Origin: Alitta virens
Lineage: Eukaryota > Annelida > Polychaeta > Phyllodocida > Nereididae
NCBI GenBank assembly: GCA_932294295.1
Contig: OW028584.1
Span: 35,969,969 to 36,033,968, forward strand
Reading direction: 5' to 3'
Length of the DNA stretch: 64,000 bases
Below are positions 1-64,000 of this stretch, in pieces. A program made the translations under genes and the position numbers. The notes under the pieces are model-generated. The model was not told the origin of the DNA and did not search any database. It was given only the letters and a program-made list of their open reading frames with translations. Positions within the stretch are counted from its first letter, which is position 1; the number at the start of each line of letters is the position of its first letter.

Positions 1-540
1 TCAACTCATCTCGTCTCATCAATCAATCAGCCCTTGAGGTTTGCAAAAACTGTCTCACAAGACTGCACCTTCCTAATCATCAACTAGCTATACCATAAGG
101 ATAGGAAATATTTATTATTTTGTTAAGTTATTGATTCTCTTTATTTTTTCAAATGAAGTTTCACACTTACCACACAGGGTGCTAGCTCCCCAGTTAGCGA
201 CAACTGATTGTCTTTGGGGCGCTCTCTCCACAGTAAATTTAAATGATATATCCTATACAGATATATAGATATTTTTTTAATAATTGTTATTCTGTGGAAA
301 TGAACTATCTTGTAACAAAGAACACATTATTTGACAATTATGATGACTCAGGACTAGAATTAGGGTCAATTATTTTTTTAGTCCACCAGTTACATTAAAA
401 TGATGAGGGTGAGATGAGTGAGATGAAGATCAGGAAGTAGTATATCAGATCAAACTAATGGATTTTCACAAGAAAGATTACAATAAAAATGTATCTGTTG
501 CTTTAGTCCATTTCAAAATAAATTTGAATTTATATCAATA
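1..540. other. Non-coding flank, no gene seen
   Basis: AT-rich sequence with no open frame of useful length and no recognisable exon, RNA gene or element. It leads directly into the 58-bp satellite. It may be intron of the membrane-protein gene whose last exons start at 7020, but nothing in the sequence proves that. Confidence 0.5.
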
Positions 541-3500
541 CAATGCTCTCTTAAATGAAATTCGCATGCTCTTGCAACTTAGCCTTTTCTATAATACATT
601 TGAGAGCTCTTAGATGAAATTTGCATGCTCCTAAACTTAGCATTTTCTATAATACATTTGAGAGCTCTTAGATGAACTTTGCATGCTCCTAAACTTAGAA
701 TTTTCTGTAATGCATTTGAGAGCTCTTAGATGAAATTCATGCTCTTGCAACTTAGCATTTTCTGTAATGCATTTGAGAGCTCTTAGATGAAATTCACATG
801 CTCTTGCAACTTAGCATTTTCTGTAATGCATTTGAGAGCTCTTAGATGAAATTCATGCTCTTGCAACTTAGCATTTTCTGTAATGCATTTGAGAGCTCTT
901 AGATGAAATTCACATGCTCCTAAACTTAGCATTTTCTGTAATGCATTTGAGAGCTCTTAGATGAAATTTACATGCTCCTAAACTTAGCATTTTCTGTAAT
1001 GCATTTGAGAGCTCTTAGATGAAATTTGCATGCTTTTGCAACTTACCATTTTCTGTAATGCATTTGAGAGCTCTTAGATGAAATTCACATGCTCCTAAAC
1101 TTAGCATTTTCTGTAATGCATTTGAGAGCTCTTAGATGAAATTCACATGCTCCTAAACTTAGCATTTTCTGTAATGCATTTGAGAGCTCTTAGATGAAAT
1201 TCATGCTCTTGCAACTTAGCATTTTCTGTAATGCATTTGAGAGCTCTTAGATGAAATTCACATGCTCCTAAACTTAGCATTTTCTGTAATGCATTTGAGA
1301 GCTCTTAGATGAAATTTACATGCTCCTAAACTTAGCATTTTCTGTAATGCATTTGAGAGCTCTTAGATGAAATTTGCATGCTTTTGCAACTTACCATTTT
1401 CTGTAATGCATTTGAGAGCTCTTAGATGAAATTCACATGCTCCTAAACTTAGCATTTTCTGTAATGCATTTGAGAGCTCTTAGATGAAATTTACATGCTC
1501 CTAAACTTACCATTTTCTGTAATGCATTTGAGAGCTCTTAGATGAAATTCACACTCTCCTAAACTTAGCATTTTCTGTAATGCATTTGAGAGCTCTTAGA
1601 TGAAATTTGCATGCTCCTAAACTAAGCATTTTCTGTAATGCATTTGAGAGCTCTTAGATGAAATTCACATGCTCTTGCAACTTAGCATTTTCTGTAATGC
1701 ATATGAGAGCTCTTAGATGAAATTCACATGCTCTTGCAACTTAGCATTTTCTGTAATGCATTTTAGAGCTCTTAGATGAAATTCATATGCTCCTAAACTT
1801 AGCATTTTCTGTAATGCACAGGAGAGCAGAGCCAGCGTACTCCCCACCCCTCTCCTAAACTTTGCATTTTCTGTAATGCATTTGAGAGCTCTTAGATGAA
1901 ATTCACATGCTCCTAAACTTAGCATTTTCTGTAATGAATTTGAGAGCTCTTAGATGAAATTTACATGCTCCTAAACTTAGCATTTTCTGTAATGCATTTG
2001 AGAGCTCTTAGATGAAATTCACACTTTCCTAAACTTAGCATTTTCTGTAATGCATTTGAGAGCTCTTAGATGAAATTCACATGCTCCTAAACTTAGCATT
2101 TTCTGTAATGCATTTGAGAGCTCTTAGATGAAATTTACATGCTCCTAAACTTACCATTTTCTGTAATGCATTTGAGAGCTCTTAGATGAAATTCACACTC
2201 TCCTAAACTTAGCATTTTCTGTAATGCATTTGAGAGCTCTTAGATGAAATTTGCATGCTCCTAAACTAAGCATTTTCTGTAATGCATTTGAGAGCTCTTA
2301 GATGAAATTCACATGCTCCTAAACTTAGCATTTTCTGTAATGCATTTGAGAGCTCTTAGATGAAATTTACATGCTCCTAAACTTACCATTTTCTGTAATG
2401 CATTTGAGAGCTCTTAGATGAAATTCACACTCTCCTAAACTTAGCATTTTCTGTAATGCATTTGAGAGCTCTTAGATGAAATTTGCATGCTCCTAAACTA
2501 AGCATTTTCTGTAATGCATTTGAGAGCTCTTAGATGAAATTCACATGCTCTTGCAACTTACCATTTTCTGTAATGCATTTGAGAGCTCTTTGATGAAATT
2601 CACACTCTCCTAAACTTAGCATTTTCTGTAATGCATTTGAGAGCTAAATTCACATGCTCCTAAACTTAGCATTTTCTGTAATGCATTTGAGAGCTCTTAG
2701 ATGAAATTTACATGCTCCTAAACTTACCATTTTCTGTAATGCATTTGAGAGCTCTTAGATGAAATTCACACTCTCCTAAACTTAGCATTTTCTGTAATGC
2801 ATTTGAGAGCTCTTAGATGAAATTCACATGCTCCTAAACTAAGCATTTTCTGTAATGCATTTGAGAGCTCTTAGATGAAATTCACATGCTCTTGCAACTT
2901 AGCATTTTCTGTAATGCATTTTAGAGCTCTTAGATGAAATTCATATGCTCCTAAACTTAGCATTTTCTGTAATGCACAGGAGCGCAGAGCCACCGTACTC
3001 CCCACCCCTCTCCTAAACTTAGCATTTTCTGTAATGCATTTGAGAGCTCTTAGATGAAATTCACAAGCTCCTAAACTTAGCATTTTCTGTAATGAATTTG
3101 AGAGCTCTTAGATGAAATTTACATGCTCCTAAACTTAGCATTTTCTGTAATGCATTTGAGAGCTCTTAGATGAAATTTGCATGCTCTTGCAACTTACCAT
3201 TTTCTGTAATGCATTTGAGAGCTCTTAGATGAAATTCACACTTTCCTAAACTTAGCATTTTCTGTAATGCATTTGAGAGCTCTTAGATGAAATTCACATG
3301 CTCCTAAACTTAGCATTTTCTGTAATGCATTTGAGAGCTCTTAGATGAAATTTACATGCTCCTAAACTTAGCATTTTCTGTAATGCATTTGAGAGCTCTT
3401 AGATGAAATTTACATGCTCCTAAACTTAGCATTTTCTGTAATGCATTTGAGAGCTCTTAGATGAAATTTGCATGCTCCTAAACTAAGCATTTTCTGTAAT

Positions 3501-4112
3501 GCATTTGAGAGCTCTTAGATGAAATTCACATGCTCCTAGACTTAGCATTTTCTGTAATGCATTTGAGAGCTCTTAGATGAAATTTACATGCTCCTAAACT
3601 TACCATTTTCTGTAATGCATTTGAGAGCTCTTAGATGAAATTCACACTCTCCTAAACTTAGCATTTTCTGTAATTCATTTGAGAGCTCTTAGATGAAATT
3701 TGCATGCTCCTAAACTAAGCATTTTCTGTAATGCATTTGAGAGCTCTTAGATGAAATTCACATGCTCTTGCAACTTACCATTTTCTGTAATGCATTTGAG
3801 AGCTCTTTGATGAAATTCACACTCTCCTAAACTTAGCATTTTCTGTAATGTATTTGAGAGCTAAATTCACATGTTCCTAAACTTAGCATTTTCTGTAATG
3901 CATTTGAGAGCTCTTAGATGAAATTCACATGCTCCTAAACTAAGCATTTTCTGTAATGCATTTGAGAGCTCTTAGATGAAATTCACATGCTCTTGCAACT
4001 TAGCATTTTCTGTAATGCATTTGAGAGCTTTTAGATGAAATTCATATGCTCCTAAACTTAGCATTTTCTGTAATGCACAGGAGAGCAGAGCTACCGTACT
4101 CCCCACCCCTCA
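541..4112. repeat. 58-bp satellite array with higher-order repeat structure
   Basis: About 60 tandem copies of a unit close to 58 bp, with a conserved core reading GCATTTTCTGTAATGCATTT followed by a GAGAGCTCTTAGATG block. Variant units differ in the part after the ATGAAATT block (for example CACATGCTC, TTACATGCTC, TTGCATGCTC, or shorter forms). Three special units contain GCACAGGAG and CCCCACCCCT at 1816, 2974 and 4075. They are 1158 and 1101 bp apart, so blocks of about 20 units have themselves been duplicated. Short open frames inside it on the minus strand are products of the repeat, not genes. Confidence 0.95.
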
Positions 4113-5106
4113 GCCCCTGACGAAGTGAAGTCTTTCATTAAATGGCCTATACATTTAAACTAGCAACCCAAAGCCCACTAATTGCAACTAACGAACCAAA
4201 TGAGACTAAAATATTTTAGGTGGAAAATGAAAATTTATCGTTTTAGCTTACTTCACTAAATATTTCCTTGCCAGAGTTAGTTTTAGTTATAGACAATGTC
4301 AACAAAATGTCACCAGTTCTTATAGGATCAATGTAATCTTTGTGTCATTTAAGTGAATTGGATTATTTGTCATATATTTTTACATATCTCTTAAATAACT
4401 ACATTTCCATTCCAATTTACTGTTAAGGATGTTGTTTACTTTGACTCCCATATATTTAAAGTGAGATGTGAATTTATATGACAATTTACAATATTTACGT
4501 TTTAATATAATAATCATACTATATCAGGTACTTTGCCAGATAAGATGGCCTTAGCAACGCCACTGTGGCCATTTAACTACAGCAACCATTGCTGCGGCCC
4601 TTACAGTGTCACAAGCAATGCTGTCTCAGTCAATGTTGTCAGAGTAAATGTTGTCACAGTCTGGGCATGCATGCCTCGTATAAACTTATCAGCATGACTA
4701 GCCTCAGAGATGCTTGGAAAGGTCTGGAAGCTTGCTTCAGTCATAAAAAGGTTAGGGAGGCGCTTGCAGCGAAGCAGCATTATGGTGTTCTCCACCTCTT
4801 AAGGTTATGAGAGAGACTTCTAAAGTATCCACAGAGCTTGTTCACTATGTTCAGTCTTCATACACTTCATAAGTTCATATACACAGACTGCATCGTGATT
4901 AACATCAATGCTTTGATGATGTTACTTCACTCAGATAGGAGACAAAACTTGGCTTGAAGTCGTTGAACGGAAAACAGAAGAGCGCATAATTTTGATTTTG
5001 CAAATTTTAATAATGGCTCAGTCGCATTCAAAGAAGCACTGCAATGCATATAACACACACAGGCAATATGTTAATCAGCATGCAGTATTCAACTAAATAA
5101 CTAAAG
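4113..5106. other. Unassigned spacer
   Basis: No exon or element recognised. A short degenerate TGTCACAGT-like repeat at about 4600-4670 gives small open frames on both strands. Neither has splice signals or a familiar domain. Confidence 0.4.
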
Positions 5107-5108
5107 TA

Positions 5109-5439
5109 CAGTTAGTTCCATAAAATAAGGTCGACTCTAGACAGCTGTAGCAACCTATTTATGGCTTGCACCTATCACCACCAAGAAAATATAAACCTGG
5201 GAATTTACCTTATACATCATAAATATGTATGTGCAACAGACATGTATCTTTTCAACCAGAAATGACAAATATGCGCAACTCAACTTATTCACCAGATGCT
5301 GCTGCATGTACTTTTAGAACCAGCTTTGAGACAGGTTCCCTGGCTGGTAGCCAGCTATAGCCTGACAGTTCCGTTTAGTGGCAGTTGTATAGTTTTGTCA
5401 AGGTTCAATTTGACAAGACATTTTTAATGAAACTAACTG
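5109..5439. mobile_element. MITE family A, copy 1 (TA target site)
   Basis: A 331-bp element whose ends are inverted repeats, CAGTTAGTT at the left and AACTAACTG at the right, flanked on both sides by TA. A TA duplication and short terminal inverted repeats are typical of Tc1/mariner-derived non-autonomous elements. The interior matches copies at 6620-6958, 13614-13912 and 34285-34672, partly in inverted orientation. There is no coding capacity. Confidence 0.85.
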
Positions 5440-5482
5440 TATGTACAGGAATCTACTTATATGAGTGTATCAATGTTTGGTT

Positions 5483-6115
5483 ACTCCTCTTTCGTCTTGT
5501 AGCTACTCCTCTTTTGTCTTGTAGTTACTCCTCTTTTGTCTTGTAGCTACTCCTCTTTTGTCTTGTAGCTACTCCTCTTTTATCTTGTAGCTACTCCTCT
5601 TTCATCTTGTAGCTATTCCTCTTTCGTCTTGTAGCTACTCCTCTTTCATCTTGTAGCTACTCCTCTTTTATCATGTAGCTACTCCTCTTTCATCTTGTAG
5701 CTATTCTTCTTTCGTCTTGTAGCTACTCCTCTTTCATCTTGTAGCTACTCCTCTTTTATCATGTAGCTACTCCTGTTTCATCTTGTAGCTACTCCTCTTT
5801 TATCATGTAGCTACTCCTCTTTCATCTTGTAGCTATTCCTCTTTCGTCTTGTAGCTACTCCTTTTTCGTCTTGTAGCTACTCCTCTTTCATCTTGTATCT
5901 ACTCCTCTTTCGTCTTTTAGCTACTCCTCTTTTATCATGTAGCTACTCCTCTCTCATCTTGTAGCTATTCCTCTTTCGTCTTGTAGCCACTCCTCTTTCG
6001 TCTTGTAGCTACTCCTCTTTCATCTTGTATCTACTCCTCTTTCGTCTTTTAGCTACTCCTCTTTTATCATGTAGCTACTCCTCTTTCATCTTGTAGCTAC
6101 TCCTCTTTCGTCTTG
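5483..6115. repeat. 22-bp minisatellite
   Basis: About 29 tandem copies of a 22-bp unit, consensus TAGCTACTCCTCTTTCGTCT plus TG, with C/T and G/A variants. Some longer blocks (for example CATCTTGTATCTACTCC) recur, which indicates internal duplication of several units at once. Confidence 0.95.
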
Positions 6116-6324
6116 CAGCAATGCTGTTTGTCTGAAGCTTTCTCAGCTTATGAGACCAGAGACAGACATTAGGTGACAAGGCTGGAGTTCACACCATATT
6201 GACATTTACTTCATGAGTGGTGGTCATAAACTAGCCTCAGATTAAACACCCAATACACATGAGTTAGTTTAACGTCTCATGGGATGATGCCCAGTTGAGA
6301 TGCCGCTCAAGAAGAAACCCTGGG

Positions 6325-6400
6325 CCCAGTATCGAACCAAGAACCTGCAGTAGAGCTGGCCAATATGTTAAACACATTAACCACGATGCCACCCAGCTGA
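6325..6400 (-). repeat. tRNA-like SINE head, degenerate
   Basis: On the minus strand there is a box A-like sequence TGGCATCGTGGT (6380-6391) and, 41 bases further, a box B-like GGTTCGATACT (6328-6338). This is the internal RNA polymerase III promoter layout of tRNA-derived SINEs. Similar sequences ending in a GGTTCGA-type box occur at about 14790-14950, 24590-24770 and 25000-25120. Only the head is clear; I could not define the 3' end. Confidence 0.5.
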
Positions 6401-6619
6401 AATCTGTATTTAATGATCTGATGCAAACTTACCAAACAGTCTATAAGACCCCTAGCTAAGATTGAAGTTGTTAACACATGGAATTAGACCTGGGACCATC
6501 AGAGGAGTTGACCAACTTGACCACTAGACCAAAATTGCATCTGGCTATGAGGTTTATTGTATCAATAAATCACACATTGTGAGAACCTCTCGATAGCAGT
6601 TGGAGGCCTAACAGTTGTA

Positions 6620-6958
6620 CAGTTAGTTTCTTTAAAAATGGCCTGATAAATTGAACCTAGACACAGCTAGACAACTTCTGCTATACACGCAGCACTATTT
6701 TGTTGCATAAGTTGACAGTTACGCATATATTTGGTCATTTTTTGTTGAAAAGATGCATGACTATTGCACATACTTATCATATATTAGATAATTTTTTACC
6801 TTTACCAAGGTTTTTTTCTTTCAGCAGTGGTGGAAGCCAACTATCAGCCAGGAGTAGACAGAAGTGGATGACCTTAGCCAGTTATAGCTATAGCCAGGAA
6901 TAGGTTGCTACAGCTGTCTGGAGTCGACATATTTTATGAGCTTTTACGAAACTAATTG
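6620..6958. mobile_element. MITE family A, copy 2
   Basis: A 339-bp element beginning CAGTTAGTTTC and ending CTAATTG, flanked by TA on both sides. It is inverted relative to copy 1. It ends about 60 bp before the exon at 7020, so it lies in an intron. Confidence 0.8.
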
Positions 6959-7019
6959 TATGAATGACAGATTGCTGAAGTCCAGAAGACAGACTAATCA
7001 GATTGCTTCAATGTTGCAG

Positions 7020-9905
7020 ACTGCCTAATATGGATCAATGGAAACAAGACTTACACAAGCAGTAAGATGACAGGGATTCCGGAAGACTTTTCAACCCACT
7101 TCAATCAGATGGAGAAGGAAATAACCTATCTGCCAGGTGAAGTATTCTAAAGTTAGAAATTAGTTTGTCAGTTTTTAGTGATATGTTTTAAAAATAGCCA
7201 TTTATGATTTTGCTACAGTAGATCCCCACCGATCTATCAAACTACCTCTAAAAGTTAAGGACCTCAGTATTTGTTCCTTTTTGTATTCCAAACATAACTT
7301 ATCCCATAAATTTTACTTGTAAGTTTGGAACCTACCAAATTTGTATCAAGGTGATTTACAATATCACCATTTTATTTTAGAATATCAAATATCACTGACA
7401 AATTAATATCACGTTCAGTTACAGTTATATTGCCGTCATTAGCGTCGTCGCTTCATAATAAATTTTATTACACAGCTCCTTCAATTTTCGTTTGATTTTC
7501 AAAATTCAAAGTTTATTATGTACATAAAGGTGCAGGTGTTTTGCTTGTAGCTTAAATTGAAACCTGATGCTGATCATAACATTAAAATGTAAGTATAGTA
7601 AGGTAATTTGCAGGGCAAACAATGTCAAATACCAGTAAGTGTTCTGAGTAGCCATGCGCGTTTTCCATGAGAAGGATAAATACATGGAAAACGCATGGTT
7701 TTTAGCTAATTATAATGATGCAAAACCATGCATGTGGCGCAATTGGCCATGTAAGCATGAATGGTTTTACCAAACAAACTAATATAACCTGCCAGGTCAG
7801 CTAATTTGCCGGTAAGTGCTTTTGGTTGTAGCAGGTGCAATAGAAGTTGGCCATTAAATGGATTAAAGATGGTTGCTATGTATATTTTATATTATCCTCG
7901 TTTGGAAGCAGACTACAAAATTCATCTAAATTTAGTTCTCTAAAGAAAAAGGACCTCTTCACCTGATTCCATGTAAGACTATCCAGTCATACAACTAGAT
8001 CTTCTTGGGGGCAGAACCTTTTATAAAGATACTCTCATCAGGAGACTATTAAATAGAGTCAGGTCACATCACAGTCAATAGACTGCCCTATAACTGGATA
8101 ATGATGCTAGGCATTTTCAGCATGGATTACATATGTTTTTGTAAGCAACCTTATTATGAAGCCACACAAAGTTCCATATAATGCATCTGTTGACATACTA
8201 ATATACAATACGGAACATATTATGTGCTTGTGTTATTTCGGTATGGTTGACTTGAACTCAGAATTCAGAACCAGTATATAAAAATATACAAGATCAGGAG
8301 GGCCCATAAGACAGCCATGATGTCACTCACAATAAATCAAGTTGATAAATCAATATCACCATGCAGGTACATAAAATAAATATATTATATTTGATATAAA
8401 GGGATGAAGTTTATCTGTCTAAATCTTACTTGCTTTCATTTGACAGCTGGGTGAAGTAGCTTGTCTATAAGTGTCACAAATATTCTATCGTATGAACATT
8501 AGAGTTAAAAACGAAACCAAAATTAAATTGTAAAAACTTGATGCGTTTCTGTTTTGGTTGAGTGTATTTATATCTACCCATTAATATATAATGCTGATAA
8601 GGCATAGTGGCTGTTTGTCTTGCGTGTACTGTCTAGGGTGACTCAATTCTGTGACAGGTGAAGTAGCTTTCCTGGTATCGGCAGATCGTGTCTCACGAGC
8701 AGATGCGTCTTGTCATTCTGACAATTAAGGTGGGACAAAGTTTGCTCTATGTATGTGCATTGTTCAGTTAGGTAACGAATCATTCAACTGTAGCTAAGAC
8801 TCAGATGGTAGTGTTATAACTTGCCAAATAAAAGTGTAAATTTCATACACAATCACAGGTGAATAAAATGAGCCATAACAATGCATATTCTACATGTGAG
8901 TTTTTGTAAATGCAGCAGAACTCAGCTTTTTGGTTTGATTTTTTTTTTGGCCATTTAGTTCAAGCATGCATTTATATTCTATATCATGCGTCCATTTCCC
9001 AGATAACATTCCAAATCGGACCAAAATCGTTTCAATATTGGCCCCTGTAGGAACATCTTATCAACATCACAGATGTTGCTCGATGTTGTCAGATTTGGAA
9101 TGCGATCTGGGTTAATCGTCCGTCGTAAGCCCAGCATTGAATTTGGCAAATATAGCAAAGTTGCAAACAATGAAAGTTCATATATATAATGTCACATTTT
9201 CTCTCTTAGTTTAAAAAGCTGAATATCTCACATTCCTGACATTCATTTCTTCCTGCTTGAAAATAACTTTACTTTGACATCATGCCCGTTTCCTGTCCAT
9301 GAATCGTATTACTTTGCAATGTCATTGTGGATGTTAATTTTATGTTTCTTGCAGATATTTTAATTCTATTGCCATCCTCTTTATAAAGGCAGCCAACACA
9401 AATCATTAAACTGCAAATATTTAAAGAAAAAATACTTGATTGCAATGGTTATCATGGATGTATTCATACATTTTACGAATTTATTATTTGTAGCAAATTT
9501 GAATTGAAATTGCGTACAACTAATCTCCACTACACTAAGACAACCTCGTCCACAAGTCCACAATATTGGACCCGACTGTATTTATAGAAATACCTCAGAT
9601 CAAACAAGATTCCATAAACTATAGCTCAGCTGAAGCCAACTGATGTCTCTGACATGGCACTGGGCAACATTTGTTTATTGCTTGCAAATGTAGATTAATC
9701 CTTTGGCTCAGCTGCAGGAGATATATCTGAAATATGTCAAAGATGTTAATTTAGATTCGACCTTGCATCTAATGACATAGCACAACATCCACACCTGGTG
9801 TGAGAAAGTCAATAAGATCCAATTGCCGTGAGATATATGTTGGATCTGTTATGTAATAAGCAAAAGGCACGTCTTGTGGCAGTCCCAATTAAGCATCAAT
9901 TCACT

Positions 9906-9940
<35 letters not shown>

Positions 9941-12900
9941 AGGGTTTTCAATGTCAATCCAAGCTGGGATTTTCTTACCACTCTACCTGCTTCCAGATGT
10001 AATCTCGAGTTCTTCCTTTGAGGTATTCATTCAATGCTAAATCAAGTCAGCCTGTGTATGCAGTAGCGGACTTAAGGACTTAAGGGGGGTTAGGGGGGTT
10101 TAACACCTCACCCTTGGCCTAATACAGCTATTAAATTTTAATTTCAGATTTATATTAGTGGTCCCTGCAATATATTTTAATATTTCAACCCCCCCCCCCC
10201 CCCAAATACAAAATGTTCTGAATCCTCCCCTGGAATGAGTTTAGTGTCTCGTGAGATCCGAGTGTCTTATAAGATGACTGAAACCATTTTTAAGACTCTG
10301 TTGAACCTAAAAATTGCATTTGAATTATTGAACCCCATGAATGATTACATATAATAAAACTGTAACACATAAATAATTGAATTCCAAAAAATGTTTAGAT
10401 ATAATATAATATCAAATCCACAAAATACTTTTGTAGCTGAACCCACTATAATGACCCCGGACAGCCCTGAAAAAGAAAGATGACCTGACTGGCCATATTG
10501 CCACCAGACACAGTGAGAGCACTTTATCTTGATACGACATTTCCATGTCTCATCAGTTAGAAAGGCAATGCACACATCCATCTTGTTGTATGTGGGAATG
10601 ATAGGAAGAGTAGGAGAGCTTGTTTAAAGGTTGGGACCTCTATGAAGTCATTTCATGTCACGTAAATCAAGCCTAAGGAAATGAACTTTCCCTAATTACA
10701 TTGAAGACTTCCGGTACAAATTACTATGTTCTCTCTACACAAAAGGTCATCAGAGGACTTAAATTATCGTATTGGAGCACACTTTTTCCGAAAGTAGTCA
10801 CAATGACTATCCACGAGTGCCATATATGACTGATGGTAACAGTTGTTTAGTGCACTGTGACAATTCTTCATCAGCAGTGCTCAAGCTTTAGTAGTCACTA
10901 TAGGCAGTTGCTCAATTAGTCACGATGTAACAGAATTATTAAGATGTTTCCGTTATTGTCTGATGCCATGAAGTGTTCCATTGCTCTCCAACTGGTGTGA
11001 GCTCAGAGCATCAGCCATGTACTAATTGTCATGCTCTGTTGGTTATGGGAGACCTAATTCTTTGGACCTCTAACACACTTAATATGGTTTAAATGTGCCC
11101 TAAGATGAAATCTGCACTTTCTACGTTTTTGTGAGTCATGTGAAAGATACATCCTAAAATACAAATTTCCCGAATCCTAGGTTAATTGGTTAAGGTCATG
11201 CCCTAAAAAAACAGACTTTAAAGTTGACATTCTACATTCAGAATTACTGCATTTAAAGAAGTTGCTCATTGCATATGCATGACGTTACATCAGGAACTAA
11301 TTGCATTTTGAGGGTTTTAAAATCACACAATTGCAGTGTGACTGGTGAAAGTTTGTTAACAATATATAATGCAACATTTTGATGCAATAAAAAAATTGCA
11401 TTTTAGGCCACCTTTAACTAGTGTATGTTTATTGCCTAATTGGGAAAACTGGCTGAATGATGAATGCAAGACAATTTGTGGCATAACAAGCACTATGCTT
11501 AATGCACAAACAGCACTGCACTGGAACACTTCTCCACTTCGGACAATAACCCAAAAAAACCACCTAGAGAAAGTAAGGTATCTACTGAAGTCTTAAGATC
11601 CCAGAGGGTGGTATAGAAGTAATAGTGATAAATTTGAGTCGTTCTTTAAGTAAGTCTAACAGGAAGATAGACTGGATTGTCAATGCCTCAAGCACATTTA
11701 AGACTGTAAGACCCTAAGGACAAGTGGGACTGAGTCCTTCTGACAAAGCTGAAAACTGACTTGGCCATCTAAATAGGTTTCCTGCAATTTAAAAGTACTA
11801 AAACACTCAGTATAAGACAAAATGTGGGTTGTTTGTTGCAATATTTGCTAATCATTTTTAAAAGGCTCTATCGTAATAACCACATTTTCTTGGTCTTCGC
11901 AGATTACGAAACAACAAATTTTAACTAAAATTTCCATCCACTAAAAGAGTATTTACCCTGTTATAAATGTGCTTATCAGTAAAAAAAAAAATTTAATTAA
12001 ATAAAACAAAATAATAAAAAAATGAAGTATGGTTATTATAGCAATAGTGGATGGTGAGGCGATCAACAGTGAGTTTTTGTGATGAGGAAAAATAATATTG
12101 AGTGAGGCTGCAGTCATCCAACATACACTGAAGTCATCCAACATACACTGCAGTCATCCAACATACAGCTATCCAATATAATATTCGGCTGTACAACATA
12201 CACCCATGCTGGATGACAATGAAGCTCGCAACAGCTGAGCCGAAAATCTAATGCTGTTTGCTTATTAATCATTGTTACATGATTGCGACCAATTAGGTAT
12301 TTAAGTTAACATTGTATTTGTTTATCTCTCTTGAACAGATGACAGTGTCAGCAACTTCTGGATGTACGCAGTCCTCCTGGCCGGGTTGTCCTTCATCGTC
12401 TTTCTCGTTGTTACTCTCTATTCAATATGGTGAGTACGAATACACGAATATTAATTGTTTTCGCTAATTGCTTTGTAATTAATAGGTTAAACCCATTGTA
12501 ATTAATGGACCAAACGCATTAATTAGTCAGGCCCAGTGCTCTTGTGTTGTCATTGATTTGATGTATTTACCACTGGTCTCAAGCATAATCTAGGCCTACA
12601 TGCAAAATGAGTTGTCTAAGGCTGATGTAATGATGAAATGATAGATTTTAGTTTTGGTTTAATTACTCAGTGATTGAAGTATTCATCAGCTTAAGCTTGA
12701 TGTCTCTCATACAGTGTGACAGATAGGTATACTGAGGTTAGGGTGTGGTGCCCAGCAAATTTGAAAATATTATCAGATCCAACCTAACTATTTTTTTCGG
12801 TATTTGCCTTTTGATCAAAGGAACATGCATTTCTACCTACAGGGCGTGCAAGTAGGTACAAAGCGACCAGCATAGTGCGATGGCGTGGCATAGGAATGAC

Positions 12901-15900
12901 GCATTAATAATGGACTTATTACGGACATTGATAAATACGCACCAAATTAGTTAGGACAGTCATGCCTAAGTATGTTTCTATTGTTGTCAGAGGGAAATAA
13001 GCCAGAATTTCCATCAAATCACGGAGATTATTGGCAAGTTGAGAGACGGCCGTTTGTTTACATTTTTCCACTGGCCATTAGCAAGTAGTTTAGGACTTCC
13101 TTGGTCCAAGACATTTGAAATTATTGGTTGTTATACATTATTTAACGTAATCCACCTTTGTTCTGACCAGCCCTATTCATTACTATGTCGATCGACCTGG
13201 CTTTGGTTCCGGAAGTAGCCATTTTCTGCTCACCAATGCTGAGGAGTCAGCATCCGTTTACATGGACTATAACTCATGTGAAGTTTTACATAAGTTTTAA
13301 TTGGATTTTTTTTTTCCATTGATTTTCCACTTTTGTAAGATTTTGCAATAGGTAAATTGAATTTTTTGGCTGATTTCTTACATTGTCATGAGTCTAGTCA
13401 ATAGAAATGACATTCAGGTCTGTGACAAGTATTTCGTAGCACCGCTCCACTGATAGTTTGAAATCACTGGGATCAATCTTTAATTTGAAATATAAATCTA
13501 AAAAAAGGTGCTATTCCATATCAATGGTAAGCATGAAGAACAATGCCACAGTTCTAATAAATCTATAATTTTGCTTTTAAAACTCTCCTATCGTACTTGA
13601 TCCAATATTATATGCCACTAAACAGAACTGTCTGACTATAGCTGGCTACTCAAAACCGGGTCTAAAATTACATGCAGCAACTATGAGTTGGTTGAGAATT
13701 ACGCATATTTGTCATTTTTTGTTGAAAGACATGTCTATTTCACGTACATATTTATGATATATTTGATAAATTTCTTACATTTGCGGTTTATATTTTTCAG
13801 TGGTGGTAGCCAACGATAAGCTAGGAGTAGACAGAATCAGCCAGTTATAGCTACAGCCAGGAATAGGTCGCTACAGCTGTCTAGAGTCATCTATATTTTA
13901 TGAAACTAACTGTAGAAGCTAAGAAGGGCTGAACAACATTCAGTTAACCAAAGACTCTCATCTCATATTGACTCATATATCTCACAGCCATTGGGCTCTG
14001 GGGAGTACATAGCAGCTTTGTATGGAAGATATTTCACTCTAGTTGGACCATCTGATAACATAGCAGCTTTGTATGGAAGATATTTCACTCTAGTTGGACC
14101 ATCTGATAACATAGCAGCTTTGTATGGAAGATATTTCACTCTAGTTTGACCATCTGATAACATAGCAGCTTTGTATGGAAGATATTTCACTCTAGTTGGA
14201 CCATCTGATAACATAGCAGCTTTGTATGGTAGATATTTTACTCTAGTTGGACCATCTGATAAAGAATACATGTATTTTGTTTGGGTTTCGTTTATTATAT
14301 CCAAACTGTATGTGGTTCACTATATTTACATATCTGGGCTTATACTCGCTAAATGCTAGGATGATGTAATCCAATTCAAAACATAGCCATGCATTTATTC
14401 ATTTTCTACTACTAACAGTCTAACATGTTTTGACTATTTTTCTCATCGAATTCCTTGTTCCATTCCTGTTCAATCGCCTTGTTATAATTAAAGGCATTTT
14501 TCCTCCCGGACTTTCATTATGTAAGTGTGCTTGTCATATATGGGTCTAATTGCCTGTACGTCATCCTGACTCATTTGCAGGAGGCAAGCATTTGCGGCTT
14601 TAATATTGTATTCTTAATGGTACCGTGTAATGTATGTAAATGTGTTTCTGGGGATCTTAAATAAACAGACTTCTGAAACAAATGGTGGCACCTCCGTAGC
14701 GATATGTATTGTCAATGTCTCAATGCTACTGGGTCAGGTTATAATGATCTGCTGCCAGAGGCAGATATAATGATGAGATGATAGGGCATTGGAGTCCACT
14801 CCATGTTACCCATGGGTGGGTCTTTTACTGTCACTTGCCTCGGCATAGACACCGAGTACAAGGCACCTTCAATTTAATGTCTCGTGCGATCACCATCCAG
14901 CTGGGATGTAGCTCATGAAGAGTGCCAAGGCCAGGGATCAAACCAATTCCTTAAGCATAGTCATAAATTATGATATAATTTTAATGCACCATTGTGTGTT
15001 TTGTTAATAGAAATGTACTCATGTATATGTAATGTGCATAAAATCATTCCGAGTTCTGAGTTCAGACAAATACAATATTGTCAGTGACGTCTCCACTCTC
15101 CAGCCTTTTCTTCCTGAAAAAACAAGCAGCGTGGGGCAAATTTGGCCAAAAAATAAATAAAATAAAAGTTTCCTAAAAGCCTTCTATGCCGCAATACAAT
15201 AAAGCAGATAGCATACAGCTATTACTATGAATAATCATACAAACAATGATTGGTTCAGCAAAATCTTGACAGAAGGGCTGTCAATTAGCGAAAAAATAAA
15301 AGATAGAGACAAAAAAGAAAGATAGGCCGATAGACTGATGTCCAAAAACACCTCTGTTATAGTTTGAATGGTTTCTATATGTATTACCTTTAGGATTTTA
15401 TTGTTTCCTGTTTTTTCTTCTTCTTCTTCTTCTATTAGTTTTAGATGGTTGGGATTTGACAGTTTGACACCATTTCTGTCCATTTCGCTGCTGCACACCT
15501 TAAATTTTTTTTTTTGAAATATGACCGATAAACATTCGGAAAATAATTTGGAATCCTACTATTGTTTATCTATTTTATAAGGGGGCATAATTTGGAATCC
15601 TACTATTGTTTATCTATTTCATAAGGGGGGATAATTTGGTATCCTACTATTGTTTATCTATTTCATAAGGGGGCATAATTTGGTATCCTACTATTGTTTA
15701 TCTATTTCATAAGGGGGGCATAATTTGGAATCCTACTATTGTTTATCTATTTTATAAGGAGGCATAATTTGGAATCCTACTATTGTTTATCTATTTTATA
15801 AGGGGGGCATAATTTGGAATCCTACTATTGTTTATCTATTTTATCAGGGGGCATAATTTGGAATCCTACTATTGTTTATCTATTTTATAAGGGGGCATAA

Positions 15901-18900
15901 TTTGGAATCTTATTTTTGTTTATCTATTTTATAAGGAGGCATAATTTGGAATCCTACTATTGTTTATCTATTTCATAAGGGGGCATAATTTGGAATCTTA
16001 CTTTTGTTTATCTATTTTATAAGGAGGCATAATTTGGAATCCTACTATTGTTTATCTATTTTATAAGGGGGCATAATTTGGAATCTTACTTTTGTTTATC
16101 TATTTTATAAGGAGGCATAATTTGGAATCCTACTATTGTTTATCTATTTCATAAGGGGGCATAATTTGGAATCTTACTTTTGTTTATCTATTTTATAAGG
16201 AGGCATAATTTGGAATCCTACTATTGTTTATCTATTTTATAAGGGGGCATAATTTGGAATCTTATTTTTGTTTATCTATTTTATAAGGAGGCATAATTTG
16301 GAATCCTACTATTGTTTATCTATTTCATAAGGGGGCATAATTTGGAATCTTACTTTTGTTTATCTATTTTATAAGGAGGCATAATTTGGAATCCTACTAT
16401 TGTTTATCTATTTTATAAGGGGGCATAATTTGGAATCCTACTATTGTTTATCTATTTTATAAGGGGGCATAATTTGGAATCTTATTTTTGTTTATCTATT
16501 TTATAAGGAGGCATAATTTGGAATCCTACTATTGTTTATCTATTTCATAAGGGGGCATAATTTGGAATCTTACTTTTGTTTATCTATTTTATAAGGAGGC
16601 ATAATTTGGAATCCTACTATTGTTTATCTATTTTATAAGGGGGCATAATTTGGAATCTTACTTTTGTTTATCTATTTTATAAGGAGGCATAATTTGGAAT
16701 CCTACTATTGTTTATCTATTTCATAAGGGGGCATAATTTGGAATCTTACTATTGTTTATCTATTTTATAAGGAGGCATAATTTGGAATCCTACTATTGTT
16801 TATCTATTTTATAAGGGGGCATAATTTGGAATCCTACTATTGTTTATCTATTTTATAAGGGGGCATAATTTGGAATCTTACTTTTGTTTATCTATTTTAT
16901 AAGGAGGCATAATTTGGAATCCTACTATTGTTTATCTATTTCATAAGGGGGCATAATTTGGAATCTTACTTTTGTTTATCTATTTTATAAGGAGGCATAA
17001 TTTGGAATCCTACTATTGTTTATCTATTTTATAAGGGGGCATAATTTGGAATCTTACTTTTGTTTATCTATTTTATAAGGGGGCATAATTTGGTATCCTA
17101 CTATTGTTTATCTATTTTATAAGGAGGCATAATTTGGAATCCTACTATTGTTTATCTATTTCATAAGGGGGCATAATTTGGAATCTTACTTTTGTTTATC
17201 TATTTTATAAGGAGGCATAATTTGGAATCTTACTATTGTTTATCTATTTTATAAGGGGGCATAATTTGGAATCTTACTTTTGTTTATCTATTTTATAAGG
17301 AGGCATAATTTGGAATCCTACTATTGTTTATCTATTTTATAAGGGGGCATAATTTGGAATCTTACTTTTGTTTATCTATTTTATAAGGAGGCATAATTTG
17401 GAATCCTTCTATTGTTTATCTATTTCATAAGGGGGGCATAATTTGGTATCCTACTATTGTTTATCTATTTCATAAGGGGGCATAATTTGGTATCCTACTA
17501 TTGTTTATCTATTTTATAAGGGGGCATAATTTGGAATCCTACTATTGTTTATCTATTTTATAATGGGGCATAATTTGGAATCCTACTATTGTTTATCTAT
17601 TTCATAAGGGGGCATAATTTGGTATCCTACTATTGTTTATCTATTTCATAAGGGGCATAATTTGGTATCCTACTATTGTTTATCTATTTCATAAGGGGGG
17701 CATAATTTGGAATCCTACTATTGTTTATCTATTTCATAAGGGGGCATAATTTGGTATCCTACTATTGTTTATCTATTTTATAAGGGGGGCATAATTTGGA
17801 ATCTTACTTTTGTTTATCTATTTTATAAGGGGGCATAATTTGGGATCCTACTATTGTTTATCTATTTCATAAGGAGGCATAATTTGGAATCCTACTATTG
17901 TTTACCTATTTTATAAGGAGGCATAATTTGGAATCCTACTATTGTTTATCTATTTTATAAGGGGGCATAATTTGGAATCCTACTATTTTTTTATTCTTTT
18001 TTATAAGGGGGCATAATTTGGAATCCTACTATTGTTTATCTATTTTATAAGGAGGCATAATTTGGAATCCTACTATTGTTTATCTATTTTATAAGGAGGC
18101 ATAATTTGGAATCCTACTATTGTTTATCTATTTTATAAGGGGGCATAATTTGGAATCCTACTATTGTTTATCTTTTTTATAAGGGGGGCATAATTTGGAA
18201 TCCTACTATTGTTTATCTATTTTGTAAGGGGGGCATAATTTGGAATCCTACTATTGTTTATCTATTTTATAAGGGGGCATAATTTGGAATCCTACTATTG
18301 TTTATCTATTTTATAAGGGGGCATAATTTGGAATCCTACTATTTTTTATTCTTTTTTATAAGGGGGCATAATTTGGAATCCTACTATTGTTTATCTATTT
18401 TATAAGGGGGCATAATTTGGAATCCTACTATTGTTTATCTATTTTATAAGGGGGCATAATTTGGAATCCTACTATTGTTTATCTATTTTATAAGGAGGCA
18501 TAATTTGGAATCCTACTATTGTTTATCTATTTTATAAGGAGGCATAATTTGGAATCCTACTATTGTTTATCTATTTTATAAGGGGGCATAATTTGGAATC
18601 CTACTATTGTTTATCTATTTTATAAGGAGGCATAATTTGGAATCCTACTATTGTTTATCTATTTTATAAGGGGGGCATAATTTGGAATCTTACTTTTGTT
18701 TATCTATTTTATAAGGAGGCATAATTTGGAATCCTACTATTGTTTATCTATTTTATAAGGAGGCATAATTTGGAATCCTACTATTGTTTATCTATTTTAT
18801 AAGGGGGCATAATTTGGAATCCTACTATTGTTTATCTATTTTTTAAGGGGGCATCCCACACTATGTTACATTAGTGACTCCATGGTTACACTGAGTTACT

Positions 18901-21852
18901 TCTAAACTTGCAAGTATAGTCCCTGAAAAACATCTGTGACCAAAGCAAGACAGACAGAGGCCATTAACAAACACTCGGAGCCATGCAACTCCTGTCACCA
19001 AACAGGTATGTGACAAACAGTCTTATTTTCTGTGGTTCTAATGAGGAGGTTTCGTGAATCAACACAAGAAATCAGCCGAGTACTAAGACCCAGAAGAAAT
19101 GACGTCAATGCTAAGAACATAGCAACCATGACAATAAAATATTCACTAATAGGACTACAATGGCTGCTTCGTTTTGGTATCTCAATCCTACTGAAGTTTT
19201 GTTTATATGACCAGCTGCAATAGGCACATGTAATGAAGAGGTGATAAGGTTTGTTGAGCTGTAGCTCATGAACCTGGGTTGGGGAACCTCAAATGTTTTT
19301 GAGGTCTCAGTGGGAACTGATCAAGAACTTCTGAAGTTGATTATCACCATTTGACAGTGTCAGACATAATGATGAGATGATAAGTCATAGGGTCCACGCC
19401 AGGTTACATAATCTACCACATACAGTTTGGATATATTCTCAAAATGATGGTTCTGTGAAATAGGCTATGTTTGCTCTATATCTTTTTCCTTAAGTGCATC
19501 AACGTATAAAATTTTGCCCTAGGGTGTACTTATTTTTTCACGAAAAGAACCACTTTGTGAAAAACTTAATACAGCTAGTAAGTTCACTATATTTACATAA
19601 CTGGGCTTATACTCGCTAAATGCCAGGATGATGTAATCCAATTCAAACATAGCCATGCATTTATTCATTTTCTACCACTGACATGTTTTGACTATTTTTC
19701 TCATCAAATTCCTTGTGTCAAACTGAGGTTTGAACATCAATCTCTGAAAATTTCACTTTAGTCAGTTTGCCGTGCTAGCTTCGTAGCTGAGTCAGGTCGA
19801 AACCTTAACGGTTTTGACCTCCCAGATATTGGCACATATGCTCCACATATCAGCTGATGTCAGAGTAGGTTGCGCTTGCATCTCACATTGGGTAGCTAAA
19901 CCAAGGAATGAGAAATAGTGCTTCAAAACAAGAAAACAACCCACACCTTGTGCAGATAAATATCATTTTTAGACAAATAATAAACCATGCATATATTGTT
20001 CGAGACGACTCAAGACAAATGTTTGAGAGATCAGGCAAAAAGATTCAATTGGTTTAGTTTACTCACTAATAATAATAGATGATACTCATTGATAGCATAT
20101 TTATTTTAATTTTATTTTTACCTTACATAAAAATGAAGATGTGTGAAAAACAGTGACCCTAAGATATTGTTTCTAGAAAACCAAGCATGAATTGTAAAGA
20201 AGGAAAAACACTGAGCCCATATTATTGGTTTTGATGACATTCACATGCTATATCTAACGGAGCATTTTGATGTGGCCATATTATTTTGATGACGTTTTGA
20301 TGACATTCACATGCTATCCAAATGAGCATTTTAATTCACATCACATTGGTATAACCCTGGGGCATATCATATGTTTGGGGGTGCTTCGCCCATTCCTTCT
20401 TCAGCACAGATTTGAAAGAATTACTAGAAGTACAGTTCACGATAGATTCACTTAAACCATTCCAATCATTTATAATAGGCTGGGAGAAAGCATTCTTCCT
20501 GACATTACCACTACAGCTATTCTTGAAGATTTTATAGCTATGACCCCTTGTTGTCGTATCAGAATTCCAGCTGAAGAATAGGTCTTTATCTATTTCGTCA
20601 AAACCTTTTATAATTCTAAAGGCTTGAATTATGTCTGCCCTTTTTCTAACCTAAATTATCTCTCACTGTACTCTAATTCCGAGAGTGATGTTATCAATTT
20701 GGTTGCTCTATGCTGAACCTTTTCAATTTCCACTTTATCTCCCTTCAAGATAGGATTCCAAATACAGGAGCAATATTCTAACAATGGACGCACTAAGGCT
20801 TTATAAATAGTAAGAAATACTTCCAGCGTTATTACGTGTGTTGTTCGCTTAATGATTGCCAAACAACTATTTGCCTTAGCTGTTTTTTTTGTAAAAATGT
20901 TAGCTTTGTGTCAAAGTTAACACCAAGATCTTTTTCTGATTGACTAGCATTTATATATCTTTACATTAACTGTATTAGCATTAAAGTGTAATTGCCATTT
21001 TTGCCACCAAGCATACAGGCTGTTACAAACTATTGTCCTGAGCATTTTGGACAACGAAAGATTTTTGTGTCATCAGCGAATATTTTAACATAAGACAAGA
21101 CTACATCAGGTAAATCATTAATAAATATTATGAAAAGAATTGGTCCCAACACACTACCCTGGGGAATACCTGAGGTTACTGGTTTAGATGCAGATTTTGT
21201 ACCATTTTACCCCCAATACCCACCCCTGTAAGCTTTTTAATTTTGCAATGTCTAAATAGATACAGTCCCAAGACGTACAATTATCAATCATTTTTGTCCA
21301 TATTTCCATTATCTCAAGTAACTGGGTGCAGCAAGATCTGTCTCCTCTGAAGCCATGTTGGTCATGTGAGATTATTATTTTCAAGATGAGCCATTGCATC
21401 CTTCCGAATTATCCTTTCTAATATCTTACAACATCCGGAAATGAGACTGACCGGTCTATAATTCGAAGGAAGATGTTTACTACCACTTTGGATTAGAGGT
21501 TTGATGAAGGCTTCCTTCCATTGAGGAGTCTTTCCTCAGTGAGACTTTTCTCAAATATAATATAAAGAGGTGTACTTAAGATATCTCTTAATTCATGCAA
21601 TACCCTAGCATGAATACTACAGGGGTGTACTGAAATCTCATTTCTGTTAGATACTGTATTGCTGGGATAATAAATCATCTGTGATTTTTTCTTTCTTTCA
21701 GCCAGCACGATCGAAGACAGAGGATCTTAGCAGAGCAGAGGAAGTTATCAGCGAGTGGAACTCACATGATCAGTCGAAGTTTTGATGAAGGTTTTGGCTC
21801 AAGGAGATTCACAGCCAACCATATTCACAGATTGGGCGATACGTGTACTTGA
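7020..21852 (+). CDS. Single-pass membrane protein, last three exons (unidentified)
   Basis: Three exons splice in phase: 7020-7136 (TTGCAG before, GTGAAG after), 12339-12429 (TTGAACAG before, GTGAGT after) and 21702-21852 (TTTCTTTCAG before, stop TGA at 21850). The first has an N-glycosylation site (NKT) and would be extracellular. The second is almost entirely a hydrophobic membrane-spanning segment ([20 protein letters not shown]). The third gives a basic cytoplasmic tail of about 50 residues starting CQHDRRQR. That is the C-terminus of a type I membrane protein. The exon at 7020 starts in phase 1, so at least one earlier exon exists, upstream or outside the window. I do not recognise the family. 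The introns are 5.2 and 9.3 kb and hold most of the repeats on the left. Confidence 0.75.
7652..7750. mobile_element. MITE family B, shortened copy
   Basis: About 100 bp closely matching parts of the palindromic element at 31783-31944 (GCGTTTTCCATGAGAAGG at the left, ATTGGCCATG at the right). It is internally shorter and its left end is altered. It lies in the first visible intron of the membrane-protein gene. Confidence 0.7.
8998..9111. mobile_element. Small palindromic MITE-like element
   Basis: About 114 bp with imperfect inverted ends: CCCAGAT followed by CATTCCAAATC at the left, and GATTTGGAATG followed by ATCTGGG at the right. The fold-back ends and lack of coding capacity suggest a MITE. 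Target duplication was not resolved. Confidence 0.55.
9907..9940. repeat. (GCT)n microsatellite
   Basis: About 11 perfect GCT/CTG trinucleotides in intronic sequence. It is not in a supported reading frame. Confidence 0.95.
10189..10203. repeat. Poly-C tract
   Basis: Fifteen consecutive C residues preceding AAATAC, within the first visible intron. Confidence 0.95.
12040..12240. repeat. Dispersed repeat, copy 1 (second copy near 23308-23500)
   Basis: The block contains AATAGTGGATGGTGAGG, then two to three copies of CATCCAACATACACTG, then ACACCCATG and a GAAGC/GAAAC block. The same order of motifs occurs at about 23308-23500. The repeated CATCCAACATACACTG motif is a short internal tandem. This is an interspersed repeat of unknown class. 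It lies just before the transmembrane exon at 12339. Confidence 0.6.
13614..13912. mobile_element. MITE family A, copy 3 (left end missing)
   Basis: The interior and right end match the other family A copies (ending GAAACTAACTG followed by TA). It begins inside the element at GCCACTAAAC, so the left inverted repeat and about 60 bp are lost. Confidence 0.75.
14007..14261. repeat. 51-bp minisatellite, five units
   Basis: Five nearly identical 51-bp units (ACATAGCAGCTTTGTATGG ... ACCATCTGATA). Because 51 is divisible by three, both strands carry open frames encoding a 17-residue repeat. I see no splice signals or start context to support translation. Confidence 0.9.
14315..14470. repeat. Dispersed repeat, copy 1 (copy 2 at 19583-19715)
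   Basis: About 150 bp starting near GTTCACTATATTTACAT and running through GGGCTTATACTCGCTAAATG, GATGATGTAATCCAATTC and ACATGTTTTGACTATTTTTC. The copy at 19583-19715 is nearly identical and in the same orientation. The pair flanks the 44-bp array. Confidence 0.8.
14714..14950 (-). repeat. SINE-like interspersed repeat
   Basis: Contains AGGCAGATATAATGATGAGA, GAGTCCACTCCATGTTAC, a cytosine-rich middle, and at the right GCCAGGGATCAAACCAATTC, which on the minus strand resembles a polymerase III box B. The CAGAGGCAG...AATGATGAGATGATA block also occurs near 19360, 25600 and 25860. These look like members of one family in varying states of decay. Confidence 0.5.
15543..18853. repeat. 44-bp tandem array, about 75 units
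   Basis: A 3.3-kb array of a unit near 44 bp (GCATAATTTGGAATCCTACT then ATTGTTTATCTATTTTATAA then GG-rich). Two main variants exist, CCTACTATTG and CTTACTTTTG. In the centre (about 15900-17400) they alternate in a near-dimeric pattern, while the outer parts are mostly the first variant. Length changes are mostly in the G run. It is intronic. There is no spacer diversity, so it is not a CRISPR array. Confidence 0.95.
18854..20370. other. Intronic spacer with decayed repeats
   Basis: Holds the second copy of the 14315-type repeat (19583-19715) and a fragment with AATGATGAGATGATA near 19370. A 63-codon open frame at 19032 has no supporting features. No exon was recognised. Confidence 0.4.
20375..21680 (-). 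pseudogene. Non-LTR retrotransposon (LINE) reverse transcriptase, 5'-truncated fossil
   Basis: Read on the minus strand, fragments in several frames follow the order of a LINE reverse transcriptase: a segment with [13 protein letters not shown] (about 21500-21650), [16 protein letters not shown] and CIYLDIAK (about 21240-21370), [16 protein letters not shown] with the catalytic FADDTKIF (about 21050-21180), a thumb/C-terminal segment with [13 protein letters not shown] (about 20740-20860), and a terminal segment with [17 protein letters not shown] (about 20440-20510). Frameshifts and stops break it and the endonuclease domain is absent. The motifs fit the CR1/L2/Jockey group; I cannot place the clade. 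It lies antisense in the last intron of the membrane-protein gene. Confidence 0.8.
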
Positions 21853-21950
21853 GGATTACAATGCATGAAGATTACAATGCAGGAGGATTACAATGCATGA
21901 GGATTACAATGCATGACGATTACAATGCATGACGATTACAATGCAAGGAT
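21852..21950. repeat. 18-bp minisatellite at the stop codon
   Basis: About six copies of GAGGATTACAATGCATGA-like units beginning right at the TGA stop of the membrane-protein gene and continuing into its 3' UTR. Confidence 0.85.
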
Positions 21951-22548
21951 TAAAGAAACTTCATGGATTATCTGCCTATTGGAGTGTCTAGCAGAAAAGT
22001 GGTTGCACTTGTGAAATGCTGGATTTTCAAGTTTGCAAAGTGCCAATGCTAGGTCACTGCTGAATGGCCCTCTAGAAAGCTATCACGCTTGATCCCAATG
22101 AAAATGCTGTATATAATTATTGTGTTTGTATATTATCACCTTATTATAGCAATCAACGTCATATTAGAATTTTGCCAGAAGTTATTTTCAACAACTAGCT
22201 CTTTGCGTGTAACTACTTATGCTTGAACAGAGGAAGACCTCATCAATTTTTCAAGACTACTTTTATATTGTATGACTATGGTGACTTTAAAGAGCTAAAA
22301 ATGTATGCATCAAAGTGACTTATTTTATTCAATACTGTCATGTAATGATTCATATTAATCCCATGCATAGTTATGGATAGTTATTTTGACTACTCGTTCG
22401 TAACATGGCTGTCGCAAATGACTAAATTTTGTCATAATTTATTTTTGGAGTGTGAAGTTTTACAGAAAGACTCAATTACATGATGACACTGACAGAGGTT
22501 CATAACTTCATACTGCAATAAGGAAATGTAATTTTTCCGAATTTTTCT

Positions 22549-22554
22549 AATAAA
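22549..22554 (+). terminator. Poly(A) signal of the membrane-protein gene
   Basis: AATAAA about 700 bp after the stop at 21850-21852. It is the best candidate for the mRNA end; earlier hexamers were not searched exhaustively. Confidence 0.4.
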
Positions 22555-22559
22555 TAAGA

Positions 22560-25500
22560 TGTGTTGGGTCTGTCAAAGTGACCTTTTGATTTAATAATTT
22601 CATGATTCTCTTCTGCCATTTAGCTAAATACGTGGTCTCCATATCAATATTCATTTCGTCATTTCAGTATTTTGATTGTAATTCAATTTTAAAACAAACA
22701 GAAACCTTCTTAAAAATGGTCCGTCAATAAGGAACTACACTTGGTTTATTAAACATCTATCGGAATACCAGAATATTCCACTCTTCAAGGTGTTAAATGG
22801 TCCAGATGTCCACATCAGTCCCTAATCCAAATTTAAAAGTAAATAAGGTCACATGGCAACAAAAATCGAACATTTGTAAATCACACATACGCCATTTAGA
22901 CTTTTTTCCTTCTGTTCTGAGAGATTCCCTCCTGAGTGCAAACTGAACTTGTCTCAACTATGAAGGTTTAATCCTGACGGAATGACCAAGCCCATGAGAG
23001 ATGTGCTTGGAAATCAAACTCTAATGAAATTGTCTTTCGTAATAAAGGAAGTAAAAACAAACACACAAATTAGTGAATATCTCTCATAGTCGGAAGTTAA
23101 CAAACATTTGTGTTGCTTATATCCCTCCGCCTTCGGTGTCAAGATATAACCAACAAATATATTAGTTAACTCCTTCCTATTCGGGATATAACTATTACTA
23201 TTGCTTTACACAGAGTATACCAGCTAAAGATGGTTAAAGTTAGCCACTTCTGTTATTCTATATATTCCTAAGCATTAATATAATATATGTGATTATGATA
23301 AACATATGATAACAATAGTGGATGGTGAGGAACATTAACAATAGCTGGAACATGCCTCCAAACTCTATGTTGGACGATACCATCCACCATCCAACATACA
23401 CTGCAGCTGTCCAATATACTTAGTAATATAGTCTGATGCTGTACACCCATGTTGAAGACAGTGAAACATTGCGATTGGCTCACAGTACTGAGTGGAGAAT
23501 ATTATGATGTGGCAATAATTAAGGAAGTCTGTACCTAAAATGATATGCCTTGTCTCCGTGCAACTTGGCAATGTATCCCAACAAATTAAGCAATGTTGAA
23601 AATGATATGGAAACTCAATCATCATTTTGGACGATGCATGCAAATTGATTTCATCATTTTAAGTGGGAGCCTTGTAACGCGAGCTGTCTATTGTTAATGC
23701 TATTACATTAAAGTCACAAATCCTGATGCAAAAGCACTATGAGGGAAATTGAGCAGATGCATAATACAAGAGAGAGAGGACAAATGGCCAGGATGCAAAT
23801 TGCTAATGCATTATAGAACATGCATGAGACGGACATACAGACAGCAATATAGAGATGGGCAATGACAGACAAACACCAACAGGTATCTATAGTCTAGAGG
23901 TTGACAAACAGACAGAAAGATACAGTCTGACAGCAAGACAGACAGCCTGACCAACAGAGAGAGCCAGACAGAAACAGACTAACAGACAGACTTGCCAAGA
24001 TGAGATAGATGTTGACAGACAAAATCTCCCAAATCTAAAACATAACACATCAACTCGAAGTCGGCTTATCCGACGTTGCCAATGTTGGTCCAACGTCGAC
24101 CCGGTGTGGCATGCTATCTGACAGTGTTGACACAGAGACAGACAAACGAAGACAGACTGACATGCACAGACAGATAACGACAGCACAACTGTCCAACCGA
24201 CGGACATTCCAGTAAACCCGACCAAGCAAACTGACGTATGCATTTGTACTCTGCTCTGTCAGGAACACATCCTATGGTAGCTAATCAGCAGTGATCAGGG
24301 AGATGGTGTTCTGTTTCCATCGCTGTTGCTGCCATTGCAATGCACATTCATTGTGATGCGTCTCTGATATGTGTATCAAAGGCAGGTCGTACTGAAGTCA
24401 CCGCATTGATATATATTTCACAAAGATTTATCAAAGGTGACATGAGGCACTTTGAGGAACAGCTAGTGAGATGTTCCACAACTTCATTATATCAATGGAG
24501 CCAGAATCAATTAGGCGTCGAAGTAAACACTAATGTGGCATCAAATATATTGCCCAGGCAAATTCATGTGTCAGGGTAGCACAGCCCGCTAAGGCAAGGC
24601 AAGGTGGGTGGATTAGGGCTTACGTCCTGTATTTCTGCACGTGTTGGGCTAATTAGGACAGGCAGGGAGCATAGCAATGAGATGAAGGATGAAACAGCCA
24701 TTCAACTTATGCTAGACCGGGAATCGAACCAAGGACCCAGTGGTTGGAAGCCCAGCAGCTAATTCTGGCTGCAGATTGAAAGGTTGGTTGCTGACAAGCA
24801 TGACAAGAGAAGAGAGTGTCTATGAATAGTGTCCAGACTGGGATTGGAACTGGGGGGTCTTCAGAGGTGTGATACAGCTAAAACATAAGATAAGCATTTG
24901 GAAAATAATCTTCGAAAAATTCTTGATGTCATATATCAGTTCCTTATAGTTCCAAGCCTTACTTGACTTGTGTAATTAAAGTAGCAAGCTCTCAGAGGCA
25001 GACGTAAGGGTGGGTGGGTGAGACAGACTTTACGTCCCATATTTGTGCCAAGGCTAACATGTGCTGGATTCGAACCCCACACCAAGTGGTTGGCCACCCA
25101 GTGCGCTTCCACTGAGCTTAGCTCCTGCTACCCAGAGGCTGCAATTATGTCAATTCAATTACGTCTGATGGGAACAGAACTATGGACTTTGCAAGAAGCC
25201 AGTGAGTACTAACCCACCTGCTACAGTTGCTCATATGCTAATTTCTGCCCAAAATACAGGGTCTGATAAATATTGGCCCAGAATTACTTTCTGGGACATA
25301 AAAACAAAATTAAGTGGGTCAGAGGAGTGCATGTAATACTATTTATTTTATCTATCTATATTTGGGACATCATAATTGCTTAAGGTATGTTTTCTTCACA
25401 ATATGCTTCAAAAAAAGTATGCTAAACAAAATTATACTACACATTTTATGTTCTATAAATGGCATTGTAGATGTTGTATAAATTATACAAACATATTAAT

Positions 25501-25660
25501 AGAGAATTAATCGGCATAATTCAGCAATATCTGTCAATGTCAATTTTCCAATGCCACTGGTAACGGATCTGAAGCTTAGTCAGTTTCTATGCCTATATGA
25601 TCAGCTACCAGAGGCAGGCGTAATGATGAGATGATAAGGCTTGGCGTCCACACCATGTTT
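22560..25660. other. Intergenic region with interspersed repeats
   Basis: Contains the second copy of the 12040-type repeat (about 23308-23500), a CAGACAGA-rich low-complexity stretch (about 23830-24200) and two tRNA-like SINE remnants on the minus strand. One has GGGAATCGAACC at about 24719-24730, the other GGATTCGAACCCC at about 25066-25078. No exon was recognised. Confidence 0.5.
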
Positions 25661-25666
25661 CAGATT

Positions 25667-28416
25667 ATGAAAGGCAAAATACCAGTAGTTGTGAGCTGCG
25701 AATGGCTTAAGCAATGTGTGAACTCAGTGGGCAAGCATTTCAAACTGCTAGATGCCTCTACCTGGACATCCCAGCACAGTGGAAAAGAGGATTTTGTGAG
25801 GTATATTCCATGAATTCTTGTATATTAACGTTTTCAATGTCTGACTGCTACTGGTCTGAAGATGTAATGAGTAGATGATGAGGCTTGGAGTCTACACACT
25901 GTCACGCATTTATCCAATAGGTTGGGTCTTTTAGCCTCAAATTAACCATTTGGCCACCTAGCTGATAAACAATGTAACACAACGAAAATTCTCTCCAGTT
26001 TTATCTCAATTTAAAGGCTTAGGTTGTAGTTACTTGGTGTACTTATCCAAAACCCAAATCAGGGTAACAGCAACATCCTTAGTGGGCAAGATGAGGCATA
26101 GTATCAGGGGATGGTTTGGCAATGAAGGTAATGAGGGGCTTAAGCAACATTAGGTTTAAGGGCAACCTCAGAATTCTTTATATTAAAACTATACATAATC
26201 TTTCAGAGCGCACATTCCGGGTGCAATATTTTACGACCAACACAGATGTGTCCATCCAACTCCAACTCTCGTGAGGAACTTCCCAGACCCTGAATGCTAC
26301 CAATACTATCTTCGCTCACTAGGTGTCAGTGCAGACAGCCACCTGGTGGTTTATGCAAGAGGTGATCTCTTCAATGCAACAAGAGCTTGGTGGACAATAA
26401 GAGTTAGTGTGGTCTCAAATAATAACAAATCTTTTTAGCAATTAACAAACTGCCAATTTAATAGCCGATGCAAATATCAAGCCTGAGTTAATTCATTACC
26501 TCTACACCTTAGAAACTTTCACAATCCAATTCACATCTACTTTGCAGGCAATGGGGCATCCATTTGTCTCTGTACTGAATGGAGGTTTGGAGCAATGGGA
26601 AGCTGAAGGAGGAGAAACAGAAACTGGAGATTCACAATACAATGGTCCAGTGAGTACTTCAAATATAAAGATGTCAAGCTCCTATACCTCATTCATGAGT
26701 AGGTTCTTTTAGTTGTCCTATCATAGACATCAAATACACGGCACGGTCTATTAATTTAGCATTTTATCCATGAGAAGTACAAAGCCGGAAGTCCAAACCA
26801 GGACCCTCAGCGCAAAGAGCTGCAAAGGGCTGGCTTGAACTCAGAGAGTCAGTTTGATTCCGTCCTAGTCCTAAGTGGCCTTTAAGCAGGCCCTTTAACA
26901 TGTTTATTATCATATTACGTGACAGTTTTCTTATTGATGATTTCAAGTTAAATATGTAAATATAATACTAAAAAAAACTGAATTTATTGTCCACAGCTTG
27001 ACACACACTTTCTTTTTCAAGGAAGGTAGTGTTGAGGTCAGTTTAAACCATGACATCATCAAGACATTCCCAGATATGATTGAAATGGCCCTGAATGGAG
27101 GTTCACAATTAATTGATACCAGATACAAAGAGAACTTCTTGGGTATCTTGCCTGAACCTGCTGAAAGTAAGTCAAAATTCCCCCGTGTGAATTAACTATC
27201 ATATTACCACCAAACCGCTCAACTGCTCAGCAGCTTCACTGAATTATCATTTGTTCACCGACTTCATTTGTTCACTGAATTATCATTTGTTCACTGAATT
27301 ATCGTTTGTTCACTGACTTTTCATTTGTTCACTGAATTATCATTTGTTCACTGAATTATCATTTGTTCATTGACTTTTCATTTGTTCACTGACTTTTCAT
27401 TTGCTGAATTATCATTTGTTCACTGACTTTTCATTTGTTCACTGACTTTTCATTTGTTCACTGACTTTTCATTTGTTCACTAAATTATCATTTGTTCATT
27501 GACTTTTCATTTGTTCACTGAATTATTATTTGTTCACTGACTTTTCATTTGTTCACTCACTTTCATTGACTTTTCATTTGTTCACTCACTCTCATTTGTT
27601 CACTGACTTTTCATTTGTTCACTGAACTATCATTTGTTCACTGAATTATCATTTGTCTACTGATTTATAATTAGCTCCCTGACTTATCATTTATTCTCAG
27701 ATTTATCATTTGTACTTTTTCTTCTCTGACTTATCATTGATTTATCATTTCTGCACTGACTTACAATTTGTTCACTGACTTACAATTTGTTCACTTATCA
27801 TTTGTTCAAGGCATTATAATTGGTTCTGAATCACTTACTCGCAATTGTTCGCTCACTTGTCATTTGTTCAATTTACAGCCACTGTAAGGGCACTACGAAG
27901 TGTTAATTTACCTCTACCAGAAAAGATTAATCGTGGTCATATTCCTGGAGCAATTAATTTACATGTCAGTTGTTTCAAAACTAATAAAGGGACGTTGAAG
28001 TCTAAGGACGAACTTGACCAGTGTAAGTAAGATTTATATGAAATTATGAATATTGAATAAATGCTTCACCTGTTTCCGGTTTTATATTATCTTAATTGAA
28101 TGGACTATACTGGAATTTCTATGAAAAAAAAAGTTTCTTTCCATTCAGTTTTTGAAAATGCAGACATAGACCTGAAGCGCCCTCTCACGATAATGTGCTA
28201 CAATGGTCTGAATGCGTGTGTTCCTGCACTGGCCGCTGCTTGGCTAGGCAAAGATGATGCTGCACTCTATTACGTAAGTATTTATCTAGGCAACAACCTA
28301 TCTATAATCCTTCATATATATCAATTTATGCTATGATATGCATTTTCATTTTTTATTTTTAGGGATCTTGGACTGAATATGGTCAACATGCTGATCGTTC
28401 ATTATGCCAGACATAG
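25667..28416 (+). CDS. TST/MPST: Thiosulfate / 3-mercaptopyruvate sulfurtransferase (two rhodanese domains)
   Basis: Seven exons join in phase into 299 codons plus stop: 25667-25800, 26207-26402, 26548-26649, 27022-27166, 27879-28022, 28149-28273 and 28363-28416, all with GT/AG borders. Animal TST and MPST are about 297 residues. The N-terminal rhodanese domain shows AHIPGAIFYD and SVLNGGLEQW. The C-terminal domain shows QLIDTR and GHIPGAIN, then the catalytic loop CYNGLNA with the sulfur-accepting cysteine at codon 257 (28196-28198), and ends YGSWTEY. Members of the family move sulfane sulfur from thiosulfate or mercaptopyruvate to thiol acceptors or cyanide, in the mitochondrion or cytosol. 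The loop is neither CRKGVTA (TST) nor CGSGVTA (MPST), so the substrate is uncertain. The ATG at 25667 sits just after a SINE-like repeat, and an upstream leader exon is possible. Confidence 0.9.
27227..27875. repeat. 19-bp minisatellite in a sulfurtransferase intron
   Basis: About 30 degenerate copies of TTCACTGACTTTTCATTTG and a variant with GAATTATCA, filling almost the whole intron between the exons ending at 27166 and starting at 27879. The last copies run up to the splice acceptor and may serve as its pyrimidine tract. Confidence 0.9.
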
Positions 28417-31079
28417 ACATTTTAGGAAAGTTGTTAAAATATTTTGTATCTCAGTTCATGTTCGTGCATCAAGATGATTGGCATTTAAGAGAAGTTTTTC
28501 ATATATATGCATATTTGTATTATTCCAATAGTTGTATTCACAGGAATAACACATAAATGATGCTTCTATATCCCAGTACTAATAGCTCTTTAACAGGAAT
28601 GGTAGTTTGCATACCGGGATCACATTGTCCTATCCCCAATTACCACCAGTGGTTTTGACCACTCCTGGTCAACAAACGCAATCCACGAGCAAGGCGCAAA
28701 TCACTTAACCTACTCATGAGGCCACAGGAGACCAGATTCTTTACCACCTATAGTATGGTATCTTTGCAACAAATCTAAAAGTTGATCAATTTCCCCAAGT
28801 CTAGTGCTAGTGGGTGAAGTAGTTGTATGGGACTGACCCGAATAGTATTATCTGGTAGAAATCAACATTGAGTAACGAAGTTTGAGCAGCATCTGTCTTA
28901 CAAAATGTTACTGTTATTTGATATTTATTATAGTCATATATCTTATGGCTAATTGTGCCCACCGGGTTGGTGATGTTTTTATTTGGTGGGTTTCTTGGAA
29001 GATATGATATCAACTTACTAAGACATTGTGAATGGAGCACCAGGGAAATTCTGAATATTAGTTGAGAGTTTATTGTCAAGATTGAGAAACTCTTCTTTTT
29101 TGGTGCAAACAGTTTTGAAGCCCTTTCACTATAATTTACTCTTGAAAGCTTCTCCTTAGTCACACTTGATATACAAGATTATTCCATAATGAACAATAAA
29201 GTTATTAATGATAGCTTTGGCTGTAACTTTAGCTGATAAATTTTGAACTGGGAACAGCAACTGTGTGCATATCTCATAATGGTATCATAATGGGATCGAT
29301 GACATATATGAAGCTTGTCCAATTCTCGCAATAAAAGCAAACTGTCAGAATTGTCTTTGTGCGGGACACACTCCATCTCTCACAAACTGGTAATGATGAA
29401 CTGATGACTGGGTCATCTCGCTGATATTCCTTCCATTTTGATAATGACCGCTGACTTGCAAATCGAAAGTTGTCATATTTTGACCACCATGACCTCTTTC
29501 AATGAAATATGTACCACAGGCGTTTGCCATCATGGCAGCACTTAGCAAATTAGCATGCAATAAGACAAAGGCTACTGACTTTGTCGAAAACAGCTTTTAC
29601 TCCCCCTGCGCAACTGCTTTCAAGGATTGGTCAGTAAAATAACATCATATTGAACTTCAAAAATGGCCAAACTATACACAAAAATAATTTTCCTTCTTAT
29701 TCTAAGTGATAACTTAAAATATTTATGGGTATTTACCGCTTATTTTCAAGGAATTCCTGGCCTGTTTGCTGGGAATGTTCAATTTTCATCTCTAGTGGCA
29801 AATAATTAGCATGCTTCTTGATTGGCAAATATCTCCCAAGCTCTGGGTGCTGGCAGCTTTCAGCCGATAAAGTGACCTAAATGAACAATCTTTGTTTAGA
29901 ATTGAGTGTAATCAACACAAACAAAACTAATTGATATGCAATTTCACTGTTTTACATTCAATGCCATAAGCCAGCCAATAGGCTATTAGGTAAATTTGTT
30001 TGCATTAAAGTATATAAAGCAAATCATTATTAAATTACTGGTAAACTAGCAAAAGAATTGCCATCAAGCTCAGGCAATTTTCTAATGTATTCATCTAATT
30101 TGTGATTGGCTGTTGCAAATGACATAGCTGCCTCTTGAGATTAGAAGCCAATAAGGCAGTCAGTAGCCTTTTTATTAAAGTATAAGCATTGTCATAACTG
30201 AGCAATGGCAAACACTTGTGCATGTACCCATTTAGAAATATCATTACATCACATTTGAAAACAGTTCTCAAGGTAGACATAGAATAACAAGTGGATCTGG
30301 TTAAAATAATTTATTAAATAATGTATTTCCATAAAAATCTGTTGACTTTATTGGTCAATCTATTGGTCAATCTATAACAACAAATATCAAACTATCACAA
30401 TATCTTCTTGAATACATACCCAATCATAAGTAACAGTACTTAAATAAATTCACTTTCCAGACATCGTTTTTTAGTGGGTGTCATGGCCTAGTGGACTTGT
30501 ATGTGCATGGTCGTGGGTACAAACCCAGGCCCGGCATGTAGAAACTGAGCAGGATGGCTTAAATTCATGTTTAGAATGATAAATATATGTTGAATTTTCT
30601 TTGTTGTTCAACTAAGCAGTATTCCTAATGGGGGAGGCTATTTTATACTAATTAATGGCTACATCACCAACTGACAGAAAATGCTATAAAAAATAGCATT
30701 TGAATATTATCTTAGAGTTTCAGTTGTTTGAAATATTTAAATACATGACTATACCGACAATAAAACAAATTTAAATGCACAAAATGTCCATACAGTCAAA
30801 CCTGCCCCAAATGCCACCAATAAAAATGGTCACCTGTTGTGAACAGCTACCTTTTACCCCACTATTACACTGCAATGTCTTAAAGGGCAAATTTAACTTG
30901 TATTTGTCAATGATAATAATAAAGAATCATACATATAATATGGGGATAACATGTACACCAATACAGACAATAAGATAAACTAAAATGCAGAAAATATCGT
31001 AATAAGAAAACAAATCAAGTGAAATTTTTTTTGTGACCATTTTCGCTCTAACGTGTCCTACATCTTAAATATCTACAGG
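28417..31079. other. Intergenic region
   Basis: A tRNA-like SINE remnant lies on the minus strand at about 28650-28735 and another on the plus strand at 30476. Several open frames on the minus strand (28807-29163, 29179-29376, 29345-29560) have no recognisable domain and I do not support them as genes. Confidence 0.4.
30476..30560 (+). repeat. tRNA-derived SINE head
   Basis: Box A-like TGGCCTAGTGGA (30484-30495) matches the consensus TRGCNNAGYNGG at 11 of 12 positions. Box B-like GGTACAAACCC (30516-30526) matches GGTTCRANNCC at 10 of 11. Their spacing is that of a tRNA. The sequence continues without a CCA-type end, so a SINE is more likely than a functional tRNA. Confidence 0.6.
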
Positions 31080-32110
31080 AGTGGTAGCACAGTTCGCCAT
31101 GTCATGCAATTCATTTTCATAGGCATATACTGACTTCTCAGATTTTCGGTTTGCTTTCTGAAGTGCATATGCTAAACGTATGATGACAATGATAGATGTT
31201 AAGGCAACAGCACCCAGTACTCCTGCTTAAATGTAAACTAGTCTGTTTTTCGAAGAATCTTGTGGGGGTGGAGTCTTCTCATAATTTCGAGAGGTAGTCG
31301 GAGCACCACTCGGAGGTTCAGTTGGTAGATGTGGTTTGCATCGTACTAGCATCTTGACGACGCGTTGTAATTGCACCGCTTCTAGATGACGATTGTATGC
31401 CTGGTTGGGCTGTAGTTACACTAACATAACTGTCTGGTGTCTTTGATGACCCCTGGTTTCTTGTGTCAATACTCGAGAAGTGAATGATGAGGTTGTCGTA
31501 ACTGGTGTTCTTGTGGTTGTTATTATCAAAACAGGAGGAGTATCGCTGGGATAAACTGTAAGGAAGACCTTGATCGCACTTTAAGTATAACTGGTAAACT
31601 AGTCTGTTGCCATAATATCCAGGGTATATCGATTCACTAGTAAAAGACCGGTTGTCACTAATTGACCACTATCATGATCCGAGGAAAATACTCCTGTAGC
31701 AATAAATTGTGACCGAGTGAACTTATACCCCACTTGTCCATTTGGTCAAAACTCTGCATCTTCAGCATTAACAGGTAAAATACATGGCCCAATGTGCCAC
31801 GTGCGTTTTCCATGAGAAGGATAAACACATGGAAAACGCATTGTTTTTATCTAATTATAATGAGGCAAAAACCATGTGTATTCCATGCGTTTTCTATGAG
31901 TTTATCCAAAAGCATGGAAAACGCACGTGGCACAATTGGCCATGTAGTCGTGTTGACCGATGTGGATGCATTGACAAAAATCTCTGCTCTATTTGCAGGT
32001 TCTGTAAAAACAGGACAATGGTCATTAATGTCTTCAATTTGAAGTCTTACTATAGCCTCTGAAATTTGGGATGGAATGCCTTTGTCTGATGTGAAAAGGC
32101 TAGCACACTT
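31080..32110 (-). pseudogene. Dead tandem copy of the terminal exon of the large cadherin/EGF gene
   Basis: On the minus strand this repeats the cadherin, Ser/Thr-rich, transmembrane and tail parts of the exon at 32231-33582, in the same order. For example SDKGIPSQ, EAIVRLQIEDIND and CPVFTEPAN recur. A stop codon (TAA) interrupts the frame at the start of the copied transmembrane segment, before AGVLGAVALTSII. A 162-bp MITE (31783-31944) interrupts the second cadherin repeat. The ancestral tail can still be read to a stop near 31070. It could once have been an alternative last exon, but in this state it cannot make the same C-terminus. Confidence 0.85.
31783..31944. mobile_element. MITE family B, complete palindromic copy with TA duplication
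   Basis: A 162-bp element beginning CATGGCC and ending GGCCATG, with long inverted ends that include GCGTTTTCCATG / CATGGAAAACGC and CACGTG. TA flanks both sides. The paralogous functional exon (near 32980) has the uninterrupted site AAAATAGTCGTG, which shows that one TA became two on insertion. This is the mark of a Tc1/mariner-type transposase. There is no coding capacity. Confidence 0.9.
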
Positions 32111-32230
32111 CGAATAAGACAAAAATCACTTTGCTGCACTTCTATGCAGACAGTTGTAATACCAGAAAAGATGAAATACACCAATTGATGATTTTCCAAA
32201 AACCAGATTTCATCCAGCAGGACTGGTCTT

Positions 32231-33582
32231 TCAAGTATATGACGACAATAAATCTTGGGGAGTTCTGGCATATGCAAAATTTGTCAACCCACCCCGGGAA
32301 TATTCAGTCATGCTTTGCCTCTGGTTTGCTTTCATAAGAGCACAAGTTAAAGTAATGCTGATGATTATAGTACCTAAGACCACTGCTCCCAGCACTCCAC
32401 CCAGGATGTAAGCCACTTTGTTGTCCGATGATTGTCGTGGAGGCTTAGCTGTTTCATCTTCCTCAGTCTGGAAGGTTGTATATACAGTGGTCATTAAACT
32501 AACATCTTGATAGTTTGTTGTAACTTCATTGCTAGTGGATGAGCTCAGTACTGCCGGTTGTACTGTGATATCCACATTAGCTTCCGATGTCTCGGATGGG
32601 ACTTCATTTGTAGACTGTGTTACACTTGGTGCCATTTTGGATTGAACAGTGGACAAAAAGAGTGTTGTATCTGGTGCTTGTTGGGATGTTGTAGTCTGAG
32701 TATCCGGTGTTCTTGTGGTTGCTATTACAAAAACAGAAGGAACATCACTTGGGTATACTGTAATGAAGATCTTGATCTCACTCGAGCAAGGAGTTGCCGC
32801 CAAGTCTGTTGCCATAATATCCAGGGTGTATCGGTTTACTGGTAAAAGACCGGTTGTCACTAATTGACCGCTATCACGATCCAAGTAAAACAATCCTGTA
32901 GCAATAAATTGTGACCGAGTGAACTTATACACCACTTGACCATTTTGTCCAAAATCTGTATCTTCAGCATTAACAGTTAAAATAGTCGTGTTGGCCGATG
33001 TGGATTCATTGACAAAAATCTCTGCTCCATTTGCAGGTTCTGTAAAAACAGGACAATTGTCATTAATGTCTTCAATCTGAAGTCTGACTATAGCTTCTGC
33101 AGTTTGGGATGGAATGCCTTTGTCTGATGCCACTAGCTTGAAGTCAATCTTACCAGACGGTACAAGACTTATTGAAATTGGTTTGACCAGTGTCACTATT
33201 CCTTCTGTGTTATCAATGACAAGGTGATTGCCAAGGTCAAAATCTGATCCTGTCACATCTAAGGAATATCTGACTATGCCGTTATCTCCAGTGTCATCAT
33301 CAGTAGCTTTCGCTTTCAGCAGCACTGTGCCTGAGCGAGCATTCTCTTTGATATTCACATTGAAATTGCTCACATCCAAAACTGGACTATGTACATTCTC
33401 TTCTAATTCCTGACTGCAGGTTGAACCTTGAAATCCATCATAGCACTCGCAAGTGTCAGGAGTAATGCAGAATCCCTGGTTACTGCACTGGCTCACCGCA
33501 CTGCAATCAGCAACATCGCACTGCTCTCCTGACCATCCTGTCTCACAACTGCAGGTTTCAAACCCACTGCAACTGCCATGAC
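32231..33582 (-). CDS. Terminal exon: EGF, two cadherin repeats, stalk, transmembrane, tail
   Basis: The exon encodes about 449 residues up to the TGA at 32231. It finishes one EGF (CSCETGWSGEQC) and contains another (CECYDGFQGSTC). The first cadherin repeat has NVNIKENA, ATDDDTGDNG and ends in the calcium-binding IEDINDNCPVF. The second has AEDTDFGQNG and LYINRYTLD-like core residues, with ATD near its end. A Ser/Thr-rich stalk of about 90 residues precedes the membrane segment ILGGVLGAVVLGTIIISITL and a tail of about 35 residues. The acceptor at 33583-33584 follows TTGTGTTGCAG. The exon has a decayed tandem copy just downstream. Confidence 0.9.
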
Positions 33583-36500
33583 CTGCAACACAACACCATT
33601 GGTGACATAATATTGGTTTTTAATTCAACATAAAAGTATGCATATAACAGGTTTTCTCTTTAACTAATTAGTAGAGCTCTTTTAAAATATAAGAAATGCA
33701 GTAAATATATATACTATAAATATAAACATTATATCATAGATACTGTATCACATGAGAGGATGTTGAAGAAACTAATTCTGCATCAAGTACGTTTGTTACT
33801 TTAGGATGCATAAAAGAAAAACACTGCAGTGAATTATTTTAGATAGTTTTAAAATGTACTAGTAATAAGCATGAACCTTTGGCTCATCCCAAAATGTTTA
33901 AAAAGTGATCAAAATCGTAAACCATGATAATGACAAATAAAGCGATTTACCAGAACAACCAGCCTTGGTTTCACATGAAAAGTTGGAGCAATCAGAACCT
34001 GTGTAACCCTTGCTACACTGACACAAGATGGGTTCAATGCATTCACCGTTTCCATTGCAGTCATTGTCACATTCGACATCAGTGCAGTTTTCGCCACTGT
34101 AGCCGAAGTCACATCTACAACAGAATTGTGACGACACTTAATTGGCTTAGTATTCACAATAAACTTTGAAAATCAGTGTGAGGCTGAACATACAGTGAAT
34201 CTATAAAAATGTATACAACATGTCATTGCTTACATAAGGCCACATTTATTGAATGGTTCAATTACGATAGGTACATTAAATATACAGTTAGTTTCACAAA
34301 AATATGGTTGACTGTAGTAACCTATTCCTGGCTGTAACTGTTACTAGCTAAAGCCAGTCACTTCTGTCTACTTCTACCTTATATAGTCGACTTTACTACC
34401 ACCTGAAAACAATAAACCTTGGCAAATGTAAGAAATTTAATATATAATAAATATGTATGTGCAATGGACAAGCATCTTTTCAACAAAAGATTACAAATAT
34501 GCATTACTCTCAACTTATGCACCAAATGGTGCTGCATGTACTTTTAGATCCAGCTTTGAGTAGCCAGCTATAGCAAGACAGTTCTGTTAAGTGGCAGGTA
34601 GCATTGTATAACAAGTGTTGTCTAGCTTTGTCTAGGTTCAATTTGACAGGCTGTTTTTTATGAAACTAACTGTAGTGTGGACATGAGTTACTTCTATCCA
34701 GGGGTGGATTAGTTCCACCGAAGCAGCTATTGAAATGAGGGTGAGGAGAAGTCTACTATGGACTTTACATCAGTGGGAAATATTTTATCCAACCACCTTT
34801 TTTGCTGCAGCCTAATCTGCCTCTGTTTCCATTCTCCTGGTGACCATTAGTGATAAGTTACATGTATTCCAGATGCATAAAAACAGCAGTTGTCAATGAG
34901 AAAAGAGCGAGGAAGGTAAAGTTTATTGCACAATCTGTAAGCCCAATGATTGATACTGGATACAATTTTTGAACAAATTCATGCAATGTGGCATGTATAT
35001 TGTATCATATCTGAAGTGAGTGCATTCATTATCTCAGGAAACTTTGTACTCACCTGCAGACAATAGTTGAAACTGTTTCATTTCCTTTCTCCATCAATGA
35101 CACAGCACAGACTCCCCGATTGTTGCAGTCATCCTGCAGTGGACATCCATCCTTAACACCACAATCTTTGCCTGAAAAGCCAGACATGCACTTGCACTGC
35201 CCGGGGGCAACACAAGTGCCGTATCCAGAACAATGGTTGACTTCTTTGCAATCAGGCATTCCGCAGTTGATACCAGTCCATCCAGGGTTGCAGAGACATA
35301 TATCCAGGTCAATGCACAAGCCCTTTTGACTGCAATGCTGAAGGACCTCACAGGAATAATGCTGGCAAGTTGGCCCTGCATAACCCAAGTAGCACTTGCA
35401 CTTGTCATAATCAACGCAAACCCCTTGCTGACTGCAATTAACTGCATTAAAGCAAGTTGGAATGACAGAGCAATCATCTCCAATGAATCCGTCATGACAA
35501 AGGCATTTGTCAGTGACAAAGCATATTCCGTGGTCTTCATCAGTGCAGTTGTTGACTCCGTAGCAGGTAGCTTTGATAAAACACTCATCTCCCTCCCAGC
35601 CAACATCACACTGGCAGAATCCAGACTGGCATCTTCCATTGACGCATCGACCACACGCTCCGCTGCTGCAGTCTTTGCCAGACCATCCTTCTGCACACTG
35701 ACAGACAGAATTCACACAGCGTCCTTTGCCAGAGCACTGATTTGGACATCCTGCAATAAAGTTGAAGAAATATTCATCTCTTTTGCATTAATCCCTTGTC
35801 AAATTGTACCCACTTAGACTGTCATAAAGTCAAAATTTGAATCTGAACATTGACATTGTTATAAGTATGGCAGGTACAAATGGATTGGACTGTATTTCAC
35901 TACTGGTCTGAATGAGGAAGATACAAAAATTATTTTATTCCACTTATGGCAGGCAATTCTATTAATGTAAAAAATTAACAAACATTTCATGCAGCACACT
36001 GTAAACTGTAATAAAGCTATATCGTGTTTGATGGTAATCAGGCGAGTTTCTTTGTGGCTGTATAATTGCAGTATAATTTCACCTATTCATGTTGTGTTTT
36101 AACTAAATTTTGTAACTAGATGACAGCACCTCAAACAGCCAACAGGTTAGAGATGGTTACACCTGAGTTCTTCTGCACCAGTGGAAACCATGTTAATTAT
36201 AAATATACAAGAAGACACACCTGTTTTGAGTATTTCTTGAAAGGTGAAAGTTGTGTCATTAGTTATAACAACATCATAGATGCATCCATCTAGGAGAGCT
36301 CCTGTCAGTTGTTTGGATGAACACAGCATAGTGGCTGAAAGCAAATAATATGAGAATTAGCCCTATGTACAGTCTTGCTGAGGTTCATGGTGTATTTGAA
36401 ACGCCACATTTGATGGTGTATTTGAAACACCACATTTGATGACATTTAGACTCTTATACGACAACACTGATGTGCCAGGACATCAATATTGGCCACTTTG

Positions 36501-39500
36501 AATACATTTTTAACAAATTCACTTTTGAAGCTTGTCACAGTGTTGGAATTTCAGTCGTGTTACTAATTACAAAGACCCTGTACGCAAGTGTTCTTGTTTG
36601 ATGAGAAAATTTTCTTGTCGTCGAGCAACCTTGGAAGTTGATACGAAGATAGGGTTCTTGATTTACACTGCACAGCATTGTTTACATCATACTGTATACC
36701 ATGAAAAACCGATTGGTTAGATTACATGTTTGCTGGGCTGTTGCATAGAAGACATACCTGCATAAATTCCAGATTGGCTGAACCCACTGAGACTGTAGTT
36801 TGGGATAAAGTTTGGGTCAGTGTATGAAATATCCAACTGATCGTCAGAATGGAAATTTGACTTTGTCCATGACCAAGAGTCTTGCAGTCCAGCACCAGTC
36901 CTTACCATGGGCTGAATCCTCCCTGAAAGCAATTGTTTTTAATGCAATTTTATAATTTATTATTTCTGTGCAAAATAATATCATCATGATCATTATGCAG
37001 TATTGGTAATTTTGACAAAAAGTGAAAGAGGGCAGGTTTTATCTTGTCAAGTTGTAACAATCAATTCAATTAATCTCACTTATGAACAATGAGGTGATGA
37101 TAAGTTTGAAGTATGGGTTCTGAATTTAACTGGTAGGAAATGTTAGATATTCAAATTTCAGAAATTATCTTAAATGGGACAAAAATATTCTATGAGAGCC
37201 ACAAAATAGAGAGAGTATTTGGATTGAACGACGTTGGCTTTGTTCTTAACCATGAATTAATGCCCTTGCAAAAACTTACAAGACTCCACAAACTCCTCTG
37301 TGCTGTTATAAATAGTTCCATCAGGCCCCATGAGATCATTCGACATGTCATCGTCCATGAAACCACAGAGTCCTGCCGTGTTCTGCCAGAAGTCCTTGGT
37401 GAGCACATACTGGATGTTGATGTATTGACGCTTCATCTTTGGACTGAATCTGATGTCTAAAGATACGCTAACACCTTTAATGGAAAATGATTCAGAGATA
37501 TACCACAGAGTAATTAATAGTGATGTCAATTGTGATTTTGATGATTATTATGTCACCATTGCAAGGGATGCTATCCAATTACCCTAACAACCACACAATC
37601 CTAAAGCTGCAGATGGCTATGCAAATGAAGAAGATTCACTTCTTGGTATCCTTATTCTTTGGAAATACTATATTTTCTTGATTGTATGCTTGGGAGCTTC
37701 TAGGCCCAGTGCCAAGCCTTAATTGAGACTTGCCATTATTTTCAAATTGGCTTGTAATTTAGAAATACTGTAAGTCTATTGTAATAATTTACCTCATAGG
37801 AGTTGAATCAAGCAAGATTTATGAAACATTCTGAAATCTATAAAATTCCTTAAATACTTTGGTTAGTTAACGTTCATGGTTATTCCTCTCACCTGTCTTG
37901 AACTGCAATGATAAAATAACGACACCAGTATCTTCCCCACCCTGCGTGTTGTGACTGACGTCAAGTTTTACTTGGTTGTCGCTGATCATCTTCGTCCAGT
38001 CTTGGATGATGTCTGTCACCTTCCCATCTATCCTGTAAGTAGTTATAGTATTAGTTAACAGACATGGTGTTACTGGCCCAGTACTCGCAAGTCTGGTAGA
38101 TACCTTTGATAAAAGTGTACATAGCAAATTGTGCCATGAACATAAAATGTATATTTGCATGCATTTTTTTTACATAAACATATGGGAAGATGTAAATTTT
38201 AAGTATGTTGCACAGGCATTTTTGTCTTCATATTTCATGTTGTTGGAAGTAAAGTTCTGCCAATTTGCTTGGTGTGACTATTTCATGACTTCAAGTACAG
38301 TCAATTTGAAACATTACATTACACAATACTACTAGTGTCCAAAGTACATACCTGAGGACTGGCATGTCAGAGATAGAGGCCGGATTCACAGTAGTTACTG
38401 TAACCACAGATCTATGGGCCTTGATAGCAATTGCTCCGGTGAATGACGTCTGGCCGTAATAGTAGAATCGGACTTGGTACCCAAAGTCATTGACCTCACT
38501 GTTGCAATCCCAGAATTGACCAATGCCGAAGTAGTCGAAATCCTGACCATCGACGGTGTCCAGATGAGGGTCTCCAGTTCTTCTGGTGGGTCGACGTCGT
38601 TCACAGCATGGACCTGAAATAGCGAAAGGCATGTTTACATGACAGATTGCTTTAAAATATGGTGGTTTTAAAGTGCCAGTCTGGTATTTGCTGAGCTGCA
38701 AGGGGCAAATATGCAGCGACCTCTAGTCAATTAAGAAAAGTATTTAAGTTTTTGCAAATTATTTTTGATAGAAATACGTTAATCCTACACATTGGTGATG
38801 AGAATTACGAGATGGTTTGAATAAGTTCAATTATACTTTTTCACATTTAAACTATAAGAAATACAAATTTCTGTGTTATGACCATCAGTCTGTGTTTGCT
38901 GGGAAGTAACTAGTGACAAAACATTTTGATAATATAGGCCAGCATACAATTTTGTTTCGGTACTGTACTTATCATATAACTATGAAAAGTTTTCTTCACC
39001 ACTTACCCATCCACCGTGGATTGCACTGACAGGATGAGGCACAAGAAGATGAGGTTGCTGTGCACACCCCGTTTCCGGAGCAACTCTGACAATTTGGGCA
39101 ATGCGGAAGTTCGCATTTGGAGCCTGTTCGTCCAGATGCACATGTCGGTGGCTCTCCGCAAGGTTTCTCTGGGCACTCGCATTTGCAGTCTTTCCATTCT
39201 GCTTGAGCTCCAGCCTCACACACTGGGCATGTATCATCAGGGCATTTGCATCCATCTGGACCCAGTGTAGACTTCTGGCAGTTCTTGCATTCGCATTCAC
39301 AAGGACATTTTCCTTCTGCATCCACTTTGTCTTTACTTCCATCTTCACAAGTGCACGGACAGTCGCACGTACCATCTTTCTCCATTTCCTGATCATACAA
39401 AATACCAAACATTTCAAATATAGGGTTATCATGTGAATAGAGGCTTTATCTTACTGGTATCATCACGTTCCACCTGTATCGTCCCTCAACCCATAGGTTG

Positions 39501-42500
39501 ATACCGCCTCCATACATTGTCCTAATCCTTTTTGTGCCTTTGTATTGACTCATTGAGTATACAATTAACGAGCTGAACACTTGTGTATTTATCTGAATCT
39601 GACTGAACCATTTTTTCTAAGCAAGACATGACGTCACCAAATATATATTTTTTTAGATATATCTATTTAGCTCATATTGTCCCTGCTTGGGTCACATCAT
39701 CCCCCTTTAAACTTTGTATCATGCCGAGGCAGGGGATAAATGTAGTTCCTCTACCTTTTCCTTGTCAGGCTCATCGGGACAGGTGCATGGACACTTGATG
39801 TCCTGGTACCACCTCTTCAGAGTTCCATCCGGGCATTCCTCACACATGCATTCTTCACCTTTTTTCTGTAATTGAATTGATTAATAAGGTTAGATACATT
39901 AATTGTCAAAAATGATATAACTGCATATTACTTAATTCATTTAGAAATTTAAAATATTTTGCCTAATAGAACATTGAAGCCGATCGATCCAAAGGCTAAA
40001 TAGGTTCTTTTCCTAGTCCAAAAGATACCTTCAGTGTTACCAGAAACATTTAGGCAAAACATTTAACTAGGCCCTATAATATTAATGAGTTACAGGAAAA
40101 TTATAACACATATTGCATAACCAGATTTTTTACCTGAATATTTGGTAACATTATACAAAATATATTCCCAGGAGAAATCTGATACTTTGCAGGAGACGGT
40201 TATTCTATCATTACTAAAGCTATTTTACAGTTATGTTATCTGTCTTCTGGGTATGCAACAAGCTGAGCTTGGTGGGAATACGGTCATAAATTAATTATAC
40301 ATGATTGAAGTATATAATCTAGAAAGGATTAAAGTATATAATCTAGAAAGTTCTGGTGTTCTTATATAAATATTAACCCCAGTGTGGGGTTTACAAACCT
40401 TAACACTTTTGACAGTGTTATCCGGTGGGTCACAAAAGCATGGGCAGAGACACTCTTTAGTTTTGGGATCCAATTTTCCTGGTTTCAGTTGTCCATCGTC
40501 ATCCTCACACAAGCAACAGGGAACTAGGTTTGAAGAGCATTTCCTGTGGGTGATTAAGTTAATTTTAATAGCTACATTGCATAGCATTGTACAAGCTACT
40601 TTTAAGAGTGTTATAGTAGTGGAACAATATTGTAAGCATAGATTACAACAGAATTGTATTCGGGTTAAATCTAAATAGGGATGATTAATAAACTATCTTA
40701 AATTTGTTTCACAGGTGGTTTTTATGTAGTGTCTTAGCTGGGCTTGTCCCACTTGAGATAAAAAAAAAACTGTTTTGTCGAGATCGATAAGAAACCAGAC
40801 TCTTTAAGTTATTACCTTTTACAAGGGCCAACATCCAACTTCAGCGCCACCACATACTCCCAAAAGAGAGCTGCAAATGCCACTTGGAATGCATCCACTT
40901 TTCCACAAATGCCTGCAAAATAAATGTATTAATAATATGGCAATATCATGATATATCCTTAGCAGAGCTAGTCTATCATAAGCTGGCATTAAACACAGAG
41001 CTTAATAGATAAGTCTCAATGTGTAGTACAGCTGAAAGCAATTAAAAATAGACCAATTATAGACACCATCCAACACTGTAGAAAAACACAAAAGACTTAC
41101 TGAGGCTTGTTTGAGAGTCAGGATCCTTACAATCTGTATCACACGCTTTTGCAGCTGCAGTTAAAGACATAGGTAGTCTAAATGCTACCTCCAAACTGGT
41201 CAGTTCGTCCCTCACAGCACCTTTTTCGGTGATTTTCGCCTTAACGCAGTATTCCCTTCCTGCTTCTATACAAGCTTTATATTCTGTAATCACATCATTA
41301 TGATGTCAAATCTTTGAAGAATAGTTTTTCATACAATTTTTTGCACCAGTGAAATACATAAACCGAGTCCATGGAGGTCCTGCCTTGTACATCCACGTGA
41401 CTTTCTTGCACTTTTGTCTTGTTCGTTTAACCACATATCTTGCTTTATGCAATACTAAAAATTGTGTTTCATCACGTTAAAATGCTTTCATATAATTGGA
41501 TTATGTAGGTCATGAATATATTATCATCTTGTTATTCATAAAATTATTAACATATATATGCAACAATAATTTGATTCATTGAGAATACAGAAAACTAGAA
41601 AGAAATCATACAAGCTCTTCTTGAAATATCTTACTACCTTTGGTTTTCATTTTAATCACTTCAAAGATATATCTTAAGATTTTAGGGAAAGTGTCTAACC
41701 AGCTTCAGCCTTCAGTTCACCCGGCAGTAAATCCAGAGCCTTTTTCTCCTCATCACTGACTGAGAGATCATAGTATGTGTTAGTGTCATCCTCATTTCTC
41801 TTTCCCCTTTCTTTGTCTTTTGTTCCATACCATAATGGCCATTGAATTCTTATTTGAGGAGTTACTTTAAGCGCTGCTGATGCTTCTCCTTCCAATTTGC
41901 CTTCCACGCTGCTCGACTCTGTGAAACTTTTCTGGGCAAAAGATAGGATGGATTAACAAAAATTTAATATAAAATGCTCTCGATACCCCAAAACTTTCTT
42001 CGAGTTTTACAGAATTAGAAGATGTTTAGCTGTTTTAGCTTCAGATCATTTATTGGCCTAGCCAGTGACAGGTGAATTCGGCGCGTATCAACTTCGGCAC
42101 CGCCGAATTCACTAGAATAGACGGGTGGAGAATAGTGAATTCGGCGATCGCTATTGGTGAATTCGGTGCATAAATTTGGTGAATTCGGCGCATATTTTAA
42201 CCAATAGGCAGTGGACAGTTTAGCCATTAGCCAAGCAGTAGTGACCTACCTTAATGTGCTAATTGCAATTGACTTCATTTTCTGGTTAACCATAGTATGG
42301 TAAAGAACTAACTCAATGTCACTGAACATACAGACAACTTATATATTGATTTATTATTTGATTATTTGATCTTCCATTTATGTATCAAATAACATTTGTA
42401 ACTTAACTTAATTATTTCTGTGTGTACCTTTAATCAAAGTTTATTTAGTGAACACATATATATATAATAATAATCTGCATTGGAAGTTTTTATATAGTAC

Positions 42501-45500
42501 ATAGTAAATTATATATATTAATTTATTTGTGGTGTGACAAAAATGAAAAGGGCAAAAGGGGTTGCTATATAAATGTAGTAGCCCTATTAAATAAAGAAAA
42601 AAATAAAGGAAAACAATAAAAGATAATCTGTATTTGAATTTTGTATTAATACATAGGAAATAATATAGTAAAAACCTGACAAGATGAGCATAAAACTATG
42701 ATTACAGGAATGACTTTTTCCAGGCTGATTACATGTTTGATGTAATGATTACAGATAACGTGTAGTGAATCAGATGAGAAACTCTGCAATAGCAATTAGG
42801 ACTTTATCCAGGTTGATTACAATTGTTTGATGTAATGATTAAAGATAGCATGTAGTAAATCACTATTGCTAATTGCTAATAGCAATTAGGATACGGATAT
42901 TATGGTCGCCTTATTTACCGTTCCCCGAGTTCACTTGGCCGAATTCACTATTTTTTGCGCCGAATTCACCCTTTTAGACGCGTCCGAGTGCGCATTTGCG
43001 CCGAATTCACCCAAATTCACCCTAGCCAATACTGACCTTTCCTAATCAAAAACTCTTTCAGAATATTTGCTGTATTGTCAGAATATTTACATAATATTAA
43101 TACTTTTGAACATCAAGGTCATTGATAAGAAACATAAAGAAAGATGTCCGGTCTGTTTGATTTATTAGGACCTTCTAGGTATCATGCAATATAATTACAT
43201 CTTTGCGTAACAAAGTGGCACAACTTAACTCTATGATAATAACAGTCACCTTTGGAGGTCTAGACATTATTCCAGATGATCTTGTGTATCTGCTTCCCAC
43301 AGTGATTGAAGAATCTTGCGTCTGTGATACAGTCAAAGTTGCCTTTGCCTGAAATTGAGTACACCTTTACGATATAACTTGATTTAAATAATATATCAAA
43401 TTAATAACTTGATGTAGCATTATAGAAATAATGAAATAACTTAAAAGAGAACCTGCTAATTAAGCTGATGTATGAGTTACCATCATTATTACTTAATTAG
43501 ATTGCAAAGTGATTCAGCAAAATTTTGTAAACCTTAGTTACAAGATAGTCTTGGGACACTAGGGTGTCTGGGCCACCTACACTGACAATGAAAATGTTTG
43601 TGCTTGTTCAATTTGTCTATGGCAGTATGGTTTATTGACAGCTGGCCCTATTAGTCAGGTAGCCTCTTATTACTACTGATTTTCTATCATGACGTAGAGT
43701 ACATTCACATTGCATTGTTACTTACAGACACGGATAATTCATAACCAGCGGACACATCAAAGAACACTCGACCCGGAATTAAATAGATGAAAAACTTCCC
43801 GAGGTCCTGTATAATTAATCATTAATATAATTATGCAGCACATCATATGAAGATTGCTATCATAAAATATTGATAATGAGGAAGATATGTACAAATGTAT
43901 TAGCAAAAACTGAACTGCAGCCATATATTATGCCTGTGTAAAATTTCCAGTGCCACACTGATAAATTTGATATAAAATTGGCACTGTCAGCTCAATATCT
44001 GCTCCCCATTTAATTTTAGTAATTCTCATAGGTGCAGGAGGTTGGGGATAGGGGAGGATCATTATATTTTAAAAAGTGTGATATCCAGGCAAATTCAAAA
44101 AGTGTAAATTTTCAGCATAAAAGTGCTCACTTTTGTAACATTTTAATATGATATTGTATACATAAATTTAAAATTCTGACAACAACCCCTTTAATCTTAA
44201 AATTACCACCTCCTTTAACAAATAATGGTATTATCTAAGTAGAGCTTATTTCTAATATTATACTACTCTTTTAAACTGTAAGTTTGATGTTGTATTTTAA
44301 TTATGAATTATAAATTTATTAAATTATTCACCTTTTTGTAGTCACCAATTTGACCTGATTTGCTGAATTTCTTCTGAAGGCTTGCCGATAATTCCAGTGT
44401 ATTGCTGATTTTTCCTGTCAAGGTCCAACCTGCCTCTTCGAGAACTGTATTGAACCAGTTCCAAGCTACCTTGAGTGTCAGTTTGAGCGAAGCGGAGAAA
44501 GATGCCTTGGCAGACACCGACAAACCAGCCTAAAAAAACATTGTCAATCAAATATATAATGATAACAGTGCCATTTCAAACCACCTAAAAAAGTTGCTTT
44601 ATACTTGAAGGGTAAAAACTGAGATGTTCTAGGTGCCACTAGAAATAGTATCAACCACTTTTTAAATGGACTGTATTTGGTCTGTGAGTATTTCAGAGAA
44701 TACAGTCTAACAGCATTAATAAAGTGTCATATCATGGCATATTATATATTGGAGAAAATTCAGCATTGAATGTTTTTTAACAACTTTCATTGTAATGATT
44801 GTTGCACAGTAAACATAGCCTAACCATATTACTCAGGTTGTCAGGCTGTAACCACAAAGTGTGTGCCAATTTATATTTCAGTTAGAAAAGGTGGTGCTTT
44901 AGTAATGAAGTTGTCATTACTAATGATAATATATAAATTATTAAAAAAATATCTTCAACATTAGGATAGCAACAAACCCCTGAGTAACTAAGGGATCTTG
45001 ACCCACTCTCCGATAGAGTGACTGTTGACCGCTTTCGTCTTCTGACCAACGACAAGCTTCCGGTAGCTGCTGTGAGGACCTGACCTTTTTCAACAGTTTC
45101 AACTGCTACCACTTCCAGGAACAAATGGTCATCTCTTTGAGTCTTTGAGATGATTTTGCCAAAAACACCAGAAGCTCTACGTCCCACAATACTTTCTCCC
45201 TTTCTAGAACTGAATTTCTTTGTTGAGTTGTAGAATACAAGACCAGGCCAGTTGTCACCTGCTTCCCCATTCATGTCGCCATATTCCTGGTCAGGCCTGA
45301 TATTGATATCATTATTACTAGAGCACTGAGTCAGTCGAGTGAATACAAATGTTCCATGTTTAGCTGTTGTGATGTTTTCCACTGTCTCCAAAAACCCCTT
45401 GGTAAAGGCACTAACTATGACATCTCCGACTGAGTACTGCAATGTGTCTTGATTCACCGGTACTACAGCATAATAACTAAAGATTGTGGTGCCATTGCTG

Positions 45501-47868
45501 TCTTTATATTCATGGCCAATGCATTTCATGCTCCCAGGTGGGAGTGTAGAAAATTGAGTGCTGTCATTGACCGCCAACGAATCGTTTAGGTAGAGTTTCA
45601 TAAGGTAGTTCTGTGGTGCTTGATCCACAGTCAGTGCATCTCCAATTCTTTGAAAGGGAACGTCTTCATCCCGGAAATCTGCATATTTGATCATGTCAGT
45701 TATCGATGCTGCTTCACCAAACAGCATCACAATTCCTTTTTCTAGGGGAATGACTCTGTTTAATTTGGTGAAAATTCCTCCTGCTTGTGGACTGGTTAGC
45801 AGTTTGCCTTCCTTCCATTCTCTTTCTTCTCTTGTGATATACACATTGAGATTTTCAGATTCCTTATCCACCAAAACAGGGCAGAAATAAATCAGTAAAT
45901 CCTTGGGATCAATATAAATAACATTGTCAGCTAGCACAGTGTTCTCCTTTCTGCTTGGGTCAGAATAGTTGTGATACACAATGCCTTGTGGACATTTCTC
46001 TTCATCCCATGCTGGGCAGGTGATGTTGAAGGGCAGATTTGGGTCCAGGGAGTGGTAGCACTTCTGAACATCTTCACATTCTTGACAAAGCCCCTGGTTG
46101 GTTTCAGTGTTGTTAACATTACAGTATCTTTCATCACATTCAATTTGATAAATCTGTTGGGAGCACCCTCTACCTGCACCGATGGTCAGGCACTTGTAGT
46201 AGAACCAATCATGACACTTTCCTAGATCTGGACCAATCCCCTCACCTGGCATGCACAGTTGAGATGAATCACACCAACCACATCCAGTCCTTTTGCTGCA
46301 CTGAAGACAACTGTCAAACCTTGAACAATAGCTCCTACTGCATGCCCTTCCCTGCCAGCCTGCTTTGCATCTGCACTGGTTAGGCCCAACACACTCTCCC
46401 CTACCAGAACACTCGTTCACATCTTTGCAATGAAACTCCGAACAATCTTCTCCACTCCAGCCCTTATTGCAGACACATGTCTTACCAGAACATAGGCCAT
46501 TCTGGAAGCAACTATTCTTGCAAAGTACAACTGAGAACTTCTCACAGATATACGGACGAAGCAGAGAACACTTGGAACCCATTGTTGTGCCATTTTGAGG
46601 CACATAGATGTGGCATTTATCAGGAACTGTTGTACTTATGACTTCATTGCCTTGAGAAGAAAGCTGAACCCAAATGTTGGCAAATTTATAACTTCCATCA
46701 ACATCTCTGTATTGTGTTGCCGAGGAAATGTATTTCTTATTTTTAACAAGTAGATCTGACAACAACAAGGTGGCCCCAATAGCTTCACACTCTTTGACGG
46801 CCTGGCCATACATGACTGCTCCTCCTCTGTACAACAGGCAGCGTGATCCCTGGCGACTCCATCCAACTGGACACGATGCTGCAACAATAAATATCACTGC
46901 AGTTATCTTCCTGATATTTCAAATGTACTTGATAAAAAGAAGGGTGTAATGAAATTTGAGTCACTATTAAACTCTCAAACTTAAGAATTGTGAGTCAAAT
47001 TCGCACATTAAGCACCCCAAATGAGATAATTTCTGCTAAAAATCATTCACACTACCTATAAATTGGATGGCACCACAATATCAACACTTGCAGACAGTTA
47101 CCAGTTTTGATTTTAATGACTACTTGGCGGTTAAAAAGTTTATATTCTCAACCTGCACTTGAAGGGGAGTTTGAAAAGTTTTGAGCCTAACACACTTCAG
47201 ATTTCTCCCAATGTCCCCTCTTGTCATTATCAAACTAAACATTTAAGTTCATTAAGATTACTTACAAGACAATCCAAATTCACTTGGAGGATACATCCAA
47301 AAAGGTTGGTAGTTGACAATGGGTAATCCCTGGGTGTTCTGTGAACTTCTGATCTTCAATCGCACTTGATCTGGTTGGCCTGACCCCCACCAGTTGTTGC
47401 TGCAGTCAATATCAGAAGGAGATGGGATCCCAGTTTGGGCAGAAAACTCAAAAGTATTGGCCGGATTATTCAGGAGATTTCGATTGAAGTTAACTGTTGA
47501 TGCATTTGCAAGAATTGTGTACTTTGCAGCTGCTTGTTGTGCGGCATTTAACCAGAATATATTATTAGTTATGTTCTGGTCCAGGAGATTGCCAAGACTT
47601 CGAGCAAAACTGCCCAATTGGAGAATGTATCTGCCTGTGTTGTTGTAGATGAGGTTGCCATCCATTACCAAACTTGCATTAATCACCCGTATGACATCAG
47701 TCTTATCCTGAGCTGTGTTCTGCTGGATGTCATTATTCACTAACCAGACCATTGCTTCTTTTATTCCTCTGTTCCATACCGAGATGACGCCATCTGTTCT
47801 GCTGCTTCTCATTGTGTTTTGGGTAAGCGTTACCTCAGCAACTCTGTTCTTCGTACTACTATGTGCTA
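32231..47868 (-). CDS. Giant type I membrane protein: beta-helix, C-type lectin, EGF, PSI, VWD, cadherin
   Basis: Nineteen exons, all with AG/GT borders and matching phases. From 5' to 3' (high to low): 47868-47266, 46878-44978, 44529-44332, 43806-43726, 43348-43250, 41931-41700, 41283-41101, 40912-40816, 40543-40399, 39865-39755, 39388-39007, 38613-38352, 38032-37893, 37474-37280, 36922-36758, 36334-36221, 35750-35054, 34114-33951 and 33582-32231. They give about 2,370 residues. Order: right-handed beta-helix-like region, C-type lectin domain, two EGFs, PSI-like module, long mixed region, CxC-rich region, VWD, about eight EGFs, two cadherin repeats, Ser/Thr stalk, transmembrane helix, short tail. 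It should act at the cell surface in adhesion or recognition (inference). The 5' end is not found: the first listed exon begins next to a minisatellite and lacks a signal peptide, so more exons lie upstream. It is close in style to VWD/EGF proteins, but I know no named orthologue with this order. Confidence 0.85.
33951..35750 (-). CDS. Two exons encoding the EGF array
   Basis: Exons 35750-35054 and 34114-33951. They encode about seven consecutive EGF-like units of the tenascin/teneurin style, each near 32 residues with six cysteines and a GW/GF-SGxxC ending (for example CQCAEGWSGKDC, CLCHDGFIGDDC, CKCYLGYAGPTC, CLCNPGWTGINC, CKCMSGFSGKDC). One further unit has CQCSKGYTGSDC. The units lack the DxDE calcium-binding signature. 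MITE family A copy 4 (34285-34672) sits in the intron between the two exons. Confidence 0.9.
34285..34672. mobile_element. MITE family A, copy 4
   Basis: A 388-bp element from CAGTTAGTTTCAC to GAAACTAACTG, flanked by TA on both sides, in the intron between the two EGF exons of the large gene. It is somewhat longer than copy 1 because of an extra internal segment. Confidence 0.85.
36221..38613 (-). CDS. Five exons encoding the VWD domain and its follow-on module
   Basis: Exons 38613-38352, 38032-37893, 37474-37280, 36922-36758 and 36334-36221. The VWD domain begins GDPHLDTVDGQDFDYFGIGQ and closes with GLCGFMDDDMSNDLMGPDG, which is the usual GLCGNxNGxxxDD region with altered glycine/asparagine positions. 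The next two exons encode about 90 residues with DQLDISYTDPNF and LLDGCIYDV. This resembles the short segment that follows VWD in VWD/EGF and mucin-4/SUSD2-type proteins. The placement before the EGF array matches that of known VWD-EGF receptors. Confidence 0.85.
39007..40543 (-). CDS. Three exons encoding a CxC-rich cysteine module
   Basis: Exons 40543-40399, 39865-39755 and 39388-39007, each starting and ending at phases that keep the frame. They are exceptionally rich in Cys-x-Cys and Cys-x-x-Cys steps (CCLCEDDDG, CPCFCDPP, CMCEECPDG, CPCTCPDEP, CPCECECKNC, CKCECPEKPC) interleaved with acidic and lysine-rich stretches. The part from about 39180 downward becomes EGF-like (CPNCQSCSGNGVC). 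I know no named domain with this spacing. It could be a compact disulfide-rich stalk or, less likely for a secreted region, a metal-binding segment. Confidence 0.8.
40816..44529 (-). CDS. Six small exons encoding a linker without a known domain
   Basis: Exons 44529-44332, 43806-43726, 43348-43250, 41931-41700, 41283-41101 and 40912-40816. The first three and the start of the fourth are in phase 0, so exons could be skipped without loss of frame. The residues are alternating polar/hydrophobic with features such as GWTLTGKISNTLELSAS and IRIQWPLWYG, suggesting beta-rich structure. I recognise no domain. The ~1-kb transposon at 42051-43031 lies in the intron between the exons at 43250 and 41931. 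Confidence 0.8.
42051..43031. mobile_element. Non-autonomous DNA transposon with GTGAATTCGGCGC subterminal repeats
   Basis: A 981-bp element starting TATTGGCCTAG and ending CTAGCCAATA, which are near-perfect inverted ends. Within about 140 bp of the left end, GTGAATTCGGCG-type motifs occur about five times, one of them inverted. Within about 100 bp of the right end the inverse GCGCCGAATTCAC occurs about three times. The interior is AT-rich and non-coding. Clustered short subterminal motifs in inverted orientation are how several DNA transposon superfamilies (for example hAT, P) bind transposase. The superfamily is not determined and a clear target duplication was not found. Confidence 0.75.
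44978..46878 (-). CDS. Large exon: C-type lectin domain, two EGFs, PSI-like module, long ectodomain
   Basis: One exon of 1901 bp, in phase with its neighbours. It opens with a C-type lectin fold start (CPVGWSRQGSRCLLY ... AVKECEAIGATLLLSDL) that lacks an obvious EPN/QPD sugar-binding triad. Two EGFs follow (CVCNKGWSGEDC, CRCKAGWQGRAC), then a PSI-like segment (CLQCSKRTGCGWCDSSQLC) as in MEGF8/attractin-type proteins. A second cysteine cluster (CDERYCNVNNTETNQGLCQEC) leads to about 380 residues without an assigned domain but with several N-glycosylation sites (NIT, NGT, NDS). It ends near a run of basic residues VRRRKRS, a possible furin-type cleavage site (inference). Confidence 0.85.
47266..47868 (-). 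CDS. Most upstream visible exon: right-handed beta-helix-like region
   Basis: About 200 residues with the short repeating hydrophobic/Asn pattern of parallel beta-helix (PbH1) proteins: NNDIQQNTAQ, LVMDGNLIYNN, QNITNNIFW, VNFNRNLLNN and a final NNWWGSG, a signature common at the end of such coils. The 3' border (GTAAGT at 47265) joins in phase to the lectin exon. The 5' border is uncertain: GCAG before 47868 is possible, but the upstream sequence is minisatellite and gives no pyrimidine tract. Confidence 0.75.
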
Positions 47869-47888
47869 CTGCATAGACCCCTTCTATT

Positions 47889-48315
47889 TGTGGCTCAGGC
47901 CACGCCCCCTTTTGGCTTAGGCCACGCCCCTTTTGCATACTAATGAGCTAGGCCACGCCCCTTTTGCATACTAATGAGGTAGACCGACCCCCCCCTATGA
48001 ATACTAATGAGCTAGGCCACGCCCCTTTTGCATACTAATGAGGTACGCCCACCCCCCTATGAATACTAATGAGGTACGCCCACCCCCCTATGAATACTAA
48101 TGAGGTACGCCCACCCCCCCTATGAATACTAATGAGACAGGCCCACCCCCCTCTATGCATACTAATGAGGCAGGCCCACCCCCCTCTATGCATACTAATG
48201 AGGCAGGCCCACCCCCCTCTATGCATACTAATGAGGCAGGCCCACCCCCCTCTATGCATACTAATGAGGTACGCCCACCCCCTCTATGCTCCTATGAATA
48301 CTAATGAGACAGGCC
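47889..48315. repeat. 33-bp minisatellite
   Basis: About 13 copies of a unit near 33 bp (GAGGCAGGCCCACCCCCC ... TATGCATACTAAT). Left copies have the variant GGCCACGCCCC TTTTGCATACTAATGAG. Because 33 is divisible by three, both strands show repeat-encoded open frames, which I do not regard as genes. It lies between the beta-helix exon and the Polinton. Confidence 0.9.
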
Positions 48316-48319
48316 TATC

Positions 48320-48580
48320 ACAAATTTAATCCAGTGTGTAAATAAACAAATTAATTCTTTAATCCAGTCTGTGTAAAATAAACAAATACAAATTAATTCT
48401 TTAATCAAGTCTGTGTAAAATAAACAAATACAAATTAATTCTTTAATCCAGTCTGTGTAAAATAAACAAATGCAAATTAATTCTTTAATCCAGGCTGTGT
48501 AAAATAAACAAATTAAGTTTTTAATCCGTTGTGTAAAAATTCCATTAATACTTTAATCCGCTGGGTAAAAATTCCATTAA
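48320..48580. repeat. 42-bp tandem repeat near the element's left end
   Basis: About five to six degenerate copies of TTAATTCTTTAATCCAGTCT followed by GTGTAAAATAAACAAAT. The repeat stops about 80 bp before the first Polinton promoter. It may be part of the element's terminal region, since Polinton ends often carry tandem repeats, or it may be host DNA. The other terminus would be needed to decide. Confidence 0.8.
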
Positions 48581-48629
48581 GTCTTTATTGAGATTATAAA
48601 CTTCATCTAATCAATGGATAGTAAAATCT

Positions 48630-48698
48630 GACCAATCAAGGTAGTAAGAAAGCTGACCACCAGGTATATAACAGTCAGGTGAAAAGTAAGTCTAAAAA
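48630..48698 (+). promoter_or_regulatory. CCAAT and TATA promoter of the left RING-like gene
   Basis: A forward CCAATCA motif (about 48637) and, about 30 bp further, TATATAA (48665-48671). Transcription would start near 48695, almost on top of the ATG at 48698, which raises the chance that the second ATG at 48725 is used. Confidence 0.6.
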
Positions 48699-49183
48699 TG
48701 ATCAGTCTACTAGTTCTCATCAACATGGCCCTCAACCCAACATGTAAACTTTGTCATGCCTCTTCTCCAAAGTTTGCATACTCATGCTGCTACACAAAAA
48801 CATTCAAACTTACATGTTACGACTGTATCAAAACATGTATTACCAGGCAAATTACTCATGCAGTTTTTTTACAATATGAAAACGTAGAGGAGCAGGTACA
48901 TTGCATGTTCTGCAGGTCAACACAATTCGACATACTCAGAACAAAACGACGAATCAGAGTTGCTGTACACTGGGATAGGACCTTCAGATACAGACAGACT
49001 TTTAAAAAATATACACTTGCAAAGTTCGTAGATATCCCCCTGACCACAACAATTGCAAGAATTGCAAAGTTTGCACTGGATGAAGAAGTTCACAAGATAG
49101 AACAGGAGCACGATAGACAAAGACAATACCTTGTAAATAGTATTTTTAGGCCCTTGTTAACCATGTTTATGCAAGGAAAATGA
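48698..49183 (+). CDS. RING-like zinc protein, paralogue of the protein at 53239
   Basis: An intronless gene of 161 codons, or 152 if the ATG at 48725 is used (MALNPTCKLC), which lies nine codons later and fits the expected transcription start better. Cysteine pairs are spaced as in a treble-clef/RING-like fold: CKLC, then a CC pair, CYDC, and CMFC. The remainder is basic and helical (residues about 85-155), ending LVNSIFRPLLTMFMQG. The same cysteine order, and the tail pattern L-x-N-x(4)-P-x(3)-F, recur in the protein at 53239-53865, so the two are duplicates that have diverged. RING proteins usually act as ubiquitin ligases and some viral ones counter host defence, but here that is inference. 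AATAAA (49190-49195) follows the TGA by about seven bases. Confidence 0.8.
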   Translation: MISLLVLINMALNPTCKLCHASSPKFAYSCCYTKTFKLTCYDCIKTCITRQITHAVFLQYENVEEQVHCMFCRSTQFDILRTKRRIRVAVHWDRTFRYRQTFKKYTLAKFVDIPLTTTIARIAKFALDEEVHKIEQEHDRQRQYLVNSIFRPLLTMFMQGK

Positions 49184-49231
49184 GATTTTAATAAAACTTC
49201 TCCTATACCCATGAAGTTGTTTTGGTTCATA

Positions 49232-49440
49232 TAAAAAAGTACAACTTTAATACAGTCAAAAGTTTATTATTAAGAAAAAAATAAAATTACAAAATTACAA
49301 AATAAAAAAGTACAGCGTAAATACAGTCAAAAGTTTATTATTAAGAAAAAAATAAATTACAAAATTACAAAATAAAAAAGTACAGTCTAAATACAGTCAA
49401 AAGTTTATTATTAAGAAAAATAAAATTACCAAATTGAAAA
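49232..49440. terminator. 68-bp tandem repeat carrying poly(A) signals for the minus strand
   Basis: Three copies of a ~68-bp AT-rich unit (GTACAG.GTAAATACAGTC then AAAAGTTTATTATTAAG). Each holds TTTATT, which is AATAAA on the minus strand (about 49261, 49330, 49399). The repeat lies between the 3' ends of two convergent genes, the RING-like gene (+) ending 49183 and the spliced membrane-protein gene (-) ending 49582. It probably serves as their shared transcript end. Confidence 0.55.
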
Positions 49441-49581
49441 AAAAAAAGCAAATATAAAAATTGGAGACAGTCCTCATCTGAAATAGAATAAATGTTTTTT
49501 ATATTAGTATATTGATAGATGTTGTTATTAACCTAGTAATACAAATCTTTACGATATAAATGATTAAAATACTAACCATTG

Positions 49582-51364
49582 TCAGTAATACTGTCTTATC
49601 TTCTCCCTAGCAACTTGGGCAGCTTTCCGTTGTGACCTACGTCTAGGTTCTGGAACAAAGAGAGGGGGGCCTAAAAATATATTTTGACAACTATTTTAAA
49701 AATAAATTAATTTAAGATATTTAACAAATACAAAGAAATGCAGGAAGGGTTATACGCACCATCACTGCTAGCGTGGCTACTCGCATCAGACAAGTCCTCA
49801 AAGCCCGCCACTGCATTGAACAGAACTGTAAAAATAAATATGACATTTTTCTGATATATACCATACTAGTTTATCTAAATTAACTATGTAGTAATGTACT
49901 TAACCCCTAAGAAGGTATATTTCTTTGACTAAAGATATCTCTTGATGTTTTTTTAGAGTTACATATTTAACACCAGGGGTTCACAAGGCGACTAAAGCGC
50001 CCCCTTGTGTAAATTTCTAGTATCACGGCTTTAATGCTATAGCGTATTGTATAGTTAAACCGTAGTTTGTCATACTGTGTAGATATTATATATGTTAATT
50101 ACAAACTCTCAATCAATCGTTACCTTCATCATCTGATTCATCCATGAGAGGTATGGCAGGCGCAGGTCGTCCTCCCAAGATGTCCATGTCATTAAGACGG
50201 AGGAATCTCTCATCATCATCAGCATCCTCCAGCATCTCAATATCAGCGAACGGCTCAGCAGCTCTCTGAACCAGTTCAGCCCTCCTCGCACGTCTCAAGA
50301 CAACTGAAATGAAAACAAAACTCGGCTAAAATTTTGTAATTTAACCTAAAAAATAGTAAATGGTATGCACATTATCTGGCGGTTTTGAAATTGTAGGCTT
50401 AATTTAAATACATTATCTTAAAGTTATGATTAGTCGTAAATATGTAAAAATTATTATGGCTCACCCTTTATACACAAGACAATCGCGACCATCATGACCA
50501 GTGTTGAACAAATCGTCAAAGGCATGACAATCTTCAAGAAACTTGAAGTTCTTCCCATCACCATGGTTGTTGTCCAGTCAGGGGTTAAAGTTGTCAGTTC
50601 AGGTCTCGTAGACACAAAGTCTGTATCAGCAGTTGTCATCCCGGATCCAAAAATGACTACCCTTCCAGACCTGAAGATAACCTTGACACTAGCATCACGG
50701 CCTTTCAACTGCTCCATGACCTCGTCTTCTGAGCGTGTATAGAACCTATGACCAAGAAGTATTTATTAAAAAAGAATTTTTTTTAAATTTTCCTTAATGT
50801 TATACTCATTGACACTCATAAGGAGCTATTTATGAATGAATCGCCTGATAACAAAGAACTGGCTAATTAATAATACTAAAGTGCGCACAATAGGTTAACT
50901 ACTATCTGATCATCTTGAAAAGTATATACATGTTCAACCAAATACTATTTTTAGAACAAATGTGTAGTACACATAATCCACGCCAGACGGCTGATAACCC
51001 CGCCGTCTAGTGTAAAATAGCGGTATCAATGTTTTAATTAAATTATATAAAACAATCAGAAAGCTCAATAAACTTATTCTAATAGCAGGTAACAAGCTAT
51101 CAACGAGTGACTTTTTTAGTACGAGTGTATATACATATATATATATATATATATTCAAAAGGTTGAAACAGCCAAAATAAAAGGTTTAATATATATAGGT
51201 ATTATGAATAACTTTACTCACCGGATTTCTTGAACATCATCCAGAGAGATGTATCTTAAATCTGCTACATCCGAATCATCACAGATCAAGACACCATTCT
51301 CCTCATTCTGACAACCAAGTACCACAGACAGTACAAACAATCTCATCAATGACGACATGGCCAT
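49582..51364 (-). CDS. Spliced type I membrane protein, five exons, Polinton accessory gene
   Basis: I assembled this from splice signals. The exons are 51364-51222, 50745-50465, 50303-50124, 49825-49760 and 49670-49582. Every intron is GT..AG (donors GTGAGT, GTGAGC, GTAACG, GTGCGT) and every phase matches, giving 252 codons plus TGA. Exon 1 starts with a signal peptide (MAMSSLMRLFVLSVVLG). Exon 2 holds most of a ~100-residue ectodomain and the membrane segment (LTICSTLVMMVAIVLCI). Exon 3 follows with VVLRRARR, a stop-transfer signal, and an acidic stretch (EDADDDE). Exons 4-5 finish a cytoplasmic tail of about 110 residues ending in a basic segment (PEPRRRSQRK). A TATA-like TATTTATA lies about 100 bp upstream of the ATG. 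The family is unknown. It could be an envelope or receptor-like accessory protein of the element, or a captured host gene. Confidence 0.8.
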
Positions 51365-52638
51365 TGCGAAAAATCAATTAGTCGTGGTAAAAAAGAATTA
51401 GCGAAAATCGTAGATGTAGTCGTTGTAAAATCAGCAGGAATAATGATTTACTATGTCATTGCACAGTATAAATACTATTTTAGTGGTATATTAATGTCAA
51501 ACGATGCAATGTCGCTTGTTCGACTGTTTCTTTACAATCATTCAGTGTATTTAGACATTGGTACATGCTGCTATACCAACATTTCTGGTATGTCAATGGC
51601 AACGCTTAGCCTAAGAAACCTTGATAATACCAAATGAGGGTTTACCCCCACTCCCCCCACACATCAAGCAATAACCGACTAAGGGGGTTAAAAGAATTGT
51701 ATTAAGTTAATTTAGTTAAACACGGCTTATGGTGTAAAAAGACTAGCACTTTTTACTAATAACTATTAACCCCAGAAAATACATTTTTTCTACTTGAAAA
51801 GATGTACACAAATCTGATCATAAGATAAATAACTAAAACGATGTGAAATGGTTAAGAGGACTTCCTAATTGGCAGGTCAATAAGAAAAGAACACATCCCC
51901 GCCCTCGCCGAAATTAATCCTCTAGTCTAAATTGTTTTTTCATGTGATTAGCCCTAAAAGAAGTCTTGGGGGAGGGGGAGGGGGGCTGGCCATGTTTCTG
52001 TCATGTTTGTGCATCAGCTATATAGAACTAAGTTAGTTGTAAATAATGCATGAATAACTGACCTAAAAACAGTCAATAACAACCAATAACCGTCTTTTTA
52101 ATATTAGAAGATAATTTCAGTCTACATGCTAAATGGCTTTTTCTTAGCAATCTAAAAAACCTACTGGATGCCCTTTTTTTGGTCTTATTAAGGTTATTAA
52201 GTCTATTTTTACCGGTTTTTTTACTTAAATCAACCAATATTACAGAGGCTATATTAACATACACAAGTTAAAAAGTGGTAAGACTACACGCCGCCTCACG
52301 GTAAATTTTTTAAAGTTATTTTTAGCTACCCTCCCCCCGTCGACATTAACGCTAGGGGGCGTCTGCGTGTGCAGCCCCCACATCCATCAATGAGACTAGC
52401 GATTATCTATACTGTAATTTAAAGACCCGGGTTCGAAACTCTATTTCATCGAACTCAATTTGTTTTAATGTAAATTGGGTGTATATTATGGTTTTTCATT
52501 ACCACAGTAGGAGGTAGTGACACTCTGTTTTGGAGGGAGGGGGAGGGTCTTTTTTGTCAATACAATATGTGTACAAGGTCTGCTCTCTTTGGAGGATATG
52601 GTGGCCTTGAAAAAGGCCAAATTGTTATTGGATTTTGA
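51365..52638. other. Intergenic region of the Polinton left arm
   Basis: Holds the inverted copy of the GCCCCCTAGTGTTAATG element (about 52285-52360) and G/C-run sequences near 51645-51690 and 51970. An isolated polymerase III box B-like GGTTCGAAACT sits at 52430-52440. A 64-codon open frame at 51443 (+) is not supported. No further exon was recognised. Confidence 0.45.
52285..52380 (-). repeat. Intergenic GCCCCCTAGTGTTAATG element, inverted copy
   Basis: On the minus strand: GACGCCCCCTAGCGTTAATG, then TCGACGGGGGGAGGGTAGCTA and AAAATAAC. The two tandem copies at 54118-54335 read the same way on the plus strand, so this copy is inverted relative to them. Weaker matches to the GCCCCCT..GTGT core sit in introns of the spliced gene near 49990-50030 and 50995-51050. 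Confidence 0.65.
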
Positions 52639-52965
52639 CTACTGCAGTCTGTTACCAATATAAGGATAACAAGGATAGCAACTGATTATGAGACGATTTT
52701 TCAAACATATCCTGAGATGATCTGTAACTTGGCCAGGTCTTTCACTCCATCCAACAGGGTTAGGCAGTCTTGTCATCCATACTCGCTTCCGCTTCTCCTC
52801 ACTTTTCAGTACTCTTGTCCCCATCATAGCCATGTTAACAAGATCCTCCAGTTCCTTCTTACTATAGGCCTTGAAAAACTGGCTGGATTTTGGTCCAACA
52901 ACTTCAGCCCCCCTGAAATGCTTCAGAGCATGGCGGAACGTCTGATCATTAAAGTAGTAAGACAT
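52639..52965 (-). CDS. Small basic protein, function unknown
   Basis: A 108-codon frame starting at an ATG (52965) in the Polinton left arm. The first ~75 residues look like a folded basic domain (FRHALKHFRGAEVV, YSKKELEDLVNMAMMG, EEKRKRVWMTRL). The last ~25 are cysteine-containing and hydrophobic and may be read-through of an unrecognised intron. Its start is 274 bp from the divergent RING-like gene at 53239, so the two may share a promoter region. I recognise no family. Confidence 0.5.
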   Translation of the reverse strand: MSYYFNDQTFRHALKHFRGAEVVGPKSSQFFKAYSKKELEDLVNMAMMGTRVLKSEEKRKRVWMTRLPNPVGWSERPGQVTDHLRICLKNRLIISCYPCYPYIGNRLQ

Positions 52966-53039
52966 TTTTACTTCTTTGAATAATTCAGAGTAACAGTGTT
53001 ATGCATTTTAACCAGTCTGGTTATTTTGCTTAAGGATTA

Positions 53040-53075
53040 TCTACAGGGAACCGTGATTGGTTTAAAGATAGGATA
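53040..53075. promoter_or_regulatory. Possible promoter elements between divergent genes
   Basis: An inverted CCAAT (GATTGGTTT at about 53054) followed by TTTAAAGATA lies between the start of the 108-residue gene (52965, -) and the RING-like gene (53239, +). The same CCAATCA motif precedes the other RING-like gene and the PC4-like gene. Confidence 0.35.
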
Positions 53076-53238
53076 CTCTGCTACAAGGGGGGTTAGGAGG
53101 GTGTATTCACACCTACATGTGATGCTCTATGTATGGTCAGTATTTTCATGGTTGAGAGACTATGCATCATCTGCAGCTGGAAAGGATTTTGGCTGGCCTG
53201 ATCATTCATGCAAAGATCACTAGACACCAAGCATCAAT

Positions 53239-53865
53239 ATGGCTGTTTGCATTATCTGCACAGAGAATGAGGCATCTTACCAACTTCAATGCTGCTACAC
53301 TACTACTGCTGAGATGAAGATATGCAAGAAATGTCTTCAGACACTTGCCATACAAACAGCCACAGTAGACTATCAGAAGGGTCCTGCTCATGATCTTGCA
53401 GAGAAAATTGATCCAGAATTAACATGTCCTTTCTGTAGAGGTCATTATGGGTCAGTCATTGATAGCAATCTTACACAGTTTGATATCAGAGACTTTGTTG
53501 ATACTTTTCAGCTGCTTAAAACATCAAGATTTTTGAGGTTTGCCTACGAAGAAAAAGCACAGTCATTGAACCGCACCATAAAAACTCAGGAATCAAAGAT
53601 ATCGTCTTACAAAAAGATGATTGACGAGCAGACAAGACTACTACTGAAAGTACGATCAGAACTCAAAAAGAGCCAACTGAGGGAAAAAGAAGACCGGCGA
53701 CGACTCATGAACCAGGTCCTAGTACCCTTTGCAGACTTCCTCAATATACCAATAGCCCAGGGGTCAAGAAATACGACCTCCATCGCCCCCCTTACACCCC
53801 CCTCAACAAGACCCCCAACACCCCTGCCAATGGTGGAAGCCTCTACCATTGATCTGACTGAGTAA
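53239..53865 (+). CDS. RING-like protein with coiled coil and C-terminal SUMO-interaction-like motif
   Basis: An intronless gene of 208 codons starting MAVCIICTEN. The zinc-binding part (residues about 4-70) has CIIC, a CC pair, CKKC and CPFC, a RING-like arrangement without an obvious histidine. Residues about 105-170 form a charged coiled coil (EEKAQSLNRTIKTQ ... KKSQLREKEDRRR). A proline/threonine-rich stretch follows, and the protein ends STIDLTE. An I-D-L-T core followed by an acidic residue is the hydrophobic type of SUMO-interaction motif found in SUMO-targeted ubiquitin ligases such as RNF4. Ligase and SUMO binding are inference from motifs. The stop overlaps a poly(A) signal (TAATAAA, 53863-53869). 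It is a paralogue of the gene at 48698. Confidence 0.85.
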   Translation: MAVCIICTENEASYQLQCCYTTTAEMKICKKCLQTLAIQTATVDYQKGPAHDLAEKIDPELTCPFCRGHYGSVIDSNLTQFDIRDFVDTFQLLKTSRFLRFAYEEKAQSLNRTIKTQESKISSYKKMIDEQTRLLLKVRSELKKSQLREKEDRRRLMNQVLVPFADFLNIPIAQGSRNTTSIAPLTPPSTRPPTPLPMVEASTIDLTE

Positions 53866-54117
53866 TAAATAATAAAAAAGATGAAAAAACTTTGATAAAA
53901 AGAAACAAAAAATAAATTAAAAAAACCCCTCCTCAAAAATAGCGTATCTTGTACACCCATGTATTCGGCACATGAAAAAACTGCTCTTTAAGAAATGAAA
54001 AAGTAGCAGTGAGATTCGAACACTTGATGACGGCGTGGCAGGCGAGTGAAAACGCACAAGACTACAGACCAGATAGAAGGTTGGTGATTTAGTTATGAAT
54101 ATATATTAGAGCTAGAA

Positions 54118-54335
54118 TAGTACACAAAACCCAGAGAGATGGCGTGACGGTGTAACTATGATGCCCCTAGTGTTAATGTCATCGGTAGGGGTAGCTAAAA
54201 ATAGACTTAGAAGTTGTTGAGAGAAGAAATAGTACACCAAAAATCAGAGAGATGGCGTGACGACGTAACTATGACGCCCCCTAGTGTTAATGTTGACGAG
54301 GGAAGGAAGCTAAAAATAGACTTAGAAGTTGTCGC
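54118..54335 (+). repeat. Two tandem copies of the GCCCCCTAGTGTTAATG element
   Basis: Two units of about 111 bp starting TAGTACAC.AAAA and CAGAGAGATGGCGTGACG, then GTAACTATGA.GCCCC, TAGTGTTAATGT, and ending GCTAAAAATAGACTTAGAAG. Between them they differ at roughly one base in ten. The third, inverted copy is at 52285-52360. Confidence 0.8.
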
Positions 54336-54492
54336 TTGATCGGACATGTCAGTGTCTAGTGGTACTGTATGGGTAAAAGCTAACTATATAAATAATGTCA
54401 GCGCAAGAGTTACTAATTCTAACTAGAGAACAATATACCAGTAATGAATAATCACGCCTCGTACTGCCACAGTAGCAGTATGGGTACATAGC

Positions 54493-54572
54493 TCTCCATC
54501 GGCAGGGGTGGTACAGGTGGTAGGGCACCCGCCTATTATGTATGAGGTAGCGGGTTCAAATCTTGCTTCCAA
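54493..54572 (+). repeat. tRNA-like sequence (SINE head or tRNA relic) inside the Polinton
   Basis: Box A-like TGGTACAGGTGG (54509-54520) and box B-like GGTTCAAATCT (54553-54563) are 32 bases apart, close to tRNA spacing. A T-arm can be drawn: GCGGG, loop TTCAAAT, CTTGC, with two G-U pairs. The acceptor stem is poor and the anticodon arm weak, so I call it tRNA-like rather than a functional tRNA. Confidence 0.5.
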
Positions 54573-54599
54573 AACAAAAATTATGATTTAATTTTTATT

Positions 54600-55083
54600 C
54601 ACAAAGTACTTTTATTTACATAAAACTTTTTTGTTTTACACAAAACTTATTTGTTTCATTCCGTTTTTGTAATTTTTTTAACTTTTTTATTATTATTTTA
54701 ATTTTAATAAAAAAATTTTACTGTTAAAAACTTTTTATCTTTTCTAAAAAAACTTTGCTTCACACATTTTTTGTAATTTTTATCCAACTTTTTATTATTT
54801 TAATTTTAATCAAAAACTTTTACTGTAAAATTTTTTTTAAAAAATTTATTTGTTTCACACCATTTTTGTAATTTTTTATCCAACTTTTTTATTATTTTAA
54901 TTTTAATCAAAAACTTTTACTGCTAAAAATTTTTTTTAAAAACTTATTTGTTTCACACCATTTTTGTAATTTTTTATCCAACTTTTTTATTATTTTAATT
55001 TTAATCAAAAAATTTTACTGATAAAGCATACGTATACACACATTTACACAAAGTTGTTGAAGTTTTTTTTTAAAGTTTTATTT
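54600..55083. terminator. AT-rich ~98-bp tandem repeat with poly(A) signal of the minus-strand gene cluster
   Basis: Four degenerate units of about 95-100 bp (TTTGTTTCACACCATTTTTG ... TTATTATTTTAATTTTAATC). They separate the convergent ends of the RING-like gene (+) and the minus-strand core cluster. AATAAA on the minus strand lies at 55078-55083, 46 bp after the PC4-like stop, and further TTTATT motifs occur in the repeats. Confidence 0.65.
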
Positions 55084-55128
55084 GAATTTTTTTAAAGTTT
55101 TTTCTGTTGGTACTTTTTTACAAAAACA

Positions 55129-55638
55129 TTAATTGAAATATAGAGGGGCATACAAGTGCATAATATCAACCAGTTCAAAAAATTCAGCTTTGTTCAAAGG
55201 ACAACCTTTCTTTGTAGGGACAAAGTCTTGGTGAGGCGAAGGCTTCCAGAACAGTCTTATGTCTACAGTGTTGAATTTTGTAGTTTGTAGACGAATACTT
55301 TCTGTGATATTAAACATTCCCTCTTGGCGATTTGTAAGGGCATTGAGAACTTCTGGTATCAGGTACAGCAGAGTTTTACCCTCTTCTACAGACATGTGTA
55401 CTCCTTTTCTGGTTGGGCAATCATTTTCATCATACAAACGGAGGTGAAGAAGTTTTCTTCCTTGATACTGCTTAAGAGTCATTCTACGGCCCCTTTTACC
55501 TAGGATCTCTTCAAAAAATACTATGTCTTGGTTTGTGGTAGTCATGATGGGATCTTCAGAGGCTGGAGGGTGATTATGATTCTTGATCAGCAAGCCTCTG
55601 CTTTTATTGCCTGAGAGACTAGGCCGCTCGATTTTCAT
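55129..55638 (-). CDS. Protein with two PC4-like (transcription coactivator p15) domains
   Basis: 169 codons from ATG 55638. After a ~35-residue polar leader, residues about 38-100 match the PC4 pattern: FFEEILGKRGRRMTLKQYQG, then LRLYDE, RKGVHMSVEEG and a final helix. Residues about 105-167 repeat it in weaker form: MFNITESIRLQTTKF, VDIRLFWKP, TKKGCPLNKAEFFELVD. PC4 domains normally dimerise to bind single-stranded DNA through the beta-sheet. A tandem in one chain could form the dimer alone (inference). Such a protein could act in transcription or in protecting replication intermediates. It is the last gene of the minus cluster. CCAAT boxes precede it. Confidence 0.7.
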   Translation of the reverse strand: MKIERPSLSGNKSRGLLIKNHNHPPASEDPIMTTTNQDIVFFEEILGKRGRRMTLKQYQGRKLLHLRLYDENDCPTRKGVHMSVEEGKTLLYLIPEVLNALTNRQEGMFNITESIRLQTTKFNTVDIRLFWKPSPHQDFVPTKKGCPLNKAEFFELVDIMHLYAPLYFN

Positions 55639-55689
55639 TGGATGGCCAAGACACTTCTGTCATGGTCTGTTAGTTTGGTAGGATAGTTT

Positions 55690-55795
55690 TTCTTGTCTTC
55701 TGATTGGTCAGTCTTTTGTTCATGATCCTGACTGGCTAGTATTACCATCCTCTGATTGGTAGTCATTTTCCTGGCACTGGTTGGCCAGTTCCATG
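55690..55795 (-). promoter_or_regulatory. CCAAT-box cluster upstream of the PC4-like gene
   Basis: Read on the minus strand there are GACCAATCAGAAG and CTACCAATCAGAG, plus CCAACCAG, within about 100 bp. A further ACCAATCACAAG lies at about 56037. They sit 60-160 bp upstream of the ATG at 55638, in the usual range for NF-Y type boxes. The 528-bp gap between this gene and the previous one is the only sizeable gap in the minus cluster, consistent with its own promoter. Confidence 0.55.
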
Positions 55796-56166
55796 AACTG
55801 ACCTTTGTTTTTTCTATTACTAAGTAGAATGTGGCATGTGTTTGATTGTACAAGGGATTCTGTTAAGCCTGATGTTTATACTAAGTAGATTGAAACTCGT
55901 TTGGACAAATGCTGTCACAGTAGATAAACTATTTTAAGACTGTTTTGACTGTAACAGCTTTAGGTAACTTCATAGGATGTTTATTTTGCAAGTTAACTGC
56001 AAGAGGATGGTAGTAAATACACTGATGATTGCTCAGTCCTCACTTGTGATTGGTATGGTAAGTACTATTAGAAGTTCTTCAACCTGTCTTATGACGACCC
56101 ACTAGGGTATAACCCTTTAAGATTAATGTGAGTTTCATGACAGTGTGAATAAGACAAGTTTCTTTA

Positions 56167-56643
56167 TCAATGAGTCAGCCATTTTGTCATTTTTTTTTGG
56201 ACTGGTATTCCTGGAGGGTATCGAGCTACAAGAGATAATGGAGTGTTGATAGCCTTTAAGGCTATATGAAACTGTGGCCATCCTGTCGGCTTTATAACCG
56301 TACCAGAAACAGCAGTCCTTAGTAGGTCTATAATATTCGAGCCTTGTATCAATGTACCATCAATACTGACATCTCCAGTTTTTGATGACCATGTTATCTT
56401 CGGGTTATGTCTCTTGATGTAATTGAGGAGTCGTGTTGCTTTCCCTCTTGTTGACTTTGGAAAGGCCTCAGTGACAAAGCTCTCCTGCTCTTCTTCTTCT
56501 TCTTCTCGTGGTTCAACCAGCACTGGCTGATGTTCATGCTGGATGTTTTGTTGATCATTCTGCTGTACTTTTGGCAATGCATGCTGAGACTGTGTTGACT
56601 TGAGTTTATGGTATGTTGATGCAGGGATGATAAAATGTTTCAT
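56167..56643 (-). CDS. Conserved small Polinton protein (158 codons), function unknown
   Basis: Starts at ATG 56643, sharing its A with the TAA of the preceding gene (TAATG). The N-terminal half is glutamine-rich with a run of six glutamates. The C-terminal half has the conserved pattern KATRLLNYIKRHNPKITWS, then VSIDGTLIQGSNIIDLL and GWPQFHIALKAINTP. I recall closely similar patterns, a short helix and then 'G..I.GSN..DL', in proteins from other Polintons, where no function is established. Its place next to the ATPase and capsid genes suggests a role in the particle or in packaging (inference). Confidence 0.75.
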   Translation of the reverse strand: MKHFIIPASTYHKLKSTQSQHALPKVQQNDQQNIQHEHQPVLVEPREEEEEEQESFVTEAFPKSTRGKATRLLNYIKRHNPKITWSSKTGDVSIDGTLIQGSNIIDLLRTAVSGTVIKPTGWPQFHIALKAINTPLSLVARYPPGIPVQKKMTKWLTH

Positions 56644-56981
56644 TATTCTAAAAGTTCAAGTTGTGGTAGTACAGCCTTAATAAGTCGGGGCCAAACCTTT
56701 TTTAATTGTAGACAGTGCTTCTTTCTTCTTCCTTTCTCTTTGCTGTCGGCAAAGTTAATGAGCTTGTTTTCATAGCGTCTCAGTTCTTTAATGCCTTGAT
56801 TAGTGAGGACTAGCCCCCCCTCAAGAACGTTACGGACTATCTGTCTAAGGACCTCCATCTGGTCTTTATTGATAGTTTTGAGTAAAGCATCTCTTTGCCT
56901 GTCGTCTGTCTCTGACAAGAATCTGATAAACGGTATATTTTTCTTGACTACTAACGATGCAGGCATCTTGGTAAATGACAT
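56643..56981 (-). CDS. Conserved small helical Polinton protein (112 codons)
   Basis: Contains the pattern IRFLSETDDRQRDALLKT, then DQMEVLRQIVRNVLEGGL, then KELRRYENKLINFAD and a basic segment. The order 'ring of short helices, basic stretch, hydrophobic end' matches a small protein common in invertebrate Polintons, which usually ends in a more hydrophobic tail than here. Function is not established. It begins 10 bp after the ATPase stop and overlaps the next gene by one base. Confidence 0.75.
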   Translation of the reverse strand: MSFTKMPASLVVKKNIPFIRFLSETDDRQRDALLKTINKDQMEVLRQIVRNVLEGGLVLTNQGIKELRRYENKLINFADSKEKGRRKKHCLQLKKVWPRLIKAVLPQLELLE

Positions 56982-56991
56982 AGCGGCTTAT

Positions 56992-57732
56992 CTACAGTGC
57001 TTTATAAACGGTAGTAGGACTTGTATCATCAGGAAATATATTAGATCTCAATCTAAGGTTATCGGCAGTATTATTATGTAGATCTATTATGAAATAAGTA
57101 TAAGGTACAGGAGTTGCTGCTAAGTAAGCATCAAGGAATCTCTTGTAGCCTAACTGTCTGCCTAGAGTTTGGATTTGCTGTTTATCACGATTGTTTGCCA
57201 TGACTACAAAAACTTGGGTATTTAAAGTTAAGGTTCGTGAATGTTTGGACTTTGGGAATAGGTTGTGTGTTAGGAGAATAACTGAGCAATTGTTGTGATG
57301 CATGCCGATAGTGAAAAGTTTCAAAATGTTGTCAGCGTTCATTGATTCATTCATTAAATCATCCAAAACAATAGTCTTGTGCTCTGTAGTGGATGCTTGG
57401 AATGTTTCAAGCTCTTCTTCATTTGGTAGTCCATAATGGAAGGATATGTTATCCATCTCAGTCTCCATTTTAGTGAACATTGACTGCCAGGTACTATTGT
57501 AACAGTAAAGTATCTTTTCAGGAGGTCTGTGAAACATGGCATGTTTAAATAATTGGTATACAAATGTAGATTTACCCCCCTGTGTTGGTGAGGCTATAAT
57601 CATGTTGCACGGAGAGGGTATCAGAACAAGAACCTTGTCTTCAGACATAGTCTTCCAACTCTCCGGTATGTCATCATTCTCGCGAGTATGAGATACATCT
57701 ATAATACTCGGTCTTTCCATTGTAAATGACAT
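56992..57732 (-). CDS. ATP: DNA-packaging ATPase (FtsK/A32 type)
   Basis: 246 codons from ATG 57732; a second ATG four codons later is possible. The P-loop reads SPTQGGKST (Walker A, about residues 50-58) in the context PCNMIIASPTQGGKSTF. Walker B is TIVLDDLMNE (about residue 120). A sensor-like VILLTHNLFP follows and the C-terminus has LGRQLGY. Length and order match the genome-packaging ATPases of Polintons, adintoviruses and other double-jelly-roll viruses, which drive DNA into preformed capsids. It lies 18 bp downstream of the major capsid gene, the standard morphogenesis pairing. Confidence 0.92.
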   Translation of the reverse strand: MSFTMERPSIIDVSHTRENDDIPESWKTMSEDKVLVLIPSPCNMIIASPTQGGKSTFVYQLFKHAMFHRPPEKILYCYNSTWQSMFTKMETEMDNISFHYGLPNEEELETFQASTTEHKTIVLDDLMNESMNADNILKLFTIGMHHNNCSVILLTHNLFPKSKHSRTLTLNTQVFVVMANNRDKQQIQTLGRQLGYKRFLDAYLAATPVPYTYFIIDLHNNTADNLRLRSNIFPDDTSPTTVYKAL

Positions 57733-57750
57733 GAGTCAGCTCGGGTGGCT

Positions 57751-59022
57751 CTATTTAAGAGTTACGTTCCGTGTCCCTGTAATCTCCATTAGACATGGTG
57801 TTTCGGCGTGGACTAATAAGCAAACGGCTTCTGTTAAAGGTTGTTTGAAATGGATAGACAGTCTGACATGACCGTGATCAGGCTCATAGGTACAGTCATA
57901 TGATGGTTTAATATTAAATGCATACATTGTACAACTGTGGACATAGTCGAAGAGTGTGATATCATTACCAAAATCATTCCCCAGCTCTCTGAAGGTCTCG
58001 TACAGACTAAGATAACAGGGGGCTACCCCCGTACCTTGTTTTGAATCAAAGGATGGTGTGTAAGATGCAATTGTGTTATTATTGACAGACAGACTGATTC
58101 GTGTAAGACCAAAATTAGTGAGGATGTACGGGTTTTTTTTCTTATGGCCGTTATAGTTTTCAGACGATACAAAGGTGATTAAAATTCTTGACGGGAGTTG
58201 ATTTGGGAAGATGTTATCAAATGTTCCTGATGTGAAGCCCATTGGTAAGTTATCTACCCTGATCTCCCTTCTTGTGTATGGAAAGAGTGCAGGCTTATTT
58301 TCCATTTTTTTAGCAATTGCATATTGGACAGGTGGATAAAGTTCAACCATTCTAGCCTTAAATATGACATCCTCTAGGTGTATTTTATAGGATCCAGTAG
58401 GTTCCAGGTTCAGTAAGAAAAATTCTTGTGAAGTTCTGTCTAATTTGATTGTGAGACGAAGGTTATTAGGTAAAAACCTTTTCTGCATGAATATATCCTC
58501 ATAAAGAGGACCTTGAAGTTCAACAGAGTTTGATTTTTCAAACATCTTTTGTCTTTTATTAGCTCCAACATTACCGGTAATTTGATCAGCATCATCAGAA
58601 TCATCCTTAAAGTATCCTTGTGCCTGTAGTTGTGACTCTTTTGCTCCTTTCTGGTATGCTAACAGTGTGCTAAACATAGCCTTGTAAGGATAGTCTTTGT
58701 TTGAAGTTGTAATCTCTTTACCTTCAATGTATACAGATATTTTTTCAAATAAACTGTGTAGGACATTGTTTACAGGTGCTACCTTCTTATCAGCCATAAT
58801 CGCCGTATTGTCCTTCTTTAAAATCTTCATTTTAACATAGAGTTGACTATTATAAAGGTCAAGAAAGTGCTTCTGTTCTGTAATATCAAAGATTATAGGG
58901 GCATCATCTGACAGCTGTGTAACGGGTCTATATTCCATAGTGTATTCTCTCTCAACCATCTTCTGTACTACTGGTGGTGAGAACAGGTCCAGTTGAGGGA
59001 GACTAGCGTTTCTTGCTTCCAT
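57751..59022 (-). CDS. MCP: Major capsid protein, double jelly roll
   Basis: 423 codons from ATG 59022. The N-terminal pattern is diagnostic of the Polinton/adintovirus capsid family: LDLFSPPVVQKMVEREYTMEY, then IIFDITEQKHFLDLYNSQLY, VAPVNNVLHSLFEKISVYI and YPYKAMFSTLLAYQKGAKES. The conserved FLPNNLRLTIKLDR and PYTRREIRV segments follow. These proteins trimerise into pseudo-hexameric capsomers. The frame is uninterrupted. The gene overlaps the stop of the upstream basic-protein gene by 20 bases. Confidence 0.93.
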   Translation of the reverse strand: MEARNASLPQLDLFSPPVVQKMVEREYTMEYRPVTQLSDDAPIIFDITEQKHFLDLYNSQLYVKMKILKKDNTAIMADKKVAPVNNVLHSLFEKISVYIEGKEITTSNKDYPYKAMFSTLLAYQKGAKESQLQAQGYFKDDSDDADQITGNVGANKRQKMFEKSNSVELQGPLYEDIFMQKRFLPNNLRLTIKLDRTSQEFFLLNLEPTGSYKIHLEDVIFKARMVELYPPVQYAIAKKMENKPALFPYTRREIRVDNLPMGFTSGTFDNIFPNQLPSRILITFVSSENYNGHKKKNPYILTNFGLTRISLSVNNNTIASYTPSFDSKQGTGVAPCYLSLYETFRELGNDFGNDITLFDYVHSCTMYAFNIKPSYDCTYEPDHGHVRLSIHFKQPLTEAVCLLVHAETPCLMEITGTRNVTLK

Positions 59023-59383
59023 TGTTAAAGACTGTGTGACGACGTTTACTCGGTGCCTTCTTGATTGTGTATGACTTTTTTTGATTTGCTATTTTCTTAT
59101 ATACCTTGCGCCGTTTGGCTGGTGGTTTCTTGGCTGGCGACCTTTTACGTTTACTGTTCATTTTCTTGGTAGCTCTGCTATTAGTCAATACCATCTCCTC
59201 TTTGACCTGGTCAATGGTTTTCTGAATGTCTGATGTCAACTCAACCTTGACGGACTGTGGACCTCTCTTTGTAGAAGTATCTTCGATAATGTATTGAGGA
59301 TTGTTTGTTCCTGAATATCGTCTCAACCCATCGGTTATAAAAGGTGTGGACCTGTCTTGTTGTGTAGAGTAATAAGTGTCCAT
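59003..59383 (-). CDS. Basic, core-like protein (putative DNA-condensing)
   Basis: 126 codons from the ATG at 59383; the open frame extends a little further upstream but only to non-ATG codons. Residues about 1-70 are polar with a short region rich in hydrophobics (VELTSDIQKTIDQVKEEM). Residues about 75-126 are extremely basic (NSKRKRSPAKKPPAKRRKVY, SYTIKKAPSKRRH). Position between penton and hexon-like genes and composition resemble adenoviral core or pVI/pX-type proteins. A DNA-binding or nuclear-targeting role is inference. Confidence 0.7.
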   Translation of the reverse strand: MDTYYSTQQDRSTPFITDGLRRYSGTNNPQYIIEDTSTKRGPQSVKVELTSDIQKTIDQVKEEMVLTNSRATKKMNSKRKRSPAKKPPAKRRKVYKKIANQKKSYTIKKAPSKRRHTVFNNGSKKR

Positions 59384-59423
59384 GGTCGTGGTGTTAAAAC
59401 AAATGATCAAGAGTCATGATGTT

Positions 59424-59819
59424 CTATGGCTTATATAGGAAATGGAGGGTGACGTATGTAACCCCCCTTGTATTGAGTTGTAGACTTTCCTCAGTCTTAG
59501 CCGAAAGATGATAGATCTGAATACAGTCTATAAAGTTTTGAGATACCGGTATGTAATAGGGGTAAGGAATACTAACTTGATCTGAGGGTATAAGTCGTAA
59601 TATGCTATACTGCTTTTCTCCTACAATACTCGACATGCAGACATCGCTACAGACATAGACATCTTCCGAAATTGGTGATTTGTATTGGACAAGTGCAACT
59701 TTCCAGCCTTCCTTAAGTAAAAGAGGCCTGTTCAGCTTTACTTTAAAATTACTTGCAGTGTTATTTAAAAAATGAATCTTGCCGTGTTGGCTTTTGATGG
59801 TGATGTAGAAATCATTCAT
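59424..59819 (-). CDS. Penton-like minor capsid protein (single jelly roll)
   Basis: 131 codons from ATG 59819. The upstream integrase stop overlaps it (ATGAATGA, eight bases shared). The start MNDFYITIKSQHGK leads to NTASNFKVKLNRPLLLKEGWKVALVQYKSP. The pattern 'N...F.V.L..PL.L..GW.VAL..I..P' marks the N-terminal strands of Polinton minor capsid (penton) proteins. It is shorter than most pentons I know of, so it may be a reduced form or only the jelly-roll core. It would occupy the five-fold vertices. Confidence 0.75.
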   Translation of the reverse strand: MNDFYITIKSQHGKIHFLNNTASNFKVKLNRPLLLKEGWKVALVQYKSPISEDVYVCSDVCMSSIVGEKQYSILRLIPSDQVSIPYPYYIPVSQNFIDCIQIYHLSAKTEESLQLNTRGVTYVTLHFLYKP

Positions 59820-60906
59820 AGTTATGTATTTGATCAATGTCAACCCAAGAGTTAAACTTTGCTGGGTAACCGAGCCAGCTAACTAATCCCTGACGTTCCC
59901 CGTCTTTAATGCGGTGTCTCAAAATCTTCTCAACCTTATATACTTCATCATCATCAACATTGGCCTCTTGTAACTCCTGTTCATAGAAACTACCTCCTAT
60001 GGTATCAAGTTGTAAATCAACCAAGCGGTATCGAGGAGGGTGAGATGATATTCTCTTGTCTATGAGAAATATTTCCTCTGTCCATTTCTGATCAAACCCT
60101 CGCTGGAATGGTCTACGGCTGAAGGGGATTCTGACTTTATCCCCAATTTCATATCTAAATACGACTGTCGTCTGCTCTCTCTTTAATTCTACTGGTAGGT
60201 ATAATTTTTCGTAGAGTTCTTGTTGATTCTCAAGTGTTACTTGTGCAGGAGACATACCAATGCTGGAGTGACGAGTGTTATTGTAACCTCTTACAATATC
60301 CTGGAGATCATCTATATACCGATGAGATTGATGTTTTGTAAAAAACCTGTAGATCCTGCCTTTCAAAGTTCTAATGACTCTCTCAGCATAATTTGCATGA
60401 TAAACGTTGTATGTTATAATATGGTTAATATTCTTTGACTTAAAATACTCTTGTACTACTTTTGCCTTGTACTCAGAACCTTGGTCGGTTCTTATACTTC
60501 TTACTGATGGCTCTATGTCGTTAAATACTTTTTCCAAGACTTGTGCCATCTCTACCCCTTTTTTGGTCTTCATAGGTTGTACTCGTAAATATCTACTAAA
60601 TAGATCTATAAATATAGCTAAAAATCTAATACCGTTATTTTTCTTGCTAAATTTTTGCATATCCATTAAATCAGAATCAATTATTTCATTAATTTCTCCT
60701 ACTATGATTGGCTCTCTTTTAAATTTCTCAGTAGGATGCTTGTGTATAGAGTAGGTGTACTGTCTTGCAAGCCATTCCTTTATATCTTTGTACTTTAATT
60801 TGTGAGGGTTTCCATCTCCCTGTATGCTCTGCCAAAACTTTACTACTCCTGTGTAACTACCAGCTTTACTTGTGCTGTAATACATAGTCTTTAAATATTC
60901 ATCCAT
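59812..60906 (-). CDS. INT: Integrase: retroviral-type DDE core with C-terminal chromodomain
   Basis: 364 codons from ATG 60906, overlapping the upstream gene's stop (ATGGATGA). A short N-terminal helical part without a full HHCC finger precedes the core. First Asp in IIDSDLMDM, second in RTDQGSEYKAK, Glu in NYAERVIRTLKGR, with 33 residues between the last two, as in other Polintons. Then comes a GYNNTRHSSIGMSPAQV segment. The last ~45 residues form a chromodomain (VYKVEKILRHRIKDGE ... LVSWLGYPAKFNSWV), which can steer insertion towards marked chromatin. The enzyme inserts the element and makes the 6-bp target duplication. All catalytic residues are present. Confidence 0.93.
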   Translation of the reverse strand: MDEYLKTMYYSTSKAGSYTGVVKFWQSIQGDGNPHKLKYKDIKEWLARQYTYSIHKHPTEKFKREPIIVGEINEIIDSDLMDMQKFSKKNNGIRFLAIFIDLFSRYLRVQPMKTKKGVEMAQVLEKVFNDIEPSVRSIRTDQGSEYKAKVVQEYFKSKNINHIITYNVYHANYAERVIRTLKGRIYRFFTKHQSHRYIDDLQDIVRGYNNTRHSSIGMSPAQVTLENQQELYEKLYLPVELKREQTTVVFRYEIGDKVRIPFSRRPFQRGFDQKWTEEIFLIDKRISSHPPRYRLVDLQLDTIGGSFYEQELQEANVDDDEVYKVEKILRHRIKDGERQGLVSWLGYPAKFNSWVDIDQIHNYE

Positions 60907-61144
60907 TGTTCAGTAGAATTCTACGTTCTTTTATTGTGGGGTTCGGGAGGAGAAACCCTATACTTGAACTTAACAATCCTACCCAGAGCTCGCTCAGGGG
61001 ATGACTGATTGATAGGTTTATTATACATGTTATTATAACTATATATAATATGACTATCTGACTGAAGAAGACAACTTCATTTTTTGGTACCCTAAACCCC
61101 AAAACCTGCCAGCTCTCATTAATGCTCCCTTCAGTCTCCATCAT
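60899..61144 (-). CDS. Small one- or two-pass membrane protein of the Polinton core cluster
   Basis: 81 codons starting MMETEG. A hydrophobic helix (SQIVILYIVIITCIINLSI, about residues 28-46) is followed by SELWVGLLSSSIGFLLPNP, a second hydrophobic stretch ending in a proline-asparagine turn, then a basic tail. I have seen 'W..LLSS..G..LP.P' ends in other Polintons; their function is unknown. It could be a membrane component of the particle or a holin-like protein (inference). Its stop overlaps the integrase start. Confidence 0.7.
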   Translation of the reverse strand: MMETEGSINESWQVLGFRVPKNEVVFFSQIVILYIVIITCIINLSISHPLSELWVGLLSSSIGFLLPNPTIKERRILLNNG

Positions 61145-61286
61145 AAAAGTGAGTGCTTGGTACTTGTCACCTCTTTATTTATAGCATCTCACACACACAC
61201 ACAATGAATACACTACATGAACACAATTTTTTAGTCTTTACAAAATATTTACATGATTTACAGTAAATAATATATACTCAACAAAT
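61145..61286. other. Gap between polymerase and membrane-protein genes
   Basis: 142 bp with a (CA)n tract at about 61190-61203. Otherwise AT-rich; no promoter motif is clear. Confidence 0.5.
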
Positions 61287-64000
61287 TTAATAGCCGTAAG
61301 GCAAGGTATCATAAGTGTCCAGTAAAATTCTCTTAGTGTATACTAGGTTGACCGTTTTGTAAGTAGTTCTGTTGAAGACTTGACCATGAACTTTATCCCT
61401 GACAAACATGGTATATGGAGGGAGCCTAATGGATATGTCTTTCGTGACAACTTCTCGGATGTTGGCAAAAGTAACATACTTTTTATTGGTAGGCGTCATT
61501 ATGATGCCCTTAAATTTGATTTCTTCTTTCCCGTCATTCATCTGGTAGCTGTATGATTTTGGACCGGAAGAGATAAATTTAGTGATCCATCGCCCCGGGG
61601 GTAGCTCGTCAGTAAGTTGTCCTAGAAAGTCTCCTAGGAGGGGCATAGGTTGATTGGGTCTAGCCGTAAATATGACAGAGTCTGTATCCATGTACAATAC
61701 CCTCTCTCCCAGGAAATCGATGAGTTCATAAAGTTTTAGTCGTGCCCAGCAAGTAGTAAATGATGCAATGACATCATTTGTTTTGAGGTTGTCGGGTTCA
61801 AAGGTTGTTCTACTCTTTAGTTCAACCAATAAACAGTCTTCATTGATCATGTTGATCATCAGTATTTCAACAGTAGGATCATTTGCGAGTTGTTTGAACT
61901 TGACGGGGTCTGTAATGTACTGACTCTTTGTCTGATTTGGTTTCTCTCCAAATTTACCCCAAAAACTATTGAGAGCTAGCTTTGCAACAGTTCTGAGTCC
62001 TGGGTTATGTTTGATGTTGTCCTTTCTGAGGGTGATGCCTTCTGCTTCTTGGTATTGCTGTATGTACCTCTCTTGATCTGCAGCAGTTTGTATCCATGAG
62101 GGGTTACCTGATGCCTCTTGTTTGATTCGGAGGAATGTGTCAACATACTGTCTAAAAAGACTGTCAGAGGATTCTCTCCAATGGTAGACTTCGTATATTT
62201 TGAGGATGGTGTATCCTTTCTCCAAAGCTTTCAATATTTCAGGAGTGCAATATGTCCCTGTTATGGCTCTGTCTTCAGGACTGCATTGACATGGTACATT
62301 GCTTTCTTTTTCAGAACATGTACGACATAGTGGGAATTTTAGTCTTCCTCCTGATCTATGAGGGAGGACTGGATGATATAGACCTCTTGGAGGTAGAGTC
62401 TTTATTTTGACAATTCCAAAGTATGACTTCATGGTGTAGTCAAACTGGGTTGTAATGATCTCTGGATGCCCTACTGGTAATCGTTTGTACTTGTTGACAT
62501 AGGGATAGAGGCTTGTGTAGTCGTAATAATGTATCTTTTCATCCTCAACAGCCTCATAGTGAAGTTTCATGGCATTTACCCTTCCTCCAAAGAAAGAATC
62601 TCGAATTTGAAGACGTGTTGGTATATCCAGACTGGAAAGAAACTGTCTCATCTCAGGGTCTTGTTTAATTTGCTCGTCAAACTGGCATTCCCATATCGTT
62701 ATGACTTGATGTTTATTGCTTTTCAGGAATTCTTCTCTCTCTACGGTTCTTTTGTATAGATCGTCCATTGTGTGTTTATTGTGGTTGTCTCTAACTTGTC
62801 TGTCTGGATAACATTTGGGGCATCCGTGCCAGCGACATCCATAAAACTCATACAATACCCCATTGGTATCAGCCCCGTCTATCCTGTAGTTCCCCATTGA
62901 AAGTTCTCCTATGTTACGTGCATGTTGAATGAAGATCTTGTTGTAATGACTGAGGTATTCGAGCCATTGAATTGACTTGTAACTGTGATTGTCTCGTGCT
63001 GTATAGCCTTGTGGAGGTATGTGAGCAATATCTGACTTGAGAAAGGTTTTTTCCTGGATTTCTCCGGATGGTACTGGTTGGTTGTTACTATAAAACTGTC
63101 CTCCTGTTTTCTTCATAGGTGTAGCTATTTTGTCTTGTAGAATAGTCTGGTAGTATTCAGTGAGGAAGTTCTGCCTAAATATCTGCATGCAGGTGGAAGC
63201 AATGGTGACTTGGGAGAAAGCATCAACATCTTGAGTACCATCCTCAACCTCTATACTAGTAACTTCTTTGATCAGCTGGCGAAACTTCAGGCATGCATCT
63301 CTTAAAATCAGGACATCAGTTCTGCAGTACTCCTCCATATCTTTGTGCATGTCATAGGGACCTTGTCTACAGTTGTACCAATCTTGATCTATTTCCTTAC
63401 TGTAAAACTCAATTGGTGGAGGTCTGTCAAAATACTGTTGTTGAAAGTGTGCCCTTGTGTTGAAAAGATAGGGGAAGTCTCCTTTCTTCAGAGATGATGA
63501 CAATCCTAGCGTCTTGGGGAGTTTCTTCAGTGCCATGGGTAGGAAGTTGAAGGAGTCTATGAATTTCATGTTGAGCTGTTTGACATGCATGTACATAATC
63601 TTTGTTCCATTCTTGGTTAAAGCTGGCTGCATACTGTTTTCCAGTAGATATCCCAGGAGAAATATGTAATCATATCCTCTTCCATTGTGGGCTATACAGA
63701 TGGTCTCTTTGTGACCCTCATTGAATAGCCATTTACCAAACGTTTTGACAGTGTTATCCCCCTTGAAGATTACCTCTTTCTTGTAGCATTGTTGGCATGT
63801 CTGTGTCTTGTCATGAGATAGGCATTTGATACTGCATGATTTACAGTGTGTCATCTCTCTACTACAGTTGTTGCATATACTTTCTGCTACAACAAAGTTT
63901 GGTATGTGCTGCTGAAGACCGCAGTACCAGGTATTGCATTTCTGACATCTTCTGCAGGCTGAACAAGTGAACTCGTCGGTGCAGGTTTGACATCCTTCTT
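61287..64000 (-). CDS. PolB: Protein-primed family B DNA polymerase, 5' end cut by the window
   Basis: The frame is open from the stop at 61287 to the last base of the window, about 904 codons. The ATG at 63854 is internal, since the frame continues upstream. Exonuclease: AHNGRGYDYIFLL, then SFNFLPMALKKLP and the YCRTDV motif (about 63310-63330). The Polinton-specific YGCRWHGCPKCY lies near 62815-62850. Polymerase motif A is DYTSLYPYV (about 62500-62525), motif B KLALNSFWGKFGE (about 61950-61985), motif C YMDTDSV (about 61678-61695). All catalytic carboxylates are present. The segment at about 63770-63995 is unusually cysteine-rich (CQTC, CSAC, CQKC, CNNC, CKSC, CQQC), probably several zinc sites ahead of the exonuclease. 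Confidence 0.95.
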   Translation of the reverse strand, partial: EGCQTCTDEFTCSACRRCQKCNTWYCGLQQHIPNFVVAESICNNCSREMTHCKSCSIKCLSHDKTQTCQQCYKKEVIFKGDNTVKTFGKWLFNEGHKETICIAHNGRGYDYIFLLGYLLENSMQPALTKNGTKIMYMHVKQLNMKFIDSFNFLPMALKKLPKTLGLSSSLKKGDFPYLFNTRAHFQQQYFDRPPPIEFYSKEIDQDWYNCRQGPYDMHKDMEEYCRTDVLILRDACLKFRQLIKEVTSIEVEDGTQDVDAFSQVTIASTCMQIFRQNFLTEYYQTILQDKIATPMKKTGGQFYSNNQPVPSGEIQEKTFLKSDIAHIPPQGYTARDNHSYKSIQWLEYLSHYNKIFIQHARNIGELSMGNYRIDGADTNGVLYEFYGCRWHGCPKCYPDRQVRDNHNKHTMDDLYKRTVEREEFLKSNKHQVITIWECQFDEQIKQDPEMRQFLSSLDIPTRLQIRDSFFGGRVNAMKLHYEAVEDEKIHYYDYTSLYPYVNKYKRLPVGHPEIITTQFDYTMKSYFGIVKIKTLPPRGLYHPVLPHRSGGRLKFPLCRTCSEKESNVPCQCSPEDRAITGTYCTPEILKALEKGYTILKIYEVYHWRESSDSLFRQYVDTFLRIKQEASGNPSWIQTAADQERYIQQYQEAEGITLRKDNIKHNPGLRTVAKLALNSFWGKFGEKPNQTKSQYITDPVKFKQLANDPTVEILMINMINEDCLLVELKSRTTFEPDNLKTNDVIASFTTCWARLKLYELIDFLGERVLYMDTDSVIFTARPNQPMPLLGDFLGQLTDELPPGRWITKFISSGPKSYSYQMNDGKEEIKFKGIIMTPTNKKYVTFANIREVVTKDISIRLPPYTMFVRDKVHGQVFNRTTYKTVNLVYTKRILLDTYDTLPYGY

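What the first reader, a model, noticed from the sequence alone, without database searches (positions are those of the whole stretch)
49582..51364. Hidden five-exon membrane-protein gene inside the Polinton
Four consensus introns with matching phases turn short fragments into one 252-residue frame with signal peptide, ectodomain, transmembrane helix, RRARR stop-transfer and a ~110-residue tail. Polinton genes are mostly intronless, so a gene with four host-type introns in the accessory arm is unusual. It suggests either capture of a host gene or an accessory surface/envelope protein expressed by nuclear splicing. Single-frame gene calling would miss it.
Basis: partly seen in the sequence, partly recalled or inferred. 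Interest (0 to 1): 0.9.

Follow-up and report, generated by a model that had tools for sequence, protein, structure and literature searches.

The report
Conserved spliced membrane gene in Polintons
A virus-like jumping element in a ragworm genome carries a five-exon gene for a small membrane protein, and the same gene with the same introns recurs in many other copies of the element, although such elements are usually described as having no introns.

Summary
The four introns are GT-AG at the stated bases, phases 2,1,1,1, giving a 252-residue frame. The gene lies inside an 18.8-kb Polinton with inverted repeats and a 6-bp duplication in the king ragworm Alitta virens. It is not a one-off. Exon 1 recurs at 136 places; 111 of 131 listed polB genes have it 9.4-19.0 kb downstream on the same strand, none on the other. 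Of 22 fetched copies, 17 show all five exons and 12 are open throughout with all eight splice dinucleotides in place. None of 102 exon 1/exon 2 pairs is contiguous. Between groups dN/dS is 0.07-0.27 where computable. The product looks like a type I membrane protein: signal peptide, small two-cysteine ectodomain, variable mucin-like stalk, one TM helix, charged tail. No credible Pfam, PDB or named-protein relative was found. RNA was not seen. Most likely it is an accessory infected-cell membrane protein working like adenovirus E3 glycoproteins; a virion attachment or envelope role is the main rival. Two surveys describe such elements as intronless.

The parts
51222..51364 (-). Exon 1: ATG, signal-peptide-like hydrophobic start, first part of the ectodomain with two invariant cysteines; donor GTGAGT, phase 2
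   Evidence: aligned in 9 copies; 136 genome places
50465..50745 (-). Exon 2: rest of the small ectodomain, S/T/P-rich stalk, TM helix; donor GTGAGC, phase 1
50124..50303 (-). Exon 3: basic juxtamembrane stretch and charged cytosolic region ending in an acidic motif; phase 1
49760..49825 (-). Exon 4: short Ser/Asp-rich tail segment; phase 1
49582..49670 (-). Exon 5: basic C-terminus and stop TGA
49478..49576 (-). Candidate 3'-UTR intron just after the stop, followed by an AATAAA at about 49409
   Evidence: consensus sites only; a GT lies directly after the stop in 14 of 15 copies and 5 nt further on in the window
53239..53865 (+). RING-like 8-cysteine gene, divergent neighbour at the 5' side
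   Evidence: found around the gene in 17 of the 20 loci L009-L028 and in L029; alignment; best fold match a RING domain at E 0.077 only
48698..49183 (+). Second RING-like gene, convergent neighbour at the 3' side, paralogue of the first
47855..48513 (.). Left terminal inverted repeat of the Polinton (88% to the right end over 659 columns); element ends at C12:36036581 (= window 66613); CTTCGT repeated on both sides
61287..63998 (-). polB, cut by the window end (PF03175; open frame of 1549 aa in the genome)
59812..60906 (-). Integrase, rve plus chromodomain
57751..59022 (-). Double-jelly-roll major capsid protein
   Evidence: model pLDDT 89; PDB matches PBCV-1, iridovirus, Sputnik, mavirus capsids
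56992..57732 (-). ATPase-like protein (Pox_A32 and Adeno_IVa2, both below Pfam's cut-off)

Best explanation
It is a standing accessory gene of a group of Polintons in Alitta virens. Shown: five coding exons in the accessory arm between two RING-like genes, exon structure and phases kept across diverged groups, purifying selection on the frame, and the sequence features of a type I membrane protein. Inferred: the element is transcribed in the nucleus and the host spliceosome joins the exons; the protein enters the secretory pathway, exposes a small cysteine-bearing domain on an O-glycosylated stalk, and its charged cytosolic tail binds or sorts inside the cell. The likeliest role is an infected-cell membrane protein that modulates host surface or sorting pathways, working like, but not shown to be related to, adenovirus E3 membrane glycoproteins. 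Probability that the gene is real and spliced: about 0.95; that the role is of this E3-like kind: about 0.45.
For: Splice sites and phases conserved in 12 of 22 fetched copies; codon-position-3 bias and no exon indels in 9 near-identical copies; dN/dS 0.07-0.27 in 29 between-group pairs; same place and strand relative to polB for 111 of 131; flanking RING-like genes in 17 of 20 loci; hydropathy and stalk composition; a capsid protein of the double-jelly-roll kind, which as far as I recall does not require an envelope.
Against: No RNA evidence. Ectodomain, stalk and tail have no relative of known function, so the role rests on topology and position. The extracellular part of exon 1 is well conserved, unlike many immune modulators. 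No N-glycosylation sequon was found in any exon-1 piece, and only 3 of 14 exon-2 pieces have one.
Confidence: 0.5

Rival explanations
1. It is a virion protein: an attachment glycoprotein or small envelope protein of the Polinton whose tail contacts the capsid.
For: Signal peptide, stalk, TM helix and a conserved basic tail; nematode Mavericks are reported to encode a putative fusogen (meeting report PMC10680173, passage).
Against: Too small for a known fusogen type (recalled); no similarity to any PDB sequence; the capsid protein is intact and of a non-enveloped-compatible kind.
Confidence: 0.3
2. It is a host gene captured with its introns, perhaps an adhesion or mucin-like surface protein, and kept for the element's own use.
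For: Host-type GT-AG introns, mucin-like stalk; nematode Mavericks carry host-derived cargo (PMC10680173, passage).
Against: No named cellular relative in the protein database, with queries long enough to admit full-length relatives; in-genome exon-1 matches sit mostly beside polB (111 of 131 polB). Not excluded: an old capture, or one from another species.
Confidence: 0.15
3. It is a chance chain of open fragments with consensus splice sites, not a gene.
For: No RNA evidence; each exon alone is short.
Against: Same phases and splice sites across groups with synonymous sites diverged to saturation, dN/dS well under 1 between groups, no exon indels.
Confidence: 0.02

Closest known systems
Vertebrate Mavericks/Polintons (PMC8097293)
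   Same: polB, integrase, capsid and ATPase genes, terminal inverted repeats, 6-bp target duplication, accessory regions at the ends
   Different: Intact vertebrate elements were reported to have no introns in their genes (passage); here an accessory gene has four coding introns
Adenovirus E3 membrane glycoproteins (recalled)
   Same: Small type I membrane proteins from an accessory region of a nuclear DNA virus, made from spliced RNA
   Different: No sequence relationship found; four introns lie inside the reading frame
Putative fusogen of nematode Mavericks (PMC10680173, passage)
   Same: A membrane protein gene added to a Polinton
   Different: Described as structurally similar to viral fusogens; the present ectodomain is small and has no known relative. 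The two were not compared directly

Membership tests
Polinton/Maverick element (the carrier) | polB and retrovirus-type integrase | tested here: met
   PF03175 E 5.6e-54; rve E 1.7e-10 and Chromo E 1.1e-7
Polinton/Maverick element (the carrier) | Double-jelly-roll capsid protein | tested here: met
   Model pLDDT 89, PDB matches to PBCV-1, iridovirus, Sputnik and mavirus capsids
[quoted passage not shown]
Polinton/Maverick element (the carrier) | Packaging ATPase | tested here: inconclusive
   Pox_A32 E 0.0013 and Adeno_IVa2 E 0.0018, below Pfam cut-offs
Polinton/Maverick element (the carrier) | Protease and minor capsid protein | not tested
   No Pfam match named them among the ten proteins; not pursued
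Adenovirus E3 glycoproteins | Sequence relationship to E3 families | tested here: not met
   Eight exon pieces, no E3 family in Pfam at E 1
Adenovirus E3 glycoproteins | Type I membrane topology | tested here: inconclusive
   Hydropathy only; no topology experiment
Adenovirus E3 glycoproteins | Expressed from spliced RNA | not testable with these tools
   Conserved splice sites only
Nematode Maverick fusogen | Fusogen ectodomain fold | not tested

The most novel reading that the evidence does not exclude
Annelid Polintons own a long-standing surface glycoprotein that can be made only after nuclear splicing of four introns and is used on the particle or the infected cell for spread between cells. 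Its introns would tie expression to the nuclear stage, and comparable spliced genes would be invisible in surveys of Polintons and endogenous viruses that use intron-free gene callers.
Probability: 0.25. Interest if true: 0.85.

Novelty: new variant of a known kind. Interest (0 to 1): 0.62.

Why it matters
Surveys of endogenous viruses and Polintons assume intronless genes: one used an intron-free caller for that stated reason (PMC10120064, passage), and another reported no introns in intact vertebrate elements (PMC8097293, passage). A conserved five-exon gene breaks that assumption and suggests an overlooked class of spliced accessory genes. The elements are numerous and some copies nearly identical, and a poly(A) RNA-seq run for the same worm exists, so the claim can be tested at once.

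Tried and rejected
Chance exon chain: rejected by conservation. Recent one-off capture: rejected as framed, since the gene is widespread among these elements. Other-species relatives: viral contigs scanned with exon-2 profile A1, the capsid protein and part of polB, no confirmed relative. Protein database with A1 and with A4, whose first row is long enough to admit full-length spliced relatives: only the window itself and unnamed ENA fragments that look like the same species by identity (P0001 99% to L018; P0006 reads like the L017 exon). PDB by sequence with A1 and A2: two matches at E 0.26 and 0.46, and none. A C-terminal dilysine retrieval signal (motif recalled) was considered; KKCY ends 6 of the 15 copies whose exon 5 is shown, and the window's copy lacks it, so it is not general. 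Results that do not help: within-group dN/dS of 0.55, 0.73 and 5.37 for L013/L014/L019, on few changes; the substitution contrast of exon against intron in the near-identical copies is not significant (p 0.06); introns of close pairs change less than third codon positions. A first version of the near-identical comparison used only 6 of 9 copies because of rigid anchors and was replaced. One search's script misplaced some exon-4 donors and the L016 exon 3 and failed on L020 and L026; supersede it. L031, near a polB without an exon-1 match, held no trace of the gene. L030, beside a more distant polB, has a weak possible relative on the other strand (exon 1 E 1.8e-4; exon 2 E 3.7e-7, helped by stalk composition; exons 3 and 4 not found).

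Full report
The structure is there. On the - strand five exons (51364-51222, 50745-50465, 50303-50124, 49825-49760, 49670-49582) are separated by four GT-AG introns in phases 2, 1, 1, 1, and each exon is open in the frame its neighbours require. The lengths sum to 759 nt: 252 residues plus TGA.

The gene lies inside a Polinton. An inverted repeat begins at window 47855 (ACTACT) and ends at C12:36036581 (AGTAGT; window 66613), 88% alike over 659 columns, with CTTCGT on both sides; the element is thus 18,759 bases, partly beyond the window. Its core genes are polB (PF03175), an integrase with chromodomain and an ATPase-like protein with sub-threshold matches. The 423-residue protein at 57751-59022 folds as a double-jelly-roll capsid protein (pLDDT 89; best PDB matches are PBCV-1, iridovirus and virophage capsids). 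These read as single frames; I did not look for extra exons in them. Contig lengths agree to about 0.01 Mb with the chromosomes of Alitta virens wpAliVire1.1 (PMC10352625, passages), so the host is taken to be the king ragworm.

The gene is general in this group of elements. The window's exon 2 matches 30 full-length rows in the genome at 95% or more (the window included) and many weaker ones (120 rows; 150 of 237 candidates scored). Exon 1 of another copy (L018) matches 136 places, all 136 candidates scored; 133 have no stop inside. Of 131 listed polB genes (131 of 1330 candidates scored), 111 have an exon-1 match 9,382-19,015 bases downstream (start to start) on the same strand, 20 have none, and none lies on the opposite strand within 20 kb; 25 of the 136 exon-1 places have no listed polB. 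With exon 2 of the window instead, 88 of 104 places (120 rows less 16 second pieces of a copy) have a listed polB upstream, and 43 of 131 polB have no exon-2 place. I fetched regions beside three of those 43: L029 carries all five exons, L030 only a weak possible relative on the other strand, L031 nothing. Of the 136 exon-1 places, 102 have an exon-2 match downstream at 360-1704 nt and 34 have none at that threshold; none of the 102 is contiguous, so no intronless copy was seen.

The introns are conserved in place. Of 22 fetched copies (L009-L030), 17 show all five exons. Twelve (L012, L013, L014, L015, L018, L019, L022, L024, L025, L027, L028, L029) are open throughout with all eight splice dinucleotides at the expected base. 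Five (L010, L011, L016, L020, L026) have a stop, frame break or shifted site in the pieces as matched, and L009, L017, L021, L023 and L030 lack one or more exons. Five of the twelve were themselves queries, and copies of one group are not independent; but exon-1 identity to L018 falls to 43% for the window, and synonymous sites between the window and eight of the nine others compared are saturated.

The frame is under selection. With codon counts summed over separately aligned exons, 45 pairs of ten copies were compared. In 11, synonymous change is saturated. The 29 remaining between-group pairs give dN/dS 0.07-0.27. Two close pairs give 0.20 and 0.21. Three pairs within one group give 0.55, 0.73 and 5.37 on few changes. 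In nine near-identical copies 15 of 18 exon variants fall at codon position 3, and no exon column is gapped against 35 intron columns (p 5e-9); the substitution contrast alone is not significant (p 0.06). Introns of two close pairs (L015/L027, L018/L024) change less than third codon positions, so introns may not be free of constraint.

The protein, read exon by exon, has a hydrophobic N-terminus, a small conserved domain with two invariant cysteines in exon 1 (nine copies), an S/T/P-rich stalk of 32-95 residues (38-65% S+T+P in 14 copies) and one TM helix (peak hydropathy 2.4-2.75). A charged tail follows, with [DE]ESD near the end of exon 3 in the nine aligned copies (L029 reads DEDDEE), a Ser/Asp-rich exon 4 and a basic exon 5. 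Pfam gives nothing above a curated cut-off (eight exon pieces). PDB sequences and named proteins give no credible relative. The gene is flanked by two paralogous 8-cysteine RING-like genes, present on both sides in 17 of the 20 loci L009-L028 and in L029. Their RING identity is suggestive only (weak Pfam matches; a RING domain is the best fold match but at E 0.077).

How it most likely works. Topology, accessory position and dependence on splicing resemble adenovirus E3 membrane glycoproteins (recalled), and the capsid is of a kind that need not be enveloped. I favour an infected-cell membrane protein acting on host surface or sorting pathways; a virion attachment or envelope role is the main rival, host capture a third. 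Shown are the exons, their conservation and the selection; splicing, localisation and role are inferred.

Against what is known. Intact vertebrate Mavericks were reported without introns, said there to agree with Kapitonov and Jurka 2006 (passages of PMC8097293; the 2006 paper itself is not held). A survey of unicellular genomes states that endogenous viruses do not contain introns (PMC10120064, passage). A search of PMC11071308 found no mention of introns or splicing, and the one intron passage in PMC11071296 concerns group II intron-like reverse transcriptases. Searches of the held library (listings and starts of abstracts only) showed no title on a spliced Polinton gene of this kind. Most subscription papers are not held, so I do not claim that it is unpublished.

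Noticed in passing
L030:5089-5367 (-): A CARD-only reading frame (PF00619, E 2.3e-11) with 150 scored matches in the genome (of 231 candidates). Five of the six listed polB genes of the roughly 65%-identity group have a close copy 12.9-13.8 kb away on the opposite strand (27 of the 150 rows compared), so it is probably an accessory gene of another Polinton group; viral CARD proteins that block apoptosis are known from iridoviruses (PMC4457926, start of abstract).
   Followed up: partly
window 53239-53865 (+) and 48698-49183 (+): Two paralogous RING-like genes with eight conserved cysteines flank the membrane gene in nearly every group looked at; they may form a module with it.
   Followed up: partly
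L013, L014, L019, intron 2: Intron 2 is 87 nt, in frame and free of stops in these three of the 12 copies tested, so a retained-intron form would stay open there.
   Followed up: no
G000:C4:15757103, 15784998, 15812893; G000:C5:9534451, 9562343: Exon-2 copies, and their polB genes, recur at a spacing of about 27.9 kb (27,895 twice on C4; 27,892 on C5), as if elements had been duplicated in tandem.
   Followed up: no
window 55129-55638 (-): The Polinton carries a PC4/p15-type transcriptional coactivator domain protein (PF02229, E 9.4e-12).
   Followed up: no
L017: A diverged copy with an intron 1 of about 1.7 kb; exons 3-5 and the RING-like neighbours were not found. Either a remnant or another group.
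   Followed up: partly
window 548-4077 and 15543-18854: Two long tandem arrays outside the element: a 58-bp unit in about 61 copies and a 44-bp unit in about 75 copies.
   Followed up: no
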